A stretch of 50,743 nucleotides of DNA from Pelagicoccus sp. SDUM812005 (lineage in GTDB: Bacteria; Verrucomicrobiota; Verrucomicrobiia; Opitutales; Opitutaceae). The position numbers and the translations under genes were made by a program. Below the pieces are notes generated by a model, which was not told the DNA's origin, did no database searches, and worked only from the letters and a program-made list of their open reading frames with translations. Positions 1 to 50,743 of the stretch are shown in pieces (within the stretch, counting starts at the first letter, position 1; each line of letters starts with the position of its first letter). The stretch lies in NCBI RefSeq assembly GCF_031127875.1, contig NZ_JARXIA010000030.1, positions 1 to 50,743 on the forward strand. Reading direction: 5' to 3'.

Positions 1-717
1 CTAGGTCAAATAATCTGTTCCGTCGTTTGAGGATGCTGCCTCCTTCGATTCAAAAATTCTCTATGATATTATATATTCTTCAGAAGTGGCTAACGACAAG
101 GTCAGACGCGAGCGCTTGCGCGAGTTGTCTGCACCGCCTGGATATGTGTTGATCTTTTGGGTTTCATCTTGGGGTAACCTTTTCGACAAATCGATCTTTT
201 GAATGCTTAGAAGATCATCTTTTTGTTCGTCGGTTAGATCCTAATTTCTTTATTTTTATTTAGGTCGGAGTCTTTGGGGCTTCCTGTTTCGAAGTTGGGT
301 AGGGTGCTTTCTTCTCAGAAGTAGATTATTGATAAGGTCGGATAGTTGCTCAAGTAGATCGTCGAAGTCTTCGGTTGTTCTCTTTTGTATCCAGATTTAT
401 ACGTCTCAGCCTGATCATTCGTTTTCTTCACATATCAGTAGTATTCTATGTAGTTTTGGTACACATAACACTTCTGATGTTATTTGCGGTTTTTAACTGT
501 TAAGTGCGCAGAATAACCGGCTATGGGCGTGGTTATGTGTCGGTAAATGGTCATATGCACTTTTTTCGGGGAATGGTTATTTGGACGTAGACGCTTGTTG
601 GGAGCTTGTTGGAGCGAGGGGTTGACACAAGTCAAAAGTAAGTGAAAATACGAGTTCTTGTATCTGTTATGTGCCTAGGATACCCCCTCTAGGCTTAACC
701 CCAATCTTGCTTGTATC
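1..717. other. AT-richer region with no gene, upstream of the integrase
   Basis: No open reading frame longer than short noise is visible on either strand, and the stretch is clearly richer in A and T than the rest of the window, especially 1-500. It contains scattered small inverted repeats, for example ATAACC at 513-518 facing GGTTAT at 531-536. It may be the recombination-site side of an integron-like element or the edge of an island. I could not identify convincing attC sites. Confidence 0.5.
622..650 (+). promoter_or_regulatory. possible promoter with overlapping palindrome, upstream of integrase
   Basis: A perfect -35-like TTGACA lies at 622-627, about 90 bases before the ATG at 718. 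With a 17-base spacer the -10 position (645-650, AAAATA) is poor. The -35 box is part of a perfect inverted repeat, TTGAC-ACAA-GTCAA (622-635), which could be a repressor site. Integron integrases are often SOS-controlled, but I cannot tell whether this palindrome is a LexA site of this lineage. Confidence 0.3.
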
Positions 718-1113
718 ATGAAGGAATCCGCCCCTGACGCTCCGGTTTGGGTAGCGCGAGCTCGCGCTGCCTGGAAGTCGATTCAATCTCCACCGCCCAG
801 CCGCAAATGGACGGCTTACTGGATTAAGAAGTTTCTGGTATACCTTGAGCGCAGGAACAAGGGGATCTTGCCGGAAAAAACGCCTTCGATGGGAGCGGTG
901 AAGTCGTTTTGCCGATTCATCGAGGATAAGTGGGAAGTGGAGGAGTGGAAGGTAGAGCAAGCAAGCGAGGCGCTTGGCTGGTTCGCTAACGTAGCCCGAT
1001 TTGGCGAAGGAGGAGGCAATGCGGAGTCGAAAGGAGCCTCGGCTTGTCCTGCTCCGAGGGCCGCTGGTTTTTCGGGTCCCGACCTAGGCGGTACGGTTGA
1101 ACGTGAAAGATGA
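718..1113 (+). CDS. N-terminal extension of integron-type integrase, separated by an in-frame TGA
   Basis: This 131-residue reading frame starts with ATG at 718 and stops at TGA 1111-1113. Residues 10-90 (WVARARAAWKS, WTAYWIKKFLVYLERR, AVKSFCRFIEDKW) read like a helical SAM-like DNA-binding domain of the kind found at the N terminus of tyrosine recombinases. The integrase that follows is in the same frame: reading through the TGA gives ICAEVPALPRPWLL and runs directly into the integrase start at 1150. I infer that 718-2205 was one long integrase gene with an N-terminal extension and that a nonsense codon in the linker now divides it. Alternatives are a genuine two-gene arrangement, stop-codon readthrough, or a sequencing error. 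Confidence 0.6.
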   Translation: MKESAPDAPVWVARARAAWKSIQSPPPSRKWTAYWIKKFLVYLERRNKGILPEKTPSMGAVKSFCRFIEDKWEVEEWKVEQASEALGWFANVARFGEGGGNAESKGASACPAPRAAGFSGPDLGGTVERER

Positions 1114-1149
1114 ATTTGCGCCGAGGTTCCAGCTCTGCCTCGCCCGTGG

Positions 1150-2205
1150 TTGCTTGACGATCGCTTAGCCGGGCGTTTTTCGAAATGGGGGGAGTTGGTG
1201 GTTGCGGAGTGTCGCAAGCGAGGGCACTCGATTCGGACGGAAAAGACCTACGAACAGTGGTGCCGTCGCTTCTCGGAGTGGTGGAAGGGGGTAGCCGATG
1301 AATCGACGGCGGCTCCGGAATTGGGAGGATTGGGAGAGGTTGTGGAGAGTGCGGTGGTCGGATTTATGGACTATCTGGCGGTTGACAAGTGCAGCTCGGC
1401 GTCGACGCAACGGCAGGCCCTGAACGCGGTTAGCTTCTTGGTGACGAAGACCTTAGGGCTGGAGGCCTTGGATTTTTCCGACTTCGTGAGGGGAAAGCGT
1501 CGTAAGAACCTGCCGGTGGTGCTGAGCGTGGACGAGGTGCAGCGGCTGCTCTTGCAGATGGAGGGGGAGTCGCGGCTGGCGGCGGAGCTGCTGTACGGCG
1601 GTGGGCTCCGCTTGATGGAGTGCGTGAGGTTGCGGCTCAAGGATCTGGATTTTGAATACGGCACGATCTTGGTAAGGGACGGCAAGGGAGCGAAGGATCG
1701 GGTGGTGCCTTTGGCCAAGTCGGTTGTGCCGGCACTGAAGCGTCAGGTGGAGTTCGTGAGGTCGCAGCACGCGGCGGACCTCAAGGCGGGCTTCGGGGAC
1801 GTCTACCTGCCGCCGAACTTGGCCAAGAAGTGGCCGAAGGCCGGCAAGGACGTGATCTGGCAATACCTGTTCCCGAGCAAGCGCATGCAGGTGGATCCGC
1901 GCTCGGAGGCGGAGAGGCGTCACCATATGACCGATCGCAAGCTCCGGGACGCGGTCAAGAAGGCCTCGCGGGACGCTGGGATCCTTAAGCGGGTGACGCC
2001 GCATACCTTGCGGCACAGCTTCGCGACGCACTTGCTGGAGAAGCACTATGATATCCGTACGGTGCAGGAGCTTATGGGGCATGCGTCGGTGGAGACGACG
2101 ATGATCTATACGCACGTGATGAATCGCCCGGGGCTGCACGTGGTGAGCCCGATGGACGACTTGGCGCTGGACAGTGGCGAGAGGGTGGCGGGAGCGGCGT
2201 TTTGA
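1150..2205 (+). CDS. intI: Integron integrase (tyrosine recombinase, IntI type)
   Basis: This is a site-specific tyrosine recombinase that in integrons inserts and excises gene cassettes at attI/attC sites. Residues 12-110 form the core-binding domain (ECRKRGHSIRTEKTY). The catalytic set is present: R154 in GGGLRLME, K179 in DGKGAKDR, H285 and R288 in HTLRHSF, H311 in GHASVETT and nucleophile Y320 in MIYTHV. An insertion at about 211-259 (GFGDVYLPPNLAKKWP, then QYLFPS and DPRSEAERRHH) matches the extra IntI-specific patch that distinguishes integron integrases from XerC/D. The frame opens at TTG 1150; no good Shine-Dalgarno is seen, so the true start is uncertain. From 1150 the length (351 residues) is close to typical IntI, so the protein may still be active without the upstream extension. 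No cassette array is visible. Confidence 0.87.
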   Translation: MLDDRLAGRFSKWGELVVAECRKRGHSIRTEKTYEQWCRRFSEWWKGVADESTAAPELGGLGEVVESAVVGFMDYLAVDKCSSASTQRQALNAVSFLVTKTLGLEALDFSDFVRGKRRKNLPVVLSVDEVQRLLLQMEGESRLAAELLYGGGLRLMECVRLRLKDLDFEYGTILVRDGKGAKDRVVPLAKSVVPALKRQVEFVRSQHAADLKAGFGDVYLPPNLAKKWPKAGKDVIWQYLFPSKRMQVDPRSEAERRHHMTDRKLRDAVKKASRDAGILKRVTPHTLRHSFATHLLEKHYDIRTVQELMGHASVETTMIYTHVMNRPGLHVVSPMDDLALDSGERVAGAAF

Positions 2206-2860
2206 GGCGGGGATGAGGGGGATGGGTTTTGGGGCCCGCAGATCTTCGCAGATTTTCGCAGATTGGGTTTGGGGATGGAGTGAGTACGGGGAGGAATCGC
2301 AGATATTTTGATGATTTTTGACGGATCCTGTGAGGGGATGCTGCGCCGCGGAGGAATTAACATCGCTTCGCTGAATCCCTTCGGCGGGCCTTCCACCTTC
2401 GCTAAAGCTTCCACCTTCGCCAAGGCTTCCGCCTTCGCCAAGGCTACTGCGGACATGCCTGTGGACATGCCTGCGGACGAGTCGGTGGACAAGTTGGAGG
2501 GCACGACGGTGGCAATGTTCGCGGGCCTCAGGGCGAGGATCCCTTCGCTGAACTCAGGGCGAGGACTCGATGCGGGAGTTGGTAGGGAGGGAAGAGTTGG
2601 ATCTGCCTTCGTTATAGGGCCGCCATTTCGTCGGCCGTAGCTTTAGCGAAAGTGGAAGCTCAAAGAGCGACGGCCGGATTCGCGGTTCCACCCCCCTTAA
2701 TCTCTCTCGGTACGCGGTTCCTCCGAACAAAAACCCCATCAGTCTCCAAACCAATCTGCGAAGATCTGCGGGCCCCAAAACACAAACCCAATCTACCATT
2801 CATCCCGAACGTCTACTTTGCTCTGATGAGCGAGGAGGCGTTTTGTGGTTCGTGGATGTA
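2206..2860. repeat. Intergenic repeat-rich region (families A and B)
   Basis: No convincing gene lies between the integrase and the channel gene. Family A (alternating GCAGATTT-like heptamers after GGCCCGCAGAT) occurs at about 2232-2270 and, inverted, at about 2751-2781. Family B (tandem CTTCGCCAAGGCTTCCGC units followed by GCGGAC triplet runs) occurs at about 2390-2490. The short frames across it translate to the low-complexity FAKASAFAKATAD pattern and are best regarded as repeat, not protein. Confidence 0.7.
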
Positions 2861-2970
2861 GCGACGGTTTTAATTTGGTTCATCATGTTTGTTTTGTAAA
2901 GCGAGGCGTCGCGTGGCGGCGATGCGGCCTTTTGACGAGGGCGAGGAGGTGAGATGAGGGGGCTTGGGGT

Positions 2971-4299
2971 TTATTCGTAGGCAAGGGGACTCGCGAAGGG
3001 GGCCGACAGGGTGCGTAAGTCGTGTCCGGTAGGCGCTTCGTGGATACGAAGGCCGAACTCGGGGAGCACCGCGAAGATGTGGTCGAAGATGTCGGATTGG
3101 ATGTCTTCGTATTCGCCCCATTTGGTGGTGGCGGTGAAGGCGTAGATTTGCAAGGGGAGCCCCTGGTTGGACGATTCGAGCTGCCGCACCAGTATCAGCA
3201 TTTCCTGGGCAATCCTGGGGTGGCTTTTGAGGTAGGATTTCAGGTAGCCGCGGAAGGTTCCGACGTTGGTGAGGCGACGTCCGTTCAGCGGAGACGACAG
3301 GTCGAGCTCGGCTTGCGAGTTCGATTGTTCCAGTTCGGCGAGCTTTCCTTCGAGATAGGGGGCCAGCAACTTCGCTTTGCGGAGCCGTTGCAGGGTGTCC
3401 TCGTCGAGGAAGGCGATGCTGGAGGTGTTGATATGGATGTTGCGCTTGATGCGTCGTCCGCCGGAGTCCGACATGCCGCGCCAATTCTTGAAGGAGTCGG
3501 AAATGAGGGCGTAGGTGGGAATGGTGGTGATGGTCTTGTCCCAGTTTTGCACCTTCACGGTGGTGAGTCCGATGTCGATCACGTTGCCGTCGGCCCCGTA
3601 CTTGGGCATTTCGAGCCAATCGCCGACCGATAGCATGTTGTTGGCCGAGAGCTGGATTCCGGCGACGAGTCCTAGTATCGGGTCTTTGAATACGAGCATG
3701 AGCACGGCGGAAAGGGCACCGAGGCCGCTGAGCAGGATGAGCGGGGATTCGCCCATGAGCAGGGATATGCCGATGATCGAGGCGACGACGCTGGCGGCGA
3801 TTTTGAGGGTTTGGGTTATGCCGCGCAGCGGGAAGTGGATACGTTTTCCGTTGCGAAGGAGGAGGCCCTGCAGGGCGTCGAGAAGGGCGTAGAAGGTAAG
3901 CAGGCCGAACAGCAGCATCCAGAGTTGGAGGGCTGTGGTTAGGGCCTTGCTGAGGAAGGATGCGGGCGAGAGCCAAAGCTGGGCTTGTACGTGAGCCACG
4001 GCTCCCTGCAGGGCGAAGGCGGCGCGGGAAAGCACGCGGCGGGCGTAGAGGGTCCTGCTCAAGCCCTGCGTGTTTCGGGCCTTGGCCCGGTCGATCAGCT
4101 TCAGGGCGAGGCGATGGAGCAGCAGGTGGAGGATGCTGGCTACGATAGCCATCCATGCGAGGGCGATGGCGTTGTACAGGAGGCTTGCGTACTCGGGGGA
4201 TTGGCTTTGCAGCCAATTGTGCAAGGATTCGCGGACGCCAGTCCGGATGATTTCGAAGTTTTCTAGGGAAGCGATTGGTTCCCACCGTTGTGTATTCAT
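2971..4299 (-). CDS. ybdG: YbdG/MscM-type mechanosensitive ion channel
   Basis: This is a mechanosensitive channel of the inner membrane, MscS superfamily, YbdG (miniconductance) subfamily, which protects against hypo-osmotic shock. The 442 residues have five hydrophobic segments in the first half. The pore and upper beta domain are nearly identical to what I recall of E. coli YbdG: SGLGALSAVLMLVFKDPILG, GDWLEMPKYGADG and GLTTVKVQNWDKTITTIPTY. The C-terminal domain keeps GGRRIKR, FLDEDTLQRL, NVGTFRGYL, LPLQIYAFT and the closing DIFDHIFAVLPEFGLR. Start is ATG at 4299, and length agrees with the family (about 415-440). It is a single gene, flanked by repeat DNA and a small secreted protein on the same strand, with no sign of a role in polysaccharide use. 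Confidence 0.93.
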   Translation of the reverse strand: MNTQRWEPIASLENFEIIRTGVRESLHNWLQSQSPEYASLLYNAIALAWMAIVASILHLLLHRLALKLIDRAKARNTQGLSRTLYARRVLSRAAFALQGAVAHVQAQLWLSPASFLSKALTTALQLWMLLFGLLTFYALLDALQGLLLRNGKRIHFPLRGITQTLKIAASVVASIIGISLLMGESPLILLSGLGALSAVLMLVFKDPILGLVAGIQLSANNMLSVGDWLEMPKYGADGNVIDIGLTTVKVQNWDKTITTIPTYALISDSFKNWRGMSDSGGRRIKRNIHINTSSIAFLDEDTLQRLRKAKLLAPYLEGKLAELEQSNSQAELDLSSPLNGRRLTNVGTFRGYLKSYLKSHPRIAQEMLILVRQLESSNQGLPLQIYAFTATTKWGEYEDIQSDIFDHIFAVLPEFGLRIHEAPTGHDLRTLSAPFASPLAYE

Positions 4300-4491
4300 G
4301 GAAAAGTGTGAGTTGATGGATCGAGGGAATTGCGGCGGTGAGCTCGCGGGGCGTTGAGGTGGCTCCGCTTTTGGTGTTCGCGGCGAAGGCTTGGGCCGCG
4401 AACGTATAGGGGCAGGCCTGGCTGGCCCTGGGGGCTTGCCAGTCGTGGCGGGGCCCGCTAGCGGCGCATACCGCGGTCGAGCTCTACAAGA

Positions 4492-4851
4492 TTAACGAGA
4501 AATCTCGCTGCTTCTAGGCGGGGAGCGGCACCCGAAGGACGCTTGTAGGACTCCTTCGACGATCTCGTTTTCTTCCTCCAGTACGCTGACGAAGAAGGAA
4601 GTGGGGGCCGTAGGCGCTTGGTCTTCGTCCGTGGCGAAAACGAGTTTCGCCTGAACGGGGTCCTTGTGGATAGGGAGGCGCAAGGGCGAACCTGTCTCGC
4701 ATCGCCCTACGGCCAAGCTGTGTTGGTTGTGGAGAGTGGTTAGGGTTGGCTGCTCACTTTCGTCGTGGATGGGCAGGGTCGCGCTGAGCGTTCCGATGGG
4801 AGTGGAAACGGCTAGGAACAGCGCGACGAATATATGCCAGATAGTTTTCAA
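4492..4851 (-). CDS. Small secreted hypothetical protein
   Basis: The 119-residue frame starts with ATG at 4851 and has a clear signal peptide (MKTIWHIFVALFLAVS, then small residues up to about 24). The mature part is polar, with one Cys at about 51 and another at about 108, and matches no family I know. Its own ATG, the signal peptide and acceptable codon use support a real gene. It lies about 190 bases upstream of the channel gene on the same strand and could be co-transcribed with it. Function unknown. Confidence 0.5.
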   Translation of the reverse strand: MKTIWHIFVALFLAVSTPIGTLSATLPIHDESEQPTLTTLHNQHSLAVGRCETGSPLRLPIHKDPVQAKLVFATDEDQAPTAPTSFFVSVLEEENEIVEGVLQASFGCRSPPRSSEISR

Positions 4852-5223
4852 ACGACGGAGTGGATGACGGAACCTGCAATGACGAACGGGGGGCTGATGT
4901 CAATTGCACTGGGCGTTGGATTTGATGCGGGAAATCGTGTTTTTTTGGCCCGCAGATTTACGCGGATGTTTTTCGGTTTCTTGGGAATGTTGGCAGGGAG
5001 AGGATTGCTCTGATGAGCAAGGAGGCGTTTGGGTGAGGTGGGGATTTTGGATTGTGCTTTTGGGGGGGCGCAGATTTACGCGGATGTGCGCAGATTGTTT
5101 TTTTGGGGGGGATGGTTGGGGAATGTGGGGAGGGGAGTTGGTTTTGTATTTCATACAGTTGGATTCGGTTGTGGGGGAATTTGGAAGGCGCTGGTCTTGA
5201 GGGACTCAACTGAATTGTTTTTT
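4852..5223. repeat. Intergenic region with two family A repeat copies
   Basis: This gap between the divergent genes at 4851 and 5224 holds two family A copies, at about 4947-4970 (GGCCCGCAGATTTACGCGGA) and 5067-5097 (GCGCAGATTTACGCGGATG). An open frame extends upstream of 5224 through this DNA, but it encodes only repeat-derived sequence and no protein domain. The promoters of both flanking genes must lie here; I see no strong boxes. Confidence 0.6.
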
Positions 5224-6228
5224 ATGTCAAAACTCCCCAAGTCTATCGTGATTATGGACCCGCTTCGCCTCTCAAGCGTTTATGGTCCGGAACAGCTTTC
5301 TCAGATCGAAGAAATCAGCGAATTGGTCTGCCCGCCTTTGTCCAAGGAGGATGTCGCTGCTAACCCTGAACGGATGGCTGAAGTCGAATACCTTTTTGGT
5401 GGTTGGGGCATGCCTGAGTTGAACACGGCGTTTCTGGAGAGCGCCCCTAACTTGAAGGGGGTCTTTTTCAGCGCCGGCACGGTGAAGCCTTATGTCTCGG
5501 ACGAGCTTTGGGAGCGTGGCATCGTTTTAACGAACGCCCACCAGGCCAATGCGGTGCCGGTGGCCGAGTACTGCGTGGCGGCTATCATTCTCTCGCTGAA
5601 GCTGGGGTGGACTTACCTGCGTACTCTGCGGGAGAAGCAGAGCTGGCAGCGGGAGACGACGGAGATCCCGGGCTGCTACGACGCGACGGTTGGCCTAGTG
5701 TCGCTGGGTGCGATCGGGTTCAAGACGCTGGAGCTTTTGAAGCCTTTTAAGGTCAAGCCCTTGATCTACAGCACGAGCATGTCGCAGGCCCAAGCTGAGG
5801 AGTGGGGCGGCGAGGTGGTTAGCCTGGACGAAATCTTCGAGCGCAGCGACGTGATATCGCTGCATACGCCGCTGTTGCCGTCGACACGGGGCATGATTCG
5901 CGGCGAGCACATTCGCAAGATGCGTCACCGGGCGACGTTCATCAATACGGCTCGCGGAGCGGTGGTGAACCAGGCTGAGATGATCGAAGCGATGCGGGAG
6001 CGTCCGGACTTGACGGCTTTGGTCGACGTGACGGACCCGGAGCCTCCTGCCGATGGAGACGAGATCTTCAAGGTGGATAATATCCATGTGACGCCTCACA
6101 TCGCGGGGTCGCTGGGGCGGGAATGTCGCCGCCTGGGCCAGACTGCGATCGACGAGTGCAAGCGCTACCTAGCTGGCGAGGATTTGCTCTACCAAGTGGT
6201 GGAAAGCGATTTGGCCCGCATGGCCTAG
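5224..6228 (+). CDS. D-isomer-specific 2-hydroxyacid dehydrogenase family protein
   Basis: This NAD(P)-dependent oxidoreductase interconverts 2-hydroxyacids and 2-oxoacids; the substrate cannot be read from sequence. I start it at ATG 5224 (MSKLPKSIVI; 334 residues) because the open frame upstream is repeat DNA. The nucleotide-binding turn is at about 157-165 (GLVSLGAIG, with Ser in place of the first Gly of the usual GxGxxG). The catalytic triad is present: R244 in NTARGAVV, E273 in DPEPP and H292 in HIAGS. It is followed after 24 bases by the TIM-barrel protein, so the two are probably one operon. Near a polysaccharide region it may act on a sugar acid, which is inference. Confidence 0.88.
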   Translation: MSKLPKSIVIMDPLRLSSVYGPEQLSQIEEISELVCPPLSKEDVAANPERMAEVEYLFGGWGMPELNTAFLESAPNLKGVFFSAGTVKPYVSDELWERGIVLTNAHQANAVPVAEYCVAAIILSLKLGWTYLRTLREKQSWQRETTEIPGCYDATVGLVSLGAIGFKTLELLKPFKVKPLIYSTSMSQAQAEEWGGEVVSLDEIFERSDVISLHTPLLPSTRGMIRGEHIRKMRHRATFINTARGAVVNQAEMIEAMRERPDLTALVDVTDPEPPADGDEIFKVDNIHVTPHIAGSLGRECRRLGQTAIDECKRYLAGEDLLYQVVESDLARMA

Positions 6229-6252
6229 CTGGAACTAGAGCTTGGATCCGAG

Positions 6253-7047
6253 ATGAAGATCGCTATCAACACCGTTACCTTGCGCGAGTTTTCCCGCGAG
6301 GAGGTTGTATCCATATTAACTGACAACAAGGTAGGCGCCGTTGAGTGGGCGGGAGATGTTCATGTACCGCCGGGCGACTTGGAGGCGGCTGCGGCTGCCA
6401 AGGAGCTTTGCGAGCAAGCGGGCATCGTTTGCACGAGCTACGGTTCCTACTACCAGTGCGACGAGCAGGGGCAAGGGGGCGGTCCGTTCCGCTTTAACCT
6501 GGGTGGCGACGTAGCGCTCGATACGGCGGCGGCTTTGGGAGTGGACGCGATCCGCGTGTGGGCCGGGCGCTTGGCTAGCGATAAGGCTTCCGCGGAGTAC
6601 CGCAAAGAGGTGGCTGGGTGTCTTGCTGCCTTCTGCGATCAGGCGGCAGCCTTGGGGATGTCGGTGCACCTTGAGTTTCACCGTAATACGCTGACGGATA
6701 CGGTCGCGAGTACGCTTGACTTGTTGGGGGCTGTTTCGAGGGACAACTTGTTTTCTTACTGGCAGCCTCGCCATGGGATCGGCGTGGAGGAGAATGTCGC
6801 TGACATCCATGCCTTGGGGGAGCGGCTCTCGAACGTGCATGTTTTCCACTGGTTGTTGCAGGAGGATGGCTCGAGCGTGGAGCGGCGCCCGCTCGTGGAG
6901 GGGCGGGAGCGTTGGGATGTGTATTTCTCGGCGATCCAGGCGTATCCGCGGGATCGTTACGCGATGATCGAGTTCGTGAGGGGAGATACGCTTCCTCAGT
7001 TGGAAGAGGATCTGGGGGTGCTGCGTTCGGTTTTGAGTCTGGATTGA
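6253..7047 (+). CDS. Xylose isomerase-like TIM barrel (sugar phosphate isomerase/epimerase family)
   Basis: The 264-residue protein is a small AP-endonuclease-2/xylose-isomerase-like TIM barrel. Members isomerise or epimerise sugars and sugar acids with a divalent metal. Visible elements include strand 1 MKIAINTVTL, VGAVEWAGDVHV, LGVDAIRVWAG, the metal-binding Glu in MSVHLEFHRNT, YWQPRH (Asp/His region), LSNVHVFHW and the last Glu in YAMIEFVRG. It has no signal peptide and so is cytoplasmic. It begins 24 bases after the dehydrogenase stop, with GGATCC upstream as a weak ribosome site. It probably works with the dehydrogenase in a sugar or uronate-derived pathway; the exact substrate is unknown. 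Confidence 0.85.
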   Translation: MKIAINTVTLREFSREEVVSILTDNKVGAVEWAGDVHVPPGDLEAAAAAKELCEQAGIVCTSYGSYYQCDEQGQGGGPFRFNLGGDVALDTAAALGVDAIRVWAGRLASDKASAEYRKEVAGCLAAFCDQAAALGMSVHLEFHRNTLTDTVASTLDLLGAVSRDNLFSYWQPRHGIGVEENVADIHALGERLSNVHVFHWLLQEDGSSVERRPLVEGRERWDVYFSAIQAYPRDRYAMIEFVRGDTLPQLEEDLGVLRSVLSLD

Positions 7048-7297
7048 GGTGGATGATTGGGGCGGTGTGTGTGGCCCGCAGATTTACGCAGATTTGCGCA
7101 GATTGGGTTTGATGGAGCTTGTAGGGGATCTTGCAATACGGTCGCGGGCTAAAGCTCCGCGCTACGGGATCTTGCAATGGGGTCGCGGGCTTCCGCCTTC
7201 GCCAAGGCTTCCGCCTTCGCTGAAGCTTCTGCGGACAAGTCTGCGGACGGGGAAAGCTCCGCGCTGCGGGAGCTTGCGCTTTTTGAGGGGTGGGGAT
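7048..7297. repeat. Intergenic family A and family B repeats
   Basis: This is the space between two convergent genes. A family A copy (GGCCCGCAGATTTACGCAGA onwards) spans about 7072-7110. A family B copy spans about 7140-7275; bases 7177-7265 are identical to 11314-11402 (89 bases). The sequence has internal near-repeats such as GGATCTTGCAATGGGGTCGC. No gene or clear terminator was seen. Confidence 0.75.
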
Positions 7298-8746
7298 TTA
7301 GGCGAAGATGTCGGTTACGGGGGTGCCTTTTCCGTCTTCGGTAACGTAGAAGGGGCGGCCTTCTACGGAAAACTCGGTTTTGGGACTGATGCCCATGGCG
7401 GTCATGATGGTTGCGTGTAGGTCCGTCACGGATACGGGGTTCTCGATGGCTACGAGTGGGCGCTCGTCGGCGGTCTTCCCGTAGAGGTAGCCTTTTTTGA
7501 CTCCGCCTCCGAAGAGGGCAACGCTGGAACCTCCGGTGAAGTGGCGGTGCAGGCCGTAGTGTTTTTCTTCCGTAATGAAGTCGCCTTTGTGGGCGGCTTG
7601 GTCGTTGGCGTTGGAACCGGGCTTTCCTTCCATGATGGCATCTCGGCTAAACTCGGAGGCGACGATGACGAGGGTACGATCCAGGAGTCCGCGTTCTTCG
7701 AGGTCGAGGATGAGTTGGGCGATGGGTCGGTCGATCTCTTTGTGCATGCGATCGGTGGTGCTGTGGCCGGCGGCATGGGTATCCCAATGGAGAAAGGGCA
7801 CGTACTCGGTGGTGACTTCTACGAAGCGAGCTCCGTTTTCGACGAGGCGGCGGGCAAGGAGGCAGCCGCGTCCGAATCGTCCGGTATCGTAGGCGTCGCG
7901 GACTTCTTGGGGCTCTCGTTCGATATCGAAGGCTTCGCGTTCTTTGGAGCTGAGGAGTCGGTAGGCGTTGTCCATGGATCGCAGGAGTGACTCTTGCTGG
8001 TAGTCGCTGGCGTATTCACGATTTGGATTCTTGTCTACGAGCTGGCGGAAAAGGCGGTTGCGGTTGGCGAAGCGCGCTCCGGTCATTCCTTCGGGCGGGC
8101 GGACGGATTGGGCCGCTTGTTCGGGGAAGGGGAGATTCATGGGACCGTATTCGCTGCCGAAGAATCCTGCGGTAGTGAAGGCTTTGAGTTCTTCTTGTTC
8201 GCCGATGCCTTCGAGGCGCTGCCCGATATTTATGAAGGGGGGCATGATGTCGTTGCGGGGGCCGAGTACCCGAGCGATCCAGGAGCCGAGGTGGGGGCAG
8301 GCCACGGTTTGCGGTGGTACGTAACCGGTGTGCCAGTGGTACTGGTGGCGGGAGTGGAGGATGCTGCCGAGGTCGGGCTGGACGGCGGAGCGTATCAGGG
8401 TGCCGCGATCCATGATGCTGGCGATGCGCTTGAGTCCGGAACTGATCTTGATGTTGTCGACGGCTGTGTCGATGGAGGGAAAGGTACTGAGGACGGTATC
8501 GACCGGCATGCCTTGGGAGTAGGGGGCGTAGCGTTTGGGGTCGAAGGTTTCGGGGGCGGCCATACCGCCTGCCATCCAGAGGAGGATGCAGGCGTCGGCT
8601 TTGGCTGCGGGATGCTTGAATCCGCTGCCGCGGACGATCTGTGGGGCGCCAGCCATCCAGGCTGCGGAGGAGGCGAGGGCTAGCTTTTTGAGGAAATCGC
8701 GTCGGACGATGGGTTCGGGCGCGTGGGGGTCGATGGAAAAGCTCAT
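7298..8746 (-). CDS. DUF1501 domain-containing protein with Tat-type signal
   Basis: The 482-residue protein belongs to DUF1501 (PF07394), distantly related to the alkaline phosphatase/sulfatase fold, and common in Planctomycetes and Verrucomicrobia. The N terminus has a twin-arginine-like signal (RRDFLKK at 15-21, then a hydrophobic stretch ending near VRGSG), suggesting folded export. Typical family stretches are CILLWMAGGMAAPETFDPK, YHWHTGYVPPQ, GSWIARVLGPRNDIMPPF, ARRLVENGARFVEV, HWDTHAAGH and TLVIVASEFSR. It starts 20 bases after the stop of the DUF1549/DUF1553 gene, the usual operon pairing. The biochemical role of the pair is not established; here it sits beside sulfatase and lyase genes. 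Confidence 0.92.
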   Translation of the reverse strand: MSFSIDPHAPEPIVRRDFLKKLALASSAAWMAGAPQIVRGSGFKHPAAKADACILLWMAGGMAAPETFDPKRYAPYSQGMPVDTVLSTFPSIDTAVDNIKISSGLKRIASIMDRGTLIRSAVQPDLGSILHSRHQYHWHTGYVPPQTVACPHLGSWIARVLGPRNDIMPPFINIGQRLEGIGEQEELKAFTTAGFFGSEYGPMNLPFPEQAAQSVRPPEGMTGARFANRNRLFRQLVDKNPNREYASDYQQESLLRSMDNAYRLLSSKEREAFDIEREPQEVRDAYDTGRFGRGCLLARRLVENGARFVEVTTEYVPFLHWDTHAAGHSTTDRMHKEIDRPIAQLILDLEERGLLDRTLVIVASEFSRDAIMEGKPGSNANDQAAHKGDFITEEKHYGLHRHFTGGSSVALFGGGVKKGYLYGKTADERPLVAIENPVSVTDLHATIMTAMGISPKTEFSVEGRPFYVTEDGKGTPVTDIFA

Positions 8747-8766
8747 GGTCTGTGGGGCTGGGAGGT

Positions 8767-11184
8767 CTAACGGATTATGAAAAACTCGGGAGTGGCAGTG
8801 ATGGCCCAGAGAAGGTCGGTCACGGCGGCTGGGGTTGGGCGACGTCCTAGAGCATCCTTGAGCAGGCGTCTTTCTTGGCGGGTGGGGTAGCGGGTTAGCA
8901 GTCCGAGGTAGATTTCGTCGATTATCTGGGCGGTGTTTTGTGTATCCGGATTTTGGATAACTTTATCGGCTCCGCGTTGGAGGTAGTCGATCAATTGTTG
9001 GCTGGTGGAGAGGTCGACCGCTTCGAGGGTGGTCAGTTCGTTCGGGCGGGAGGTCACGATCTGGTCTCTGTTGGGGCGGCCGAGGGAGCGCATGAGGGAA
9101 TCGGTTTTGAGGAGGGACGCGCGTGGGGGGCGGTCGCTGCCGGCGTACTGGATGGCGAGGAGGGAGTTGACGCGGCGGTTTGCGATCTTTTCCCATTTTT
9201 CGTGCGCGACTGGCTGGGCATTGCGCCAGGGGAGGGCCTTCGGGGAGCGGTTGGCGTGGCCTTCCAGCTGAGGAGGGTGCGGGGCGACCTGCCAGTTCTC
9301 GTCGCTTAGGATGAGCTGGCTTTTTCCGTCTTCGTAGTCGAGCCAGAGGGCGCAGAAGAGGGCGGCCTCGGATCGGTTTCGTCCGAAGTTCGCGGCTCGG
9401 ATGCGAATCTCGTTTTTGCCCGCTAGCAGTTTCGGGCCGAGGGAACCGGCTTGCAGGTCATTGGCGCCGCTGCCTTGTTGGATCAGTTGGCCGTTGAGGT
9501 AGACGGCGAATGCGTCTCCCGCTGCGGTGACGATCCCGGCAAAGGCGACTGGCTTCGAAATGTTGAATTCGCGGCGAGCCCAAATTTCCTGATTGGGCTC
9601 GGGTGGATCGCTGAGCCATATCCAAGAACTGGTTACGGAGAATCGGCTGTCCTGGTCGTCGGCCCGATCGCTACGATAGACGGGCGCATCGAAGCCGATG
9701 GGAGCGGAGTCGGTGAACTTCCAGACGGCGTCCACGAACTGTTCAGCCGTTAGGCGTTTGGGGAGGGGGCCGTGGTAGGTGTATTTAGCGTTGCTGTCAG
9801 ATTGGCTGCTTGCGCTGGACTGGCTTTGGTAGGCTTGCGAGGAGGCGATGAGCTTTAGGGTACGTTTGATGTTGTATCCATTTTTCTGGAAATCGACGGC
9901 TAGCCAATCGAGCAGGTTGGCGTTCCAGGGTTCGGTTTCCATGGCGTCGAGCGGGTGCACGATGCCGCGTCCCATTAGTTGGGCCCAGAGGCGGTTTACG
10001 ATGGTGCGGGTGACGCGTCCGTTATCCGGGTGGACGAAGAGCTCTGCGAGCTGCTGGAGGCGCTGCTCTTTGGGGGCCTCGGGATCGATTTGTCCGATTT
10101 CCGGAAAGGGCCAGGCGGCGACTGCTTGGTCGCCAGTTGGCTTGTCGCAGCGGTAGAGCTCCAGCGGGTCCTCGGAGTAGATGGCTGCCAGCCCGTAGGC
10201 TTCGGCGAGGGTCCAGCGATCAACGAAGCTGTCGTGGCAGGAGGCGCACTTCATGTTGATGCCGAGAAAAGATTGGGAGACGTTTTGGGAGAACTGGACA
10301 GGGAGGCTTTGGGCGACGCTGACGGTGCCGCGCCATTCGATTCCGTCGATGAAGCCGGAACTTTCCTTGCTGGGGGGAGCGATGAGCTCGCGTACCATGC
10401 GGTCGAAGGGGGCGTTGTGTTTGAGTGAATCGTAGAGCCAGCCGCTGATTTGCTTGCGTCCGCCGGTGATGAAACCGGTGCCGGCGTAGTCGTTTCTCAG
10501 CAAGTCGTTCCAGAAAGTGAGCCAGTGCTCGGTGTATTCGACATTTCGCGACAGGAGGTTGTCGATGAGGCGATCGCGCTTGTGGGGCGAGCGATCCGCT
10601 AGGAATTGCCTGGTTTCTTGCGGAGAGGGTAGGAGTCCGGTTATGTCGAGCGAGACGCGTCGCAGGAAGGCCTCGTCGTTGAGCGGCTCGGGGAGGGGGA
10701 TTTCTTTGTTGGCGAGGTAGGCGTCGACGATGCGGTCGATAGGGTGGTCGCGGGTGCCCAGAGCACGCGGAAGCTCGGGGTGGCGGGGATGCAGGGGCGG
10801 TTCGTATCGAGGCTCCGCGAAGCTGAAGCTGGGGTCCCAAGGCATGCCTTGGTTGACCCAACGCTTGAGGATTTCGATTTCCTCAGGCGGGACGGGAGGG
10901 TTGCCGTCATAGGGCATGCGGTAGTCGGGGTCCGGATCTTCGAGGAGCTCGATGAAGTAGGATTGGTCGGCGTCGCCCGGAACGGCTGAGTCGTCTTCGA
11001 GGATCTTGTCGAGGGTGTTGATGGAGAAGCCTCCTTTGGATTTGCTGCCTCCATGGCATTCGTAGCAGTGCTGTTTCAGGATGGGCACGACGTCGTGGAA
11101 AAAGTCTACGTTCCGCTCGGCCTGGGCAGTAGCCAGGGCTGGTAGCAAATGGCTGATGGATAGAAAGTAGGTGAGGGCTTTCAT
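8767..11184 (-). CDS. Secreted planctomycete-type cytochrome / DUF1549-DUF1553 protein with inserted lectin-like domain
   Basis: The 805-residue protein has a signal peptide (MKALTYFLSISHLLPALATA). An N-terminal cytochrome c-like module (PSCyt1) carries one CxxCH heme motif at 40-44 (CYECHGGSKSKGGF). DUF1549 (PSCyt2) follows at about 130-340 (HPIDRIVDAYLANK, FLRRVSLDITGLLP), with a second CxxCH at 313-317 (CASCH). DUF1553 (PSD1) starts at about 370 (GRVTRTIVNRLWAQLMGRG) and ends with TEFFIIR. Between about 515 and 650 there is an inserted beta-sandwich (WARREFNISKPVAF, AVYLNGQLI, GKNEIRIRAANFG) that resembles galactose-binding-like modules. It is upstream of and co-oriented with the DUF1501 gene. 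Periplasmic electron transfer or carbohydrate oxidation is a guess. Confidence 0.9.
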   Translation of the reverse strand: MKALTYFLSISHLLPALATAQAERNVDFFHDVVPILKQHCYECHGGSKSKGGFSINTLDKILEDDSAVPGDADQSYFIELLEDPDPDYRMPYDGNPPVPPEEIEILKRWVNQGMPWDPSFSFAEPRYEPPLHPRHPELPRALGTRDHPIDRIVDAYLANKEIPLPEPLNDEAFLRRVSLDITGLLPSPQETRQFLADRSPHKRDRLIDNLLSRNVEYTEHWLTFWNDLLRNDYAGTGFITGGRKQISGWLYDSLKHNAPFDRMVRELIAPPSKESSGFIDGIEWRGTVSVAQSLPVQFSQNVSQSFLGINMKCASCHDSFVDRWTLAEAYGLAAIYSEDPLELYRCDKPTGDQAVAAWPFPEIGQIDPEAPKEQRLQQLAELFVHPDNGRVTRTIVNRLWAQLMGRGIVHPLDAMETEPWNANLLDWLAVDFQKNGYNIKRTLKLIASSQAYQSQSSASSQSDSNAKYTYHGPLPKRLTAEQFVDAVWKFTDSAPIGFDAPVYRSDRADDQDSRFSVTSSWIWLSDPPEPNQEIWARREFNISKPVAFAGIVTAAGDAFAVYLNGQLIQQGSGANDLQAGSLGPKLLAGKNEIRIRAANFGRNRSEAALFCALWLDYEDGKSQLILSDENWQVAPHPPQLEGHANRSPKALPWRNAQPVAHEKWEKIANRRVNSLLAIQYAGSDRPPRASLLKTDSLMRSLGRPNRDQIVTSRPNELTTLEAVDLSTSQQLIDYLQRGADKVIQNPDTQNTAQIIDEIYLGLLTRYPTRQERRLLKDALGRRPTPAAVTDLLWAITATPEFFIIR

Positions 11185-11518
11185 CTTTATGGTTCGAGGG
11201 GGATGGGGATGGGGATGGGGCTGGGGATGGATTGGGTTGTGGTTTTTTTGGGCCCGCAGATTGCGCAGATGTTCGCAGATGGGGTTTGATGGAGCTATTG
11301 GGGGGATCTTGCGATGGGGTCGCGGGCTTCCGCCTTCGCCAAGGCTTCCGCCTTCGCTGAAGCTTCTGCGGACAAGTCTGCGGACGGGGAAAGCTCCGCG
11401 CTACGGGATCTTGCAGTGGTTGTGGTGTATTGGAAAAGGGAGGACAGCTACCTTGCGGTAGCTGTCCGGGGGTAACGAAGCCTCCGGTAAGATTGGGCAT
11501 CTTAGGAGGACAACAAGA
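11185..11518. repeat. Intergenic region: G-rich tract, repeats A and B
   Basis: The G-rich tract GGGGGATGGGGATGGGG... runs 11198-11236, next to the start of the DUF1549/DUF1553 gene. A family A copy is at about 11251-11285 (GGCCCGCAGATTGCGCAGAT) and a family B copy at about 11300-11410, with 11314-11402 identical to 7177-7265. The terminator of the sulfatase operon lies at 11433-11467. No gene is visible. Confidence 0.75.
11433..11467 (-). terminator. Rho-independent-type terminator of the symporter-sulfatase-lyase operon
   Basis: A perfect 11-base-pair stem, GGACAGCTACC (11442-11452) and GGTAGCTGTCC (11457-11467), encloses a TTGC loop. Read on the minus strand, it is followed by TCCCTTTTCC. 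It lies about 50 bases after the sulfatase stop codon at 11519. Confidence 0.75.
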
Positions 11519-12856
11519 TTAGTTGAGGTGCGGTTTAGGAGTGGTTCGCAGCCAGTCGCTCAGCTTCCGGGAAAGCTCGGTGGCCTTTTCGGGATGGGTT
11601 CCGGCGAGGTCGTGGAGGTCGTCGGGGTCGCTCTTCAGGTTGTAGAGTTCAGTGCGATCGGGCCAGGCTATGATTTTATCCCAGCCTTCGATGAGGACGC
11701 GTGATTCTAAATTGCTGTTGAGGTCGTCGAGCTTCGATAGCTCGATGTCGTGGGCGTAGTCTTCGACGACGATTTGGTTGCGTTGGTCGAGCAACTCGGG
11801 CTGGCGTAGGTCGAGGCCTGCCATGATGGCGGGGACTTCGATGCCGCAGGCTTGCAGGATGGTGGGGGCGATGTCGATGTTGCTGGCGAGGGTGGTTTGA
11901 TTGCGGGCGGGAGCGACTTTGCCGGTATGGCGGATCATGATGGGAGTGCGGATGCCGTCTTCGAAGGGCTCGCGTTTCGAGCGAATGGAGCGGCCGGGTT
12001 GCTCTGGATTGGATACCCAGCCGTTGTCGCAGGTGTAGATTATGATGGTGTTGTCGGCGATTCCTTTGGTTTCGAGGTAATCGATCACTTCACCGCAGGC
12101 TTCGTCGAACCACTCGATGTTGGCCCAGTAGCGGGCTTCGGATTCGCTGGAGGCGACGTCCTTGTATTTCAAATACAGCTCTTCGCGGGCGTTGTGCGGA
12201 GTGTGGGGCAGGAAGATGCCGTACCAGACGAAGAAGGGTTTGTCTTGCTCGATGGCTTTGTCGACGAAGTCGTAGTAGGGCTGTTGGGTGGTGCGGCCGA
12301 TTTCCAATCCGACGTCGCCGTGACGTCCGCGTTTTTCGGTGATGCCGTGAGTCATGGCGTCGGTGAAGCCGTGCTCGAGAGGGTCGCCTTCCCACCATTT
12401 TCCGGTTTGCAGGGTGAGGTAGCCGTGGGCTTCCAGTTCCTTGACCATGGAGGGAAGTTTTTCGATGGGGGCGGACATCTTGGGTCTCCACTCGACGAAG
12501 AGTTCGGGCGCGTGGATTCGGTGTACGTTACCGGGAAGGATGGGGTCATTGCCGCGAATGTTGTGTTGGTGGGGGTGCAGGCCAGTTACGAGGCTCGCTA
12601 GGGAGGGGCGGCAGAGGGGGGCGGAAACGTATCCACGTTCGTACAACAAGGATTCGCTGGCGAGTTTGTCGAGGTGGGGCGTCGCGACGTGGGGGTGCCC
12701 CATGAAGCCGTAGTCGTCCCAGGTTTGGTCGTCGCTGATGAGGAGGACCACGTTTGGCTGGGATGAATTGGCCGCTGGCGGCTGTGCGGCGTGCAGGCTG
12801 GGAAGCAGGCTGCCCAGCAGAGAAAGGATGAGTAGGATATAAGGATTCTTTTTCAT
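11519..12856 (-). CDS. Secreted family S1 sulfatase with atypical CRPSL active-site motif
   Basis: The 445-residue enzyme has a signal peptide (MKKNPYILLILSLLGSLLPSLHAA). The sulfatase core starts at NVVLLISDDQTWDDYG with metal-binding D42-D43. The active-site Cys that would become formylglycine is C82 in APLCRPSLASLVTG, but the Arg normally four residues later (CxPxR) is Leu86. I recall the same CRPSLA pattern in other Verrucomicrobia/Planctomycetes sulfatases, so it may be a subfamily trait. YTCDNGW carries the late metal-binding Asp-Asn. It is the last gene of the operon, 18 bases after the lyase, and is followed by a terminator. It probably removes sulfate from polysaccharide outside the inner membrane, if the Cys is matured. 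Confidence 0.88.
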   Translation of the reverse strand: MKKNPYILLILSLLGSLLPSLHAAQPPAANSSQPNVVLLISDDQTWDDYGFMGHPHVATPHLDKLASESLLYERGYVSAPLCRPSLASLVTGLHPHQHNIRGNDPILPGNVHRIHAPELFVEWRPKMSAPIEKLPSMVKELEAHGYLTLQTGKWWEGDPLEHGFTDAMTHGITEKRGRHGDVGLEIGRTTQQPYYDFVDKAIEQDKPFFVWYGIFLPHTPHNAREELYLKYKDVASSESEARYWANIEWFDEACGEVIDYLETKGIADNTIIIYTCDNGWVSNPEQPGRSIRSKREPFEDGIRTPIMIRHTGKVAPARNQTTLASNIDIAPTILQACGIEVPAIMAGLDLRQPELLDQRNQIVVEDYAHDIELSKLDDLNSNLESRVLIEGWDKIIAWPDRTELYNLKSDPDDLHDLAGTHPEKATELSRKLSDWLRTTPKPHLN

Positions 12857-12874
12857 AGGTTATAAAGGGTTGGC

Positions 12875-14821
12875 TTATTTGATGCGAGCAAAGGTGGCTT
12901 GGGTCGGGGCGAAGCGGATGGTATCGATGCGGCCGCTAGGGAAGGTGAGCTGACAGGTGTGGGTGTCGGAGCTTTTGTCGTATTGAACTGCAACTACAGG
13001 AATTTCGGACTCGTTTTTGAAGGGGAAGGCGATGCTGACGAGGCGTGGGTGGTAGGCTTCGGTTTTGGCGCTGAGACGCTTCAAGTGTTCCGAGTAGACA
13101 ACTTTCTTGTAGCCATTCGCAATGTAGCTTTGACCGTCGAGATCGTCTTCGGAGACGAGGATGGCTTGGTCGTCGGAGTAGGCGAGAATGAGGCAGGATG
13201 CCTTGCCGTTGCCGCCTTCGATGATGGCGCCTTTTCCCTGTTGTTGGATGGTATTGTCGAGGGTGGTGACGTAGCGGGAAACGACTTCGACGGGCTTGTG
13301 TCCTACTTCGACGCCAACGTCGTCCCGCCAAATGAGGTAGGGCTGCGGCCCGCGGACGAAGTAGAGCTTGCGCTCCGCGTGGCCGATGAAGCCGGGGATC
13401 AAGGGGTAGGCTTCGGGAGCTTGTCCGCGAACGAAGGCGCCGTGTTCGTCTTCGCGGTAGTCCACGACGCGGCCTACTGAGCCGATCTGCTGCTCAACGC
13501 CGTTTATCCTGAGGGTGGTGTGGCAGTCGCTGCCGTCCGGCCAGTAGCCTGGATCGGTGAGGAAGTCTTCGCCGAGAGCGGCGAAGGTGACGGCGTTTTC
13601 GTCCTGCTGGTTGTGGCCCTGGTGCATATCGTATCCGCTTTTGAATACGACGTGGGCGGCGTCAGGGTCGTCCCATGCGGAGCGGAGAAAAACGCGTCCG
13701 CTGTGGTAGCGTTTTCCGAGGGGCCAGTTCGCTTGGCCGGGGGAGAGGGGCTCGAGCGGGGCGTCGCCGCTAAGGAAGGGGAAGAGTTCGCCGAAGCCGT
13801 CGTTTTCGCGGCCGAGGCCGTTGTTTCCGGCCCCGTCGGGACCGATGGCCTGCCACCAGGCCCAGAGGTGAACGGAATTGCGATAGGTGAGGGCGTGGGC
13901 CATGGCGATGGGGCCGACGGGTTGGGGGTCGTTGTCGTTGAGGGTGCGGATTCGGTTTTCGAAGGGGAGGAGTACCCAGACGAATTGGTCGAGGATGTTT
14001 TGGGCGAGGGGTTGCTCGGCGACGAGGTCGGGGCCTCCGGAGCGTTTGAGGGCGAGCGAGAAGGGATAGGCTCCGAGCTGGCCGTAGCTGAGGTAGTGGT
14101 GCCCTTCGGTTACGTAGCCGGTGGGGTCGACGAAGTATTTGTAGTATCCACGCACGCGCTCGGTGGCGCGGTCGACCCAGGCAGGCTGGTCGCCGAGCGC
14201 GAGGGCCGCGAGGCCGAGGGCTCCGAATTGGACGGAGTTGTGGTTGCAGGAGGTGACGCCCGGCGAGGGAGCTCCCCAGGCGCTGCCGTCGGTGTAGAGG
14301 AGGTGTCCGTACTGGTAGAGCTCTTCGCGAACCTCGGTCCGTTCCTCGTCGTTGAGGTATGGATACAGGAAATCGTAACCGATGGCGAGGCCCTGAGTGG
14401 CGTCGGCGTATTGGAGGTGGGTCCGCCAGTGGTCGGTATTGTCCGGTTCGCATTGGCGGACCACGGCGAGGAGGATTTCGGTGCCCTTGTGGAAATAATG
14501 TTCCTGTCCGGTAAGGTATCCGGCTAGGGATAGGATGCCGAGGCGTCGTTGCACGAAGCGGCCAGCGGTGCCTTTGCCGTTGTCGGGGCCGGAGAGCGGG
14601 TAGGGATCGGTTTCCGTATCCAGGAAGTAGTTGGCTTGGTCGATGACAGCTTGCTTCATGGTGCGTAGCCATTCGGTGGAGTCGGCCCGTTGTTGCAGGG
14701 CGGGGACATCGTCCAGCGTGAAGAAGAAGCTCGGATGAGCGGAGGGCTCGGCAGCGAAGCTGGGGATGCCGGCGACTGCGGATAGGGCGGCGATCGAAAG
14801 GGATGCTAAGGTGGATTTCAT
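12875..14821 (-). CDS. Secreted heparinase II/III-like polysaccharide lyase
   Basis: I start this 648-residue protein at ATG 14821, where a signal peptide begins (MKSTLASLSIAALSAVAGIPSFAA). The open frame continues upstream but would overlap the preceding sulfatase. The first half is an (alpha/alpha) toroid, as in alginate/heparinase lyases (GYLTGQEHYFHKGTEILL, ADATQGLAIGYDFLYPYL, SCNHNSVQFGALGLAALA, YVTEGHHYLSYGQLGAYPF). The second half carries the heparinase II/III signature at 399-430 (MHQGHNQQDENAV with H400 and H403, then LTDPGYW and CHTTLRING). These lyases cleave uronate-containing polymers by beta-elimination. The fold includes ulvan-active families such as PL37 and PL40, but I cannot assign the CAZy family by eye. 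It lies between two sulfatases (gaps 38 and 18 bases). Confidence 0.87.
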   Translation of the reverse strand: MKSTLASLSIAALSAVAGIPSFAAEPSAHPSFFFTLDDVPALQQRADSTEWLRTMKQAVIDQANYFLDTETDPYPLSGPDNGKGTAGRFVQRRLGILSLAGYLTGQEHYFHKGTEILLAVVRQCEPDNTDHWRTHLQYADATQGLAIGYDFLYPYLNDEERTEVREELYQYGHLLYTDGSAWGAPSPGVTSCNHNSVQFGALGLAALALGDQPAWVDRATERVRGYYKYFVDPTGYVTEGHHYLSYGQLGAYPFSLALKRSGGPDLVAEQPLAQNILDQFVWVLLPFENRIRTLNDNDPQPVGPIAMAHALTYRNSVHLWAWWQAIGPDGAGNNGLGRENDGFGELFPFLSGDAPLEPLSPGQANWPLGKRYHSGRVFLRSAWDDPDAAHVVFKSGYDMHQGHNQQDENAVTFAALGEDFLTDPGYWPDGSDCHTTLRINGVEQQIGSVGRVVDYREDEHGAFVRGQAPEAYPLIPGFIGHAERKLYFVRGPQPYLIWRDDVGVEVGHKPVEVVSRYVTTLDNTIQQQGKGAIIEGGNGKASCLILAYSDDQAILVSEDDLDGQSYIANGYKKVVYSEHLKRLSAKTEAYHPRLVSIAFPFKNESEIPVVAVQYDKSSDTHTCQLTFPSGRIDTIRFAPTQATFARIK

Positions 14822-14859
14822 TACTACAAAAAGAGTGGGGCGGCAGAAGGCCTTGGGGG

Positions 14860-16314
14860 CTAGGCTAGGGCTGCTTGGTAGGCGTAGTTGCGTTGGAAGC
14901 TTTGGTAGTCGGCCTCGTTGAGTGAAAGGAGGTCGCCGGTGCGTTGCATGTGGGCGCTTAGGGTGGCGAGAAAGCGTGGGAGGGAGGCGTGTTGTTCGAA
15001 GGCGAGGTTGCGGGATTCGAAGGGGTCGGCTTCGAGGTCGTAGAGTTCGAAGAAGACCTCGTCCTTGAAGCCGTCGACGATGAGCTTGAGATTTCCGTCG
15101 ACGACGCAGCGCGACCATTTCTCTAGGGCTCCGTTTCCGTCGCTTTGGATGAATACGGGTTCTTTTGTTGGCTTTTGGCGTCCCTCGATTTGAGGGAGCA
15201 GCGATTTTCCGGAAACGGAATTCGGAATCTGGATACCGGCGATTTGGCAGAGGGTGGGGAAGACGTCGACCTGGGAGGTGGGGCCTGGATTCGCGACGCC
15301 GGCGTTCTTTCCGCGAGGCATTTTTATGGCGAGGGGGGTGCGGGCGGATTCTTCGTAGGCGACCATCTTTTGCCACAGGCAATGGGAACCGAGCATTTCG
15401 CCGTGGTCGGAGGTGAAGACGATCACGGAGTTTTCGTATATGCCTTCCGCCTTCAGTTTGTCGACGATTTGGCCAACGCAGTGGTCGAGCAGGTTTACGA
15501 GCCCGGCGTAGACGCGCCAAGGCTCTTGCCATTCCTCGCGGTGGTATCGGGCTCCGATGGCACCCGACATGTGATAGAGGTTGAGGGGGGATTGGAGGGG
15601 ATCCCAGCGACCCACGTTTTCCGGCATCGGGACGTCCTTGAATTTCTGATACCAGGGGGATGGGATATCGAAAGGAGGGTGGGGCGCGAGAAACATCGCG
15701 TTGAGCAGGAAGGGCTTTTGGCGGTCGCGATGCTCGATGGCGTGGAGGGTTTCCTTGAGGATATAGCCGTCGAAGAAGTTTTCAAAGCCGTCTTCGTAGC
15801 AGCCAGTTTGGGGAATGGAGTAGCGGCGGGCGGCGGAGGTTTTGCGGGAATGCAGTTCGGGGCAGATGCCGGTGAAGCGTGGTCCGCCGGGAGTTCGGGC
15901 CCCGGAATTCGCGAGGTGATCGGCGTATCCTCTTTCCAAGGACATCCAGCGCGTTTGCGAGTCGGCTTGCTCGTCGAAGGCATCGGCGGTGTGGAGGTGT
16001 TGCTTGCCGGTGTGCCAGCTGTCGTAGCCAGCGGCTTCGAAGCAGGTGTAGAGGTTGGGGGTGCGGGCGGCGACTAGCCCGTGCTCTTTGTCTATCGGTT
16101 CCCAGCCATTGACGAGGCAGCCGGTTTCGTTTGGGTAGCGGCCGGTGAAGAAGCTGCCGCGGGCCGGCACGCACAAGGGGGAGGCCGTGTACATGCGCGG
16201 GAATTGAGCGGACTCCGAAAAGAGGGCGCAGATCCTTGGGGCGAATTCCGGGCGTATGAAATCATGCCGCAACTGGTCGGCCATGATGACGATAACGTGC
16301 GGATTTAGAGACAT
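14860..16314 (-). CDS. Sulfatase without signal peptide, probably cytoplasmic
   Basis: The 484-residue family S1 sulfatase begins MSLNPHVIVIMADQLRHDFI, so the catalytic fold starts at residue 5 with no signal peptide. The gene starts 15 bases after the symporter stop, leaving little room for an upstream extension. The formylglycine motif is canonical (C48-V-P-A-R52 in SPLCVPARGSFFTGRYP). Metal ligands are expected at D13-Q14 and in VFTSDHGEMLGSH. Choline-sulfatase-like features (ADQLRHD) are present. It lies in the middle of an operon, between the symporter and the lyase. I infer that it removes sulfate from sugars already imported by the symporter. Confidence 0.9.
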   Translation of the reverse strand: MSLNPHVIVIMADQLRHDFIRPEFAPRICALFSESAQFPRMYTASPLCVPARGSFFTGRYPNETGCLVNGWEPIDKEHGLVAARTPNLYTCFEAAGYDSWHTGKQHLHTADAFDEQADSQTRWMSLERGYADHLANSGARTPGGPRFTGICPELHSRKTSAARRYSIPQTGCYEDGFENFFDGYILKETLHAIEHRDRQKPFLLNAMFLAPHPPFDIPSPWYQKFKDVPMPENVGRWDPLQSPLNLYHMSGAIGARYHREEWQEPWRVYAGLVNLLDHCVGQIVDKLKAEGIYENSVIVFTSDHGEMLGSHCLWQKMVAYEESARTPLAIKMPRGKNAGVANPGPTSQVDVFPTLCQIAGIQIPNSVSGKSLLPQIEGRQKPTKEPVFIQSDGNGALEKWSRCVVDGNLKLIVDGFKDEVFFELYDLEADPFESRNLAFEQHASLPRFLATLSAHMQRTGDLLSLNEADYQSFQRNYAYQAALA

Positions 16315-16329
16315 GGCAGTCTGCGGATG

Positions 16330-18084
16330 CTAGGCTAGGTCAGCGGTGGCGGAACGTTGGCGCTTGCTCGTTTTTCTCAACAGGACGCCGATTCCGAAGA
16401 CGAGGCCGCCGCAAAAGATGAATGCGATGCGACCGGAGAGCGAATTGGGAATCAAGGTGAGCAGGAGGATGAATGTTCCGAAGCTCATAGCGACGCCGCC
16501 CATGAGGCCGGCTTGCTTGTAGTCGGTCTTGGTGCCCTCGCATTCCTCTTCGGTAATGGGAGTGCGCATACGTTCGTTGAAGGCTTCGATTTCGGCCCGG
16601 CGCTTGGCTGGCATGCGGTTGTAGAAGAGCATGGTGAAGAAGAACCAGGAGCCGCAGGTGGCGAGGTTGGCGAATAGACCGATGCTGGGAATCCAGGTTT
16701 CGGCCTCGGCTCTGCTGAGTTCTCTGCCGAGTTGCTCGGCGAGCCAGTCGTTGTTGAAGAGGTAGAACACGGTCAGGGAGGTCATGAATCCTACGAGGGT
16801 GGTCGACCAGGCGGCCCAGGTGGGTGCTTTGCGGGTAAAGATCACGAGGGCAAGCGGTATGGTCATGGGAACCGCGAGCATGGACCCTGTCCACTGCACG
16901 AGCTTGAAGAGTCCGAATTCCTTGAGTTCGGTGAAGAACAGGGCGAGGCTGATGATCATGGCGCCCAGGAAGACCGTGGTGATGCGGCTGGTGAGCATGA
17001 GCTCTTTCTCGCTGGCGTTGGGGCGGAGAACCGGCAGGTAGAAGTTTCGCACGAAGATGCCTGCGTTTCGGTTGAGCCCTGTATCCATGCAGGAAACGGT
17101 GGCTCCAAGCATGGCGCAGATCATCAAGCCCATCATGCCCATAGGGAGGTATTCGAGGGCGACGACGATGTAGGCGGCCTCGGCTGGGTTGTTCAGTTCC
17201 GGAATCATGGCTCCAATATCTGGATACAAGATTGCGGCGGCCATGGGCGGAATGAACCAGATGACCGGGCCGATGTAGGAGAGGATGGCGGCGAGCCCAG
17301 CGGCCTTGCGGGCGTGCTCCGAGTTTTTGACGGCTAGGTACCGGCCCGACTCTATGAGGTTGTTGCAGTTGACCATCTGGCGGGCGATGTTCGACATCAT
17401 CCAAAATCCAACCAGGCCGTAGGTGAAGGGAGCCGAGAGGTCGAGGTGTCCAGCGGGCATTTTTTCGATGAACGCGCTCGGTCCGCCCACCGCTGACATG
17501 GCGAAGATCGCAGCGATGATGGTGACTGGAACCATGACCAGCAGTTGGACGAAATCGTTGGAGGAGGAGGCCCAAGAGCCGCCGAGCAAGGTCGAGGTGA
17601 TGACGACGACTCCCGTGATGATGATGGCGGTTTCGAGCGGGAGCTCGAAGGAAACGGAAATGAAGAGGCAGAGTCCGAACAGCCAACCGGCGCCGCCGAG
17701 GATGCCGAGAGGAATGCTGAACCAGGTGTAGAATTGCTGGCTAAACTTGTCGAAACGCTCCCGCACCGCCTCGACCGTCGTGATGACTCGCATTTGGCGG
17801 GATCGGGCGGCGAAGTAGAAGTAGTTGATGGTGAAGCCGAGAGCGTTGCCGATGTAGATGGTGAGGACGCCCCAGCCGTCGTTGTAGGCCTTTGAGGCCG
17901 CTCCGGTAAAGGTCCAGGCGCTGAATTGCACCATGAAGGCGGAAGCTCCCACGAGCCACCACATCATGTTGCCTCCGCCGCGGAAGTAGTCGCTCGTATT
18001 GGAGACGAACTTGGAGGTCAGGTAACCTACGGTGAGGAGCAGGCCAAAGTAGGCTGCGATGACGATGTAGTCGTATTGAGTCAT
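16330..18084 (-). CDS. Sodium:solute symporter family (SSS) transporter
   Basis: The 584-residue inner-membrane protein belongs to the SSS/SLC5 family, which couples Na+ influx to uptake of sugars, acids or amino acids. About 14 membrane segments can be drawn. Family stretches include DYFRGGGNMMWWLVGASAF, FSAWTFTGAASKAYNDGW, IITGVVVITSTLLGGSWASS and MDTGLNRNAGIFVRNFYLPVL. A cytoplasmic loop near 500-530 is charged (KRRAEIEAFNERMRTP). It is the first gene of a four-gene minus-strand operon with sulfatase, lyase and sulfatase. The context suggests it imports mono- or oligosaccharides released from the polymer; substrate not determinable. Confidence 0.92.
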   Translation of the reverse strand: MTQYDYIVIAAYFGLLLTVGYLTSKFVSNTSDYFRGGGNMMWWLVGASAFMVQFSAWTFTGAASKAYNDGWGVLTIYIGNALGFTINYFYFAARSRQMRVITTVEAVRERFDKFSQQFYTWFSIPLGILGGAGWLFGLCLFISVSFELPLETAIIITGVVVITSTLLGGSWASSSNDFVQLLVMVPVTIIAAIFAMSAVGGPSAFIEKMPAGHLDLSAPFTYGLVGFWMMSNIARQMVNCNNLIESGRYLAVKNSEHARKAAGLAAILSYIGPVIWFIPPMAAAILYPDIGAMIPELNNPAEAAYIVVALEYLPMGMMGLMICAMLGATVSCMDTGLNRNAGIFVRNFYLPVLRPNASEKELMLTSRITTVFLGAMIISLALFFTELKEFGLFKLVQWTGSMLAVPMTIPLALVIFTRKAPTWAAWSTTLVGFMTSLTVFYLFNNDWLAEQLGRELSRAEAETWIPSIGLFANLATCGSWFFFTMLFYNRMPAKRRAEIEAFNERMRTPITEEECEGTKTDYKQAGLMGGVAMSFGTFILLLTLIPNSLSGRIAFIFCGGLVFGIGVLLRKTSKRQRSATADLA

Positions 18085-18244
18085 TTGACGGGGCTTGGGA
18101 GAAAGGGACGGGAGTCCGTAAGGGATCAGTGTCGCAGGGTTGGGTCGCGGAGTTCAACGAGCCATCAATCAATACAGATCGAGTCCTTTGAAGGGAGAGT
18201 CCTGGAGGCGGCCCGGGAGGGCTCGGATCCAGCCGGGCTGGCGG

Positions 18245-20248
18245 CTACTTTTCGGTCTTGGCGAGGCTCTGGACGAAGCTGTGCAAGGTGGGGTCGCTAG
18301 ATGTCTCGAGGAGGCGGTTGTTGCGGTAGGCGTCGACTAGGCGTTCGAGGTCCGCGATGCGGTAGCGCATGCGTTGGCCGCGTTCGTTGTCCGCGGTGCG
18401 TCGTGTTTCCTTGAATACGCGGATGTCCTGCGTTTTGGGGATGATGTCGACGCCGTCTCGGATGGCGGATTCGACGGATTCGAAGTGGTGGTGTTCGGCG
18501 AGCACGATGCGACGGTTTTCCAGGAGAAGGGTGTAGCCGTAGTCTCCGTAGGCTTCGGAGAAGGCGCCGTCGATGGTGATGGCTTTTCCGCTGCGCTTGA
18601 GGGGAGACTCGCCCTGCTCGAGCTTGACGGGCACGTGGCCGTTTACGATGAGGCCGTTTTCGGTATCGGCGCCGAATTCGACCAGTACCTTGTCGCAAAA
18701 GTCGCCACGGTGGATGAGCTCGAAGTAGGGATCCTTCTTTTCCTTGTGGGGAGCCTTGTCGGCGATGAAGTCGCGCTCGAGGGTGGCGATGCGGTCTTTA
18801 CCGAAGAGGGGTGAGAGGGGGCCGCACCAGAGGTACCAGAGGAAGTCGAGGTCGCTGGGGCGCGGATCGCGCAGGGCTCGGCTGACCACGGATTCGATTT
18901 TCTCGAAGAGCTGCTTGCCGGAGTAGGGGGTTCCGTCGATTTCGAGCTGGAGGAAGGCGCCGTCCGGGTCGCAGGGCACGCAGCCGTGGAAGATGAGGCA
19001 GTCTCCACGTTTCAAATACATGGCGCCGTGGTCTACCATGAACTGCATTTGCTCGCGCAGCTTCTGGCTGCGGAGGAAGGAGCGCTTGAGGTATTTGAGG
19101 CAGTCCTGCTCTTCGGGGCTGAGCTGGTAGGGATTCGCGGGGTCGAGGGTGGGGAACTGCTTGTCGGTGAGGGCGTAGCTTTGGCCGTCGATCTCGATCG
19201 TGCCGGCGGCTAGGTCGATGCGGTGGAGCAGGCGTCGGTGGTCGAGCTTCCAGTGCGGGTTGCGTTCGATGAGCTGGCCTTCCAGCTTGAACTGCATGAT
19301 GGCGATGGCCTTTTGCATGCGAGCCACGAGCTGGATGGGCCGCATGCCTTCGCGTTTGGGCATGAAGTGAGTGGCGGGGTCGTCGTGGTAGACGGTGTTG
19401 GCGAGGTGCTCGAGCGGGGTGAGGGGAACGCTGTAGCCCTCGTCGAGCTGGCCGAGGCGGCGGTAGCGCAGGGAGACGCGCAGGGCGGTGCAGATGAGGG
19501 CTTCGTTGCCGAGGGCGGCGCCCAGCCAGAGGGCGTCGTGGTTTCCCCAGATAAAGGATACGTTAGGCTGCAGGCGCAGGTAGTCGACGACGCGGTCGCC
19601 TCGCGGGCCGCGATCCCAGCAGTCGCCGCCGATGATGAGCTCGTCCACGGCGAGGTTGCGGATGAGGCGGCCGATCATGTGAATGAGGTGGAGGAGGCGC
19701 CCTTGCCGTTGAAGCTCGTTGATGATGGCGTCGACGAAGAGGGTTCCGTCCTCGTTGGAAGGGGCGTGCAGGATTTCCAGGAGGAGGTTCCTGAAGTCGC
19801 TGGGCAGCAGTTCGGTGGCGAGCCGCAGGCTGTAGTTGGACATGAGGTGGCGCAGGAGCTCGAACTGGGGGCCGAGCACGCGGTGGGCGAAGGCCTTGAT
19901 CTCGTCCGGGTCCTTGAGGTCCCGCTTGAGCTGGCTGGTCACTTCGGCTGGGTAGAAGGTGAGCTTGAGGAACTCGGCGAGGCCTTCTTCCGACATGCGG
20001 CCGCGGAACATCGTTTCGACGAGGGGACGGAGGGTGCCGGAGGCGTTGTTGATGACGTGCTGCAGTTTCTTGTCCTCGCCATGGATGTCGCTGATGACGT
20101 GGATGGCGCCTTGGGGGAGGGTCTGCACGGCGGCGAGGCGGGCAATCTCTGCGATGGCGGCGTCGGCGTTGGGAAACTTGCAGGAGAGGAGTTCCAGGGA
20201 GGAGAGGTCGGCTTCGGGCCGCTTGAAGGAGAGGGTGTTGCTATTCAT
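18245..20248 (-). CDS. fbp: Class III fructose-1,6-bisphosphatase
   Basis: This enzyme hydrolyses fructose 1,6-bisphosphate to fructose 6-phosphate in gluconeogenesis; class III enzymes belong to the calcineurin-like phosphoesterases. The frame extends to a TTG at 20263, but ATG 20248 (MNSNTLSFKR) is the better start, giving 667 residues, the class III size. The two-metal motifs are all present: D54-I-H56 in VISDIHGEDK, D209-C-W-D-R-G214, G235-N-H-D238, and later VNGHVPVKLEQGESP. It is separated from the symporter operon and from the BNR-4 genes by more than 100 bases, so it is probably its own unit. Growth on algal sugars that enter below glucose would need it. Confidence 0.95.
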   Translation of the reverse strand: MNSNTLSFKRPEADLSSLELLSCKFPNADAAIAEIARLAAVQTLPQGAIHVISDIHGEDKKLQHVINNASGTLRPLVETMFRGRMSEEGLAEFLKLTFYPAEVTSQLKRDLKDPDEIKAFAHRVLGPQFELLRHLMSNYSLRLATELLPSDFRNLLLEILHAPSNEDGTLFVDAIINELQRQGRLLHLIHMIGRLIRNLAVDELIIGGDCWDRGPRGDRVVDYLRLQPNVSFIWGNHDALWLGAALGNEALICTALRVSLRYRRLGQLDEGYSVPLTPLEHLANTVYHDDPATHFMPKREGMRPIQLVARMQKAIAIMQFKLEGQLIERNPHWKLDHRRLLHRIDLAAGTIEIDGQSYALTDKQFPTLDPANPYQLSPEEQDCLKYLKRSFLRSQKLREQMQFMVDHGAMYLKRGDCLIFHGCVPCDPDGAFLQLEIDGTPYSGKQLFEKIESVVSRALRDPRPSDLDFLWYLWCGPLSPLFGKDRIATLERDFIADKAPHKEKKDPYFELIHRGDFCDKVLVEFGADTENGLIVNGHVPVKLEQGESPLKRSGKAITIDGAFSEAYGDYGYTLLLENRRIVLAEHHHFESVESAIRDGVDIIPKTQDIRVFKETRRTADNERGQRMRYRIADLERLVDAYRNNRLLETSSDPTLHSFVQSLAKTEK

Positions 20249-20378
20249 AGGTGGGTCAGGCAAGGGAGCGTTTTCCGTTTGTAGCGTAGGGCGCCGCGAC
20301 GGGGAGATTTTCCTGAGGTCAGCTTAGCGTGGCTTGGCGTACGGCGCAAGGCGGCCCGGCACTTGGGCGCTGGGGGCG

Positions 20379-21737
20379 TCAGTCCGCCTTTTTCTGCTTG
20401 AGGGTGTGCAGGTAGAGGGTGCTCGGCGGGAGGATGGATTCGCGGGCTTGGCCGCGGAAGGGGGCTTGGGCTTCCCAGGTGATGTAGTAGCTTAGGCCGT
20501 CGTCGCCCTGGGCGGACTTGGTCCGCAGGATGAGCTCGTCTCCGTAGGAGTCGACTCCGTTGAGCAGGACTTCGCCGGAGGAGGCGACCTGCGAAAGGAC
20601 GGGCGGGTAGGCGAAGCTAGGCCTGCTCTCAAGGAGCTTTAAGGAGGCTTCGTCGAGGATCAGGTCGTACCAGTCTTCCTGCTTCTTGACGGTGAGGCGG
20701 ATTTTGCCGTCGGGCAGCGCTACTGGTTTTTGGATACGCACGTCGAAGGAAGAGAGGGAGCCGGTGCCGCCGAAATCCCAGCGGAAGTTTCGCCAGTCGC
20801 TAACTTGGTAGCTTTTCCAGGCATCGGCTTCGCGACGGGCGATATAGGCTTGGGTCTGGCCGTTCTGGTCGTACTTGTGGAAGGCGATTAGGGGGCGGTG
20901 TTGGGAGTCGAAGCCGAGCTTGTTGTTTCCGTTGATGGCTCCTCCGCGGGCGGGCACGGGATCGGCGATGTCGCTGGAAGCGAGGGTGATGGGCAGGGGC
21001 AAGGGGTTCCCGGCTGAGTCTTCCCAATGGATGAGGTCGTCGCTGCGGGCGTAGCTGATGTCGTGGTTGGTGCCGGCGTCCGGTGTGTCGCGCCAGATCC
21101 ACACCATGTGGAAGCGTCCGTCCGGGCCGAGGCTGGGGCCTTCGACGTAGGCGTTCATGAGGCCTTGGCCATCGATCAAGGGCGTGTCGTGGATCTGGGT
21201 CCAGGCTTGGCTTTCCGGATCGTAGGCGAGGTAGACTTCGACTCCGTCGCCGCTGAAGCCGCTGCGGTATTTCAGGATGAGTTCGCCGTTGTCGCGTTTT
21301 AGGAATTTGGGGTAGGTGGATACTTTTTCGAGTTCGGCGTTCTCCAAAACGTGGATACGCTCGAGAGTGCGAACGTCATGGGGGAAACGGGTGCGGAAGT
21401 ACTCCATGCGCTGGGCGTGCATGTTGCCGAAGAGGTGGAGGTGGCCCTCGGTATCGAGTTCGATGGTGATGTAGTTGTGGCTGTCCCAGCCGTACCAGCT
21501 GTCGACTTTGTAGTAGACCCAAGGAGCGGAGGCTTCGCGGTGGGCTACGGTCATTTGGCGGTTGGCGTCGTAGTAGGCGACGTACTGGTGCTGACCGCTC
21601 ATGAGAATGTCGAAGCCAACGTAGTTGCCAGACCATACGCGGTCGATGGCTTGGCGGTTCACGACCTCGTAGTCGTCGGCGTTTGCGAAGGAGAGGCAGC
21701 CTAGGGAAAGGGCGAGGAAGGAGAGCGTTTTTTTCAT
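20379..21737 (-). CDS. Secreted BNR-4 beta-propeller protein, candidate ulvan lyase (PL25/PL24-like)
   Basis: I start the protein at ATG 21737, where the signal peptide begins (MKKTLSFLALSLGCLSFANA); 452 residues. One BNR-4 (PF15892) seven-bladed propeller fills the mature protein. It shows YYDANRQMTVAHR, GWDSHNYI with H87, HLFGNMHA with H107 (20 residues later), STYPKF followed by KYRSG with R158, and HMVWIWRDTPDAG. Known members of PL24 and PL25, which cleave ulvan at rhamnose-3-sulfate-uronate bonds, use this fold and a His pair; my family assignment is from motif memory. It begins 14 bases after the upstream BNR-4 gene. The tail is Lys-rich (KQKKAD) with no binding module. Confidence 0.85.
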   Translation of the reverse strand: MKKTLSFLALSLGCLSFANADDYEVVNRQAIDRVWSGNYVGFDILMSGQHQYVAYYDANRQMTVAHREASAPWVYYKVDSWYGWDSHNYITIELDTEGHLHLFGNMHAQRMEYFRTRFPHDVRTLERIHVLENAELEKVSTYPKFLKRDNGELILKYRSGFSGDGVEVYLAYDPESQAWTQIHDTPLIDGQGLMNAYVEGPSLGPDGRFHMVWIWRDTPDAGTNHDISYARSDDLIHWEDSAGNPLPLPITLASSDIADPVPARGGAINGNNKLGFDSQHRPLIAFHKYDQNGQTQAYIARREADAWKSYQVSDWRNFRWDFGGTGSLSSFDVRIQKPVALPDGKIRLTVKKQEDWYDLILDEASLKLLESRPSFAYPPVLSQVASSGEVLLNGVDSYGDELILRTKSAQGDDGLSYYITWEAQAPFRGQARESILPPSTLYLHTLKQKKAD

Positions 21738-21751
21738 GGAGTCAGATCGTG

Positions 21752-23809
21752 TTACTGGAAGATTTCGATGAAGTCGATTTCGACGGTGCCGCTTTGGAAG
21801 GTATCGAAGTCGAGGCGTATGGTCTTGATATCGCCTTGCCAATCCGGGTCTTGTCGCATGTCGACTTCGAGGGTTTCCCAATCCCCGTTGGCGGTGGGCG
21901 TGAGGTTGAGGGAGTTGCCGGCTTCGCCGCCGTCGAGCGGAGCGAAGAAGATTTTCCAGTCGGTTCCGGCGGTATTGTTTTTAACTCTTAGGCGTACGTG
22001 GGAGTAGGTGTTCGCATCGGTTGATCCGTCGTTCAGGCGCAGGTAGGGATCGTGGAGAGTGGGATCGAGGGTCAGGGTAAGGATGCCGCCGGAGAGGGAG
22101 GATTGGAGGTGCTTGTGGGTGACGTTCTCCTCTCCCTGGTTCCAGTCGAAACGCCGGTGCACGGCAGGGGCGGGCGGTGAGGCGAGGCGGAAGAAGGAAG
22201 GGGTGGCAAGGGCGTCTGGCGGAAGGACGATGGGGCTGCTGGTTCCCTCCGGCAGAAATTGCCAGGCGTCGTCGGCGAGGTTTCCGGTTTGGGTTTGCAG
22301 TCGCTTGTCGTTGGATAGCCAGGTGACGGAAACCTGCTGGGTGAGCGGATCGAGGCGGGCTTCGAGGCTGGGGACGGCGATCTTGTAGTCGATGACGTGC
22401 AGCGAAGTTGGGGTTTCGTTGCTGTCGGGACTGGCGCCTTGGGAGTAGGTGGAGAGAATTCGCTCCTGTTGCCAACGGCTGAAGTCGATGACGCCTTCGC
22501 CTCCATCGTTGAATTCGTCTTGGGTGAAGATGCGGTTCCAGGTCCAGGCGGTTTTGTCCGGATTGGGAATGCCGTGGGCGATGTGGGTGCGGTTGCCGTT
22601 GGTGTAGGCGAGGAAGAGGTTCTTGTCGTCGTCGCCCACGAGGGAGGGGCGGCTGCCGGTGAAGGGGAGCGCTTGAGTGCGCCATTGCCCGGCGGCGTCG
22701 CGCCAATGGTGGTGGTAGCGTGTATCCGCGCTGCCGGATACATGGTGCCGCATCATGAGGTGGATGGAGCCATCCGGGTAAGCGTAGTGCGTGCACTGGT
22801 TGATTGCGTTTTGGCCGGGCGCGATGGGGACGACAGTGATGCCTGGGGTGTCGAGCGTGATGAGGGTGTCCTTGGCATCGGTGCCGGTGATGGCTACTTG
22901 TTGGCCAGCGTTGTTCTTCCAGGTGCGGCCATCGTCGTCGCTGTAGGCGTAGCAGATGTCGTGGTTGTTGGTGAGTGATGTTTTTGTGAATACGTCGCGC
23001 CAGATCCAGGAGACGTGCAGGCGGGAGCCGGCGTAGCTGATGGCGTTGATGTAGGCGTAGCGGTAGGGGCTGGATTCGCTGCGGTCGGTGGCGATTTGGC
23101 CGTCGCCGTCGTGGTCCCAGGTGTAGGTGGCCTTGTCGCGGGCGATGAACTTGCCGAGTCCGGTGGTCCACTGGTGGGTGGTGGCGTCGTATTCGCGGAT
23201 CATGCTGTCGCCGTTGCCGGAGGTCCAGTAGCGGTAGTAGAGCATGAGGTTCCCGTTGGGCATGGGAACGAAGCGGGGGTAGGTGACGTCTTCGAGCTTG
23301 CCGAGCGGGCCGAGGGTATCGGTGACGGCGCTGAAGAGGGAAGCGTCCCAGGCGACGGATTCGGGATGGGTCGCGACGCCGGGACCGGTGGCGCGGTAGT
23401 TGAGGTCGGACTTGTGGTGGTCGAAGGCGAGGTGGATGCTGCCGTCGCCTTCGGCGATGCCGATTACGGTGACGTTGTGGCTGTCGTTGTTGTCGATGGT
23501 GTAGTCGGTGAAGCGAATCGTTTCCCAATCGCCGGTCGGGAGCTTGCGGCGGGCGACGCAGACGTTGCGGTTGTGGTCGTAGTAGGTGGCGTACTGGTAG
23601 CCCTTGAAGGTTTGCAAGGGCCACTGCTGATGGGTGCGTCCGTTGATGGTGGTGCCGAAGTTTGTTGTTTCGGAAACGGGGAAGTTGAGGCCTTTTTCGT
23701 CGACCTGGGTGGCGGCGAGCTGGAAGACTTCGAGCGCGGGCGTGGTGGTGGTGGCTTGGGCAGAGGCGAGGAGGGCGACGTAGGCTAGGAATGCTAGGCA
23801 GCGAGGCAT
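21752..23809 (-). CDS. Secreted BNR-4 propeller protein with C-terminal binding-type module, candidate lyase
   Basis: I start this at ATG 23809 (MPRCLAFLAYVALLASAQA, signal peptide), giving 685 residues; the 23 codons before it look non-coding. The BNR-4 propeller at about 40-500 keeps TYYDHNRNVCVARR, NDSHNV with H111, FDHH at H131/H132, VTYPRF followed by YYRYW, and LHVSWIWRDVF. After a short linker (about 500-555) comes a beta-sandwich at about 555-685 (YLRLNDGSTDANTYSHVRLR, SLNLTPTANGDWETLEVDM), of the type that often binds carbohydrate. It sits between a sulfatase upstream (79-base gap) and the second BNR-4 gene downstream. The tandem arrangement suggests complementary lyases, but BNR-4 proteins without lyase activity also exist. 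Confidence 0.83.
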   Translation of the reverse strand: MPRCLAFLAYVALLASAQATTTTPALEVFQLAATQVDEKGLNFPVSETTNFGTTINGRTHQQWPLQTFKGYQYATYYDHNRNVCVARRKLPTGDWETIRFTDYTIDNNDSHNVTVIGIAEGDGSIHLAFDHHKSDLNYRATGPGVATHPESVAWDASLFSAVTDTLGPLGKLEDVTYPRFVPMPNGNLMLYYRYWTSGNGDSMIREYDATTHQWTTGLGKFIARDKATYTWDHDGDGQIATDRSESSPYRYAYINAISYAGSRLHVSWIWRDVFTKTSLTNNHDICYAYSDDDGRTWKNNAGQQVAITGTDAKDTLITLDTPGITVVPIAPGQNAINQCTHYAYPDGSIHLMMRHHVSGSADTRYHHHWRDAAGQWRTQALPFTGSRPSLVGDDDKNLFLAYTNGNRTHIAHGIPNPDKTAWTWNRIFTQDEFNDGGEGVIDFSRWQQERILSTYSQGASPDSNETPTSLHVIDYKIAVPSLEARLDPLTQQVSVTWLSNDKRLQTQTGNLADDAWQFLPEGTSSPIVLPPDALATPSFFRLASPPAPAVHRRFDWNQGEENVTHKHLQSSLSGGILTLTLDPTLHDPYLRLNDGSTDANTYSHVRLRVKNNTAGTDWKIFFAPLDGGEAGNSLNLTPTANGDWETLEVDMRQDPDWQGDIKTIRLDFDTFQSGTVEIDFIEIFQ

Positions 23810-23888
23810 GGGAGACAGTGGGGGCTGCGGCGAGTCCTTTTTGTATCGGGATTTGAAGGACAATTGGCGAAGGGGCATCAGGCGGCGT

Positions 23889-25607
23889 TTAGAGGTCCGA
23901 GTCGGTCACGGTTAGGTGGGTGGGCAGGTCGGGACGCTGGTCGAGGTAGGCGGCGATTTTGTCGAGAAGGGCACTGTGTTTTTTGGATACGTCCTTGGTT
24001 TCGCCGATGCCTCCGCCGGAGCCGGTTCCCGGGGCGATTTCGAAGACGACTGGGCTGACGCTCGGGTCTGCGAAGAAGATTATTTTTAGGTCCTGGTAGC
24101 GAACGAAGCGTTTGACGGCAGGGTCGGAAGGGAGCAGGCCGCGGAGCTCTGCCTTCAGTTCGGCGAACTGAGGCTCGGGGGAGAGGTTGTGGAATTCGTG
24201 GGGATCCGCGATGCGGTCGTAGAGTTCTTCGGATCCGTCGAAGTATCGAATATATCGATACTTGCCTTTGACGACGGCATGGGTGCCGCGTCCGTTGCTT
24301 GTAATGGCGTAGCGGTCCGAGCTGCTGGGGTCGTAGTCGGTCTTGAGGAGCGGAGCGAGGCTTTGGCCGTCGAGGTCGTGGCCTGGCGGTGCGATTCCGC
24401 AGAGTTCCACCAAGGTCGGATAAAGGTCGATGAGGCTGACAGGGGTGTCGACGCTGCGGCCGCGGGCCCACTCCTGGGAGTCGTATCCAGAAGGTGGAAC
24501 AATGATGAGAGGAACCCGGGTCGATTCGGACCAAGGGGTGAACTTGCCCCAGTGCTCCTTTTCGCCGAGGTGATAGCCGTGGTCGGAGAGCAGGACGATC
24601 CAGGTGTTGCGGGCGGCTGGGGATTGCTCGAGAGCGTCGAGGATTAGGCCCAGTTGGTCGTCGATGAAGGTGACGCAGGCGAGGTAGGCAAGCACGGCTT
24701 CTTCCCATTGGCCGTGCTCGAGCACGGTTTGGTGGGTGCCTGCGGTGAGGGCGTAGCGGGCTAGGCGTTGGGCGTAGAAGGGAAGGTCCTCGAGGTCGTC
24801 GGGAAGGATTTCGGGAAGCTGGATCGTTTCCGGATCGAACTTTTCGAAGTATTCCTTGGGGGCGAAGAGGGGTTGGTGGGGGCGGTAGAATCCGGCGGCG
24901 ACGAGGAAGGGTTTTTCGCTCGTTTGGGAGAGGGTGCGGGCGGCCCAGCGGGCGATTTCGCCGTCGGGCATTTCCGAGGCGGGCACGTCGACGGGGCCCC
25001 AATCGAAGGAGTTGTTGCGCGAGACGCCGTCGCGACGGTCGTCGGGCATGCCATTGAGGGGGAGCAGGGCCTTCAGCTGGCCCGGGCCGCGATCGACGCG
25101 GTGGCTGGGGTTTTGCTTGAGGGTGTCCAGCTCTTCTCGGGTGAAGGGGCCGCCTTGGTTTCCGGTGCCCGGGCCGTAGCTGTGGAAGTAGGAGACGAAG
25201 TCCTCTCGACGACCGTGGAAGAGTTTGCCGGCACCGTGAGTTTGGTAGCCTTGGTCGGCGAGGTGTTCCGGGATGGTTTGGATGTCCGGGTCGATGTCGA
25301 AGAAGGAGTTTCCGTTGGAGAATACGCCGGTTTTTTCCGGCAGGAGGCCGGTCATGAAGGCGCTGCGGGAGGCGGAGCAGATGGGGATGCTGCAATGGGC
25401 GTTGCGGAAGGTGACGCCGCGGGAGGCGAGCCGGTCGAAGTTGGGCGTGATGCTCTGGGGATGTCCGCCGAGGGGGCCGACCCAATCGTTCAAGTCGTCG
25501 ATGGTGATGAACACTACGTTGGGGCGCGGTTCGGGGCTGGCGTCCGAGCCGAGGGCGAGGAAGGCGATCAGGAAGGTGGCGAATGCCTTGTATGGGTGGC
25601 GCGTCAT
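23889..25607 (-). CDS. Secreted sulfatase, iduronate-2-sulfatase-like
   Basis: From ATG 25607 (MTRHPYKAFATFLIAFLALG, signal peptide) the protein has 572 residues; the open frame upstream to 25799 lacks a signal and overlaps the divergent promoter region. The core starts NVVFITIDDLNDWVGPLGGH with D37-D38. The formylglycine motif is C77-S-A-S-R81, the accepted CxAxR variant. LLSDHGYHLGEKEHWGKFT is typical of iduronate-2-sulfatase-like (S1_7-like) enzymes. The C-terminal stretch about 480-572 is longer than usual. It heads a probable operon with the two BNR-4 genes and is divergent from the LacI-type regulator. Ulvan contains iduronate and sulfated rhamnose, so such a specificity would fit, but this is inference. 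Confidence 0.9.
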   Translation of the reverse strand: MTRHPYKAFATFLIAFLALGSDASPEPRPNVVFITIDDLNDWVGPLGGHPQSITPNFDRLASRGVTFRNAHCSIPICSASRSAFMTGLLPEKTGVFSNGNSFFDIDPDIQTIPEHLADQGYQTHGAGKLFHGRREDFVSYFHSYGPGTGNQGGPFTREELDTLKQNPSHRVDRGPGQLKALLPLNGMPDDRRDGVSRNNSFDWGPVDVPASEMPDGEIARWAARTLSQTSEKPFLVAAGFYRPHQPLFAPKEYFEKFDPETIQLPEILPDDLEDLPFYAQRLARYALTAGTHQTVLEHGQWEEAVLAYLACVTFIDDQLGLILDALEQSPAARNTWIVLLSDHGYHLGEKEHWGKFTPWSESTRVPLIIVPPSGYDSQEWARGRSVDTPVSLIDLYPTLVELCGIAPPGHDLDGQSLAPLLKTDYDPSSSDRYAITSNGRGTHAVVKGKYRYIRYFDGSEELYDRIADPHEFHNLSPEPQFAELKAELRGLLPSDPAVKRFVRYQDLKIIFFADPSVSPVVFEIAPGTGSGGGIGETKDVSKKHSALLDKIAAYLDQRPDLPTHLTVTDSDL

Positions 25608-25751
25608 GAGAACGAGTGTGTTGGGGGGGGAGGGAATGGGTGTTTGTGGATGCAAGTCCAAGCGGGGCCGAGCTTCGATAAAATCTATCAGTATGAATAT
25701 TAGACGCCTGCCGGAGGGGGCCTCGGTAAGCTGCGCTTGGAAAGCTTGACG

Positions 25752-25763
25752 CAAAGCGCTGTC
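25752..25763. promoter_or_regulatory. Possible LacI-family operator between sulfatase and regulator genes
   Basis: CAAAGCGCTGTC contains AAGCGCTG, one mismatch from the AAnCGnTT core common to many LacI-family operators. It lies 18 bases before the GTG of the LacI-type gene, inside the divergent promoter region. A related exact core (AAGCGCTT) occurs at 35686-35693. No binding evidence. Confidence 0.25.
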
Positions 25764-25780
25764 GATCAAAGCTGTGCGGA

Positions 25781-26824
25781 GTGGAACCAGGTCAGTCACG
25801 CGTCAATCAAGCTGAAATCGCTCGGGCCTTGGGCTTGAGCCAATCAACGGTGTCCATCGCGCTGAAGGGCGACACTCGAGTCGCCAAGAAGACGCGCGAT
25901 GCGATCAAGGCGAAGGCCGAGGAGCTGGGCTACGTGCCCGATCCGAACCTCTTTGCCCTGTCTCTCTACCGTTCCCAATCCAAGACCGAGAAGATCGTGG
26001 CGGGGATGGCGTGGGTAACGAACCATTCCACGGAAGACGGCTGGAAGGAGACGCAGATGATCCGCGAGTATCGCAAGGGAGCGGCGGATCAGGCCCGCAA
26101 GCTCGGGTACCAGTTGTACGACTTTTGGATCGGAGATCCGGAGGTGTCGCCGCAACGTTTCCGGCAGATCCTGCTGGCTCGGGGGATACGCGGCTTGATT
26201 TTTCCACCGCAGGAGAAGTTTCACACCAAGATCGACTTCGACTTTTCGGACTTTTCGGCGGTGACGCTGGGCTACACTTTGCGCGAGCCGGCGCTGCATT
26301 TGGTCTCGAACCATCAGCATCGCTCGATTCGGCTCGCTTACCGGAGCTTGCAGAAACTTGGATACAAGAAGATTGGCCTGGTGATGAGCCTGGCGGTCGA
26401 CAGTCGTGTGGCCGGCTCTTTTTCGGGTGGCTTTCTGAGCATGAATCCGACCTTGAAGGGCAAGGGCTTCGTGGCGCCGCACATGTACGATGAGTTTTCC
26501 ATCGGAGATTTCGAGAAATGGTACCAGAAGTGGAAGCCCGATTCTATTTTGGTGAGCGGAGACTCGAGCTGGAAGCTGAAGGAGTGGGCGAAAGCGAAGG
26601 GGATAAAGGTGGGCGAGGACCTTGCCTTCGCGGAATTGAACCTGATGACGATGGACGGTTCCATGGCGGGGGTGAGCCAGCGGGCGGAGCTGATCGGTCG
26701 GGCGGCGGCAAACGTGGTCGACTCGCAGCTTAGCCATTTTGAGTACGGGATTCCGGAGCAGCCCTTGCGGACCTTGGTGGAAGGCGTCTGGGTGGACGGG
26801 GCGACGGCCCCGCGGCGGGCCTAG
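25781..26824 (+). CDS. LacI-family transcriptional regulator
   Basis: The 347-residue protein has an N-terminal LacI helix-turn-helix at about 8-52 (VNQAEIARALGLSQSTVSIAL, then GDTRVAKKTRDAI and ELGYVPDPN). A periplasmic-binding-protein-like sensor domain follows (IRGLIFPPQ, YKKIGLVMSLAVDSRV, KPDSILVSGDSSWKL, GRAAANVVDSQL). The start is GTG 25781; an upstream ATG in frame is not available. It is the only regulator in the window and is divergent from the sulfatase/BNR-4 operon, so control of that operon, and perhaps of the other polysaccharide genes, is likely. The sensor ligand would be a released sugar; unknown. Confidence 0.92.
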   Translation: MEPGQSRVNQAEIARALGLSQSTVSIALKGDTRVAKKTRDAIKAKAEELGYVPDPNLFALSLYRSQSKTEKIVAGMAWVTNHSTEDGWKETQMIREYRKGAADQARKLGYQLYDFWIGDPEVSPQRFRQILLARGIRGLIFPPQEKFHTKIDFDFSDFSAVTLGYTLREPALHLVSNHQHRSIRLAYRSLQKLGYKKIGLVMSLAVDSRVAGSFSGGFLSMNPTLKGKGFVAPHMYDEFSIGDFEKWYQKWKPDSILVSGDSSWKLKEWAKAKGIKVGEDLAFAELNLMTMDGSMAGVSQRAELIGRAAANVVDSQLSHFEYGIPEQPLRTLVEGVWVDGATAPRRA

Positions 26825-26875
26825 GGCGAACGGGACTTGCGGCTTGCCGCGAGCGGAAGCCCTGCGGATGGACCA

Positions 26876-26910
26876 CAAAAAAGCCCCCGTCTCGCGAGGA
26901 GACGGAGGCT
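26876..26910 (-). terminator. Rho-independent terminator of TonB receptor 1
   Basis: On the minus strand AGCC and CCGTCTC pair with GAGACGG and GGCT (26882-26910, loop 26894-26898, one mismatch), followed by TTTTTT. It lies 27 bases downstream of the receptor stop at 26937. Confidence 0.85.
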
Positions 26911-26936
26911 TGGAGAGTTTGGCTACAAGTTGGCTC

Positions 26937-29900
26937 CTAGAAGTCGAAGGAGTTCGTGAGCTTGAATGTAGTTGGAACGTTGATACCGTAGACAGCTCCT
27001 CCGTCCGGGTTTAGGCGGATGACGCGCAAGTCGTCGCCTTGCTTGAAGACGTTGTCCACGTTGAGCTGGATGCGCCAATTGATTGTGTCGCCGCGCAGCT
27101 TTCCGCGGTAGGCGAAGCTGAAGCCACCGGTTACGATGGGATCGCTTTCGAATTGCTGGGTGACGTCCTTAGCGAAGGAGGCGGGCTCGCCTAGCAAGGT
27201 TTCGATGATGCCGTTACCGTTAAGGTCTGGATCAGGGAAGCCCTCTGGGATATCGTCAGCGGTCAGCACCTTGAGTGGAGCACCCAGGGCCTTTCCGCTT
27301 TCCCAGCGCAGGTTGGTGCCCACCGAGAAGCCTTTCAAGGCTCCTTCGCGGAACGAATAGTTGGCGGTGATGCGAGCGTTGTATTCCGAGATGCCTTGGC
27401 TCGGCAGGCCTTCGTTTTCGATGTTTTGGAACAATTCCGAACCGACTGTACCGTAGAACTGGGCGACCAAGAGGCTGTCGTTCGGCTCTGGGTCTGCGTC
27501 TCGGGTGTTGGGCGCTTGCTCGTAGCCTTCGGCGGACGTATCGACGTAGCCTGGATCACCTGATTCTAGGCGAGTGAAGCTACCGTCGGGATTGATGACA
27601 CGGTTGATGTAGGTCGTGTCGTCGTTGTCGCCGTTGATATGGTAGCCCTTCTCGAAGAATTGGTTCCAGAAGGGGGCGCGGGTGCGCACATAGTCGATGG
27701 TTTGGAGCTCGATATTGTTGTCCACGTTCTCGAGCTTGGATGCATTGAACATGAGGCGAAGGTTCCGGTTCGGATTGTAGGTTGCCTCGAATTCCCAGCC
27801 TTTCGAGGTGGAGTCCGCGGTGGTGCCCGGGTTGAGCGGGGTATCGGCTTCGACTGCGTAGTCGTAGGTGTAGAAGTCGGTGCCTGGGTCGTATACTCCG
27901 TTTTCGTTCACGTCTTCGAAGACTTCGTTGCCATCGTCGTCCAGGCGAATGGTGCGGACCTCGGAGGCGATTGGGTTCGCGAATATCGGGTTCCCGTTTT
28001 CGTCGAAGGTGCCGGTTTGCTGTTCCCAGTCGGTGATGTCGAAGTTTGTCGTCTCACCTTCGCTACGCCGTTGGTCCTCGCGTTCGAGGATGGTGATGAT
28101 GCGATTTTCGAAAGATGGAATTCTTCCGGAAAGACGGATCCCGTTTCCGAAGGACTTGTACTTCTGCTTGGTCTCGTAGACGGTGAACTTCATATCGAGC
28201 TTGTTTTCGAACATCGACATCCCGAGTCCGAACTCCTCCGTTTCGCCCTGCTGCTGTGGGTTGGGTCTGCCAAATCCGTCGCGGGTGGCGGCCGAGAGGG
28301 AAAAGTTCTCGGACTGGTTGTAGAAGAAGCGGAGGGATTGGGTGGCGTGGAAAACAAGGCTGTTGGTGCTCAACCCTACGGTTGTGCGACCGGTCGGAAT
28401 AGCATTGTCCAATATGAAGTCGGCGGCGCTGGATCCATCGCCTTCAACGTCGGCGACAGTTGAGCGGAAATTGTCGCGGCGGTAGTTTCCGACTAGGTCA
28501 GCCTCGGTGACATCGGCAGGGATGAGACCACGGCGGATACGCTCCTGGATAACGGGATCGTCGAGGGAGTTCGCCCCCGGGGCGAGACGGAAGTTGTCCC
28601 ATGGCAGGTAGTTGTAGTTCGCTACGGTATCCTTGCGGTAGCCGAAGGTGGTGACGATCCTGCCGTTCATGAAGAAACTCTGCAGCGAAGCGCCCCATGC
28701 TCCTTGTTCCGTAGTCGTGTACTCGGGAGTTTGGTTGAGCACCCACTTGCGCCAAGAGGCGACTTCGCCACGATTTTCGTAGCTGCCTCGGGTGACGACT
28801 GAGTTGGTCACCGAGTCGCGGCCGTTGAATCCGTAGAAGTCGTAGAGTTTGCCTTCGCCAGTAAAGGTTTCGCTTGGCAGCTCGGTCACGCTGCTGGAGG
28901 TGTCTCCGGGCTGGATCGGATCGCCGATGTACCAAACGGGAGTGATCCAGGCGCCAGCAGAAGGTTGGCCTCCCGAGTTCGTGCCGTCGTAGACGCCCGG
29001 GATGTAGTTCTGGGCGCTGGTGTAGCGGTAGTTGTGCCGGGACTTGTCGACGCCGGACATGAATCCGGTGAGGTTGTGCTTGCCGAGGAAGCCGAGCTTG
29101 TCGGACTTTTCGTCGAAATCGAAAGCGTAGTTGAGCTGAGCCAGGAAGGCTTCGTTCTCGATGTGCGTTTCTTCACCGATGTAGCGGCCATGGAAGAAGG
29201 GACGCAGGTATCCAGGATTTGGAGTCCGCTTGTCGTTCTCGGGAGTGAGCGGCTGGGTGGGGTCGATCAGGATAGAGTCCAAGAATCGCTGGTTGCTCTC
29301 GACTTCGGTACCGTCCGCGATGAAGTCCTGAGCGAGGGCGACGGCTTCTTCGAGGGTCATTCCGTTGCGGCGAACTTGGCTGTTAGGTCCACGGAGGTCT
29401 TCCGGGTTTGGAATGGCGCCTGGAAGGTACTTGTTGATATCGATCGAGACCGCGTGCGACTGGGCGAGAGGAGCGAAGACTTGGTCCTTGTTGTATTCCT
29501 CGTTCAGGTATGAGAAATTGAAATACAGGTCGTCTATGATCTTCTGCTCGAGGTTGAAGCCGAGCTTCTTGTTCTTAACCTCTCGGTTGTTGCCTGGCAG
29601 CGCTCCCATCTCCTGGGTCAGGAAGGGGAAGATGTTTTCGTCGAGCACTTGGCGGTCGACGTAGGAACGGTCTACCCGGTCGTTACCGAAGGAGCTGCGG
29701 GCGAACCTGACCCGGGCGTTGGGGCTCGCGTTGCGGGCTTGGCCGATGGTTTCCGTGCGATTGCCGAGGAAGGAGAATTGGTTGAGGTAGGGATCGTCCC
29801 AACCGGTTTCAGGGAAGTAGTAAGCCGTGGTGCCGTCAGGACGAACGTCCATGATGCGTCGATACTCGCCAGCGCGGATCGTGGGCGTGGTGACCGGGGA

Positions 29901-30998
29901 TCCGTTTTCGTCTAGGACTAGGTCGCCGAACTCGTCGACTACGGGAGTTGTGAGCTCGCGTTCGAGGAATGGAATGTCTGGAGAGCGTGGAGGCGTTCCT
30001 CCGTTGGTCGTCGACCACGATGCGTCCCAAACCAAGTTGTCGTCGAGGTACTGCTGGAGCGGGATTTCGCCACGGTCCGGAGTGGTAACCATGCCGTCGT
30101 CGGCTGCGTCCGCGTAGGCTTTGTTGTACTCGTTGAGCCAGTCGGTGACGTTGTCTTGCGGGAGGCGATAGTTTGGACGGCGACCCTCTTGGTTTATGTT
30201 TTCGTAGTAAGCGTCGATCCGGGTCTTTTCGAATGGCTTGTAGGCTGCGGAGAGGTAGATGCTGTCGTTTCTCTGTTGCGCGGTCTCGACGCGGTAGCGC
30301 TCGTCGGAGGTGACGCCGGCCAAGCGCAGGGCGAGCTTGTCTTCGATGAGCACGCGGCTGAAATCGACCTGGAGGCGGCGAGAATTCCAGTTATCGAGCA
30401 CGAGGTTGATCTTGTTAACCTCGTTTTGCAGATTCGCCCGCTTGGTGCTGTAGTTGACGACGCCGGCAGCTTCGCCGAGGCCGAAGAGCAGGGCGCTGGG
30501 GCCGCGAAGGAATTCGGTACGCTCCATGTTGAAGCGGTCCAGCGGGCCAACCACTTCGAGGTAGTTGGCGGCGTTGGTCGCTCTGCCCAGTCCGCGGATG
30601 CGGATGCGTCCTTCGGATGCGTTGGCGTTATTGAAGTCGCCGCCGAGGAAGCCTTGGCCGAGGTTAAGGTCGGTCTGGTCCGTGGTGAGGTCGGTCTCGA
30701 CGCCAGCTACCATGGAGAGGGCGGTTGCGATGTCGGTCGCGCCTAGGTCGTCCATGAAGGCGTCGGTCAATACGGTAACCGATGCGGCGACGTCCTTGAG
30801 CTGGGTATTCAGGCGGCTTCCCGCTGTGGTCGAGGTGGCGCGATAGCCATCGTCGCCTTCGGATGTGACGGTAAAGGGCGACAGTTCGAAGATGTCTTCG
30901 TTCTCTGACGCGTCCGTTTCTTGAGCGTGTAGGTTTGCCCATGGGGTCGTGGCAGCGAGCGTAATGGCGAGCCAGCCACTTTTAGGGATCTTGTTCAT
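26937..30998 (-). CDS. TonB-dependent outer-membrane receptor 1
   Basis: From ATG 30998 (MNKIPKSGWLAITLAATTPWANLHAQ, signal peptide) the protein has 1353 residues. A short acidic stretch and the Opitutae-type box DIFELSPFTVTSEGDDGYRA lead into the plug domain (about 65-230: LKDVAASVTVLTDAFMDDLG, RIRIRGLGRATNAANYLE, TEFLRGPSALLFGLGEAAG). The rest is a long barrel ending in FKLTNSFDF, with the terminal Phe expected for outer-membrane insertion. It is a paralogue of the receptor at 31620-35384: signal-plug region and last strands are nearly the same. Such receptors take up oligosaccharides with TonB-ExbBD energy. No SusD-like gene lies nearby. It has its own terminator and probably its own promoter. 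Confidence 0.93.
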   Translation of the reverse strand: MNKIPKSGWLAITLAATTPWANLHAQETDASENEDIFELSPFTVTSEGDDGYRATSTTAGSRLNTQLKDVAASVTVLTDAFMDDLGATDIATALSMVAGVETDLTTDQTDLNLGQGFLGGDFNNANASEGRIRIRGLGRATNAANYLEVVGPLDRFNMERTEFLRGPSALLFGLGEAAGVVNYSTKRANLQNEVNKINLVLDNWNSRRLQVDFSRVLIEDKLALRLAGVTSDERYRVETAQQRNDSIYLSAAYKPFEKTRIDAYYENINQEGRRPNYRLPQDNVTDWLNEYNKAYADAADDGMVTTPDRGEIPLQQYLDDNLVWDASWSTTNGGTPPRSPDIPFLERELTTPVVDEFGDLVLDENGSPVTTPTIRAGEYRRIMDVRPDGTTAYYFPETGWDDPYLNQFSFLGNRTETIGQARNASPNARVRFARSSFGNDRVDRSYVDRQVLDENIFPFLTQEMGALPGNNREVKNKKLGFNLEQKIIDDLYFNFSYLNEEYNKDQVFAPLAQSHAVSIDINKYLPGAIPNPEDLRGPNSQVRRNGMTLEEAVALAQDFIADGTEVESNQRFLDSILIDPTQPLTPENDKRTPNPGYLRPFFHGRYIGEETHIENEAFLAQLNYAFDFDEKSDKLGFLGKHNLTGFMSGVDKSRHNYRYTSAQNYIPGVYDGTNSGGQPSAGAWITPVWYIGDPIQPGDTSSSVTELPSETFTGEGKLYDFYGFNGRDSVTNSVVTRGSYENRGEVASWRKWVLNQTPEYTTTEQGAWGASLQSFFMNGRIVTTFGYRKDTVANYNYLPWDNFRLAPGANSLDDPVIQERIRRGLIPADVTEADLVGNYRRDNFRSTVADVEGDGSSAADFILDNAIPTGRTTVGLSTNSLVFHATQSLRFFYNQSENFSLSAATRDGFGRPNPQQQGETEEFGLGMSMFENKLDMKFTVYETKQKYKSFGNGIRLSGRIPSFENRIITILEREDQRRSEGETTNFDITDWEQQTGTFDENGNPIFANPIASEVRTIRLDDDGNEVFEDVNENGVYDPGTDFYTYDYAVEADTPLNPGTTADSTSKGWEFEATYNPNRNLRLMFNASKLENVDNNIELQTIDYVRTRAPFWNQFFEKGYHINGDNDDTTYINRVINPDGSFTRLESGDPGYVDTSAEGYEQAPNTRDADPEPNDSLLVAQFYGTVGSELFQNIENEGLPSQGISEYNARITANYSFREGALKGFSVGTNLRWESGKALGAPLKVLTADDIPEGFPDPDLNGNGIIETLLGEPASFAKDVTQQFESDPIVTGGFSFAYRGKLRGDTINWRIQLNVDNVFKQGDDLRVIRLNPDGGAVYGINVPTTFKLTNSFDF

Positions 30999-31619
30999 AT
31001 GTTTCTGCAGTTTGCTGTGGGTTGGCGTTACCCGAAGTAAAATCCAGAAACCCTCAGAAAGCAAAACGGCAGGCACGCGGTGCTGTCGTTGTCGCTAGGG
31101 GTAGACTAGATAGAACGGGGTAACGTAGGAGTTGTCGAGAAGCGCACGTTTCAGCGGCGCCCCCCGGACAGATCCATCAAGCAATATAGCAGGAATCCAG
31201 ACAACGGCCCGAAAATCGATTCATATGAAGTAGCTATCGATCGGAGCCGAATCGCGAACGGATACAGAAGAGTCGGAGACGTATAAATTATAAAGTCCTA
31301 CAATTGTACTATTATAAAATGGGCCTAGATCTTTGTATATATACGGAAGGCTTTGGACAAATGCGTACGAGAACTGCGATCCTCGCCCAATTGAGGGCCG
31401 TGGTGGGGGCTTCGTCGCGAAACGGTTTGGGGCCAAAAAACGGTTCCGATTTTTTTTCGTTTAGAGACGAAAAGGAGGCGTTCGTTTTTCTTGCCGACGT
31501 AAGTTTCCCGTAGGAGGGAGCGAATCCTGCGAGGTTTGCGCTTCGCTTGGGTATATAAAGAGCCTCCGCCCTGTTGGGGGCGGAGGCTAAGCTTTTTTAT
31601 ACTGACTGGATCCTCGGGC
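30999..31619. other. Intergenic region between the two TonB receptor genes
   Basis: This region is AT-rich at about 31270-31350, with TACAATTGTA (31299-31308, palindrome) and TATAAT-like boxes on the minus strand, so the promoter of receptor 1 probably lies here with a leader of 200-300 bases. A 69-codon frame on the plus strand (31304-31513) has no recognisable features and I do not call it. The terminator of receptor 2 occupies 31561-31588. Confidence 0.5.
31561..31598 (-). terminator. Terminator hairpin after TonB receptor 2, possibly bidirectional
   Basis: A perfect 11-base-pair stem, AGCCTCCGCCC (31561-31571) and GGGCGGAGGCT (31578-31588), lies 31 bases after the receptor stop. On the minus strand it is followed by CTCTTTATATA, a weak U tract. 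On the plus strand TTTTTT (31593-31598) follows, so it may stop transcription both ways. Confidence 0.75.
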
Positions 31620-34600
31620 TTAGAAGTCGAAGGAGTTGGTCAGCTTGAATGTAGTGGGAACGTTGATACCGTAGACAACTGTCTCGTCGGGGCGGAGGCG
31701 GATGGGACGCAGGTCGCCGCCTTGCTTGAAGAGGTTATCCACGTTGAGCTGGATACGCCAGTTGATCTTCTCGCCGTGCAGCTTGCTACGGTAGGCGAAG
31801 CTGACGCCGCCGGTTGTGATGGGATCGCTCTCGAGTGGATTGTTGAAGTCATCCTGTACGATGATGATTTCGCCTTCGTCGAGCACGCCGTTACGGTTGA
31901 TGTCGGTAGTGGGAAATCCTTCCGGCAACGACGCTGCATCACGTAGAACGAGGTTGTAGCCGAACACCTTACCGCTTTCCCAGCGTAGGTTGGTGCCGAC
32001 CGAGAACCCCTTGAGCTTGCCTTCGCGGAAGCTGTAGTTCGCGGTGAGGCGAGCGTTGTACTCGGAGATGCCGGGGCCTGATGTTCCTTCGCTGCGAATT
32101 GCGTCTAGGAGCTCAGTGCCGAAGCGATTGTACAGGTTGGTCACGAGCAGGTTCGAGTCTGGAGCGGGCGTTTCGCCGGGCTCGTACACGGTCGAGTCGC
32201 TGTCGCCGTTGGTGTGGAAGCCGCGGTCAAAGAACTGTTGCCAGTACTCGGAGCGCAGTCTGACGTACTCGATGGACTGGCGCTCGATGTTGGTGAGCTC
32301 GTTTTCGAGTCTCGAGACGTTGGCGGAGACGCGCAAGTTCCTTGTTGGATTGTAGGTCGCGCTCAGTTCCCAGCCCTCGGATACAGAGTCCCGCGTGACG
32401 CCCAAGTTGTTCAATGGTTCGTATCGGTAGGTGTATTCAATAGTTGGAGATCCATCGGGATTGGTCTGCGGCACTCCGTCCACGACGAGTTGTTGGCCGG
32501 TTTCCAAGGCAGGATTGACGGTGGTCAAGACGCCATCTATGAGGCGGATTTCCTGCCAGTCCGCGATGGTGAAGTCGGTCGCTTCTCCCTGCTGGCGGAG
32601 CAGGTCTTGATCTTTGAGGATATCGAGGACATCGTTCTCGAAGTTCGGGAGACGTTGCTCGAGGCGGATAGCAGCCCCACTGGGGAGTTGGTCCTTTTGC
32701 CGCGTGTCGTAGAAATTGAACTTCAGGTCCAGCTTGTCTTCGAGCAAGCTCATGCCGAAACCGTACTCTTCCGTGAGGCCCGATGCGGGAGGGTTGGGAC
32801 GTCCAAACGCGTCGGTGGTGGGACGGGTGAGGGCGAAGTTCTCCGATTCGTTGTAGAAGAAGCGCAGCCATGGCGTCGCGTGGAACACTAAGCTGTTGGT
32901 GCGAAGGGCCACCGTTGTGCGGTTTAGGACCGACGGGGCAGAAAGATCGAATTCGTCGATTCTCGAGCCTGATCCGCCTATTCCGCTGTCGAAGTCTATC
33001 TGGGTGGCGTCGACTGGATTGGTGAGAAAGTACGCATCGTTTTGCACGGTGTCTTTGCGGTAGCCGAGGGTAGCCACGATGCGATTGTTCCAGAAGAAGC
33101 TCTGCAGCGAGGTGCCCCATGCGCCTGCATCGATCGAGGTGAGTTCGGAGCTATTGCCGATGACGTATTGCCTCCACGTAACCGGGTTGGGCGCTACCTG
33201 CCAGCTGCCTCGAGGTGAGTCGCCATTGGCGGCCGTTGCGGTGTAGCCGTAATAGGGCAAGGAGTCGCCTAGGTTGGGAACCGTGGTATCGGGAAGCTCC
33301 GTTATGCGCAAGGCCGTGTCGCCGGGCTGTACGGCGTCCCCAATGTACCAAATCGGCACGAACCAGCGGCCGGCAGGTATGTTTTCGGTACTTCCTTCGA
33401 AGGCTCCCGGGTTGTAGTCGGCATATCCCGAGAAACGATAGGTGTGGGTTTGGTTCGAGTTGCCGGACATGAAGCCGGTGAGTCGATGATTTCCGAGGAA
33501 GCCGAGCCTATCCGTCTTCTCCGAGAAGTCGAAGTCGTAGTTGACTTGAGCAAGGAAAGCTTCGCTTTCGACGTTTCTATAGCTGCCGATCGTGCGGCCA
33601 TGGAAGAATGGGCGCAAGTAGTTCGGGTTGGGCGTGCGCGCGTCGTTCTCGGGCGTGAACGGAAGGCTGGGATCGATCAGGATCTGCTCGAGGAACGCTT
33701 GATTGTTTGCAACCTGGATCCCGTTGCTGACGTTGGTTTGGGCGAGCTCGACGGCTGCTTCCAGCGTCAGATTGGTCCTTACCGGCAAACCGTTGGCTCC
33801 CGTGAGGAGGCTTGGATTCGGGATCGACCCGGGAAGGTACTTGTTGACGTCAATGGACACCGCTTGGGCTTGAGCGAGCGGCGCGAAGGTCTGCTCGGCG
33901 GTGTAGCTTTCCTTCAAGTACGAAAGGTTGAAGTAGAGGTTCTCGACGATCTTTTGCTCGAGGTTGAAGCCAAACTTTTGGTTCTCGACTTCGCGTTCGT
34001 TGCCCGGGAGGGCGCCGATTTCATAGTCGAGGTAAGGGAATATTCCTTCGTCCGTGACTTGTGGGTCAACGAAGGCGCCTTCTCCGGGAGCAGCGTCGTT
34101 GCCGAAAGAGCTGCGGTGAAAACGAAGCTGGCTTCGAGGGTTGTTGTTGACGCCGGCGCCCAGGGTGGGAGTAAGCGTCCCGTAGGCGGTGAATTGACCA
34201 CCAAGGGGAGATTCCCAACCACCTTCTGGGGTGTAGTAACCGGTGAATGCGTTGTTACGCGTATCCATGAAACGACGGAAGTCGCCCTCTCTTACCAGCG
34301 GATTGCCTTCGGCGTCGGTTGCCACTCTTGACTCGATCAGGATGTCGGGAGAAGGCCCTGAGTTGCCGTTGTTCGTGGCGCTCCACGAGGAGTCCCAGAC
34401 GAGGTTGTCGTCGAGGTACTGCTGGAGGGGCTTGGTTCCGGTTACGTTCCCGTCCAAATCGAGGATGTTGACCAAGCCGCCATTGGCGGCGGCGTCCGCG
34501 TGGGCGCGATTGAATTCCCTCAACCAAGCGGAGGTGTTGTCCTGGGGGAGGCGGTAGTTCGGGCGACGCCCCTGGAGATGTACGTCCTCGACGTAGGCAT

Positions 34601-35384
34601 CGAAACGAGTGTTTTCGAAGGGCTTGTATCCGATTGTGAAGTACGCTCGGTTGTCGGTCTCGCGTGCGGTCTTCACTCGGTAGCGACGATCGTTGGCGAC
34701 GCCGGCAAAGCGAACTGCCAACTTGTCCTCTATCAAAGCGCGGCTGAAATCGACCTTCAGGCGTCTGGTTCCAAAATTGTCGAGCTGGAATTCGACTTCG
34801 TTTTTATCCTTGGCCATAAAGGCCTTCTTCGTCGTGTAGTTCACGACGCCGCCGGGTTCGCCCAAACCGAAGAGGAGAGCATTGGCTCCGCGAAGGAACT
34901 CGACACGCTCCATGTTGTAGCGGTCGAGGGGGCCGAAGGCCTCGAGGTAGTTTGCTGCATTTGTGGCGCTGCCGAGTCCGCGAACGCGAATCGTTCCCTC
35001 GGAAGCGTTAACGTTGTTGAAGTCTCCACCGAGATAGCCCGATCCCAGGTTGATGGCAGTGACGTCGGAGGTCAGGTCTGTTTCGACGCCCGCCACCATG
35101 GAAAGAGCGGTGGCGACGTCGATGGCTCCGAGGTCATCCATGAAAGCGTCCGTCAAAACGGAGACGGATGCAGCCACGTCTTTCAGTTGCGTGTTGAGGC
35201 GGCTACCAGCCGTAGTGGAAGTCGCGCGATAACCGTCGTCGCCTTCGCTGGTAACGGTGAAGGGCGAGAGCTCGAAGATTTCCTCGTCTTCGGAGCTGGA
35301 GGAAGTCTGGGCACTTGCGTTTGCCCAGGTAACGCTTGCAGCGAGGGGCAGGGCCACCCAGCGGCAGATAGGGTTCTTTTTCAT
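31620..35384 (-). CDS. TonB-dependent outer-membrane receptor 2
   Basis: The 1254-residue receptor starts at ATG 35384 with a signal peptide (MKKNPICRWVALPLAASVTWANASAQ). It has the same EIFELSPFTVTSEGDDGYRA box as receptor 1 and a plug at about 60-215 (LKDVAASVSVLTDAFMDDLG, TIRVRGLGSATNAANYLE, VEFLRGANALLFGLGEPGG). The barrel ends FKLTNSFDF. It is about 100 residues shorter than receptor 1; differences are concentrated in predicted extracellular loops, which fits paralogues with different ligands. It has its own terminator and a long upstream region. Likely role: TonB-dependent import of oligosaccharides from the target polymer. Confidence 0.93.
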   Translation of the reverse strand: MKKNPICRWVALPLAASVTWANASAQTSSSSEDEEIFELSPFTVTSEGDDGYRATSTTAGSRLNTQLKDVAASVSVLTDAFMDDLGAIDVATALSMVAGVETDLTSDVTAINLGSGYLGGDFNNVNASEGTIRVRGLGSATNAANYLEAFGPLDRYNMERVEFLRGANALLFGLGEPGGVVNYTTKKAFMAKDKNEVEFQLDNFGTRRLKVDFSRALIEDKLAVRFAGVANDRRYRVKTARETDNRAYFTIGYKPFENTRFDAYVEDVHLQGRRPNYRLPQDNTSAWLREFNRAHADAAANGGLVNILDLDGNVTGTKPLQQYLDDNLVWDSSWSATNNGNSGPSPDILIESRVATDAEGNPLVREGDFRRFMDTRNNAFTGYYTPEGGWESPLGGQFTAYGTLTPTLGAGVNNNPRSQLRFHRSSFGNDAAPGEGAFVDPQVTDEGIFPYLDYEIGALPGNEREVENQKFGFNLEQKIVENLYFNLSYLKESYTAEQTFAPLAQAQAVSIDVNKYLPGSIPNPSLLTGANGLPVRTNLTLEAAVELAQTNVSNGIQVANNQAFLEQILIDPSLPFTPENDARTPNPNYLRPFFHGRTIGSYRNVESEAFLAQVNYDFDFSEKTDRLGFLGNHRLTGFMSGNSNQTHTYRFSGYADYNPGAFEGSTENIPAGRWFVPIWYIGDAVQPGDTALRITELPDTTVPNLGDSLPYYGYTATAANGDSPRGSWQVAPNPVTWRQYVIGNSSELTSIDAGAWGTSLQSFFWNNRIVATLGYRKDTVQNDAYFLTNPVDATQIDFDSGIGGSGSRIDEFDLSAPSVLNRTTVALRTNSLVFHATPWLRFFYNESENFALTRPTTDAFGRPNPPASGLTEEYGFGMSLLEDKLDLKFNFYDTRQKDQLPSGAAIRLEQRLPNFENDVLDILKDQDLLRQQGEATDFTIADWQEIRLIDGVLTTVNPALETGQQLVVDGVPQTNPDGSPTIEYTYRYEPLNNLGVTRDSVSEGWELSATYNPTRNLRVSANVSRLENELTNIERQSIEYVRLRSEYWQQFFDRGFHTNGDSDSTVYEPGETPAPDSNLLVTNLYNRFGTELLDAIRSEGTSGPGISEYNARLTANYSFREGKLKGFSVGTNLRWESGKVFGYNLVLRDAASLPEGFPTTDINRNGVLDEGEIIIVQDDFNNPLESDPITTGGVSFAYRSKLHGEKINWRIQLNVDNLFKQGGDLRPIRLRPDETVVYGINVPTTFKLTNSFDF

Positions 35385-35685
35385 GATTTGCAGTTTTTGT
35401 TAGTGGGGGGTATGCCACCTGCAAAGCCATGGATCCCGACGTCTAGGATTCATATAAACACGTGTCGCGCTCATGGATTCTGAGAGCGCGGGAGCCAAAG
35501 CTTGAGGTAACAAACAATTAAATGGCCGCGTGTGTGATGTGATCTCGAACGTCGGTTGTATTTCGTTTTGCCGTGGGAATTCCGGCGAGCAATACACTCG
35601 CATTCGATACTTATGAAAGAAGCTTGGCCTGCCCGAGACGCCGAACCGCGGTTGGGCCGGGGCGCGGTCTGCCAGTAGGCTTGGG

Positions 35686-35693
35686 AAGCGCTT
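35686..35693. promoter_or_regulatory. Possible LacI-family operator core upstream of TonB receptor 2
   Basis: AAGCGCTT matches the AAnCGnTT core of many LacI-family operators exactly and is itself a palindrome. It lies about 300 bases before the receptor start. A one-mismatch relative is next to the LacI-type gene at 25752-25763. An 8-base match can occur by chance. Confidence 0.25.
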
Positions 35694-35712
35694 TTAGGTG
35701 AGACCTAAAGCT

Positions 35713-35724
35713 GTATACGTATAC
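35713..35724. promoter_or_regulatory. 12-base perfect palindrome GTATACGTATAC
   Basis: This symmetric site with central CG lies between the VPDSG-CTERM terminator and the TonB receptor 2 gene. Its symmetry and central CG would suit a dimeric regulator. It partly abuts the U tract of the terminator at 35724-35758. Confidence 0.25.
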
Positions 35725-35758
35725 AAAAAGGCACCGGGCGAAATCTCGCGCGGTGCCT
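35724..35758 (-). terminator. Rho-independent terminator of the VPDSG-CTERM gene
   Basis: AGGCACCG (35729-35736) pairs with CGGTGCCT (35751-35758), and the enclosed GCGA...TCGC can pair further. On the minus strand TTTTTGTATAC follows. It lies 45 bases after the stop at 35804. Confidence 0.85.
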
Positions 35759-35803
35759 GAAAATTGAATACGGACGTTGCTGCCTCGCAGCGAGGCCGTG
35801 TTA

Positions 35804-36355
35804 CTAGTTCGTTCGCTGGATACGTTTTCTCGCTCCGGCGATCGCGAGCATTCCGAGGCCGAGTAGGGCGAAGGTGGGGCCGGAATCGGGCACGTTGCTC
35901 CGTGTCACGATAACGAGCTCGCTGGAAACGGATGTTTGTCCGCTAAACAAGTCTGTGACGCCTCCGACAAACGGTGGGAATGGAGCAAAAGGACTGGCGC
36001 CCACATCGTAAGCGAAAAGGCCGTTGGTCGCTGCAATCCCTTCGAGGTCGAGAACGAATCCATCTCCGATGGTGCCATCCAGATCGTATACGAGGCTGAA
36101 CAGGTCGACGAAGAATAAGTCGAAACTAGAGACGAGCGAGTTTCCGCTGAAGCTCATGGAGAAGTCGCTTATTTCGCCGGAACCGAAGAATCCGCTGATC
36201 TGCCCGTTTAGATTGATGTCGTCAGCAGTGAAGGAGCCGCTTACGAAAGCGCCTTCTTCGAATCCGCCTTGGGTGAATTCGTAGCTTATGCTGGCAGCCT
36301 TGGTGGTGGCAGCGGTAAGTCCCAGGAGGGCGATTAGGCATATCTTTTTTATCAT
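35804..36355 (-). CDS. VPDSG-CTERM (exosortase-sorted) surface protein
   Basis: From ATG 36355 (MIKKICLIALLGLTAATTKA, signal peptide) the protein has 183 residues. The mature part is beta-rich with many Gly, Ser, Phe and Asp (SISYEFTQGGFEEGAFVSGS, FSMSFSGNSLVSSFDLFFVD). The C terminus is a textbook sorting tail: the motif NVPDSGPTFALLGLGMLAIA, that is VPDSG, a membrane helix, then the basic cluster ARKRIQRTN. VPDSG-CTERM proteins are processed by an exosortase/EpsH-type enzyme and are linked with extracellular matrix or surface display. It sits between receptor 2 and the giant enzyme with its own terminator. Specific function unknown. Confidence 0.88.
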   Translation of the reverse strand: MIKKICLIALLGLTAATTKAASISYEFTQGGFEEGAFVSGSFTADDINLNGQISGFFGSGEISDFSMSFSGNSLVSSFDLFFVDLFSLVYDLDGTIGDGFVLDLEGIAATNGLFAYDVGASPFAPFPPFVGGVTDLFSGQTSVSSELVIVTRSNVPDSGPTFALLGLGMLAIAGARKRIQRTN

Positions 36356-36454
36356 GACAGTAGGTGTTGTTTGTTGTTTAGGTAGTAAGGGAATTGGCTG
36401 CGGCAAGGGATGGCTCCTATGAAGGGATGCTTGCGCTATCTAGAATCTAATTAA

Positions 36455-36492
36455 GCGAAAAGGGCGCTGATCAGGAATATCCTGATCAGTGC
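36455..36492 (-). terminator. Terminator hairpin of the giant gene
   Basis: CTGATCAGGA (36467-36476) and TCCTGATCAG (36480-36489) form a perfect stem with a 3-base loop. It extends by three more pairs (36464-36466 with 36490-36492, one G-U). On the minus strand CCCTTTTCGC follows. It lies 28 bases after the stop codon at 36520. Confidence 0.75.
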
Positions 36493-36519
36493 TGCATTTG
36501 AATCGTATCCGAGGAACGA

Positions 36520-39500
36520 CTACTCGAATTTGAAGGTGTCGATGCTGTACTGTTTTTGGCTCTTGTTGACGAATACGAGGTACAGGTCTGCCGTTCCGGA
36601 CGGCACGGATGTGAGATCCACCGTGTAGGTCTGGTATGTGTTGCCGCTGCCAGGTATCGGATCTACGGATACCGTTGCGATCAGCTCGCCCTCTGGACTT
36701 CCGAGGCGGAACTCCACGTCCCCCGCGGATGCGGAGGCCGAGTTGGCGGTGAGGGTTACGGTACTCGCTGGCGAACCGAAGCGGAAGGCTCCGAACTTGA
36801 CCCATGTACCGCCTCGGACCTTGCTCAATACGCCATTGAGCGGAGCGATGCGGCTTGGGTCCTCAGGATGCGATTCCTGGTCGTAGGCGGCCGCATTGAT
36901 TAGCGTGCCGACTTCGGACGGGGTGTAGTCGTAGAAGACGTGCAGCATCGGCGTTGTTCCAGACGATTCACGGCTGTCGATGAAAGTCTGTGCGTTCTTG
37001 TTGCTTTCGTCGATGAGGGCGAGGGTCAGCTTGCCGTCGAGCAGGTTCGCGTTGACGGACGTGGAGACGTCGAGGCTTTCGATCGATTCCTCCAAGAGCT
37101 GGAAGGTGAGCTGGCCTTCCAGTATCGCGTCGGGATCGAGGATACTTGCATCCGTCAACGCGGCATCGGATACGCGGCTCCAGCTTAGGTTGTCTTCGTT
37201 CCAGTCGTCATTGGTGAGTCCATACACGTTTATATCGATCGAGCCTGTGTTTTCGCGCATGCTGCCTCTCAAGTAGAGATCAGCGGAGAGCACTTGCGTG
37301 GCGGGGATTTGATCGAGATCGAACTGCAGGTAGCTCACGCGATCGAAGGCAACGTTTCCGGTGTCCTTGACTGCGAGGCGCGTCTCCTTCGCGTACACGT
37401 TATCGGTATTCGAACCGCCTCGGATATAGCCGTCGGCGTGGGTGAATATATCCAGTTCTCCAATACCGCCGACGCCCTCCTCGAAGGTGAATCGACTGAG
37501 CTCGAAGCCGCCTTGCGGGAAGACGAGATAGAGGTCATGTACGCCGCTTACGCGGTCGAGGGCGTCGGTAGTGAAGACCTCGAACACGCCTGGGGCTGTC
37601 ATAGCGGGACGACGCACGAGCATGATCTGACGGTAGTCGATCCAGCTTAGGTCGCCTGACCTGAGGAGGTCACTGCCCGGTCCGGTGGGGAGGATTTCGA
37701 CGCTGCCGAGGAGCGGGCCGTCGGGCGCGATCTTGCGCAGCTCGACGGAGGTGGCCTGGAATCCCTTGTTCGCGGCCAAGATCGAGAAGGAGGAGACTCC
37801 GTTGCCGAAGTCGAAGTTCTCGAACTTTATCCAAGTACGGGGCCGTATCGAGGTAACCTCGTCATCCCTTACTGCGATGAAGGTGTCGTTGGCAGGATGG
37901 GATTCTTCGCTGAAGTCGGCTGCGAAGATGGTTTCCCCGGGCTTGCCGGAGGTCGTTTCCAGCTTGGAAACGCTTACGGGAGCGTTGGAGGCGATGGCTG
38001 GTTCTTGGCCGGGACGGAGGATGACGTTCGCGGAGATCGCTTCGCCGGAGGTGGAACGTACTACGTCGCGTCCAAGGCTCATAGCGGAGGCGTCGCCCAG
38101 GTAGAAGGTACGTTCCTGGTTGGCCTTTTCGCTGATGATGCCGAATCGACCTTCGAAGGTGATGCCGCTCTCGAGGTCCGTGTAGGTTCCGTGATCGGGG
38201 AGGGCGAAGATGTGGTAGGTGGCGGCGAGGCCGTCTACCATTGTCTGTACCCGAATGCCAACTACGGTACCGTTGTCTTCGATTTCCTCGACGGATTGTA
38301 CTACGGGAGCCTTGCTCTCGAAGCGGGGCTCGAAGACGGCGCTGAATGGCTGGCTCCAGGCTTCGCCTTGCTTGCGTATGACAAGGGTCGGCGTGGGCTT
38401 GGTGTTGTAGCCGGGCACGGTTTCAGTGGTCTTGGGCGAATCGACGGTGGTGTACTCGCGTCGGGCATGGCCGGGGATATGCATCTCCATGTAGCCCTTG
38501 CCTCCAGGGAGTCCTTCGATGACCCAGCGAGCGGCGACGTCGCCGGGGAATTCTCCTGAAGTCTCGACGTTTTCGAAGTAGCGCCATCCGGGCTGCTGGT
38601 AGTCGTCACCGACGTCGCTTTGGTATCGATCGGGGTCGCTGCTGAGCGGGATTGGGTTTCCGTTTTCGTCCCTCACCTCGACGCGGTCGCCGATATTGTG
38701 GTAGAGGTAGTCGTGGTATTCGTTTTCCAATGACGAATCGGAGCGGAACAGGTCGACGTAGAAACCGCTGTCTTCGCCGGTACGGATCATGGCCATGGTT
38801 CGCAGCTGTGTGGCTTCCGCTCCCTCTCCCGCATTGTCTAGGAAGGAGGTGTGGGTGAAGGAGATGTCAGGCGAAAGGGGGGCCTGCTTGGCCTTGGGCT
38901 CCATGGCTTCGATCACTACGTTGTTGGTGCCGAGCTTCGACCAACCGCCTTCGCCGCGCGAGGCGCCGTTGACGATGATGGTGTTGTGAGCGGCCCAGTT
39001 GCGGTAGTATTCAACGTGCTCTGGGAGGGCGTAGTTGACGTGGCCGGGATCGACGCCGAGGACTTCGCCGAGTCCGTAGAGTTCCATGTTCATGCCGCCG
39101 GCGTGGGCGTGCACGAAGTGTCCGCCGCCGACGTGGTACATGAGGCCCTTTTGTGGGTCGCCGTCCGCTGCTTCGTTTCGCTGGATGGCAATGGTGGCGA
39201 AGGGGAGCGTATCGGCCCGCGGCAGTTCGACCTCCGTTGGGGCATGGCTGACTTGGTCCGCGTACCAGAGCAGCTGCAGCGGCGCGTGGTGGGGAGAGAG
39301 CGTGTCGTACTCCTTGAGTTGGCTGCGATCGTGCTCTCCTCTATCGATGCCGTTGGCGATGAGGCCTCCGAGCTTGTCGGCGAGTTCGGCGTTTCCGTTC
39401 TTGAGAGCATGCTGGTAGGTCAGCTCGTAGTCATGGTAGGGGGCGTCGAGCACGCGAGGGCCGTCGCCGAAACGGATGAATTCGCCGTTCGGGAAGGTCA

Positions 39501-42500
39501 GCTCCCGGATGCGAGGCAAGGCGTCGGGAAGTTGTGGATACGTTTCGTAGAGGCCGAGGCTTGGATCGTAGCGATCCAGCAAGGTCATGGCGTAAACGGA
39601 CCAGTTGGCTACGGCGTTGGAGTACTGCAGCGACTCAGGCCAGATGTTGCCATCTGCGTCGTGAGCGGCGGCGAAGAGTCCCACAGGTCCTTGGCGCGGG
39701 GTACCGTCGGTGGTGTGCAGGCTTACGATTTCCGCGCGCAGCTCTGGATCGTCGAGGGCGAGGCCGTTGTGCAGGAGGCTGGGAGTCATAAGGACCGACC
39801 AGTTATTGTCGCGGGTCCCGTGCTCGAGGGTGAGCTCGGTGAAGGTCTTGAAGACCCACTGGGCGTCATCCCATGCGAAGGGAGTCAGTCGGCCAGCCTT
39901 GACGTCGTAGACGAGGTGGCCGTCGAAGAGCCAGTCGTAGAGGTAGTCGTAGACGATGGGAAGCTGGATGCTGATTTCGCGAGCTTCCTTGAGGTGGTCG
40001 TCCTGCAGGAGCCAGCCGCCGTTGCCGACGGAGGACGAGGGCTCGAGGCCGGTGTAGCCCTCGATGGCGTTTTGCATGATGTCCGCGCCGAGGCGAGCGT
40101 AGCGTCCATCTTCCGTGAGGTGGTAGAGGACAGCGGCATCTAGAGCGACGTTGAGCTTATCGCGTAGTGGTCCACGGACTACGCTTTCGACGGTGGAATG
40201 GACCGGGTCTGCGTCATCCCAACTGAGCGGCAGTTCGCGCAGGTAGGCGTCTCTGTCGGTTTCGTAGGCGGCGAGCTCGTCCGCGATGCGGTCTTGCATG
40301 CCTTGGAAGACGCTAGCTGCCCAGTCGTTGTTCTCGATCTTGGCCAGGATGGCGGCGCGTTCGCTGTCGCGGGTCCAGATGAAGGGACGTTCGAGGCGAA
40401 CCGGCGGCTCGTAATGACGAACCTTGAGGGTTGGAGCGTTTTCGCTTTCGGAGCTTTGGATGCTGACGAGGTCTTCGTTTTGGTCGCCGCCAGAAAGCAG
40501 GAAAGTGACGACTGCGTCGGCCCCCGCTAGCTCGACGAAGCTAGTGACGTCGAGTTGTTGGTAAGCCCCTGTCCTGTCGAATGACATCGTGCCGAGCATG
40601 GTAGCTCCAGCGCCATCGACGACGCCGTTGTTACTTTCATGGTTGGAGGAATTGTTCCAAGTGAGGGTAGATTCGTCCCAATCGTCGTTGAGCAGACCCC
40701 ATACCTCAATGCTCTTAGCTCGATCCTGGTTGTTGCTGCCATAGAGGGAGAGGACGACGCGGTTCAGGGGAGCCCTACGAATGCTCTCCAAGTCGAACTT
40801 GAGGTAGGTCATGTAGTCGTTCCAAGGCTTCTCAGCGTTGCGAACGCGCATACTGGTCTCTTCGCCGTAGTTGGTATCCTTGAAGCTGCCGGCACGGATG
40901 TGGGCATCATCGACAGCATTGAAGTCAGTATTGATCGGGGCTCCGAGTCCGCCTTGCGCAGAGTTGATGGTGATCAAGACGGTGTCTTCGTAGGTCTCCT
41001 CGCCGGCTACGACGGTGAGCTTGAATTCGTGAACGCCGACGAACAAGTCGAGCGAGAGTTCGAGTCCGGTGCCTACGACTTCGCCGTCCTTAGTCCAAGT
41101 AATGCTCGAAGGGGTGATGTCGTCGCGGAGGATACCCGAGAGTTGGACGGTCTGGATACCGTCTCCGTCTTCATCTTCGATAGTTTTAGCGGCCCCTGCA
41201 AAGAGAGCTTCCTGTCCGTCGATGTTAAGATCGATGACCTGGAGGTAGGTCGTGCGTTCGTCGCCAGCGCCCGGTACCTTCAAGTAGTAGTAGAGTTTTC
41301 CATCGTATACGTGTGCCACGCCTTTGTCGAAGGTGAGTCCCTCCGTCGGTTGGTAGACGGTCTCCCAGTTGTTGGTACCGCCTTCGGTGCGCTGCACGAA
41401 GGGGCGTCCACCTTTGAGAGTGATCATGAAGATGTAGTTGCCTGATGCATACAGACTATTGCCGCCGGCAAAATCATCCGTGACGATGAACTCACCCTCG
41501 CCCCGTGGGCGGTAGGCGTGGAGGTACACCGTTTTGTTAATCTCTCTATCGATGACGCGAGCGATAATATGCTCGTCGCCGCGATCGGTCACGTTGAAGT
41601 CGAAGTTACCGACCATGTAGGCTTGGTTCTTTTCGGTGGTATCAATCCAGTCTCCTGGCTCGAAGACCTTCATTATTTCCGGATCCAAGCGCGGGATGTC
41701 GAAGGGTTCGCCCTTGTAATTCTTCCAATCGCTCTTGCCGTCTTGGCTATCGGAGTAGGCGTAGTATGCGCCATTCTGATACAGGTAGCGGTCGTTGTTG
41801 TTAGATGATCGCTTCTGGAAGGCCACGCGTACCTTGCCGTTTGCGTATTTCATGGATCCGTAGACGCCGTAGTTGAAGTCGAGTCCCTTTCTGCTGGCGT
41901 TGTTTTCGTGGATACTCGTTTGGTTTTCCCACTTGGAGACGCCGTCGTATTTGGAGTATATCCATCTTCCGTTGTTGGACGAGCCTGCGCGCATGTAGAA
42001 GAAGAGGTCGCCTTCGTCATTGAGGAAGAAAGTAGGATAAGTAAGACCGCTCCAGAGATTGTGGTTCTCGGTCCCCGTCATGGTGAGATGCTTGTAATCG
42101 CCGTCTGGAGACTTGACGAACTTGTCCAGTGTGAACTCCTCGTCGGGCACTTCAGCCGCTCCGTCGATGGAGTAGCTGTAGCGGAAGTAGTCATTGGAGA
42201 AGGAGCCATCGGAGGGCCTGGTCCTTGAGTAGGCGTGCATGTCGTAGAGCAGGTGGATGGTGCCGTTTTTCGGACTGATGCCTACTGCTATGGTGTTGTG
42301 GGTCTCGCCGATCCAGTATTGGTTCAGGTAGCCGGTATGGCGGTGTGGGAACTCTATGGTCGCCATGGAACCAGTCTCTGTGTTGAGACGGGTGAGCATG
42401 ACATGGCGATTTTCCTTTCCGCCGCGGTACCAGGTCATGAAGACATACTGTTTGTAGACCTTGATACAGTCGCCGTGGGGCGTGAGGGCGTTGCCGAAGA

Positions 42501-45500
42501 ACCAATCGTAGCCGTCTTCGCGGTTCGGGGTACCGTTGGGGACCTTCTTGCCGTCGAAGAACATGACGTTGTCTGCGATCACCATCTCCGAGAGCAGCGT
42601 CGCTTGGTTGGGAGCAGTTCCGGTATCTCCTCCTCCGGTATCTCCACCGCCGGTGTCTCCGCCGCCGCTATCACCTGAGTCTGGGATGGAGCTGACAGCT
42701 ACGTTGTCGAGTTCGATATGACGAGAATCCGTGGTGGCGAAGTTCAAGCGGAAGGTGACGGAGCTCGATGCGTCCAAGGTGCGGTCGGCCAGCTCGGTGA
42801 GATCTACGTCGATGTCGCCGAGCTCGTTTTGAGCCGAACCGGTCTGGAGGGTGCCGGAGGCGATTTGGCCAGCTGTCAATGCTCCGCCTTCCAGGACCTC
42901 GAGCGCCCAGGTGGTGGTGCCCCCGCGAGCGACGGAGTCGAAGTGGAAGCCGGTGAGCTCGACATCGATGCCGTTGGGCTCGGTGACGACGAAGTCGATG
43001 GAGCGTTCGCCTGCGCCGGAGCTTCGAGAGCCGGTGTAGTGGAACGAGGCGTCGTTTGGCTCGGTCGCGGGCAGGTGAGTCGGGTCTGCAGGGGCTAGCT
43101 CAGCCGAGAGGCTGCCGAAGGTGCCGTCGTTGCTGCCGGCTCTGAACTCTTGCTTCCATGCGGAGTTGTTTTCAACCAGGCCAGCGAGTCCATCCTGTAG
43201 GGCGGCTTCGGGGGCATCCCACCGATCCCAACCGACGAATGCGGGTTCCGCCGGTGGAGTCGTTTGTTCTGTGGCGCTGATGCCGACGTTGTCCAACTCC
43301 ATGTACTTGCTGCCGACTGACTCGAAGGTCAGGCGGAAGGTCACGGTGCCGTCGGCTTCCAGATGGCGGTCCGCAAGGCCGGTGAGGTCTACATCGACGT
43401 CGCCCTTCCAGCCGGGGCCCCATCCGTTTGCCATCTGGCCGGTGGCGACTACTCCTGCTGTGAGGGCTCCGCCATCGACGACTTCCAAGGTCCAGGATGC
43501 CGTGGGCGATCCATTTCTTTGGATGGCATCGAAGTGAAAAGCCGACAGGTCGTAGCCGGTTCCGTTGGTTTCAGTTACCGCGAAGTCGAGAGACTTTGCT
43601 ACATCCGTTTTAATGCGGTAGCCCGTGTCGTTGAAGCTATCATCGGAGCCGCTTGTGATATCTGCTGCGGCAATATCGGCTGATAGGCTGCCAAAAGTGC
43701 CGTCCTCGCTGGAGCCTCTCCAGTTGTGGGTCCAGCCTGCATCTATGTTTGCGGTTGCTCCGGTCGCTCCGTTTTCAGTGGTCGCTGGCGAAGAGGCCGC
43801 ATCGCTGGTCCATTTCTCCCATCCGACAATCAAACGAGGATCAGCAGGGTTGTCCTCGCCCGTCTCGGACTCCTTCTCGATAATCTCGACTTCGTTGATG
43901 CTGACCCAATCGTTGGAATAGCCGGTGGCTCCGGTTACGGTGAGCTTCAAGTACTGGGCTTGAGTTGTTTCGAAGCTATGCTCGAAGGGGCCTGTTCCAG
44001 CTCCCGTGCGGCTGGCGACTTCTACGAAGCCGTCGGTGGGCGAGTTGGAGAGCTCGACCGTGTAGTGGTAGGCTCTGCCTTGGTAGGTGTAGATCTTGAC
44101 GCCTTCGATGTTCCTTGTGGTTCCGTAGTCAAGTGTCACGGATTTTGGATACACCTGGGCACTCCAGCGGTGGTCGTCGTCGGTGAAGCCGTCGAAGAGG
44201 TTGGAGGCTGGGTTTCCGTCTTGTTCGCCGTCGACGGAGGCAACGGATACGCCTTCTTGCGGAGTGCCGTCTGGGGGAGTGTCGTCAGGAGGCGTGCCTG
44301 TTCCGGAGATTTCGAGTGAATCGAAATTGAAGCTTCCGGCTTCGGAAGCGAAACGAAGGGTTTGTACGCCCTTTTCGAGCTGGATCGTCGCGGTGCTGGT
44401 ACGGAAGGCGGTGAGGTTCGGGCTCTTGGTAAGGTCGATGGTAGCCAAGGTCGAAGCGCCGCTCGTTACCTTCATCTTCGAATTGGCGGTCGGCGCAGCG
44501 GTGCGGACTTCGACCGTGTAGTTGCCGGCGTTGGGCGCGTCGACCGTGTACTCGGCGTACTGGCCAGGGGCGAAGCGATTGAGGTAGAATACGGAGTTGC
44601 TCCAGCGCGTAACCTTGGTGCTGCTGCTCTTGGTGGTGAAGTGCTCGGCTTCGATGAGCTTGGGAAGGGCGTGGGTTTTGGGATTCACGCGTAAGGTTTG
44701 GCTGGCTTGGGCAGGCAGGAAGTAGTCGTCGCCTTGGTCCGATACGGTGATCGTCGCTTCGCCGGGGCCGAGGAGGTGGCGAACGGTGTCGCTCCACACG
44801 ATTGCCACCTGGTTATTCGGGCAGACGTAACGGAGTTTGGCGTTGGGATTGTTGCTCGTGACTTGCAGCGTGAATTCCGCGTCGCCGGATTCCTTGGCGG
44901 GAATGGCTTCGAAGGTAATCACTTGCTCGCGCTTTGGCACGGAGAGCTCGTGGCCGACGATAGGAGCGGCGTTGTAGGTTCCGTTGCCGGCTTGCAATGC
45001 GTTGATGGTGGTCTGGCCGGCGCGCTTGACGACTACCGTGTTGCCGACGACTTCAGCGACGGCGGGGTCGGAGCTTTCGAAGGTGACAGGCAGGCCGGAG
45101 CTGGCGCTTGCGTTGAGGGCGATGTCGCCGCTGCCCCAGACGTATTCAGAAACTGGAAACGAGAATTGGATTGTCTGGTTGGTCTTGGAAGTGTCGGGAG
45201 TGATGGTCAGCGAGCGAACGACGCTTGCAGCGGAGTCGAACTCGCCGTCGCCGGCTTGGCTGGCGGTGATGTTGCAGGTGCCGACGCCCATGATCTGGAC
45301 CTTGTTGCCATCGACGATGCGGGCGATGTTCGGATCCGAGGAGGTAAAGGTGATGGGAAGGCCGGAGGTGGAGCTTGCGGTTAGCTCGAAGTCGTCGGCG
45401 CTTTCGATCTTGTTGGGCAGGGGATCGAAGGTGATGCTTTGCTCGGCGTAGTCGGTTTTATTGATATCGAAAACGTAGCAGTGGATGGTGACTTCGTCGC

Positions 45501-48500
45501 TCGCTTCCTTCTCGGCGAAGACGGCGACGATCTTGCCGTCTTCCATTTGGATTTGGCTCTTTTGCACGTCAATGCCGGTGTCGATCGCGTAGTCCGTTTG
45601 CCAGTCTAGGGTGCCCGCCAAGGCGCTTTGGACCGTCAGGCTACCGCCGCTGGAGGTGATTTTGTACATACGGTTGCCGTAGAACTCACCGAGTGTACCT
45701 GCACCCTCGAATTCGATGAACGCGCTTTCGCCGGCCTTTCTGAGATAGGCGAAGCCGTCGGTGCCTTTGGGCTTGTTTCTGAGGTAGACGTCGCCATGGG
45801 GAGACATGGCCGCGTCCGGGCCGCCAGCCCAGCCAGCGTCGTCTGGAACGCTTCGAGGGTCGGCGACCAGGAAGGGAGCGTGGTCGATAATCGGAAGCTC
45901 GTATGATCTGCCGTCTAGCGTGGTGCCGGCTCCATCCATGCGCGGTCCGAGATTAACCATGTAGTATCCTTCGTTAAGAGTCGTGGGAGACTCGGCCCAT
46001 CTAACGGAGTAGACGTAGTAGAAGTCTCCATTGAGAAGGTAGGGAGCGCCGTAGGCGTAGTTTCGCTCGCCTTGAGTGACTTCGCTGCCGGTACCTTGCA
46101 GGATCATCTTCTCTTCCGACCAAGCATTGCCGTCATAGTAGCTGATCATCATGTTGCCGCCCACGGCCGAGCCCAAGCGACGTTCGAAGAACACTTCTCC
46201 CTGATCGTTGTTGATCAATTTTGGATACGTCACGCCTGTGACTTTCTTGCCGGGCACGAGGTAGTCGCGCTGGGGGAGGAAGTTTGCCGCGGTGAAGTCA
46301 GCGTCCGGCGCGAAAGCGATGTTCTTTTTGGATACGATGTAGTTCAGGTCTTCGTTGTGGTGATCGTACATGATGTGTACGGTGCCATCGATGGGGCAGA
46401 CTCCGATGTTGGTGGTGAGGTGGGTGTCACCCTTTCCGCCGACGAGGCTGAGCTTGCCGGGAAGTTCGACGTGGGTCCAAGCGCCTTCGCCGATTTTCTT
46501 GCGAGAGACCATCAAGGCGCGGTCCGCGAATCCGCCTCTGTACCAGGTGTAGAAAACGTATCCATTTACTACTTTCACGCAGTTGCCGTGCGGGTTGATG
46601 GCGGCTCCGTAGTGGTAGGGCTTGGGATCGTCTGCCTTCCAGAAGAAGAGGGCGTCGTCCGTGACGGTAGAGCTTTCGTTCAGGGTAACGAGGCCAGTGG
46701 GCTCTACTTCGCCCGGCTCGTCGCCACCGCCGCCCGGTTCGCCGTCGCCTGGATCGCCGCCGTCGCCTGGATCGCCGCCGTCACCTGGATCGCCGCCGTT
46801 CGGATCGTACTTGACTGCGAGAGTCAGTCCGGCTCCGGATTCGACGTCGCTGATGATCGCTATCTTGTTGGTGGCGTTGACTCCCGCGATGACGATCGAA
46901 GCGAAGCCGTCGGCGATGTTGGCGTTGATGAAGTCGGTGGCGTCGACGGAATGGGTTTCGGTGGCTAGGTGCGAAACGACAACTGTCCCGAGGGCTTGGG
47001 CTCCGCCTGCTTCGACAGCTGCGGCGTCCGTTCCCTTGGAGGGAGCGCTGTTCCAGGTCAGCGTGTCGGCGCTCCATGCGTCGTCGCTTATCCCAAATAC
47101 GGTGATGGACTCGGGAGCGGTGGCGCCTCCTACCCGGGCGTCGAAAGAGAGGGTCGCCTCGGTGACTCCGCTGGAAGGCAGGCTGCTGAGGTCGAACTTC
47201 GTGTAGGCGATCAAGTCGTTGTCGTTGTTGCCGTTGTTGCGAACGTCGAGGCGGTTGTTAACGCCATCGTAGTTGGTGTCGCCGTTGGCGCCGCCCTTGA
47301 TGTATGTGTCTTCGAGGGCGCTAAGAGTTGCTTCGACGGGCTCTACCGTTTCGGTCACGGCGGTAGCGGACAAGGTGAATATCGAGATGGAGGAGGTGCT
47401 GCCGTCCTTCAGGCTGACTGCGGTCAATCGAATCTTGCTCGTCTTGATGCTGGGCAGCGGCACGGTTTGGTCGTCGCTGGGGTCGTAGCCGGTAGCGGCG
47501 GTCTGCCAAGCGCTGCCGTCCCAGTACTCGATGAGGTAGTCGCCGATACGGTCGAAGGCTTCCACGATGCGTACGGAGGTAATGTTTTTTTCCTGCCCGA
47601 AATCGAGCTCGAGCCATTGTCCGGCGCCGGGAGGATTCGAGTTCCAGCGGGTGGTGTCGTCGCCGTCGTTGGCGTCCTGGGCAGGGCGGTCCGCTTTTTC
47701 AGTGGATGCGGTGATGGTGGCGTCGGTAACGAGGTACTCTTCGGCTCCGTCGGGCAGCGGCAGCGTTACGGTTAGCGTGAACTCTGCTTGGCTATTCAGC
47801 CCGCGGCTGTCGGTCGCTTCGATCGCGATCTGGTAGGAGCCTTGGGTTAGGTGGGAAAATTCGTTTTCGTAGGCGGTCCCGGCTTGGCCCCAGATGAAGG
47901 GGGCAGTGGCGATCTCGCGAACGAGGTTGCCGTCGATGAAGAGGCTGACGCTGGTGAGGTCGCCGTCTAAGTCACCCACGTTCGCTTCGACGCTGAAAGC
48001 CTCGCCCTCTTCGATCGCGGTATCGCCAGCGGGGAAAACGAGCTCGATGTCGGGGGCGTATGCTATGGCTGTTGCTGCGAAGGTCCAAAGGGAGATGGAC
48101 GAGGTGCTGCCACCCTTCAGGCTGACTGCGGTGAAGCGGAGCTTGTTTGTTTCGATATTGGGTAGCGGGATGGTTTGGTCGTCGCTGGGATCCCTGCCGC
48201 TTGCCGCTCTTTGCCAGGCGCTGCCGTCCCAGTACTCGAGCAGGTACTCGTCGATACGGTCGAAGGCTTCCTTGATCCGTACGGATCGAAGGGTGCGGAC
48301 CGTGCCGAAATCGAGTTCGAGCCATTGACCGGCGCCGTTGCCGACCGAGTTCCAACGGGTGGAGTCATCGTGGTCGTTGGCGTCCTGGGCGAGCCGAGTT
48401 GGTTCGCTCGTCTTCTCGGTGGATGCGGTAATGGTGGCGTCTAGGATCGTGTACTCCACTGCTCCCGCGGGGAGGGGATTGCCTTCCACTGTTAGCTTAA

Positions 48501-50205
48501 AGGCCTTTTCCGCGGTGAGTCCGTCGTTGTCGGTCGCAACGACTTCGACGTCGTAGGTGCCGGCTTCGAGGCCGACGAGCTCGTATTCGTATACCGTCCC
48601 AGCTTGTCCCCAGATATAGGGAGGGCTGGTGATTTCGCGCACGAGAATGCCGTCGATGAAGAGGCCGACGCTGGAGATCGTTCCGTTGGCATCGGTGGCG
48701 CTCGCTTCGACGCTGAGGGCGGCTCCCACTTGTACTTCGATGTCGTCGGTGGGGGTGACGATTTCAAGCTCGGGGCGAATATCTGGATTTGCGATTTCGC
48801 CGGGAGAAACGGGCAGGGTGATGAGCTCGAGGGCGCTGCTGGTAGCTGTATCCAGATTGCTAGGACGACGTTGGGCGAGGATGTAGAGTGTGCCTCCGTC
48901 CTCCGCGATTTGTCCGGTCGCGTTGACGTAGTCGGCGTCGCTGGAGTAGAGCGTTTTCCAGGTCCCCCAATGGTCGGCGCCTTGGTTGGCCCCGTAGACG
49001 CGGAGTTGATTGGCGACGATGGTGACGAGGTAGAGCGTGTTGTTGGCGTCGTTGGTGGGATCGGCGTAGATCTTGGGGCGAATGCTGGAGCTGAGGGAGA
49101 GTTCGTTCTCGATAATGTCAGAGCTTCCGTCCGCCTTGTAGTAGTGGAACATGCGTTTCTGGTTCGCGTCGTTGTAGTGGCGGAAGAGCATGTGGACGCC
49201 GCCGTCCTTATCGATGGCTTGGCCGGTCTGGTTGTCGACGCGCTTGGCGTAGGGCACGTCCTTGAACTTGATATTCGGGGTGTTGAGGTTGATCGCGCCG
49301 ACGGCCGCGTTGCCGAAGCGGTCATTCCAGGAGGTTCCGCCGTCGGAGCTGTAGGCGTAGTGGAGGTCGTGGTTGGTTACGAGGCCGTTTTCGGACTGGG
49401 AGTTTTCGCGATAGGTCCAGCTGATGTGGGTCTTGCCGTTGCGGAAGCCGATGTCGTTGAAGTAGGCGTTGCGGTTGCTGTTTACGTTGCCCCCGTTGTT
49501 GTTGCTATCGGGGTCGGTGTAGTTGCCGGTCTTGCCGTTTACGACGCGAAGGCGCGGGGTCCACGTTTTATCGTCGTTGTAGGTAGCGATAAAGCTGTCT
49601 GCGTTGCCGGAGCCGCCGTCGTCACGCCAGACGGCTTGCAGCTTGCCGTTGGCCCCGACCCACAGGCGCGGGTAGCAGACGCGGGTGAGATTTTCGCCGG
49701 GAGCGAGGTATTGGCGCTCCGGTTCGAAGAGGCTGACTTGAAATTCGGAGTCGGAGGTGAGGGTCGCGTCGGGGGCTTGGGTGACGACGTAGCGGAGCTT
49801 ATCGGCGTGGTGTCCCCAAAGGATGTGGAGCCGCTTGTCGTTGGGCGAAACGGCGATGTTGGCGGTTCGGTGGGAGTCGGGATCGGTTTGGTCGTGGGAA
49901 CTTGGGAACTCCCGCTTTAGCCAGGAATCGCTTGTATCCGTGGCGGACTTACGCGCGAGAACGAGGGAACCATCTTCGTCGAAGTAGACGATGTATATCT
50001 TGCCGTCGGCGACCAATACGGCGTTTTGCTGGTGGGCGGCGGAGTTGGAGGAGTACGAGAATTCTCGTACGCCGTTGGGGAAGAACTGGGCGCTTGCGTC
50101 GATGGGGTCGACATGAGCGGTTCCTGCATCGACCGCGAACGACGAGCTGGCGGATAGGGTCGCTAGGGCGGCGACCGAAAGGGCTTTCAGGGCTTTCTTT
50201 ATCAT
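36520..50205 (-). CDS. Giant secreted multi-lyase: three BNR-4 propellers plus heparinase II/III-like lyase
   Basis: One frame of 4561 residues with a signal peptide (MIKKALKALSVAALATLSASSSFA). Approximate module order: BNR-4 propeller A 43-470 (H112, H132/133); Ig-like 476-570; discoidin-like 577-715; Ig-like 718-815; discoidin-like 816-950; DNRLRE/CBM96-like 955-1130; Gly-Asp-Pro linker 1131-1168; BNR-4 B 1171-1588 (H1262, H1282/1283); three Ig-like repeats 1589-1845; CBM6-like 1846-1964 (LIEAEHF); F5/8 type C 1989-2111; an unrecognised domain in two copies 2126-2312 and 2320-2509; Gly-Asp-Thr linker; BNR-4 C 2530-2990 (H2636, H2657); PKD-like 2995-3080; DNRLRE 3089-3266; heparinase II/III-like 3272-4049 (H3699 and H3701 in FVHAHAGGMNMEL, later HNTIIVNG); CBM6-like 4092-4244; DNRLRE 4247-4426; CBM6-like 4428-4561. 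There is no sorting tail. I infer extracellular depolymerisation of a sulfated uronate polysaccharide, probably ulvan; activity is unproven. Confidence 0.9.
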   Translation of the reverse strand: MIKKALKALSVAALATLSASSSFAVDAGTAHVDPIDASAQFFPNGVREFSYSSNSAAHQQNAVLVADGKIYIVYFDEDGSLVLARKSATDTSDSWLKREFPSSHDQTDPDSHRTANIAVSPNDKRLHILWGHHADKLRYVVTQAPDATLTSDSEFQVSLFEPERQYLAPGENLTRVCYPRLWVGANGKLQAVWRDDGGSGNADSFIATYNDDKTWTPRLRVVNGKTGNYTDPDSNNNGGNVNSNRNAYFNDIGFRNGKTHISWTYRENSQSENGLVTNHDLHYAYSSDGGTSWNDRFGNAAVGAINLNTPNIKFKDVPYAKRVDNQTGQAIDKDGGVHMLFRHYNDANQKRMFHYYKADGSSDIIENELSLSSSIRPKIYADPTNDANNTLYLVTIVANQLRVYGANQGADHWGTWKTLYSSDADYVNATGQIAEDGGTLYILAQRRPSNLDTATSSALELITLPVSPGEIANPDIRPELEIVTPTDDIEVQVGAALSVEASATDANGTISSVGLFIDGILVREITSPPYIWGQAGTVYEYELVGLEAGTYDVEVVATDNDGLTAEKAFKLTVEGNPLPAGAVEYTILDATITASTEKTSEPTRLAQDANDHDDSTRWNSVGNGAGQWLELDFGTVRTLRSVRIKEAFDRIDEYLLEYWDGSAWQRAASGRDPSDDQTIPLPNIETNKLRFTAVSLKGGSTSSISLWTFAATAIAYAPDIELVFPAGDTAIEEGEAFSVEANVGDLDGDLTSVSLFIDGNLVREIATAPFIWGQAGTAYENEFSHLTQGSYQIAIEATDSRGLNSQAEFTLTVTLPLPDGAEEYLVTDATITASTEKADRPAQDANDGDDTTRWNSNPPGAGQWLELDFGQEKNITSVRIVEAFDRIGDYLIEYWDGSAWQTAATGYDPSDDQTVPLPSIKTSKIRLTAVSLKDGSTSSISIFTLSATAVTETVEPVEATLSALEDTYIKGGANGDTNYDGVNNRLDVRNNGNNDNDLIAYTKFDLSSLPSSGVTEATLSFDARVGGATAPESITVFGISDDAWSADTLTWNSAPSKGTDAAAVEAGGAQALGTVVVSHLATETHSVDATDFINANIADGFASIVIAGVNATNKIAIISDVESGAGLTLAVKYDPNGGDPGDGGDPGDGGDPGDGEPGGGGDEPGEVEPTGLVTLNESSTVTDDALFFWKADDPKPYHYGAAINPHGNCVKVVNGYVFYTWYRGGFADRALMVSRKKIGEGAWTHVELPGKLSLVGGKGDTHLTTNIGVCPIDGTVHIMYDHHNEDLNYIVSKKNIAFAPDADFTAANFLPQRDYLVPGKKVTGVTYPKLINNDQGEVFFERRLGSAVGGNMMISYYDGNAWSEEKMILQGTGSEVTQGERNYAYGAPYLLNGDFYYVYSVRWAESPTTLNEGYYMVNLGPRMDGAGTTLDGRSYELPIIDHAPFLVADPRSVPDDAGWAGGPDAAMSPHGDVYLRNKPKGTDGFAYLRKAGESAFIEFEGAGTLGEFYGNRMYKITSSGGSLTVQSALAGTLDWQTDYAIDTGIDVQKSQIQMEDGKIVAVFAEKEASDEVTIHCYVFDINKTDYAEQSITFDPLPNKIESADDFELTASSTSGLPITFTSSDPNIARIVDGNKVQIMGVGTCNITASQAGDGEFDSAASVVRSLTITPDTSKTNQTIQFSFPVSEYVWGSGDIALNASASSGLPVTFESSDPAVAEVVGNTVVVKRAGQTTINALQAGNGTYNAAPIVGHELSVPKREQVITFEAIPAKESGDAEFTLQVTSNNPNAKLRYVCPNNQVAIVWSDTVRHLLGPGEATITVSDQGDDYFLPAQASQTLRVNPKTHALPKLIEAEHFTTKSSSTKVTRWSNSVFYLNRFAPGQYAEYTVDAPNAGNYTVEVRTAAPTANSKMKVTSGASTLATIDLTKSPNLTAFRTSTATIQLEKGVQTLRFASEAGSFNFDSLEISGTGTPPDDTPPDGTPQEGVSVASVDGEQDGNPASNLFDGFTDDDHRWSAQVYPKSVTLDYGTTRNIEGVKIYTYQGRAYHYTVELSNSPTDGFVEVASRTGAGTGPFEHSFETTQAQYLKLTVTGATGYSNDWVSINEVEIIEKESETGEDNPADPRLIVGWEKWTSDAASSPATTENGATGATANIDAGWTHNWRGSSEDGTFGSLSADIAAADITSGSDDSFNDTGYRIKTDVAKSLDFAVTETNGTGYDLSAFHFDAIQRNGSPTASWTLEVVDGGALTAGVVATGQMANGWGPGWKGDVDVDLTGLADRHLEADGTVTFRLTFESVGSKYMELDNVGISATEQTTPPAEPAFVGWDRWDAPEAALQDGLAGLVENNSAWKQEFRAGSNDGTFGSLSAELAPADPTHLPATEPNDASFHYTGSRSSGAGERSIDFVVTEPNGIDVELTGFHFDSVARGGTTTWALEVLEGGALTAGQIASGTLQTGSAQNELGDIDVDLTELADRTLDASSSVTFRLNFATTDSRHIELDNVAVSSIPDSGDSGGGDTGGGDTGGGDTGTAPNQATLLSEMVIADNVMFFDGKKVPNGTPNREDGYDWFFGNALTPHGDCIKVYKQYVFMTWYRGGKENRHVMLTRLNTETGSMATIEFPHRHTGYLNQYWIGETHNTIAVGISPKNGTIHLLYDMHAYSRTRPSDGSFSNDYFRYSYSIDGAAEVPDEEFTLDKFVKSPDGDYKHLTMTGTENHNLWSGLTYPTFFLNDEGDLFFYMRAGSSNNGRWIYSKYDGVSKWENQTSIHENNASRKGLDFNYGVYGSMKYANGKVRVAFQKRSSNNNDRYLYQNGAYYAYSDSQDGKSDWKNYKGEPFDIPRLDPEIMKVFEPGDWIDTTEKNQAYMVGNFDFNVTDRGDEHIIARVIDREINKTVYLHAYRPRGEGEFIVTDDFAGGNSLYASGNYIFMITLKGGRPFVQRTEGGTNNWETVYQPTEGLTFDKGVAHVYDGKLYYYLKVPGAGDERTTYLQVIDLNIDGQEALFAGAAKTIEDEDGDGIQTVQLSGILRDDITPSSITWTKDGEVVGTGLELSLDLFVGVHEFKLTVVAGEETYEDTVLITINSAQGGLGAPINTDFNAVDDAHIRAGSFKDTNYGEETSMRVRNAEKPWNDYMTYLKFDLESIRRAPLNRVVLSLYGSNNQDRAKSIEVWGLLNDDWDESTLTWNNSSNHESNNGVVDGAGATMLGTMSFDRTGAYQQLDVTSFVELAGADAVVTFLLSGGDQNEDLVSIQSSESENAPTLKVRHYEPPVRLERPFIWTRDSERAAILAKIENNDWAASVFQGMQDRIADELAAYETDRDAYLRELPLSWDDADPVHSTVESVVRGPLRDKLNVALDAAVLYHLTEDGRYARLGADIMQNAIEGYTGLEPSSSVGNGGWLLQDDHLKEAREISIQLPIVYDYLYDWLFDGHLVYDVKAGRLTPFAWDDAQWVFKTFTELTLEHGTRDNNWSVLMTPSLLHNGLALDDPELRAEIVSLHTTDGTPRQGPVGLFAAAHDADGNIWPESLQYSNAVANWSVYAMTLLDRYDPSLGLYETYPQLPDALPRIRELTFPNGEFIRFGDGPRVLDAPYHDYELTYQHALKNGNAELADKLGGLIANGIDRGEHDRSQLKEYDTLSPHHAPLQLLWYADQVSHAPTEVELPRADTLPFATIAIQRNEAADGDPQKGLMYHVGGGHFVHAHAGGMNMELYGLGEVLGVDPGHVNYALPEHVEYYRNWAAHNTIIVNGASRGEGGWSKLGTNNVVIEAMEPKAKQAPLSPDISFTHTSFLDNAGEGAEATQLRTMAMIRTGEDSGFYVDLFRSDSSLENEYHDYLYHNIGDRVEVRDENGNPIPLSSDPDRYQSDVGDDYQQPGWRYFENVETSGEFPGDVAARWVIEGLPGGKGYMEMHIPGHARREYTTVDSPKTTETVPGYNTKPTPTLVIRKQGEAWSQPFSAVFEPRFESKAPVVQSVEEIEDNGTVVGIRVQTMVDGLAATYHIFALPDHGTYTDLESGITFEGRFGIISEKANQERTFYLGDASAMSLGRDVVRSTSGEAISANVILRPGQEPAIASNAPVSVSKLETTSGKPGETIFAADFSEESHPANDTFIAVRDDEVTSIRPRTWIKFENFDFGNGVSSFSILAANKGFQATSVELRKIAPDGPLLGSVEILPTGPGSDLLRSGDLSWIDYRQIMLVRRPAMTAPGVFEVFTTDALDRVSGVHDLYLVFPQGGFELSRFTFEEGVGGIGELDIFTHADGYIRGGSNTDNVYAKETRLAVKDTGNVAFDRVSYLQFDLDQIPATQVLSADLYLRGSMRENTGSIDINVYGLTNDDWNEDNLSWSRVSDAALTDASILDPDAILEGQLTFQLLEESIESLDVSTSVNANLLDGKLTLALIDESNKNAQTFIDSRESSGTTPMLHVFYDYTPSEVGTLINAAAYDQESHPEDPSRIAPLNGVLSKVRGGTWVKFGAFRFGSPASTVTLTANSASASAGDVEFRLGSPEGELIATVSVDPIPGSGNTYQTYTVDLTSVPSGTADLYLVFVNKSQKQYSIDTFKFE
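42621..42665. repeat. 15-base tandem repeat coding for a Gly-Gly-Gly-Asp-Thr linker
   Basis: Three near-perfect in-frame copies of a 15-base unit (CGGTATCTCCTCCTC, CGGTATCTCCACCGC, CGGTGTCTCCGCCGC) encode the flexible linker just before the third BNR-4 propeller of the giant protein. Such units can gain or lose copies by slippage without breaking the frame. Confidence 0.85.
46744..46797. repeat. 18-base tandem repeat coding for a Gly-Gly-Asp-Pro-Gly-Asp linker
   Basis: Three in-frame copies of an 18-base unit (GTCGCCTGGATCGCCGCC, one base different in the third copy, 46780-46797) encode the acidic, Gly- and Pro-rich linker ahead of the second BNR-4 propeller of the giant protein. It marks a domain boundary and is a likely site of copy-number change. 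Confidence 0.88.
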
Positions 50206-50743
50206 ATATACGGTTTCCCCGATTAGGCTAGGGAGGGGAAGTACTTGGGTTGAAACGATCGATCCCGTTCGTTTGTAGTAGGGTTTTGGGTACGGCTTAG
50301 CTCGAGAGCATGCGCTCCATTGCTCAATAGCTGGCTGGAAGGCAACCTGTTCGGCTAAGTAGGTAAGAGGGGGATCTTTGGGTTAGGAAGATGGACGTAT
50401 TTTCCCGCCGCCTTGTCTACCTATATGGATTAAATACATATGAAATATTTGTAAACAGACGGGGGCTCGCGCTCGAATTGTTTCTAGCCTCCTGCAATAC
50501 GGTTGGCCGCGAGCGCCAGCGCTGCATTTCGAAAGCAAAGCAGGAACGGCAGTCCCACCGCTTTTGGCGAAGGACCAAAAAAAAGGGTTTGGGAACGAAC
50601 CCTAACCCTTTGCATAAATATAATAGAGAGACGTCGCTGCTAGCGGTTCTAGCCTAAATTATTCATGACAATTCTGCTGCGCGACCACGAATCCCGCCCG
50701 GAAGTGGGGTTGCCTTGTTTCGCGACCGAAGCGGGGTTTCAAC
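50206..50743. other. Upstream region of the giant gene and window edge
   Basis: The promoter of the giant gene should lie just above 50205. An inverted repeat AAACGA (50253-50258) / TCGTTT (50269-50274) is a candidate control site. A minus-strand terminator occupies 50577-50611, implying that a minus-strand gene outside the window ends near 50620-50670. The few open codons at the edge are too short to identify. The plus-strand frame at 50391-50657 has no recognisable content. Confidence 0.5.
50577..50611 (-). terminator. Rho-independent terminator of a minus-strand gene beyond the window
   Basis: AAAGGGTT-T-GGG (50582-50593) pairs with CCC-T-AACCCTTT (50100-series end, 50600-50611) around an AACGAA loop, with one T-T mismatch. 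On the minus strand a run of eight T follows (50577-50584). Because the giant gene starts 370 bases further along, this must end a different transcript entering from the right edge. Confidence 0.8.

What the first reader, a model, noticed from the sequence alone, without database searches (positions are those of the whole stretch)
36520..50205. A 4561-residue secreted protein that packs four putative polysaccharide lyase domains into one chain
Seen: one uninterrupted frame with a signal peptide, three BNR-4 propellers (about residues 43-470, 1171-1588, 2530-2990), a heparinase II/III-like domain (about 3272-4049) and many binding or spacer modules. Known: BNR-4 contains ulvan lyase families PL24/PL25, and the heparinase II/III-like fold contains other uronate lyases, some ulvan-active. 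Inference: this is a self-contained extracellular machine that attacks one complex polymer with two unrelated lyase folds while holding it with several modules. I know of no characterised enzyme with this composition.
Basis: partly seen in the sequence, partly recalled or inferred. Interest (0 to 1): 0.92.

Follow-up and report, generated by a model that had tools for sequence, protein, structure and literature searches.

The report
Giant secreted four-lyase seaweed-polysaccharide enzyme
A marine-type bacterium carries one huge gene for a secreted protein that strings four predicted ulvan-type polysaccharide-cutting enzymes and about a dozen likely sugar-gripping parts on one chain, and a sister species carries the same protein with a different set of cutting parts, so it is real and seems to evolve by swapping modules.

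Summary
Window 36520-50205 (minus strand) is one open frame of 4561 codons: signal peptide (by eye), three BNR_4 propellers, one heparinase II/III-like module and about 15 binding or spacer modules. The catalytic modules can be named more sharply. P3 is PL24 (E 1e-149 to Uly1). The heparinase-like part is PL40 (E 5e-153 to Uly1040), with 8 of 8 residues tested by mutation there kept. P1 is nearest to PL42/GH145. P2 is a diverged PL24 relative. All three propellers keep the His/His/Tyr/Arg site. The main new result is an orthologous 4009-residue giant in a second species of the genus (G007), inside an independent 254-kb contig with conserved neighbours. It shares P1, P2, PL24 and the CBM6-CBM96-CBM6 tail, lacks PL40, and has a second PL24. 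This excludes an assembly fusion and shows exchange of catalytic modules, with purifying selection on 11 of 11 compared stretches (dN/dS 0.09-0.31). TonB receptors, sulfatases, further BNR_4 proteins and, on a second contig, seven GH78-type rhamnosidases fit ulvan. Activity is untested. New variant of a known kind (multimodular CAZymes). P2 and a repeated module 'X' (candidate carbohydrate-binding module) are the least known parts.

The parts
36520..50205 (-). whole giant lyase gene, 4561 aa, about 493 kDa mature
   Evidence: ortholog in G007
50134..50205 (-). predicted Sec signal peptide (residues 1-24)
   Evidence: read by eye; no predictor run
48796..50118 (-). P1, BNR_4 propeller nearest PL42/GH145 (residues 30-470); H112 H133 Y178 R194
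48481..48774 (-). Big_7 Ig-like spacer a
48052..48444 (-). F5/8 type C module a
47761..48042 (-). Big_7 spacer b (second copy of the Big_7-F5/8 unit)
47356..47724 (-). F5/8 type C module b, 71% identical to a
46816..47352 (-). CBM96/DNRLRE module a
46721..46799 (-). Gly/Asp/Pro linker, tandem repeat
45421..46713 (-). P2, BNR_4 propeller, remote PL24 relative (residues 1165-1595); H1262 H1283 Y1327 R1343
44671..45438 (-). Ig-like repeats (by eye); only weak Big_2/Big_3_5 similarity
44296..44664 (-). CBM35-like module
43852..44253 (-). F5/8 type C (CBM32-like) module c
43270..43848 (-). module X, copy 1, no Pfam or NCBIfam family found
42691..43269 (-). module X, copy 2
42620..42676 (-). Gly/Asp-rich linker, tandem repeat
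41209..42600 (-). P3, PL24 ulvan lyase module (residues 2536-2999); H2636 H2657 Y2723 R2739
40951..41208 (-). spacer, PKD-like by eye; no Pfam hit
40411..40938 (-). CBM96 module b
38071..40404 (-). PL40 ulvan lyase module (residues 3268-4045); N3468 W3469 E3524 Y3528 D3581 H3699 H3701 Y3725
37456..37938 (-). CBM6 module a
36916..37458 (-). CBM96 module c
36523..36912 (-). CBM6 module b, C-terminus
35804..36364 (-). small VPDSG-CTERM protein, conserved next to the giant in G007
31620..35384 (-). TonB-dependent receptor (Plug), 93% to G007 over 982 aa
26937..31076 (-). TonB-dependent receptor (Plug)
25730..26821 (+). LacI-family regulator
23889..25799 (-). sulfatase
20379..23878 (-). two further BNR_4 proteins
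11519..16314 (-). two sulfatases flanking a heparinase II/III-like protein (12875-14821)

Best explanation
A single secreted polypeptide of about 493 kDa that depolymerises ulvan, or a close rhamnose-uronate sulfated polymer of green algae, outside the cell. Shown by sequence: PL24 and PL40 modules with intact catalytic residues, and two more BNR_4 propellers (P1, PL42/GH145-like; P2, PL24-like) with the same His/His/Tyr/Arg site. Inferred: PL24 and PL40 cut internal Rha3S-uronate bonds by beta-elimination with different acid/base chemistry; P1 trims Rha-(1,4)-GlcA ends or variant sequences; P2 cuts a related linkage. CBM6, CBM35, CBM96, F5/8 and X modules, on Gly/Asp-rich linkers and Ig-like spacers, hold the chain along cell-wall polymer so that several active sites work on one strand. 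Products would enter through the TonB receptors beside the gene and be finished by sulfatases, GH78-, GH3- and GH88/105-type enzymes. The gene is an old, selected chassis whose catalytic modules are exchanged between lineages.
For: PL24: E 1e-149 to Uly1, residues at LOR_107 His146/His167/Tyr243/Arg259 kept. PL40: E 4.8e-153 to Uly1040, 8 of 8 residues kept. P1: E 3.2e-19 to FoRham1, residues at His85/His105/Tyr150/Arg166 kept, Ala at the GH145 hydrolase His48. P2: E 9.2e-21 to Uly1; its low-confidence model ranks PL24 structures first. HHYR in 7 of 7 giant propellers from two species. G007 ortholog, dN/dS 0.09-0.31 over 11 of 11 compared stretches, conserved neighbours. Cluster content. GH88/105 family: 8 matches in the own genome, 14 in G007. 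FoRham1 has trace activity on ulvan (PMC8377490 passages).
Against: No activity data. HHYR occurs in 18 of 18 BNR_4 rows compared, so it shows an intact site but not which polymer. The founding CBM96 binds alginate (PMC9971899 passages), so the accessory modules do not prove ulvan. G007 does without PL40 and the window species without the second PL24, so no fixed set of four is required. None of the 8 GH88/105 matches of the own genome lies on contigs C43 or C33. No sorting tail was found on the giant, and cleavage into separate enzymes is possible.
Confidence: 0.78

Rival explanations
1. The frame is made as one chain but is cut by proteases at the Gly/Asp-rich linkers into separate lyases, so the giant is a polyprotein rather than a working unit.
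For: Repetitive linkers before P2 and before PL24. Stand-alone PL24, PL40-like and P1-like proteins occur in the same genome.
Against: Fusion is kept in two species at dS near 1. Spacers and binding modules lie between the catalytic units. Protease sites were not tested.
Confidence: 0.25
2. Only PL24 and PL40 are catalytic; P1 and P2 are propeller lectins that bind the polymer.
For: P1 and P2 are remote from solved lyases (E 3e-19 and 9e-21; P2 model 21-24% identity to PL24 chains). Propeller lectins share the fold (ranks 19, 20, 22 and 24).
Against: His/His/Tyr/Arg kept in P1 and P2 in both species. P2 is the best conserved of the 11 compared stretches, 86% identity and dN/dS 0.09.
Confidence: 0.2
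3. The target is not ulvan but another Rha-GlcA polymer, for example a sulfated arabinogalactan protein or another green-algal rhamnan.
For: P1 is nearest to gum arabic and arabinogalactan enzymes. GH145 lyase sites cut Rha-GlcA in a sulfated arabinogalactan protein (PMC8406133 passages).
Against: PL24 and PL40 are named as ulvan lyase families in the passages read (PMC12915356, PMC8511951). GH78- and sulfatase-rich cluster in the same genome.
Confidence: 0.12
4. The frame is an assembly fusion of separate genes.
For: The gene starts 538 bases from the contig end.
Against: Ortholog in an independent assembly with collinear module blocks and neighbours; longest exact internal repeat 25 nt; even codon composition.
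Confidence: 0.01

Closest known systems
PL24 ulvan lyases LOR_107 and Uly1
   Same: P3: whole-domain sequence match and His/His/Tyr/Arg site
   Different: The solved chains are about 480-516 aa; here the domain is one of four catalytic modules in 4561 aa
PL40 ulvan lyase Uly1040 (Alteromonas macleodii HT-3)
   Same: Whole two-domain PL40 match, 8 of 8 residues tested in Uly1040 kept
   Different: Uly1040 is an 856-aa enzyme (PMC12915356 passages)
PL42 FoRham1 / GH145
   Same: P1: propeller with the lyase-side catalytic residues
   Different: Remote in sequence (E 3e-19); lacks the GH145 hydrolase His48; fused to three other catalytic modules
P36 of Formosa agariphila (S1_25 sulfatase plus GH78)
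   Same: Multicatalytic ulvan enzyme, called there the first multimodular enzyme in ulvan degradation (PMC8511951 passages)
   Different: Two catalytic domains, neither a lyase
CelAly-type enzymes (GH5-PL31; PL7-GH16-PL6) and CelA
   Same: Several catalytic domains with binding modules on one chain for algal or plant walls (PMC13235733 abstract and passages)
   Different: Two or three catalytic domains, on alginate/cellulose in the algal cases
Giant extracellular protein of Ca. Menyafoubacter with a PL6 domain
   Same: Very large PVC-superphylum protein with a lyase domain, suggested to act on green algal cells (PMC12057145 passages)
   Different: Different domains, including toxin-like ones; predation is suggested there

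Membership tests
PL24 (module P3) | whole-domain sequence similarity to characterised PL24 | tested here: met
   E 1e-149 to Uly1, 1.4e-147 to LOR_107 chain 6byp
PL24 (module P3) | His146, His167, Tyr243, Arg259 of LOR_107 | tested here: met
   H2636, H2657, Y2723, R2739. Residue names from PMC8377490 passages; I placed them on the chain by their spacing, which puts Tyr243 at FoRham1 Tyr150, whereas that paper equates it with Tyr202
PL24 (module P3) | beta-elimination of ulvan | not testable with these tools
   needs assay at 235 nm
PL40 | whole-domain sequence similarity to Uly1040 | tested here: met
   E 4.8e-153
PL40 | Asn245, Trp246, Glu301, Tyr305, Asp358, His485, His487, Tyr511 | tested here: met
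   8 of 8 kept; residues from PMC12915356 passages
PL40 | activity on ulvan | not testable with these tools
   needs assay
PL42 (module P1) | sequence similarity to FoRham1 | tested here: met
   E 3.2e-19, best of 7 sequences listed; remote
PL42 (module P1) | His85, His105, Tyr150, Arg166 | tested here: met
   H112, H133, Y178, R194
PL42 (module P1) | placed inside PL42 by a tree with reference sequences | not tested
   no characterised PL42 row was in the tree
GH145 rhamnosidase (module P1) | posterior catalytic His48 of BT3686 | tested here: not met
   aligned residue is Ala66; NCBIfam BT3686 equivalog 121.9 bits against a cut-off of 700
PL24 (module P2) | close sequence similarity to characterised PL24 | tested here: inconclusive
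   best PDB match Uly1 at E 9.2e-21 in two pieces; 29% identity to P3; P2 group (100/100) lies outside the PL24 group (98/96)
PL24 (module P2) | His/His/Tyr/Arg site | tested here: met
   H1262 H1283 Y1327 R1343
PL25 (any propeller) | similarity to PLSV_3936 (5UAM/5UAS) | tested here: inconclusive
   no such chain among the rows listed (one search shows 50 of 1371 matches)

The most novel reading that the evidence does not exclude
The giant is an evolvable lyase chassis in which catalytic modules are exchanged between species to fit the local polymer. P2, its best conserved part, founds an uncharacterised lyase family with its own linkage preference, and module X is a new carbohydrate-binding family spread through such loci.
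Probability: 0.35. Interest if true: 0.78.

Novelty: new variant of a known kind. Interest (0 to 1): 0.63.

Why it matters
If active as predicted it would be, as far as the listings and passages of my ten literature searches show (open-licence papers only), the first single chain described with four lyase modules aimed at one kind of polymer, and it combines two unrelated lyase folds. Two orthologs with different catalytic sets are a natural experiment on whether linking lyases helps and why modules are swapped. It offers two testable unknowns, P2 and module X. It also places a large ulvan-type system in a lineage I infer to be Verrucomicrobiota, whereas PL40 homologues were reported as 92.6% Bacteroidota and 4.8% Pseudomonadota (PMC12915356 passages).

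Full report
What is there. The frame 36520-50205 on the minus strand has 4561 codons from ATG without a stop. The search tools report an open frame of 4620 codons, so the frame is open for 59 more codons upstream, but the ATG start gives a signal peptide (by eye) and matches the start of the ortholog (MIKKAL in both). Mature mass is about 493 kDa, pI 4.5. GC3 is 0.69-0.86 along its length. The window is a whole contig, C43 of a 6.65-Mb genome in 118 contigs.

Modules. P1 (residues 30-470): best solved relative is FoRham1, PL42 (E 7.5e-19; 3.2e-19). H112, H133, Y178 and R194 stand at FoRham1 His85, His105, Tyr150 and Arg166. The GH145 hydrolase residue His48 is replaced by Ala66, so only the lyase site is predicted. 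P2 (1165-1595): best relative Uly1 (E 9.2e-21, two pieces), with H1262, H1283, Y1327 and R1343. P3 (2536-2999): PL24 (E 1e-149), with H2636, H2657, Y2723 and R2739. The heparinase-like module (3268-4045): PL40 (E 4.8e-153). The eight residues that PMC12915356 found by mutation to be needed or important (passages read) are all kept: N3468, W3469, E3524, Y3528, D3581, H3699, H3701 and Y3725. Accessory modules are Big_7 x2, F5/8 x3, CBM96 x3, CBM35, CBM6 x2, Ig-like repeats, a PKD-like spacer and a twice-repeated module X. The Big_7-F5/8 unit is a tandem duplication (DNA 80% over 219 nt; F5/8 71% at protein level).

A second giant. A BNR_4 search of the 8 genomes of the genus found a 4024-codon open frame with four BNR_4 matches in G007 (giant frames in 2 of 8 genomes, the own one included). 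Its protein of 4009 aa (L100:4108-16137) reads: P1 (75% identical), Big_7-F5/8-Big_7-F5/8, X, a second PL24 (52% to P3), P2 (86%), Ig (85%), CBM35 (76%), F5/8 c (78%), another F5/8, PL24 (68%), spacer, X (74%), CBM6-CBM96-CBM6 (55-65%). It has no PL40, and G007 has no PL40 match at E 0.001. So the two giants share a frame but differ by at least one catalytic module each way: PL40 here, a second PL24 there. Whether this is gain or loss is not settled. Across 11 compared stretches dN/dS is 0.09-0.31 with dS 0.74-1.25, so these shared modules are under purifying selection; the spacer after PL24 and the unpaired modules were not compared. Neighbours are conserved: VPDSG-CTERM protein 66%, TonB receptor 93% (over 982 aa; the G007 gene was cut by the locus edge), LacI regulator 79%, BNR_4 63%, FBPase 80%.

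The locus. The window holds two TonB receptors, a LacI regulator, three sulfatases, two more BNR_4 proteins, an SSF transporter and a heparinase-like protein. In G007 a sulfatase, a GH78, a GH3 and an MFS transporter follow directly upstream of the giant; their counterparts (87%, 66% over a cut gene, 83% and 95%) lie at the right end of contig C33 here. Of 23 C33 proteins scanned, 7 are GH78-type rhamnosidases and 5 sulfatases. C33 also has TonB receptors, a stand-alone PL24 (42-44% to P3) and a stand-alone protein 64-66% identical to P1. By synteny C33 and the window are likely one locus; this is inference, as the contigs are not joined. GH88/105 genes are present in both genomes, 8 and 14 matches; none of the 8 is on C43 or C33.

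Distribution. PL40 module: 15 of 387 genomes of a phylum sample at E 1e-20, 7 of 57 relatives at E 1e-3. PL24 module: 3 of 387 at E 1e-20. P2: 9 of 367 at E 1e-15, and 5 of 200 of the family at E 1e-20. P1: 7 of 367 at E 1e-30. Each count includes the own genome. Apart from G000 and G007 the longest open frame among listed matches was 1744 codons. These are samples, so other giants may be missed. The nearest outside PL40 relatives found are in Pontiellaceae bacterium B12227 (41%) and Alteromonas aestuariivivens (39%); that search reported only 2 relatives and reaches close ones only. The nearest P2 relative outside the genus (44-46%) is in G272, which I take to be B12227. In a tree of 18 BNR_4 rows, P1, P2 and PL24 form three separate groups, P1 and P2 at 100/100 and PL24 at 98/96. 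P1 of the window and its stand-alone paralog pair only weakly (82/79), so the order of fusion and duplication is open.

Module X. No Pfam or NCBIfam family was found for it (weak rows at E 0.26 and 0.043 are far below their cut-offs). It recurs in seven proteins of the G272/B12227 loci fetched. The model (four sequences, pLDDT 67.5) is a beta-sandwich whose first Foldseek matches are CBM61 (E 1.9e-5). I read it as a candidate carbohydrate-binding module.

How it probably works. PL24 and PL40 would open internal Rha3S-uronate bonds with different catalytic residues; P1 and P2 would take ends or variant stretches; binding modules would hold the chain on the wall. The oligosaccharides would enter by the TonB receptors, and sulfatases, GH78, GH3 and GH88/105 enzymes would finish them. 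Only the anatomy is shown; every activity is inferred.

Compared with what is known. Single PL24 and PL40 enzymes, the two-domain P36 (PMC8511951, passages), and the GH5-PL31 and PL7-GH16-PL6 enzymes (PMC13235733, abstract, outline and passages) are the nearest. In the listings (titles and abstract starts) of ten searches of the open library, and in the passages of the nine papers opened, I saw no enzyme with four lyase modules and none that joins PL24 with PL40. Subscription papers are not covered, and the listed papers were not read in full.

Noticed in passing
L100:4108-16137 (-), G007:C31: Orthologous 4009-aa giant with four propellers and no PL40 in a second species of the genus.
   Followed up: yes
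G000:C96:96971-98935 and 214192-216372; G007:C50, C2, C60: BNR_4 and GH88/105 (PF07470) matches lie side by side in open frames of the same length (2 in G000, 4 in G007): apparent lyase plus unsaturated-uronyl-hydrolase fusions, so fusing successive steps may be a habit of this genus.
   Followed up: no
G000:C33 about 70000-143260 (L081-L084) and window right end: Large GH78/sulfatase/BNR_4 cluster whose right end is syntenic in G007 with the sequence beyond the window's right end; likely one large locus split by assembly.
   Followed up: partly
L083:9112-10491 (+): Stand-alone protein 64-66% identical to P1, a possible source or descendant of the giant's first module.
   Followed up: partly
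L087, L088, L089 (G272/B12227): Module X recurs, mostly near the C-terminus, in seven large proteins including PL40 and BNR_4 ones.
   Followed up: partly
window 35804-36364: Small VPDSG-CTERM sorting-signal protein conserved directly beside the giant in both species; a possible partner or anchor.
   Followed up: partly
window 12875-14821: Heparinase II/III-like protein between two sulfatases; best solved relative an alginate lyase (6jp4/6jph, E 1.9e-14); a further candidate lyase.
   Followed up: partly
L085:10161-12929 (own C30): Stand-alone PL40 relative with Gln at the His487 position; L036 shows the same.
   Followed up: no
window 7298-11184: DUF1501 and Planctomycete-type cytochrome (PSCyt1/PSCyt2/PSD1) pair of unknown role in the cluster.
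   Followed up: no
window 1150-2202 and 2284-2640: Phage-type integrase followed by a repetitive 'FAKAS/FAKAT' coding-like stretch.
   Followed up: no
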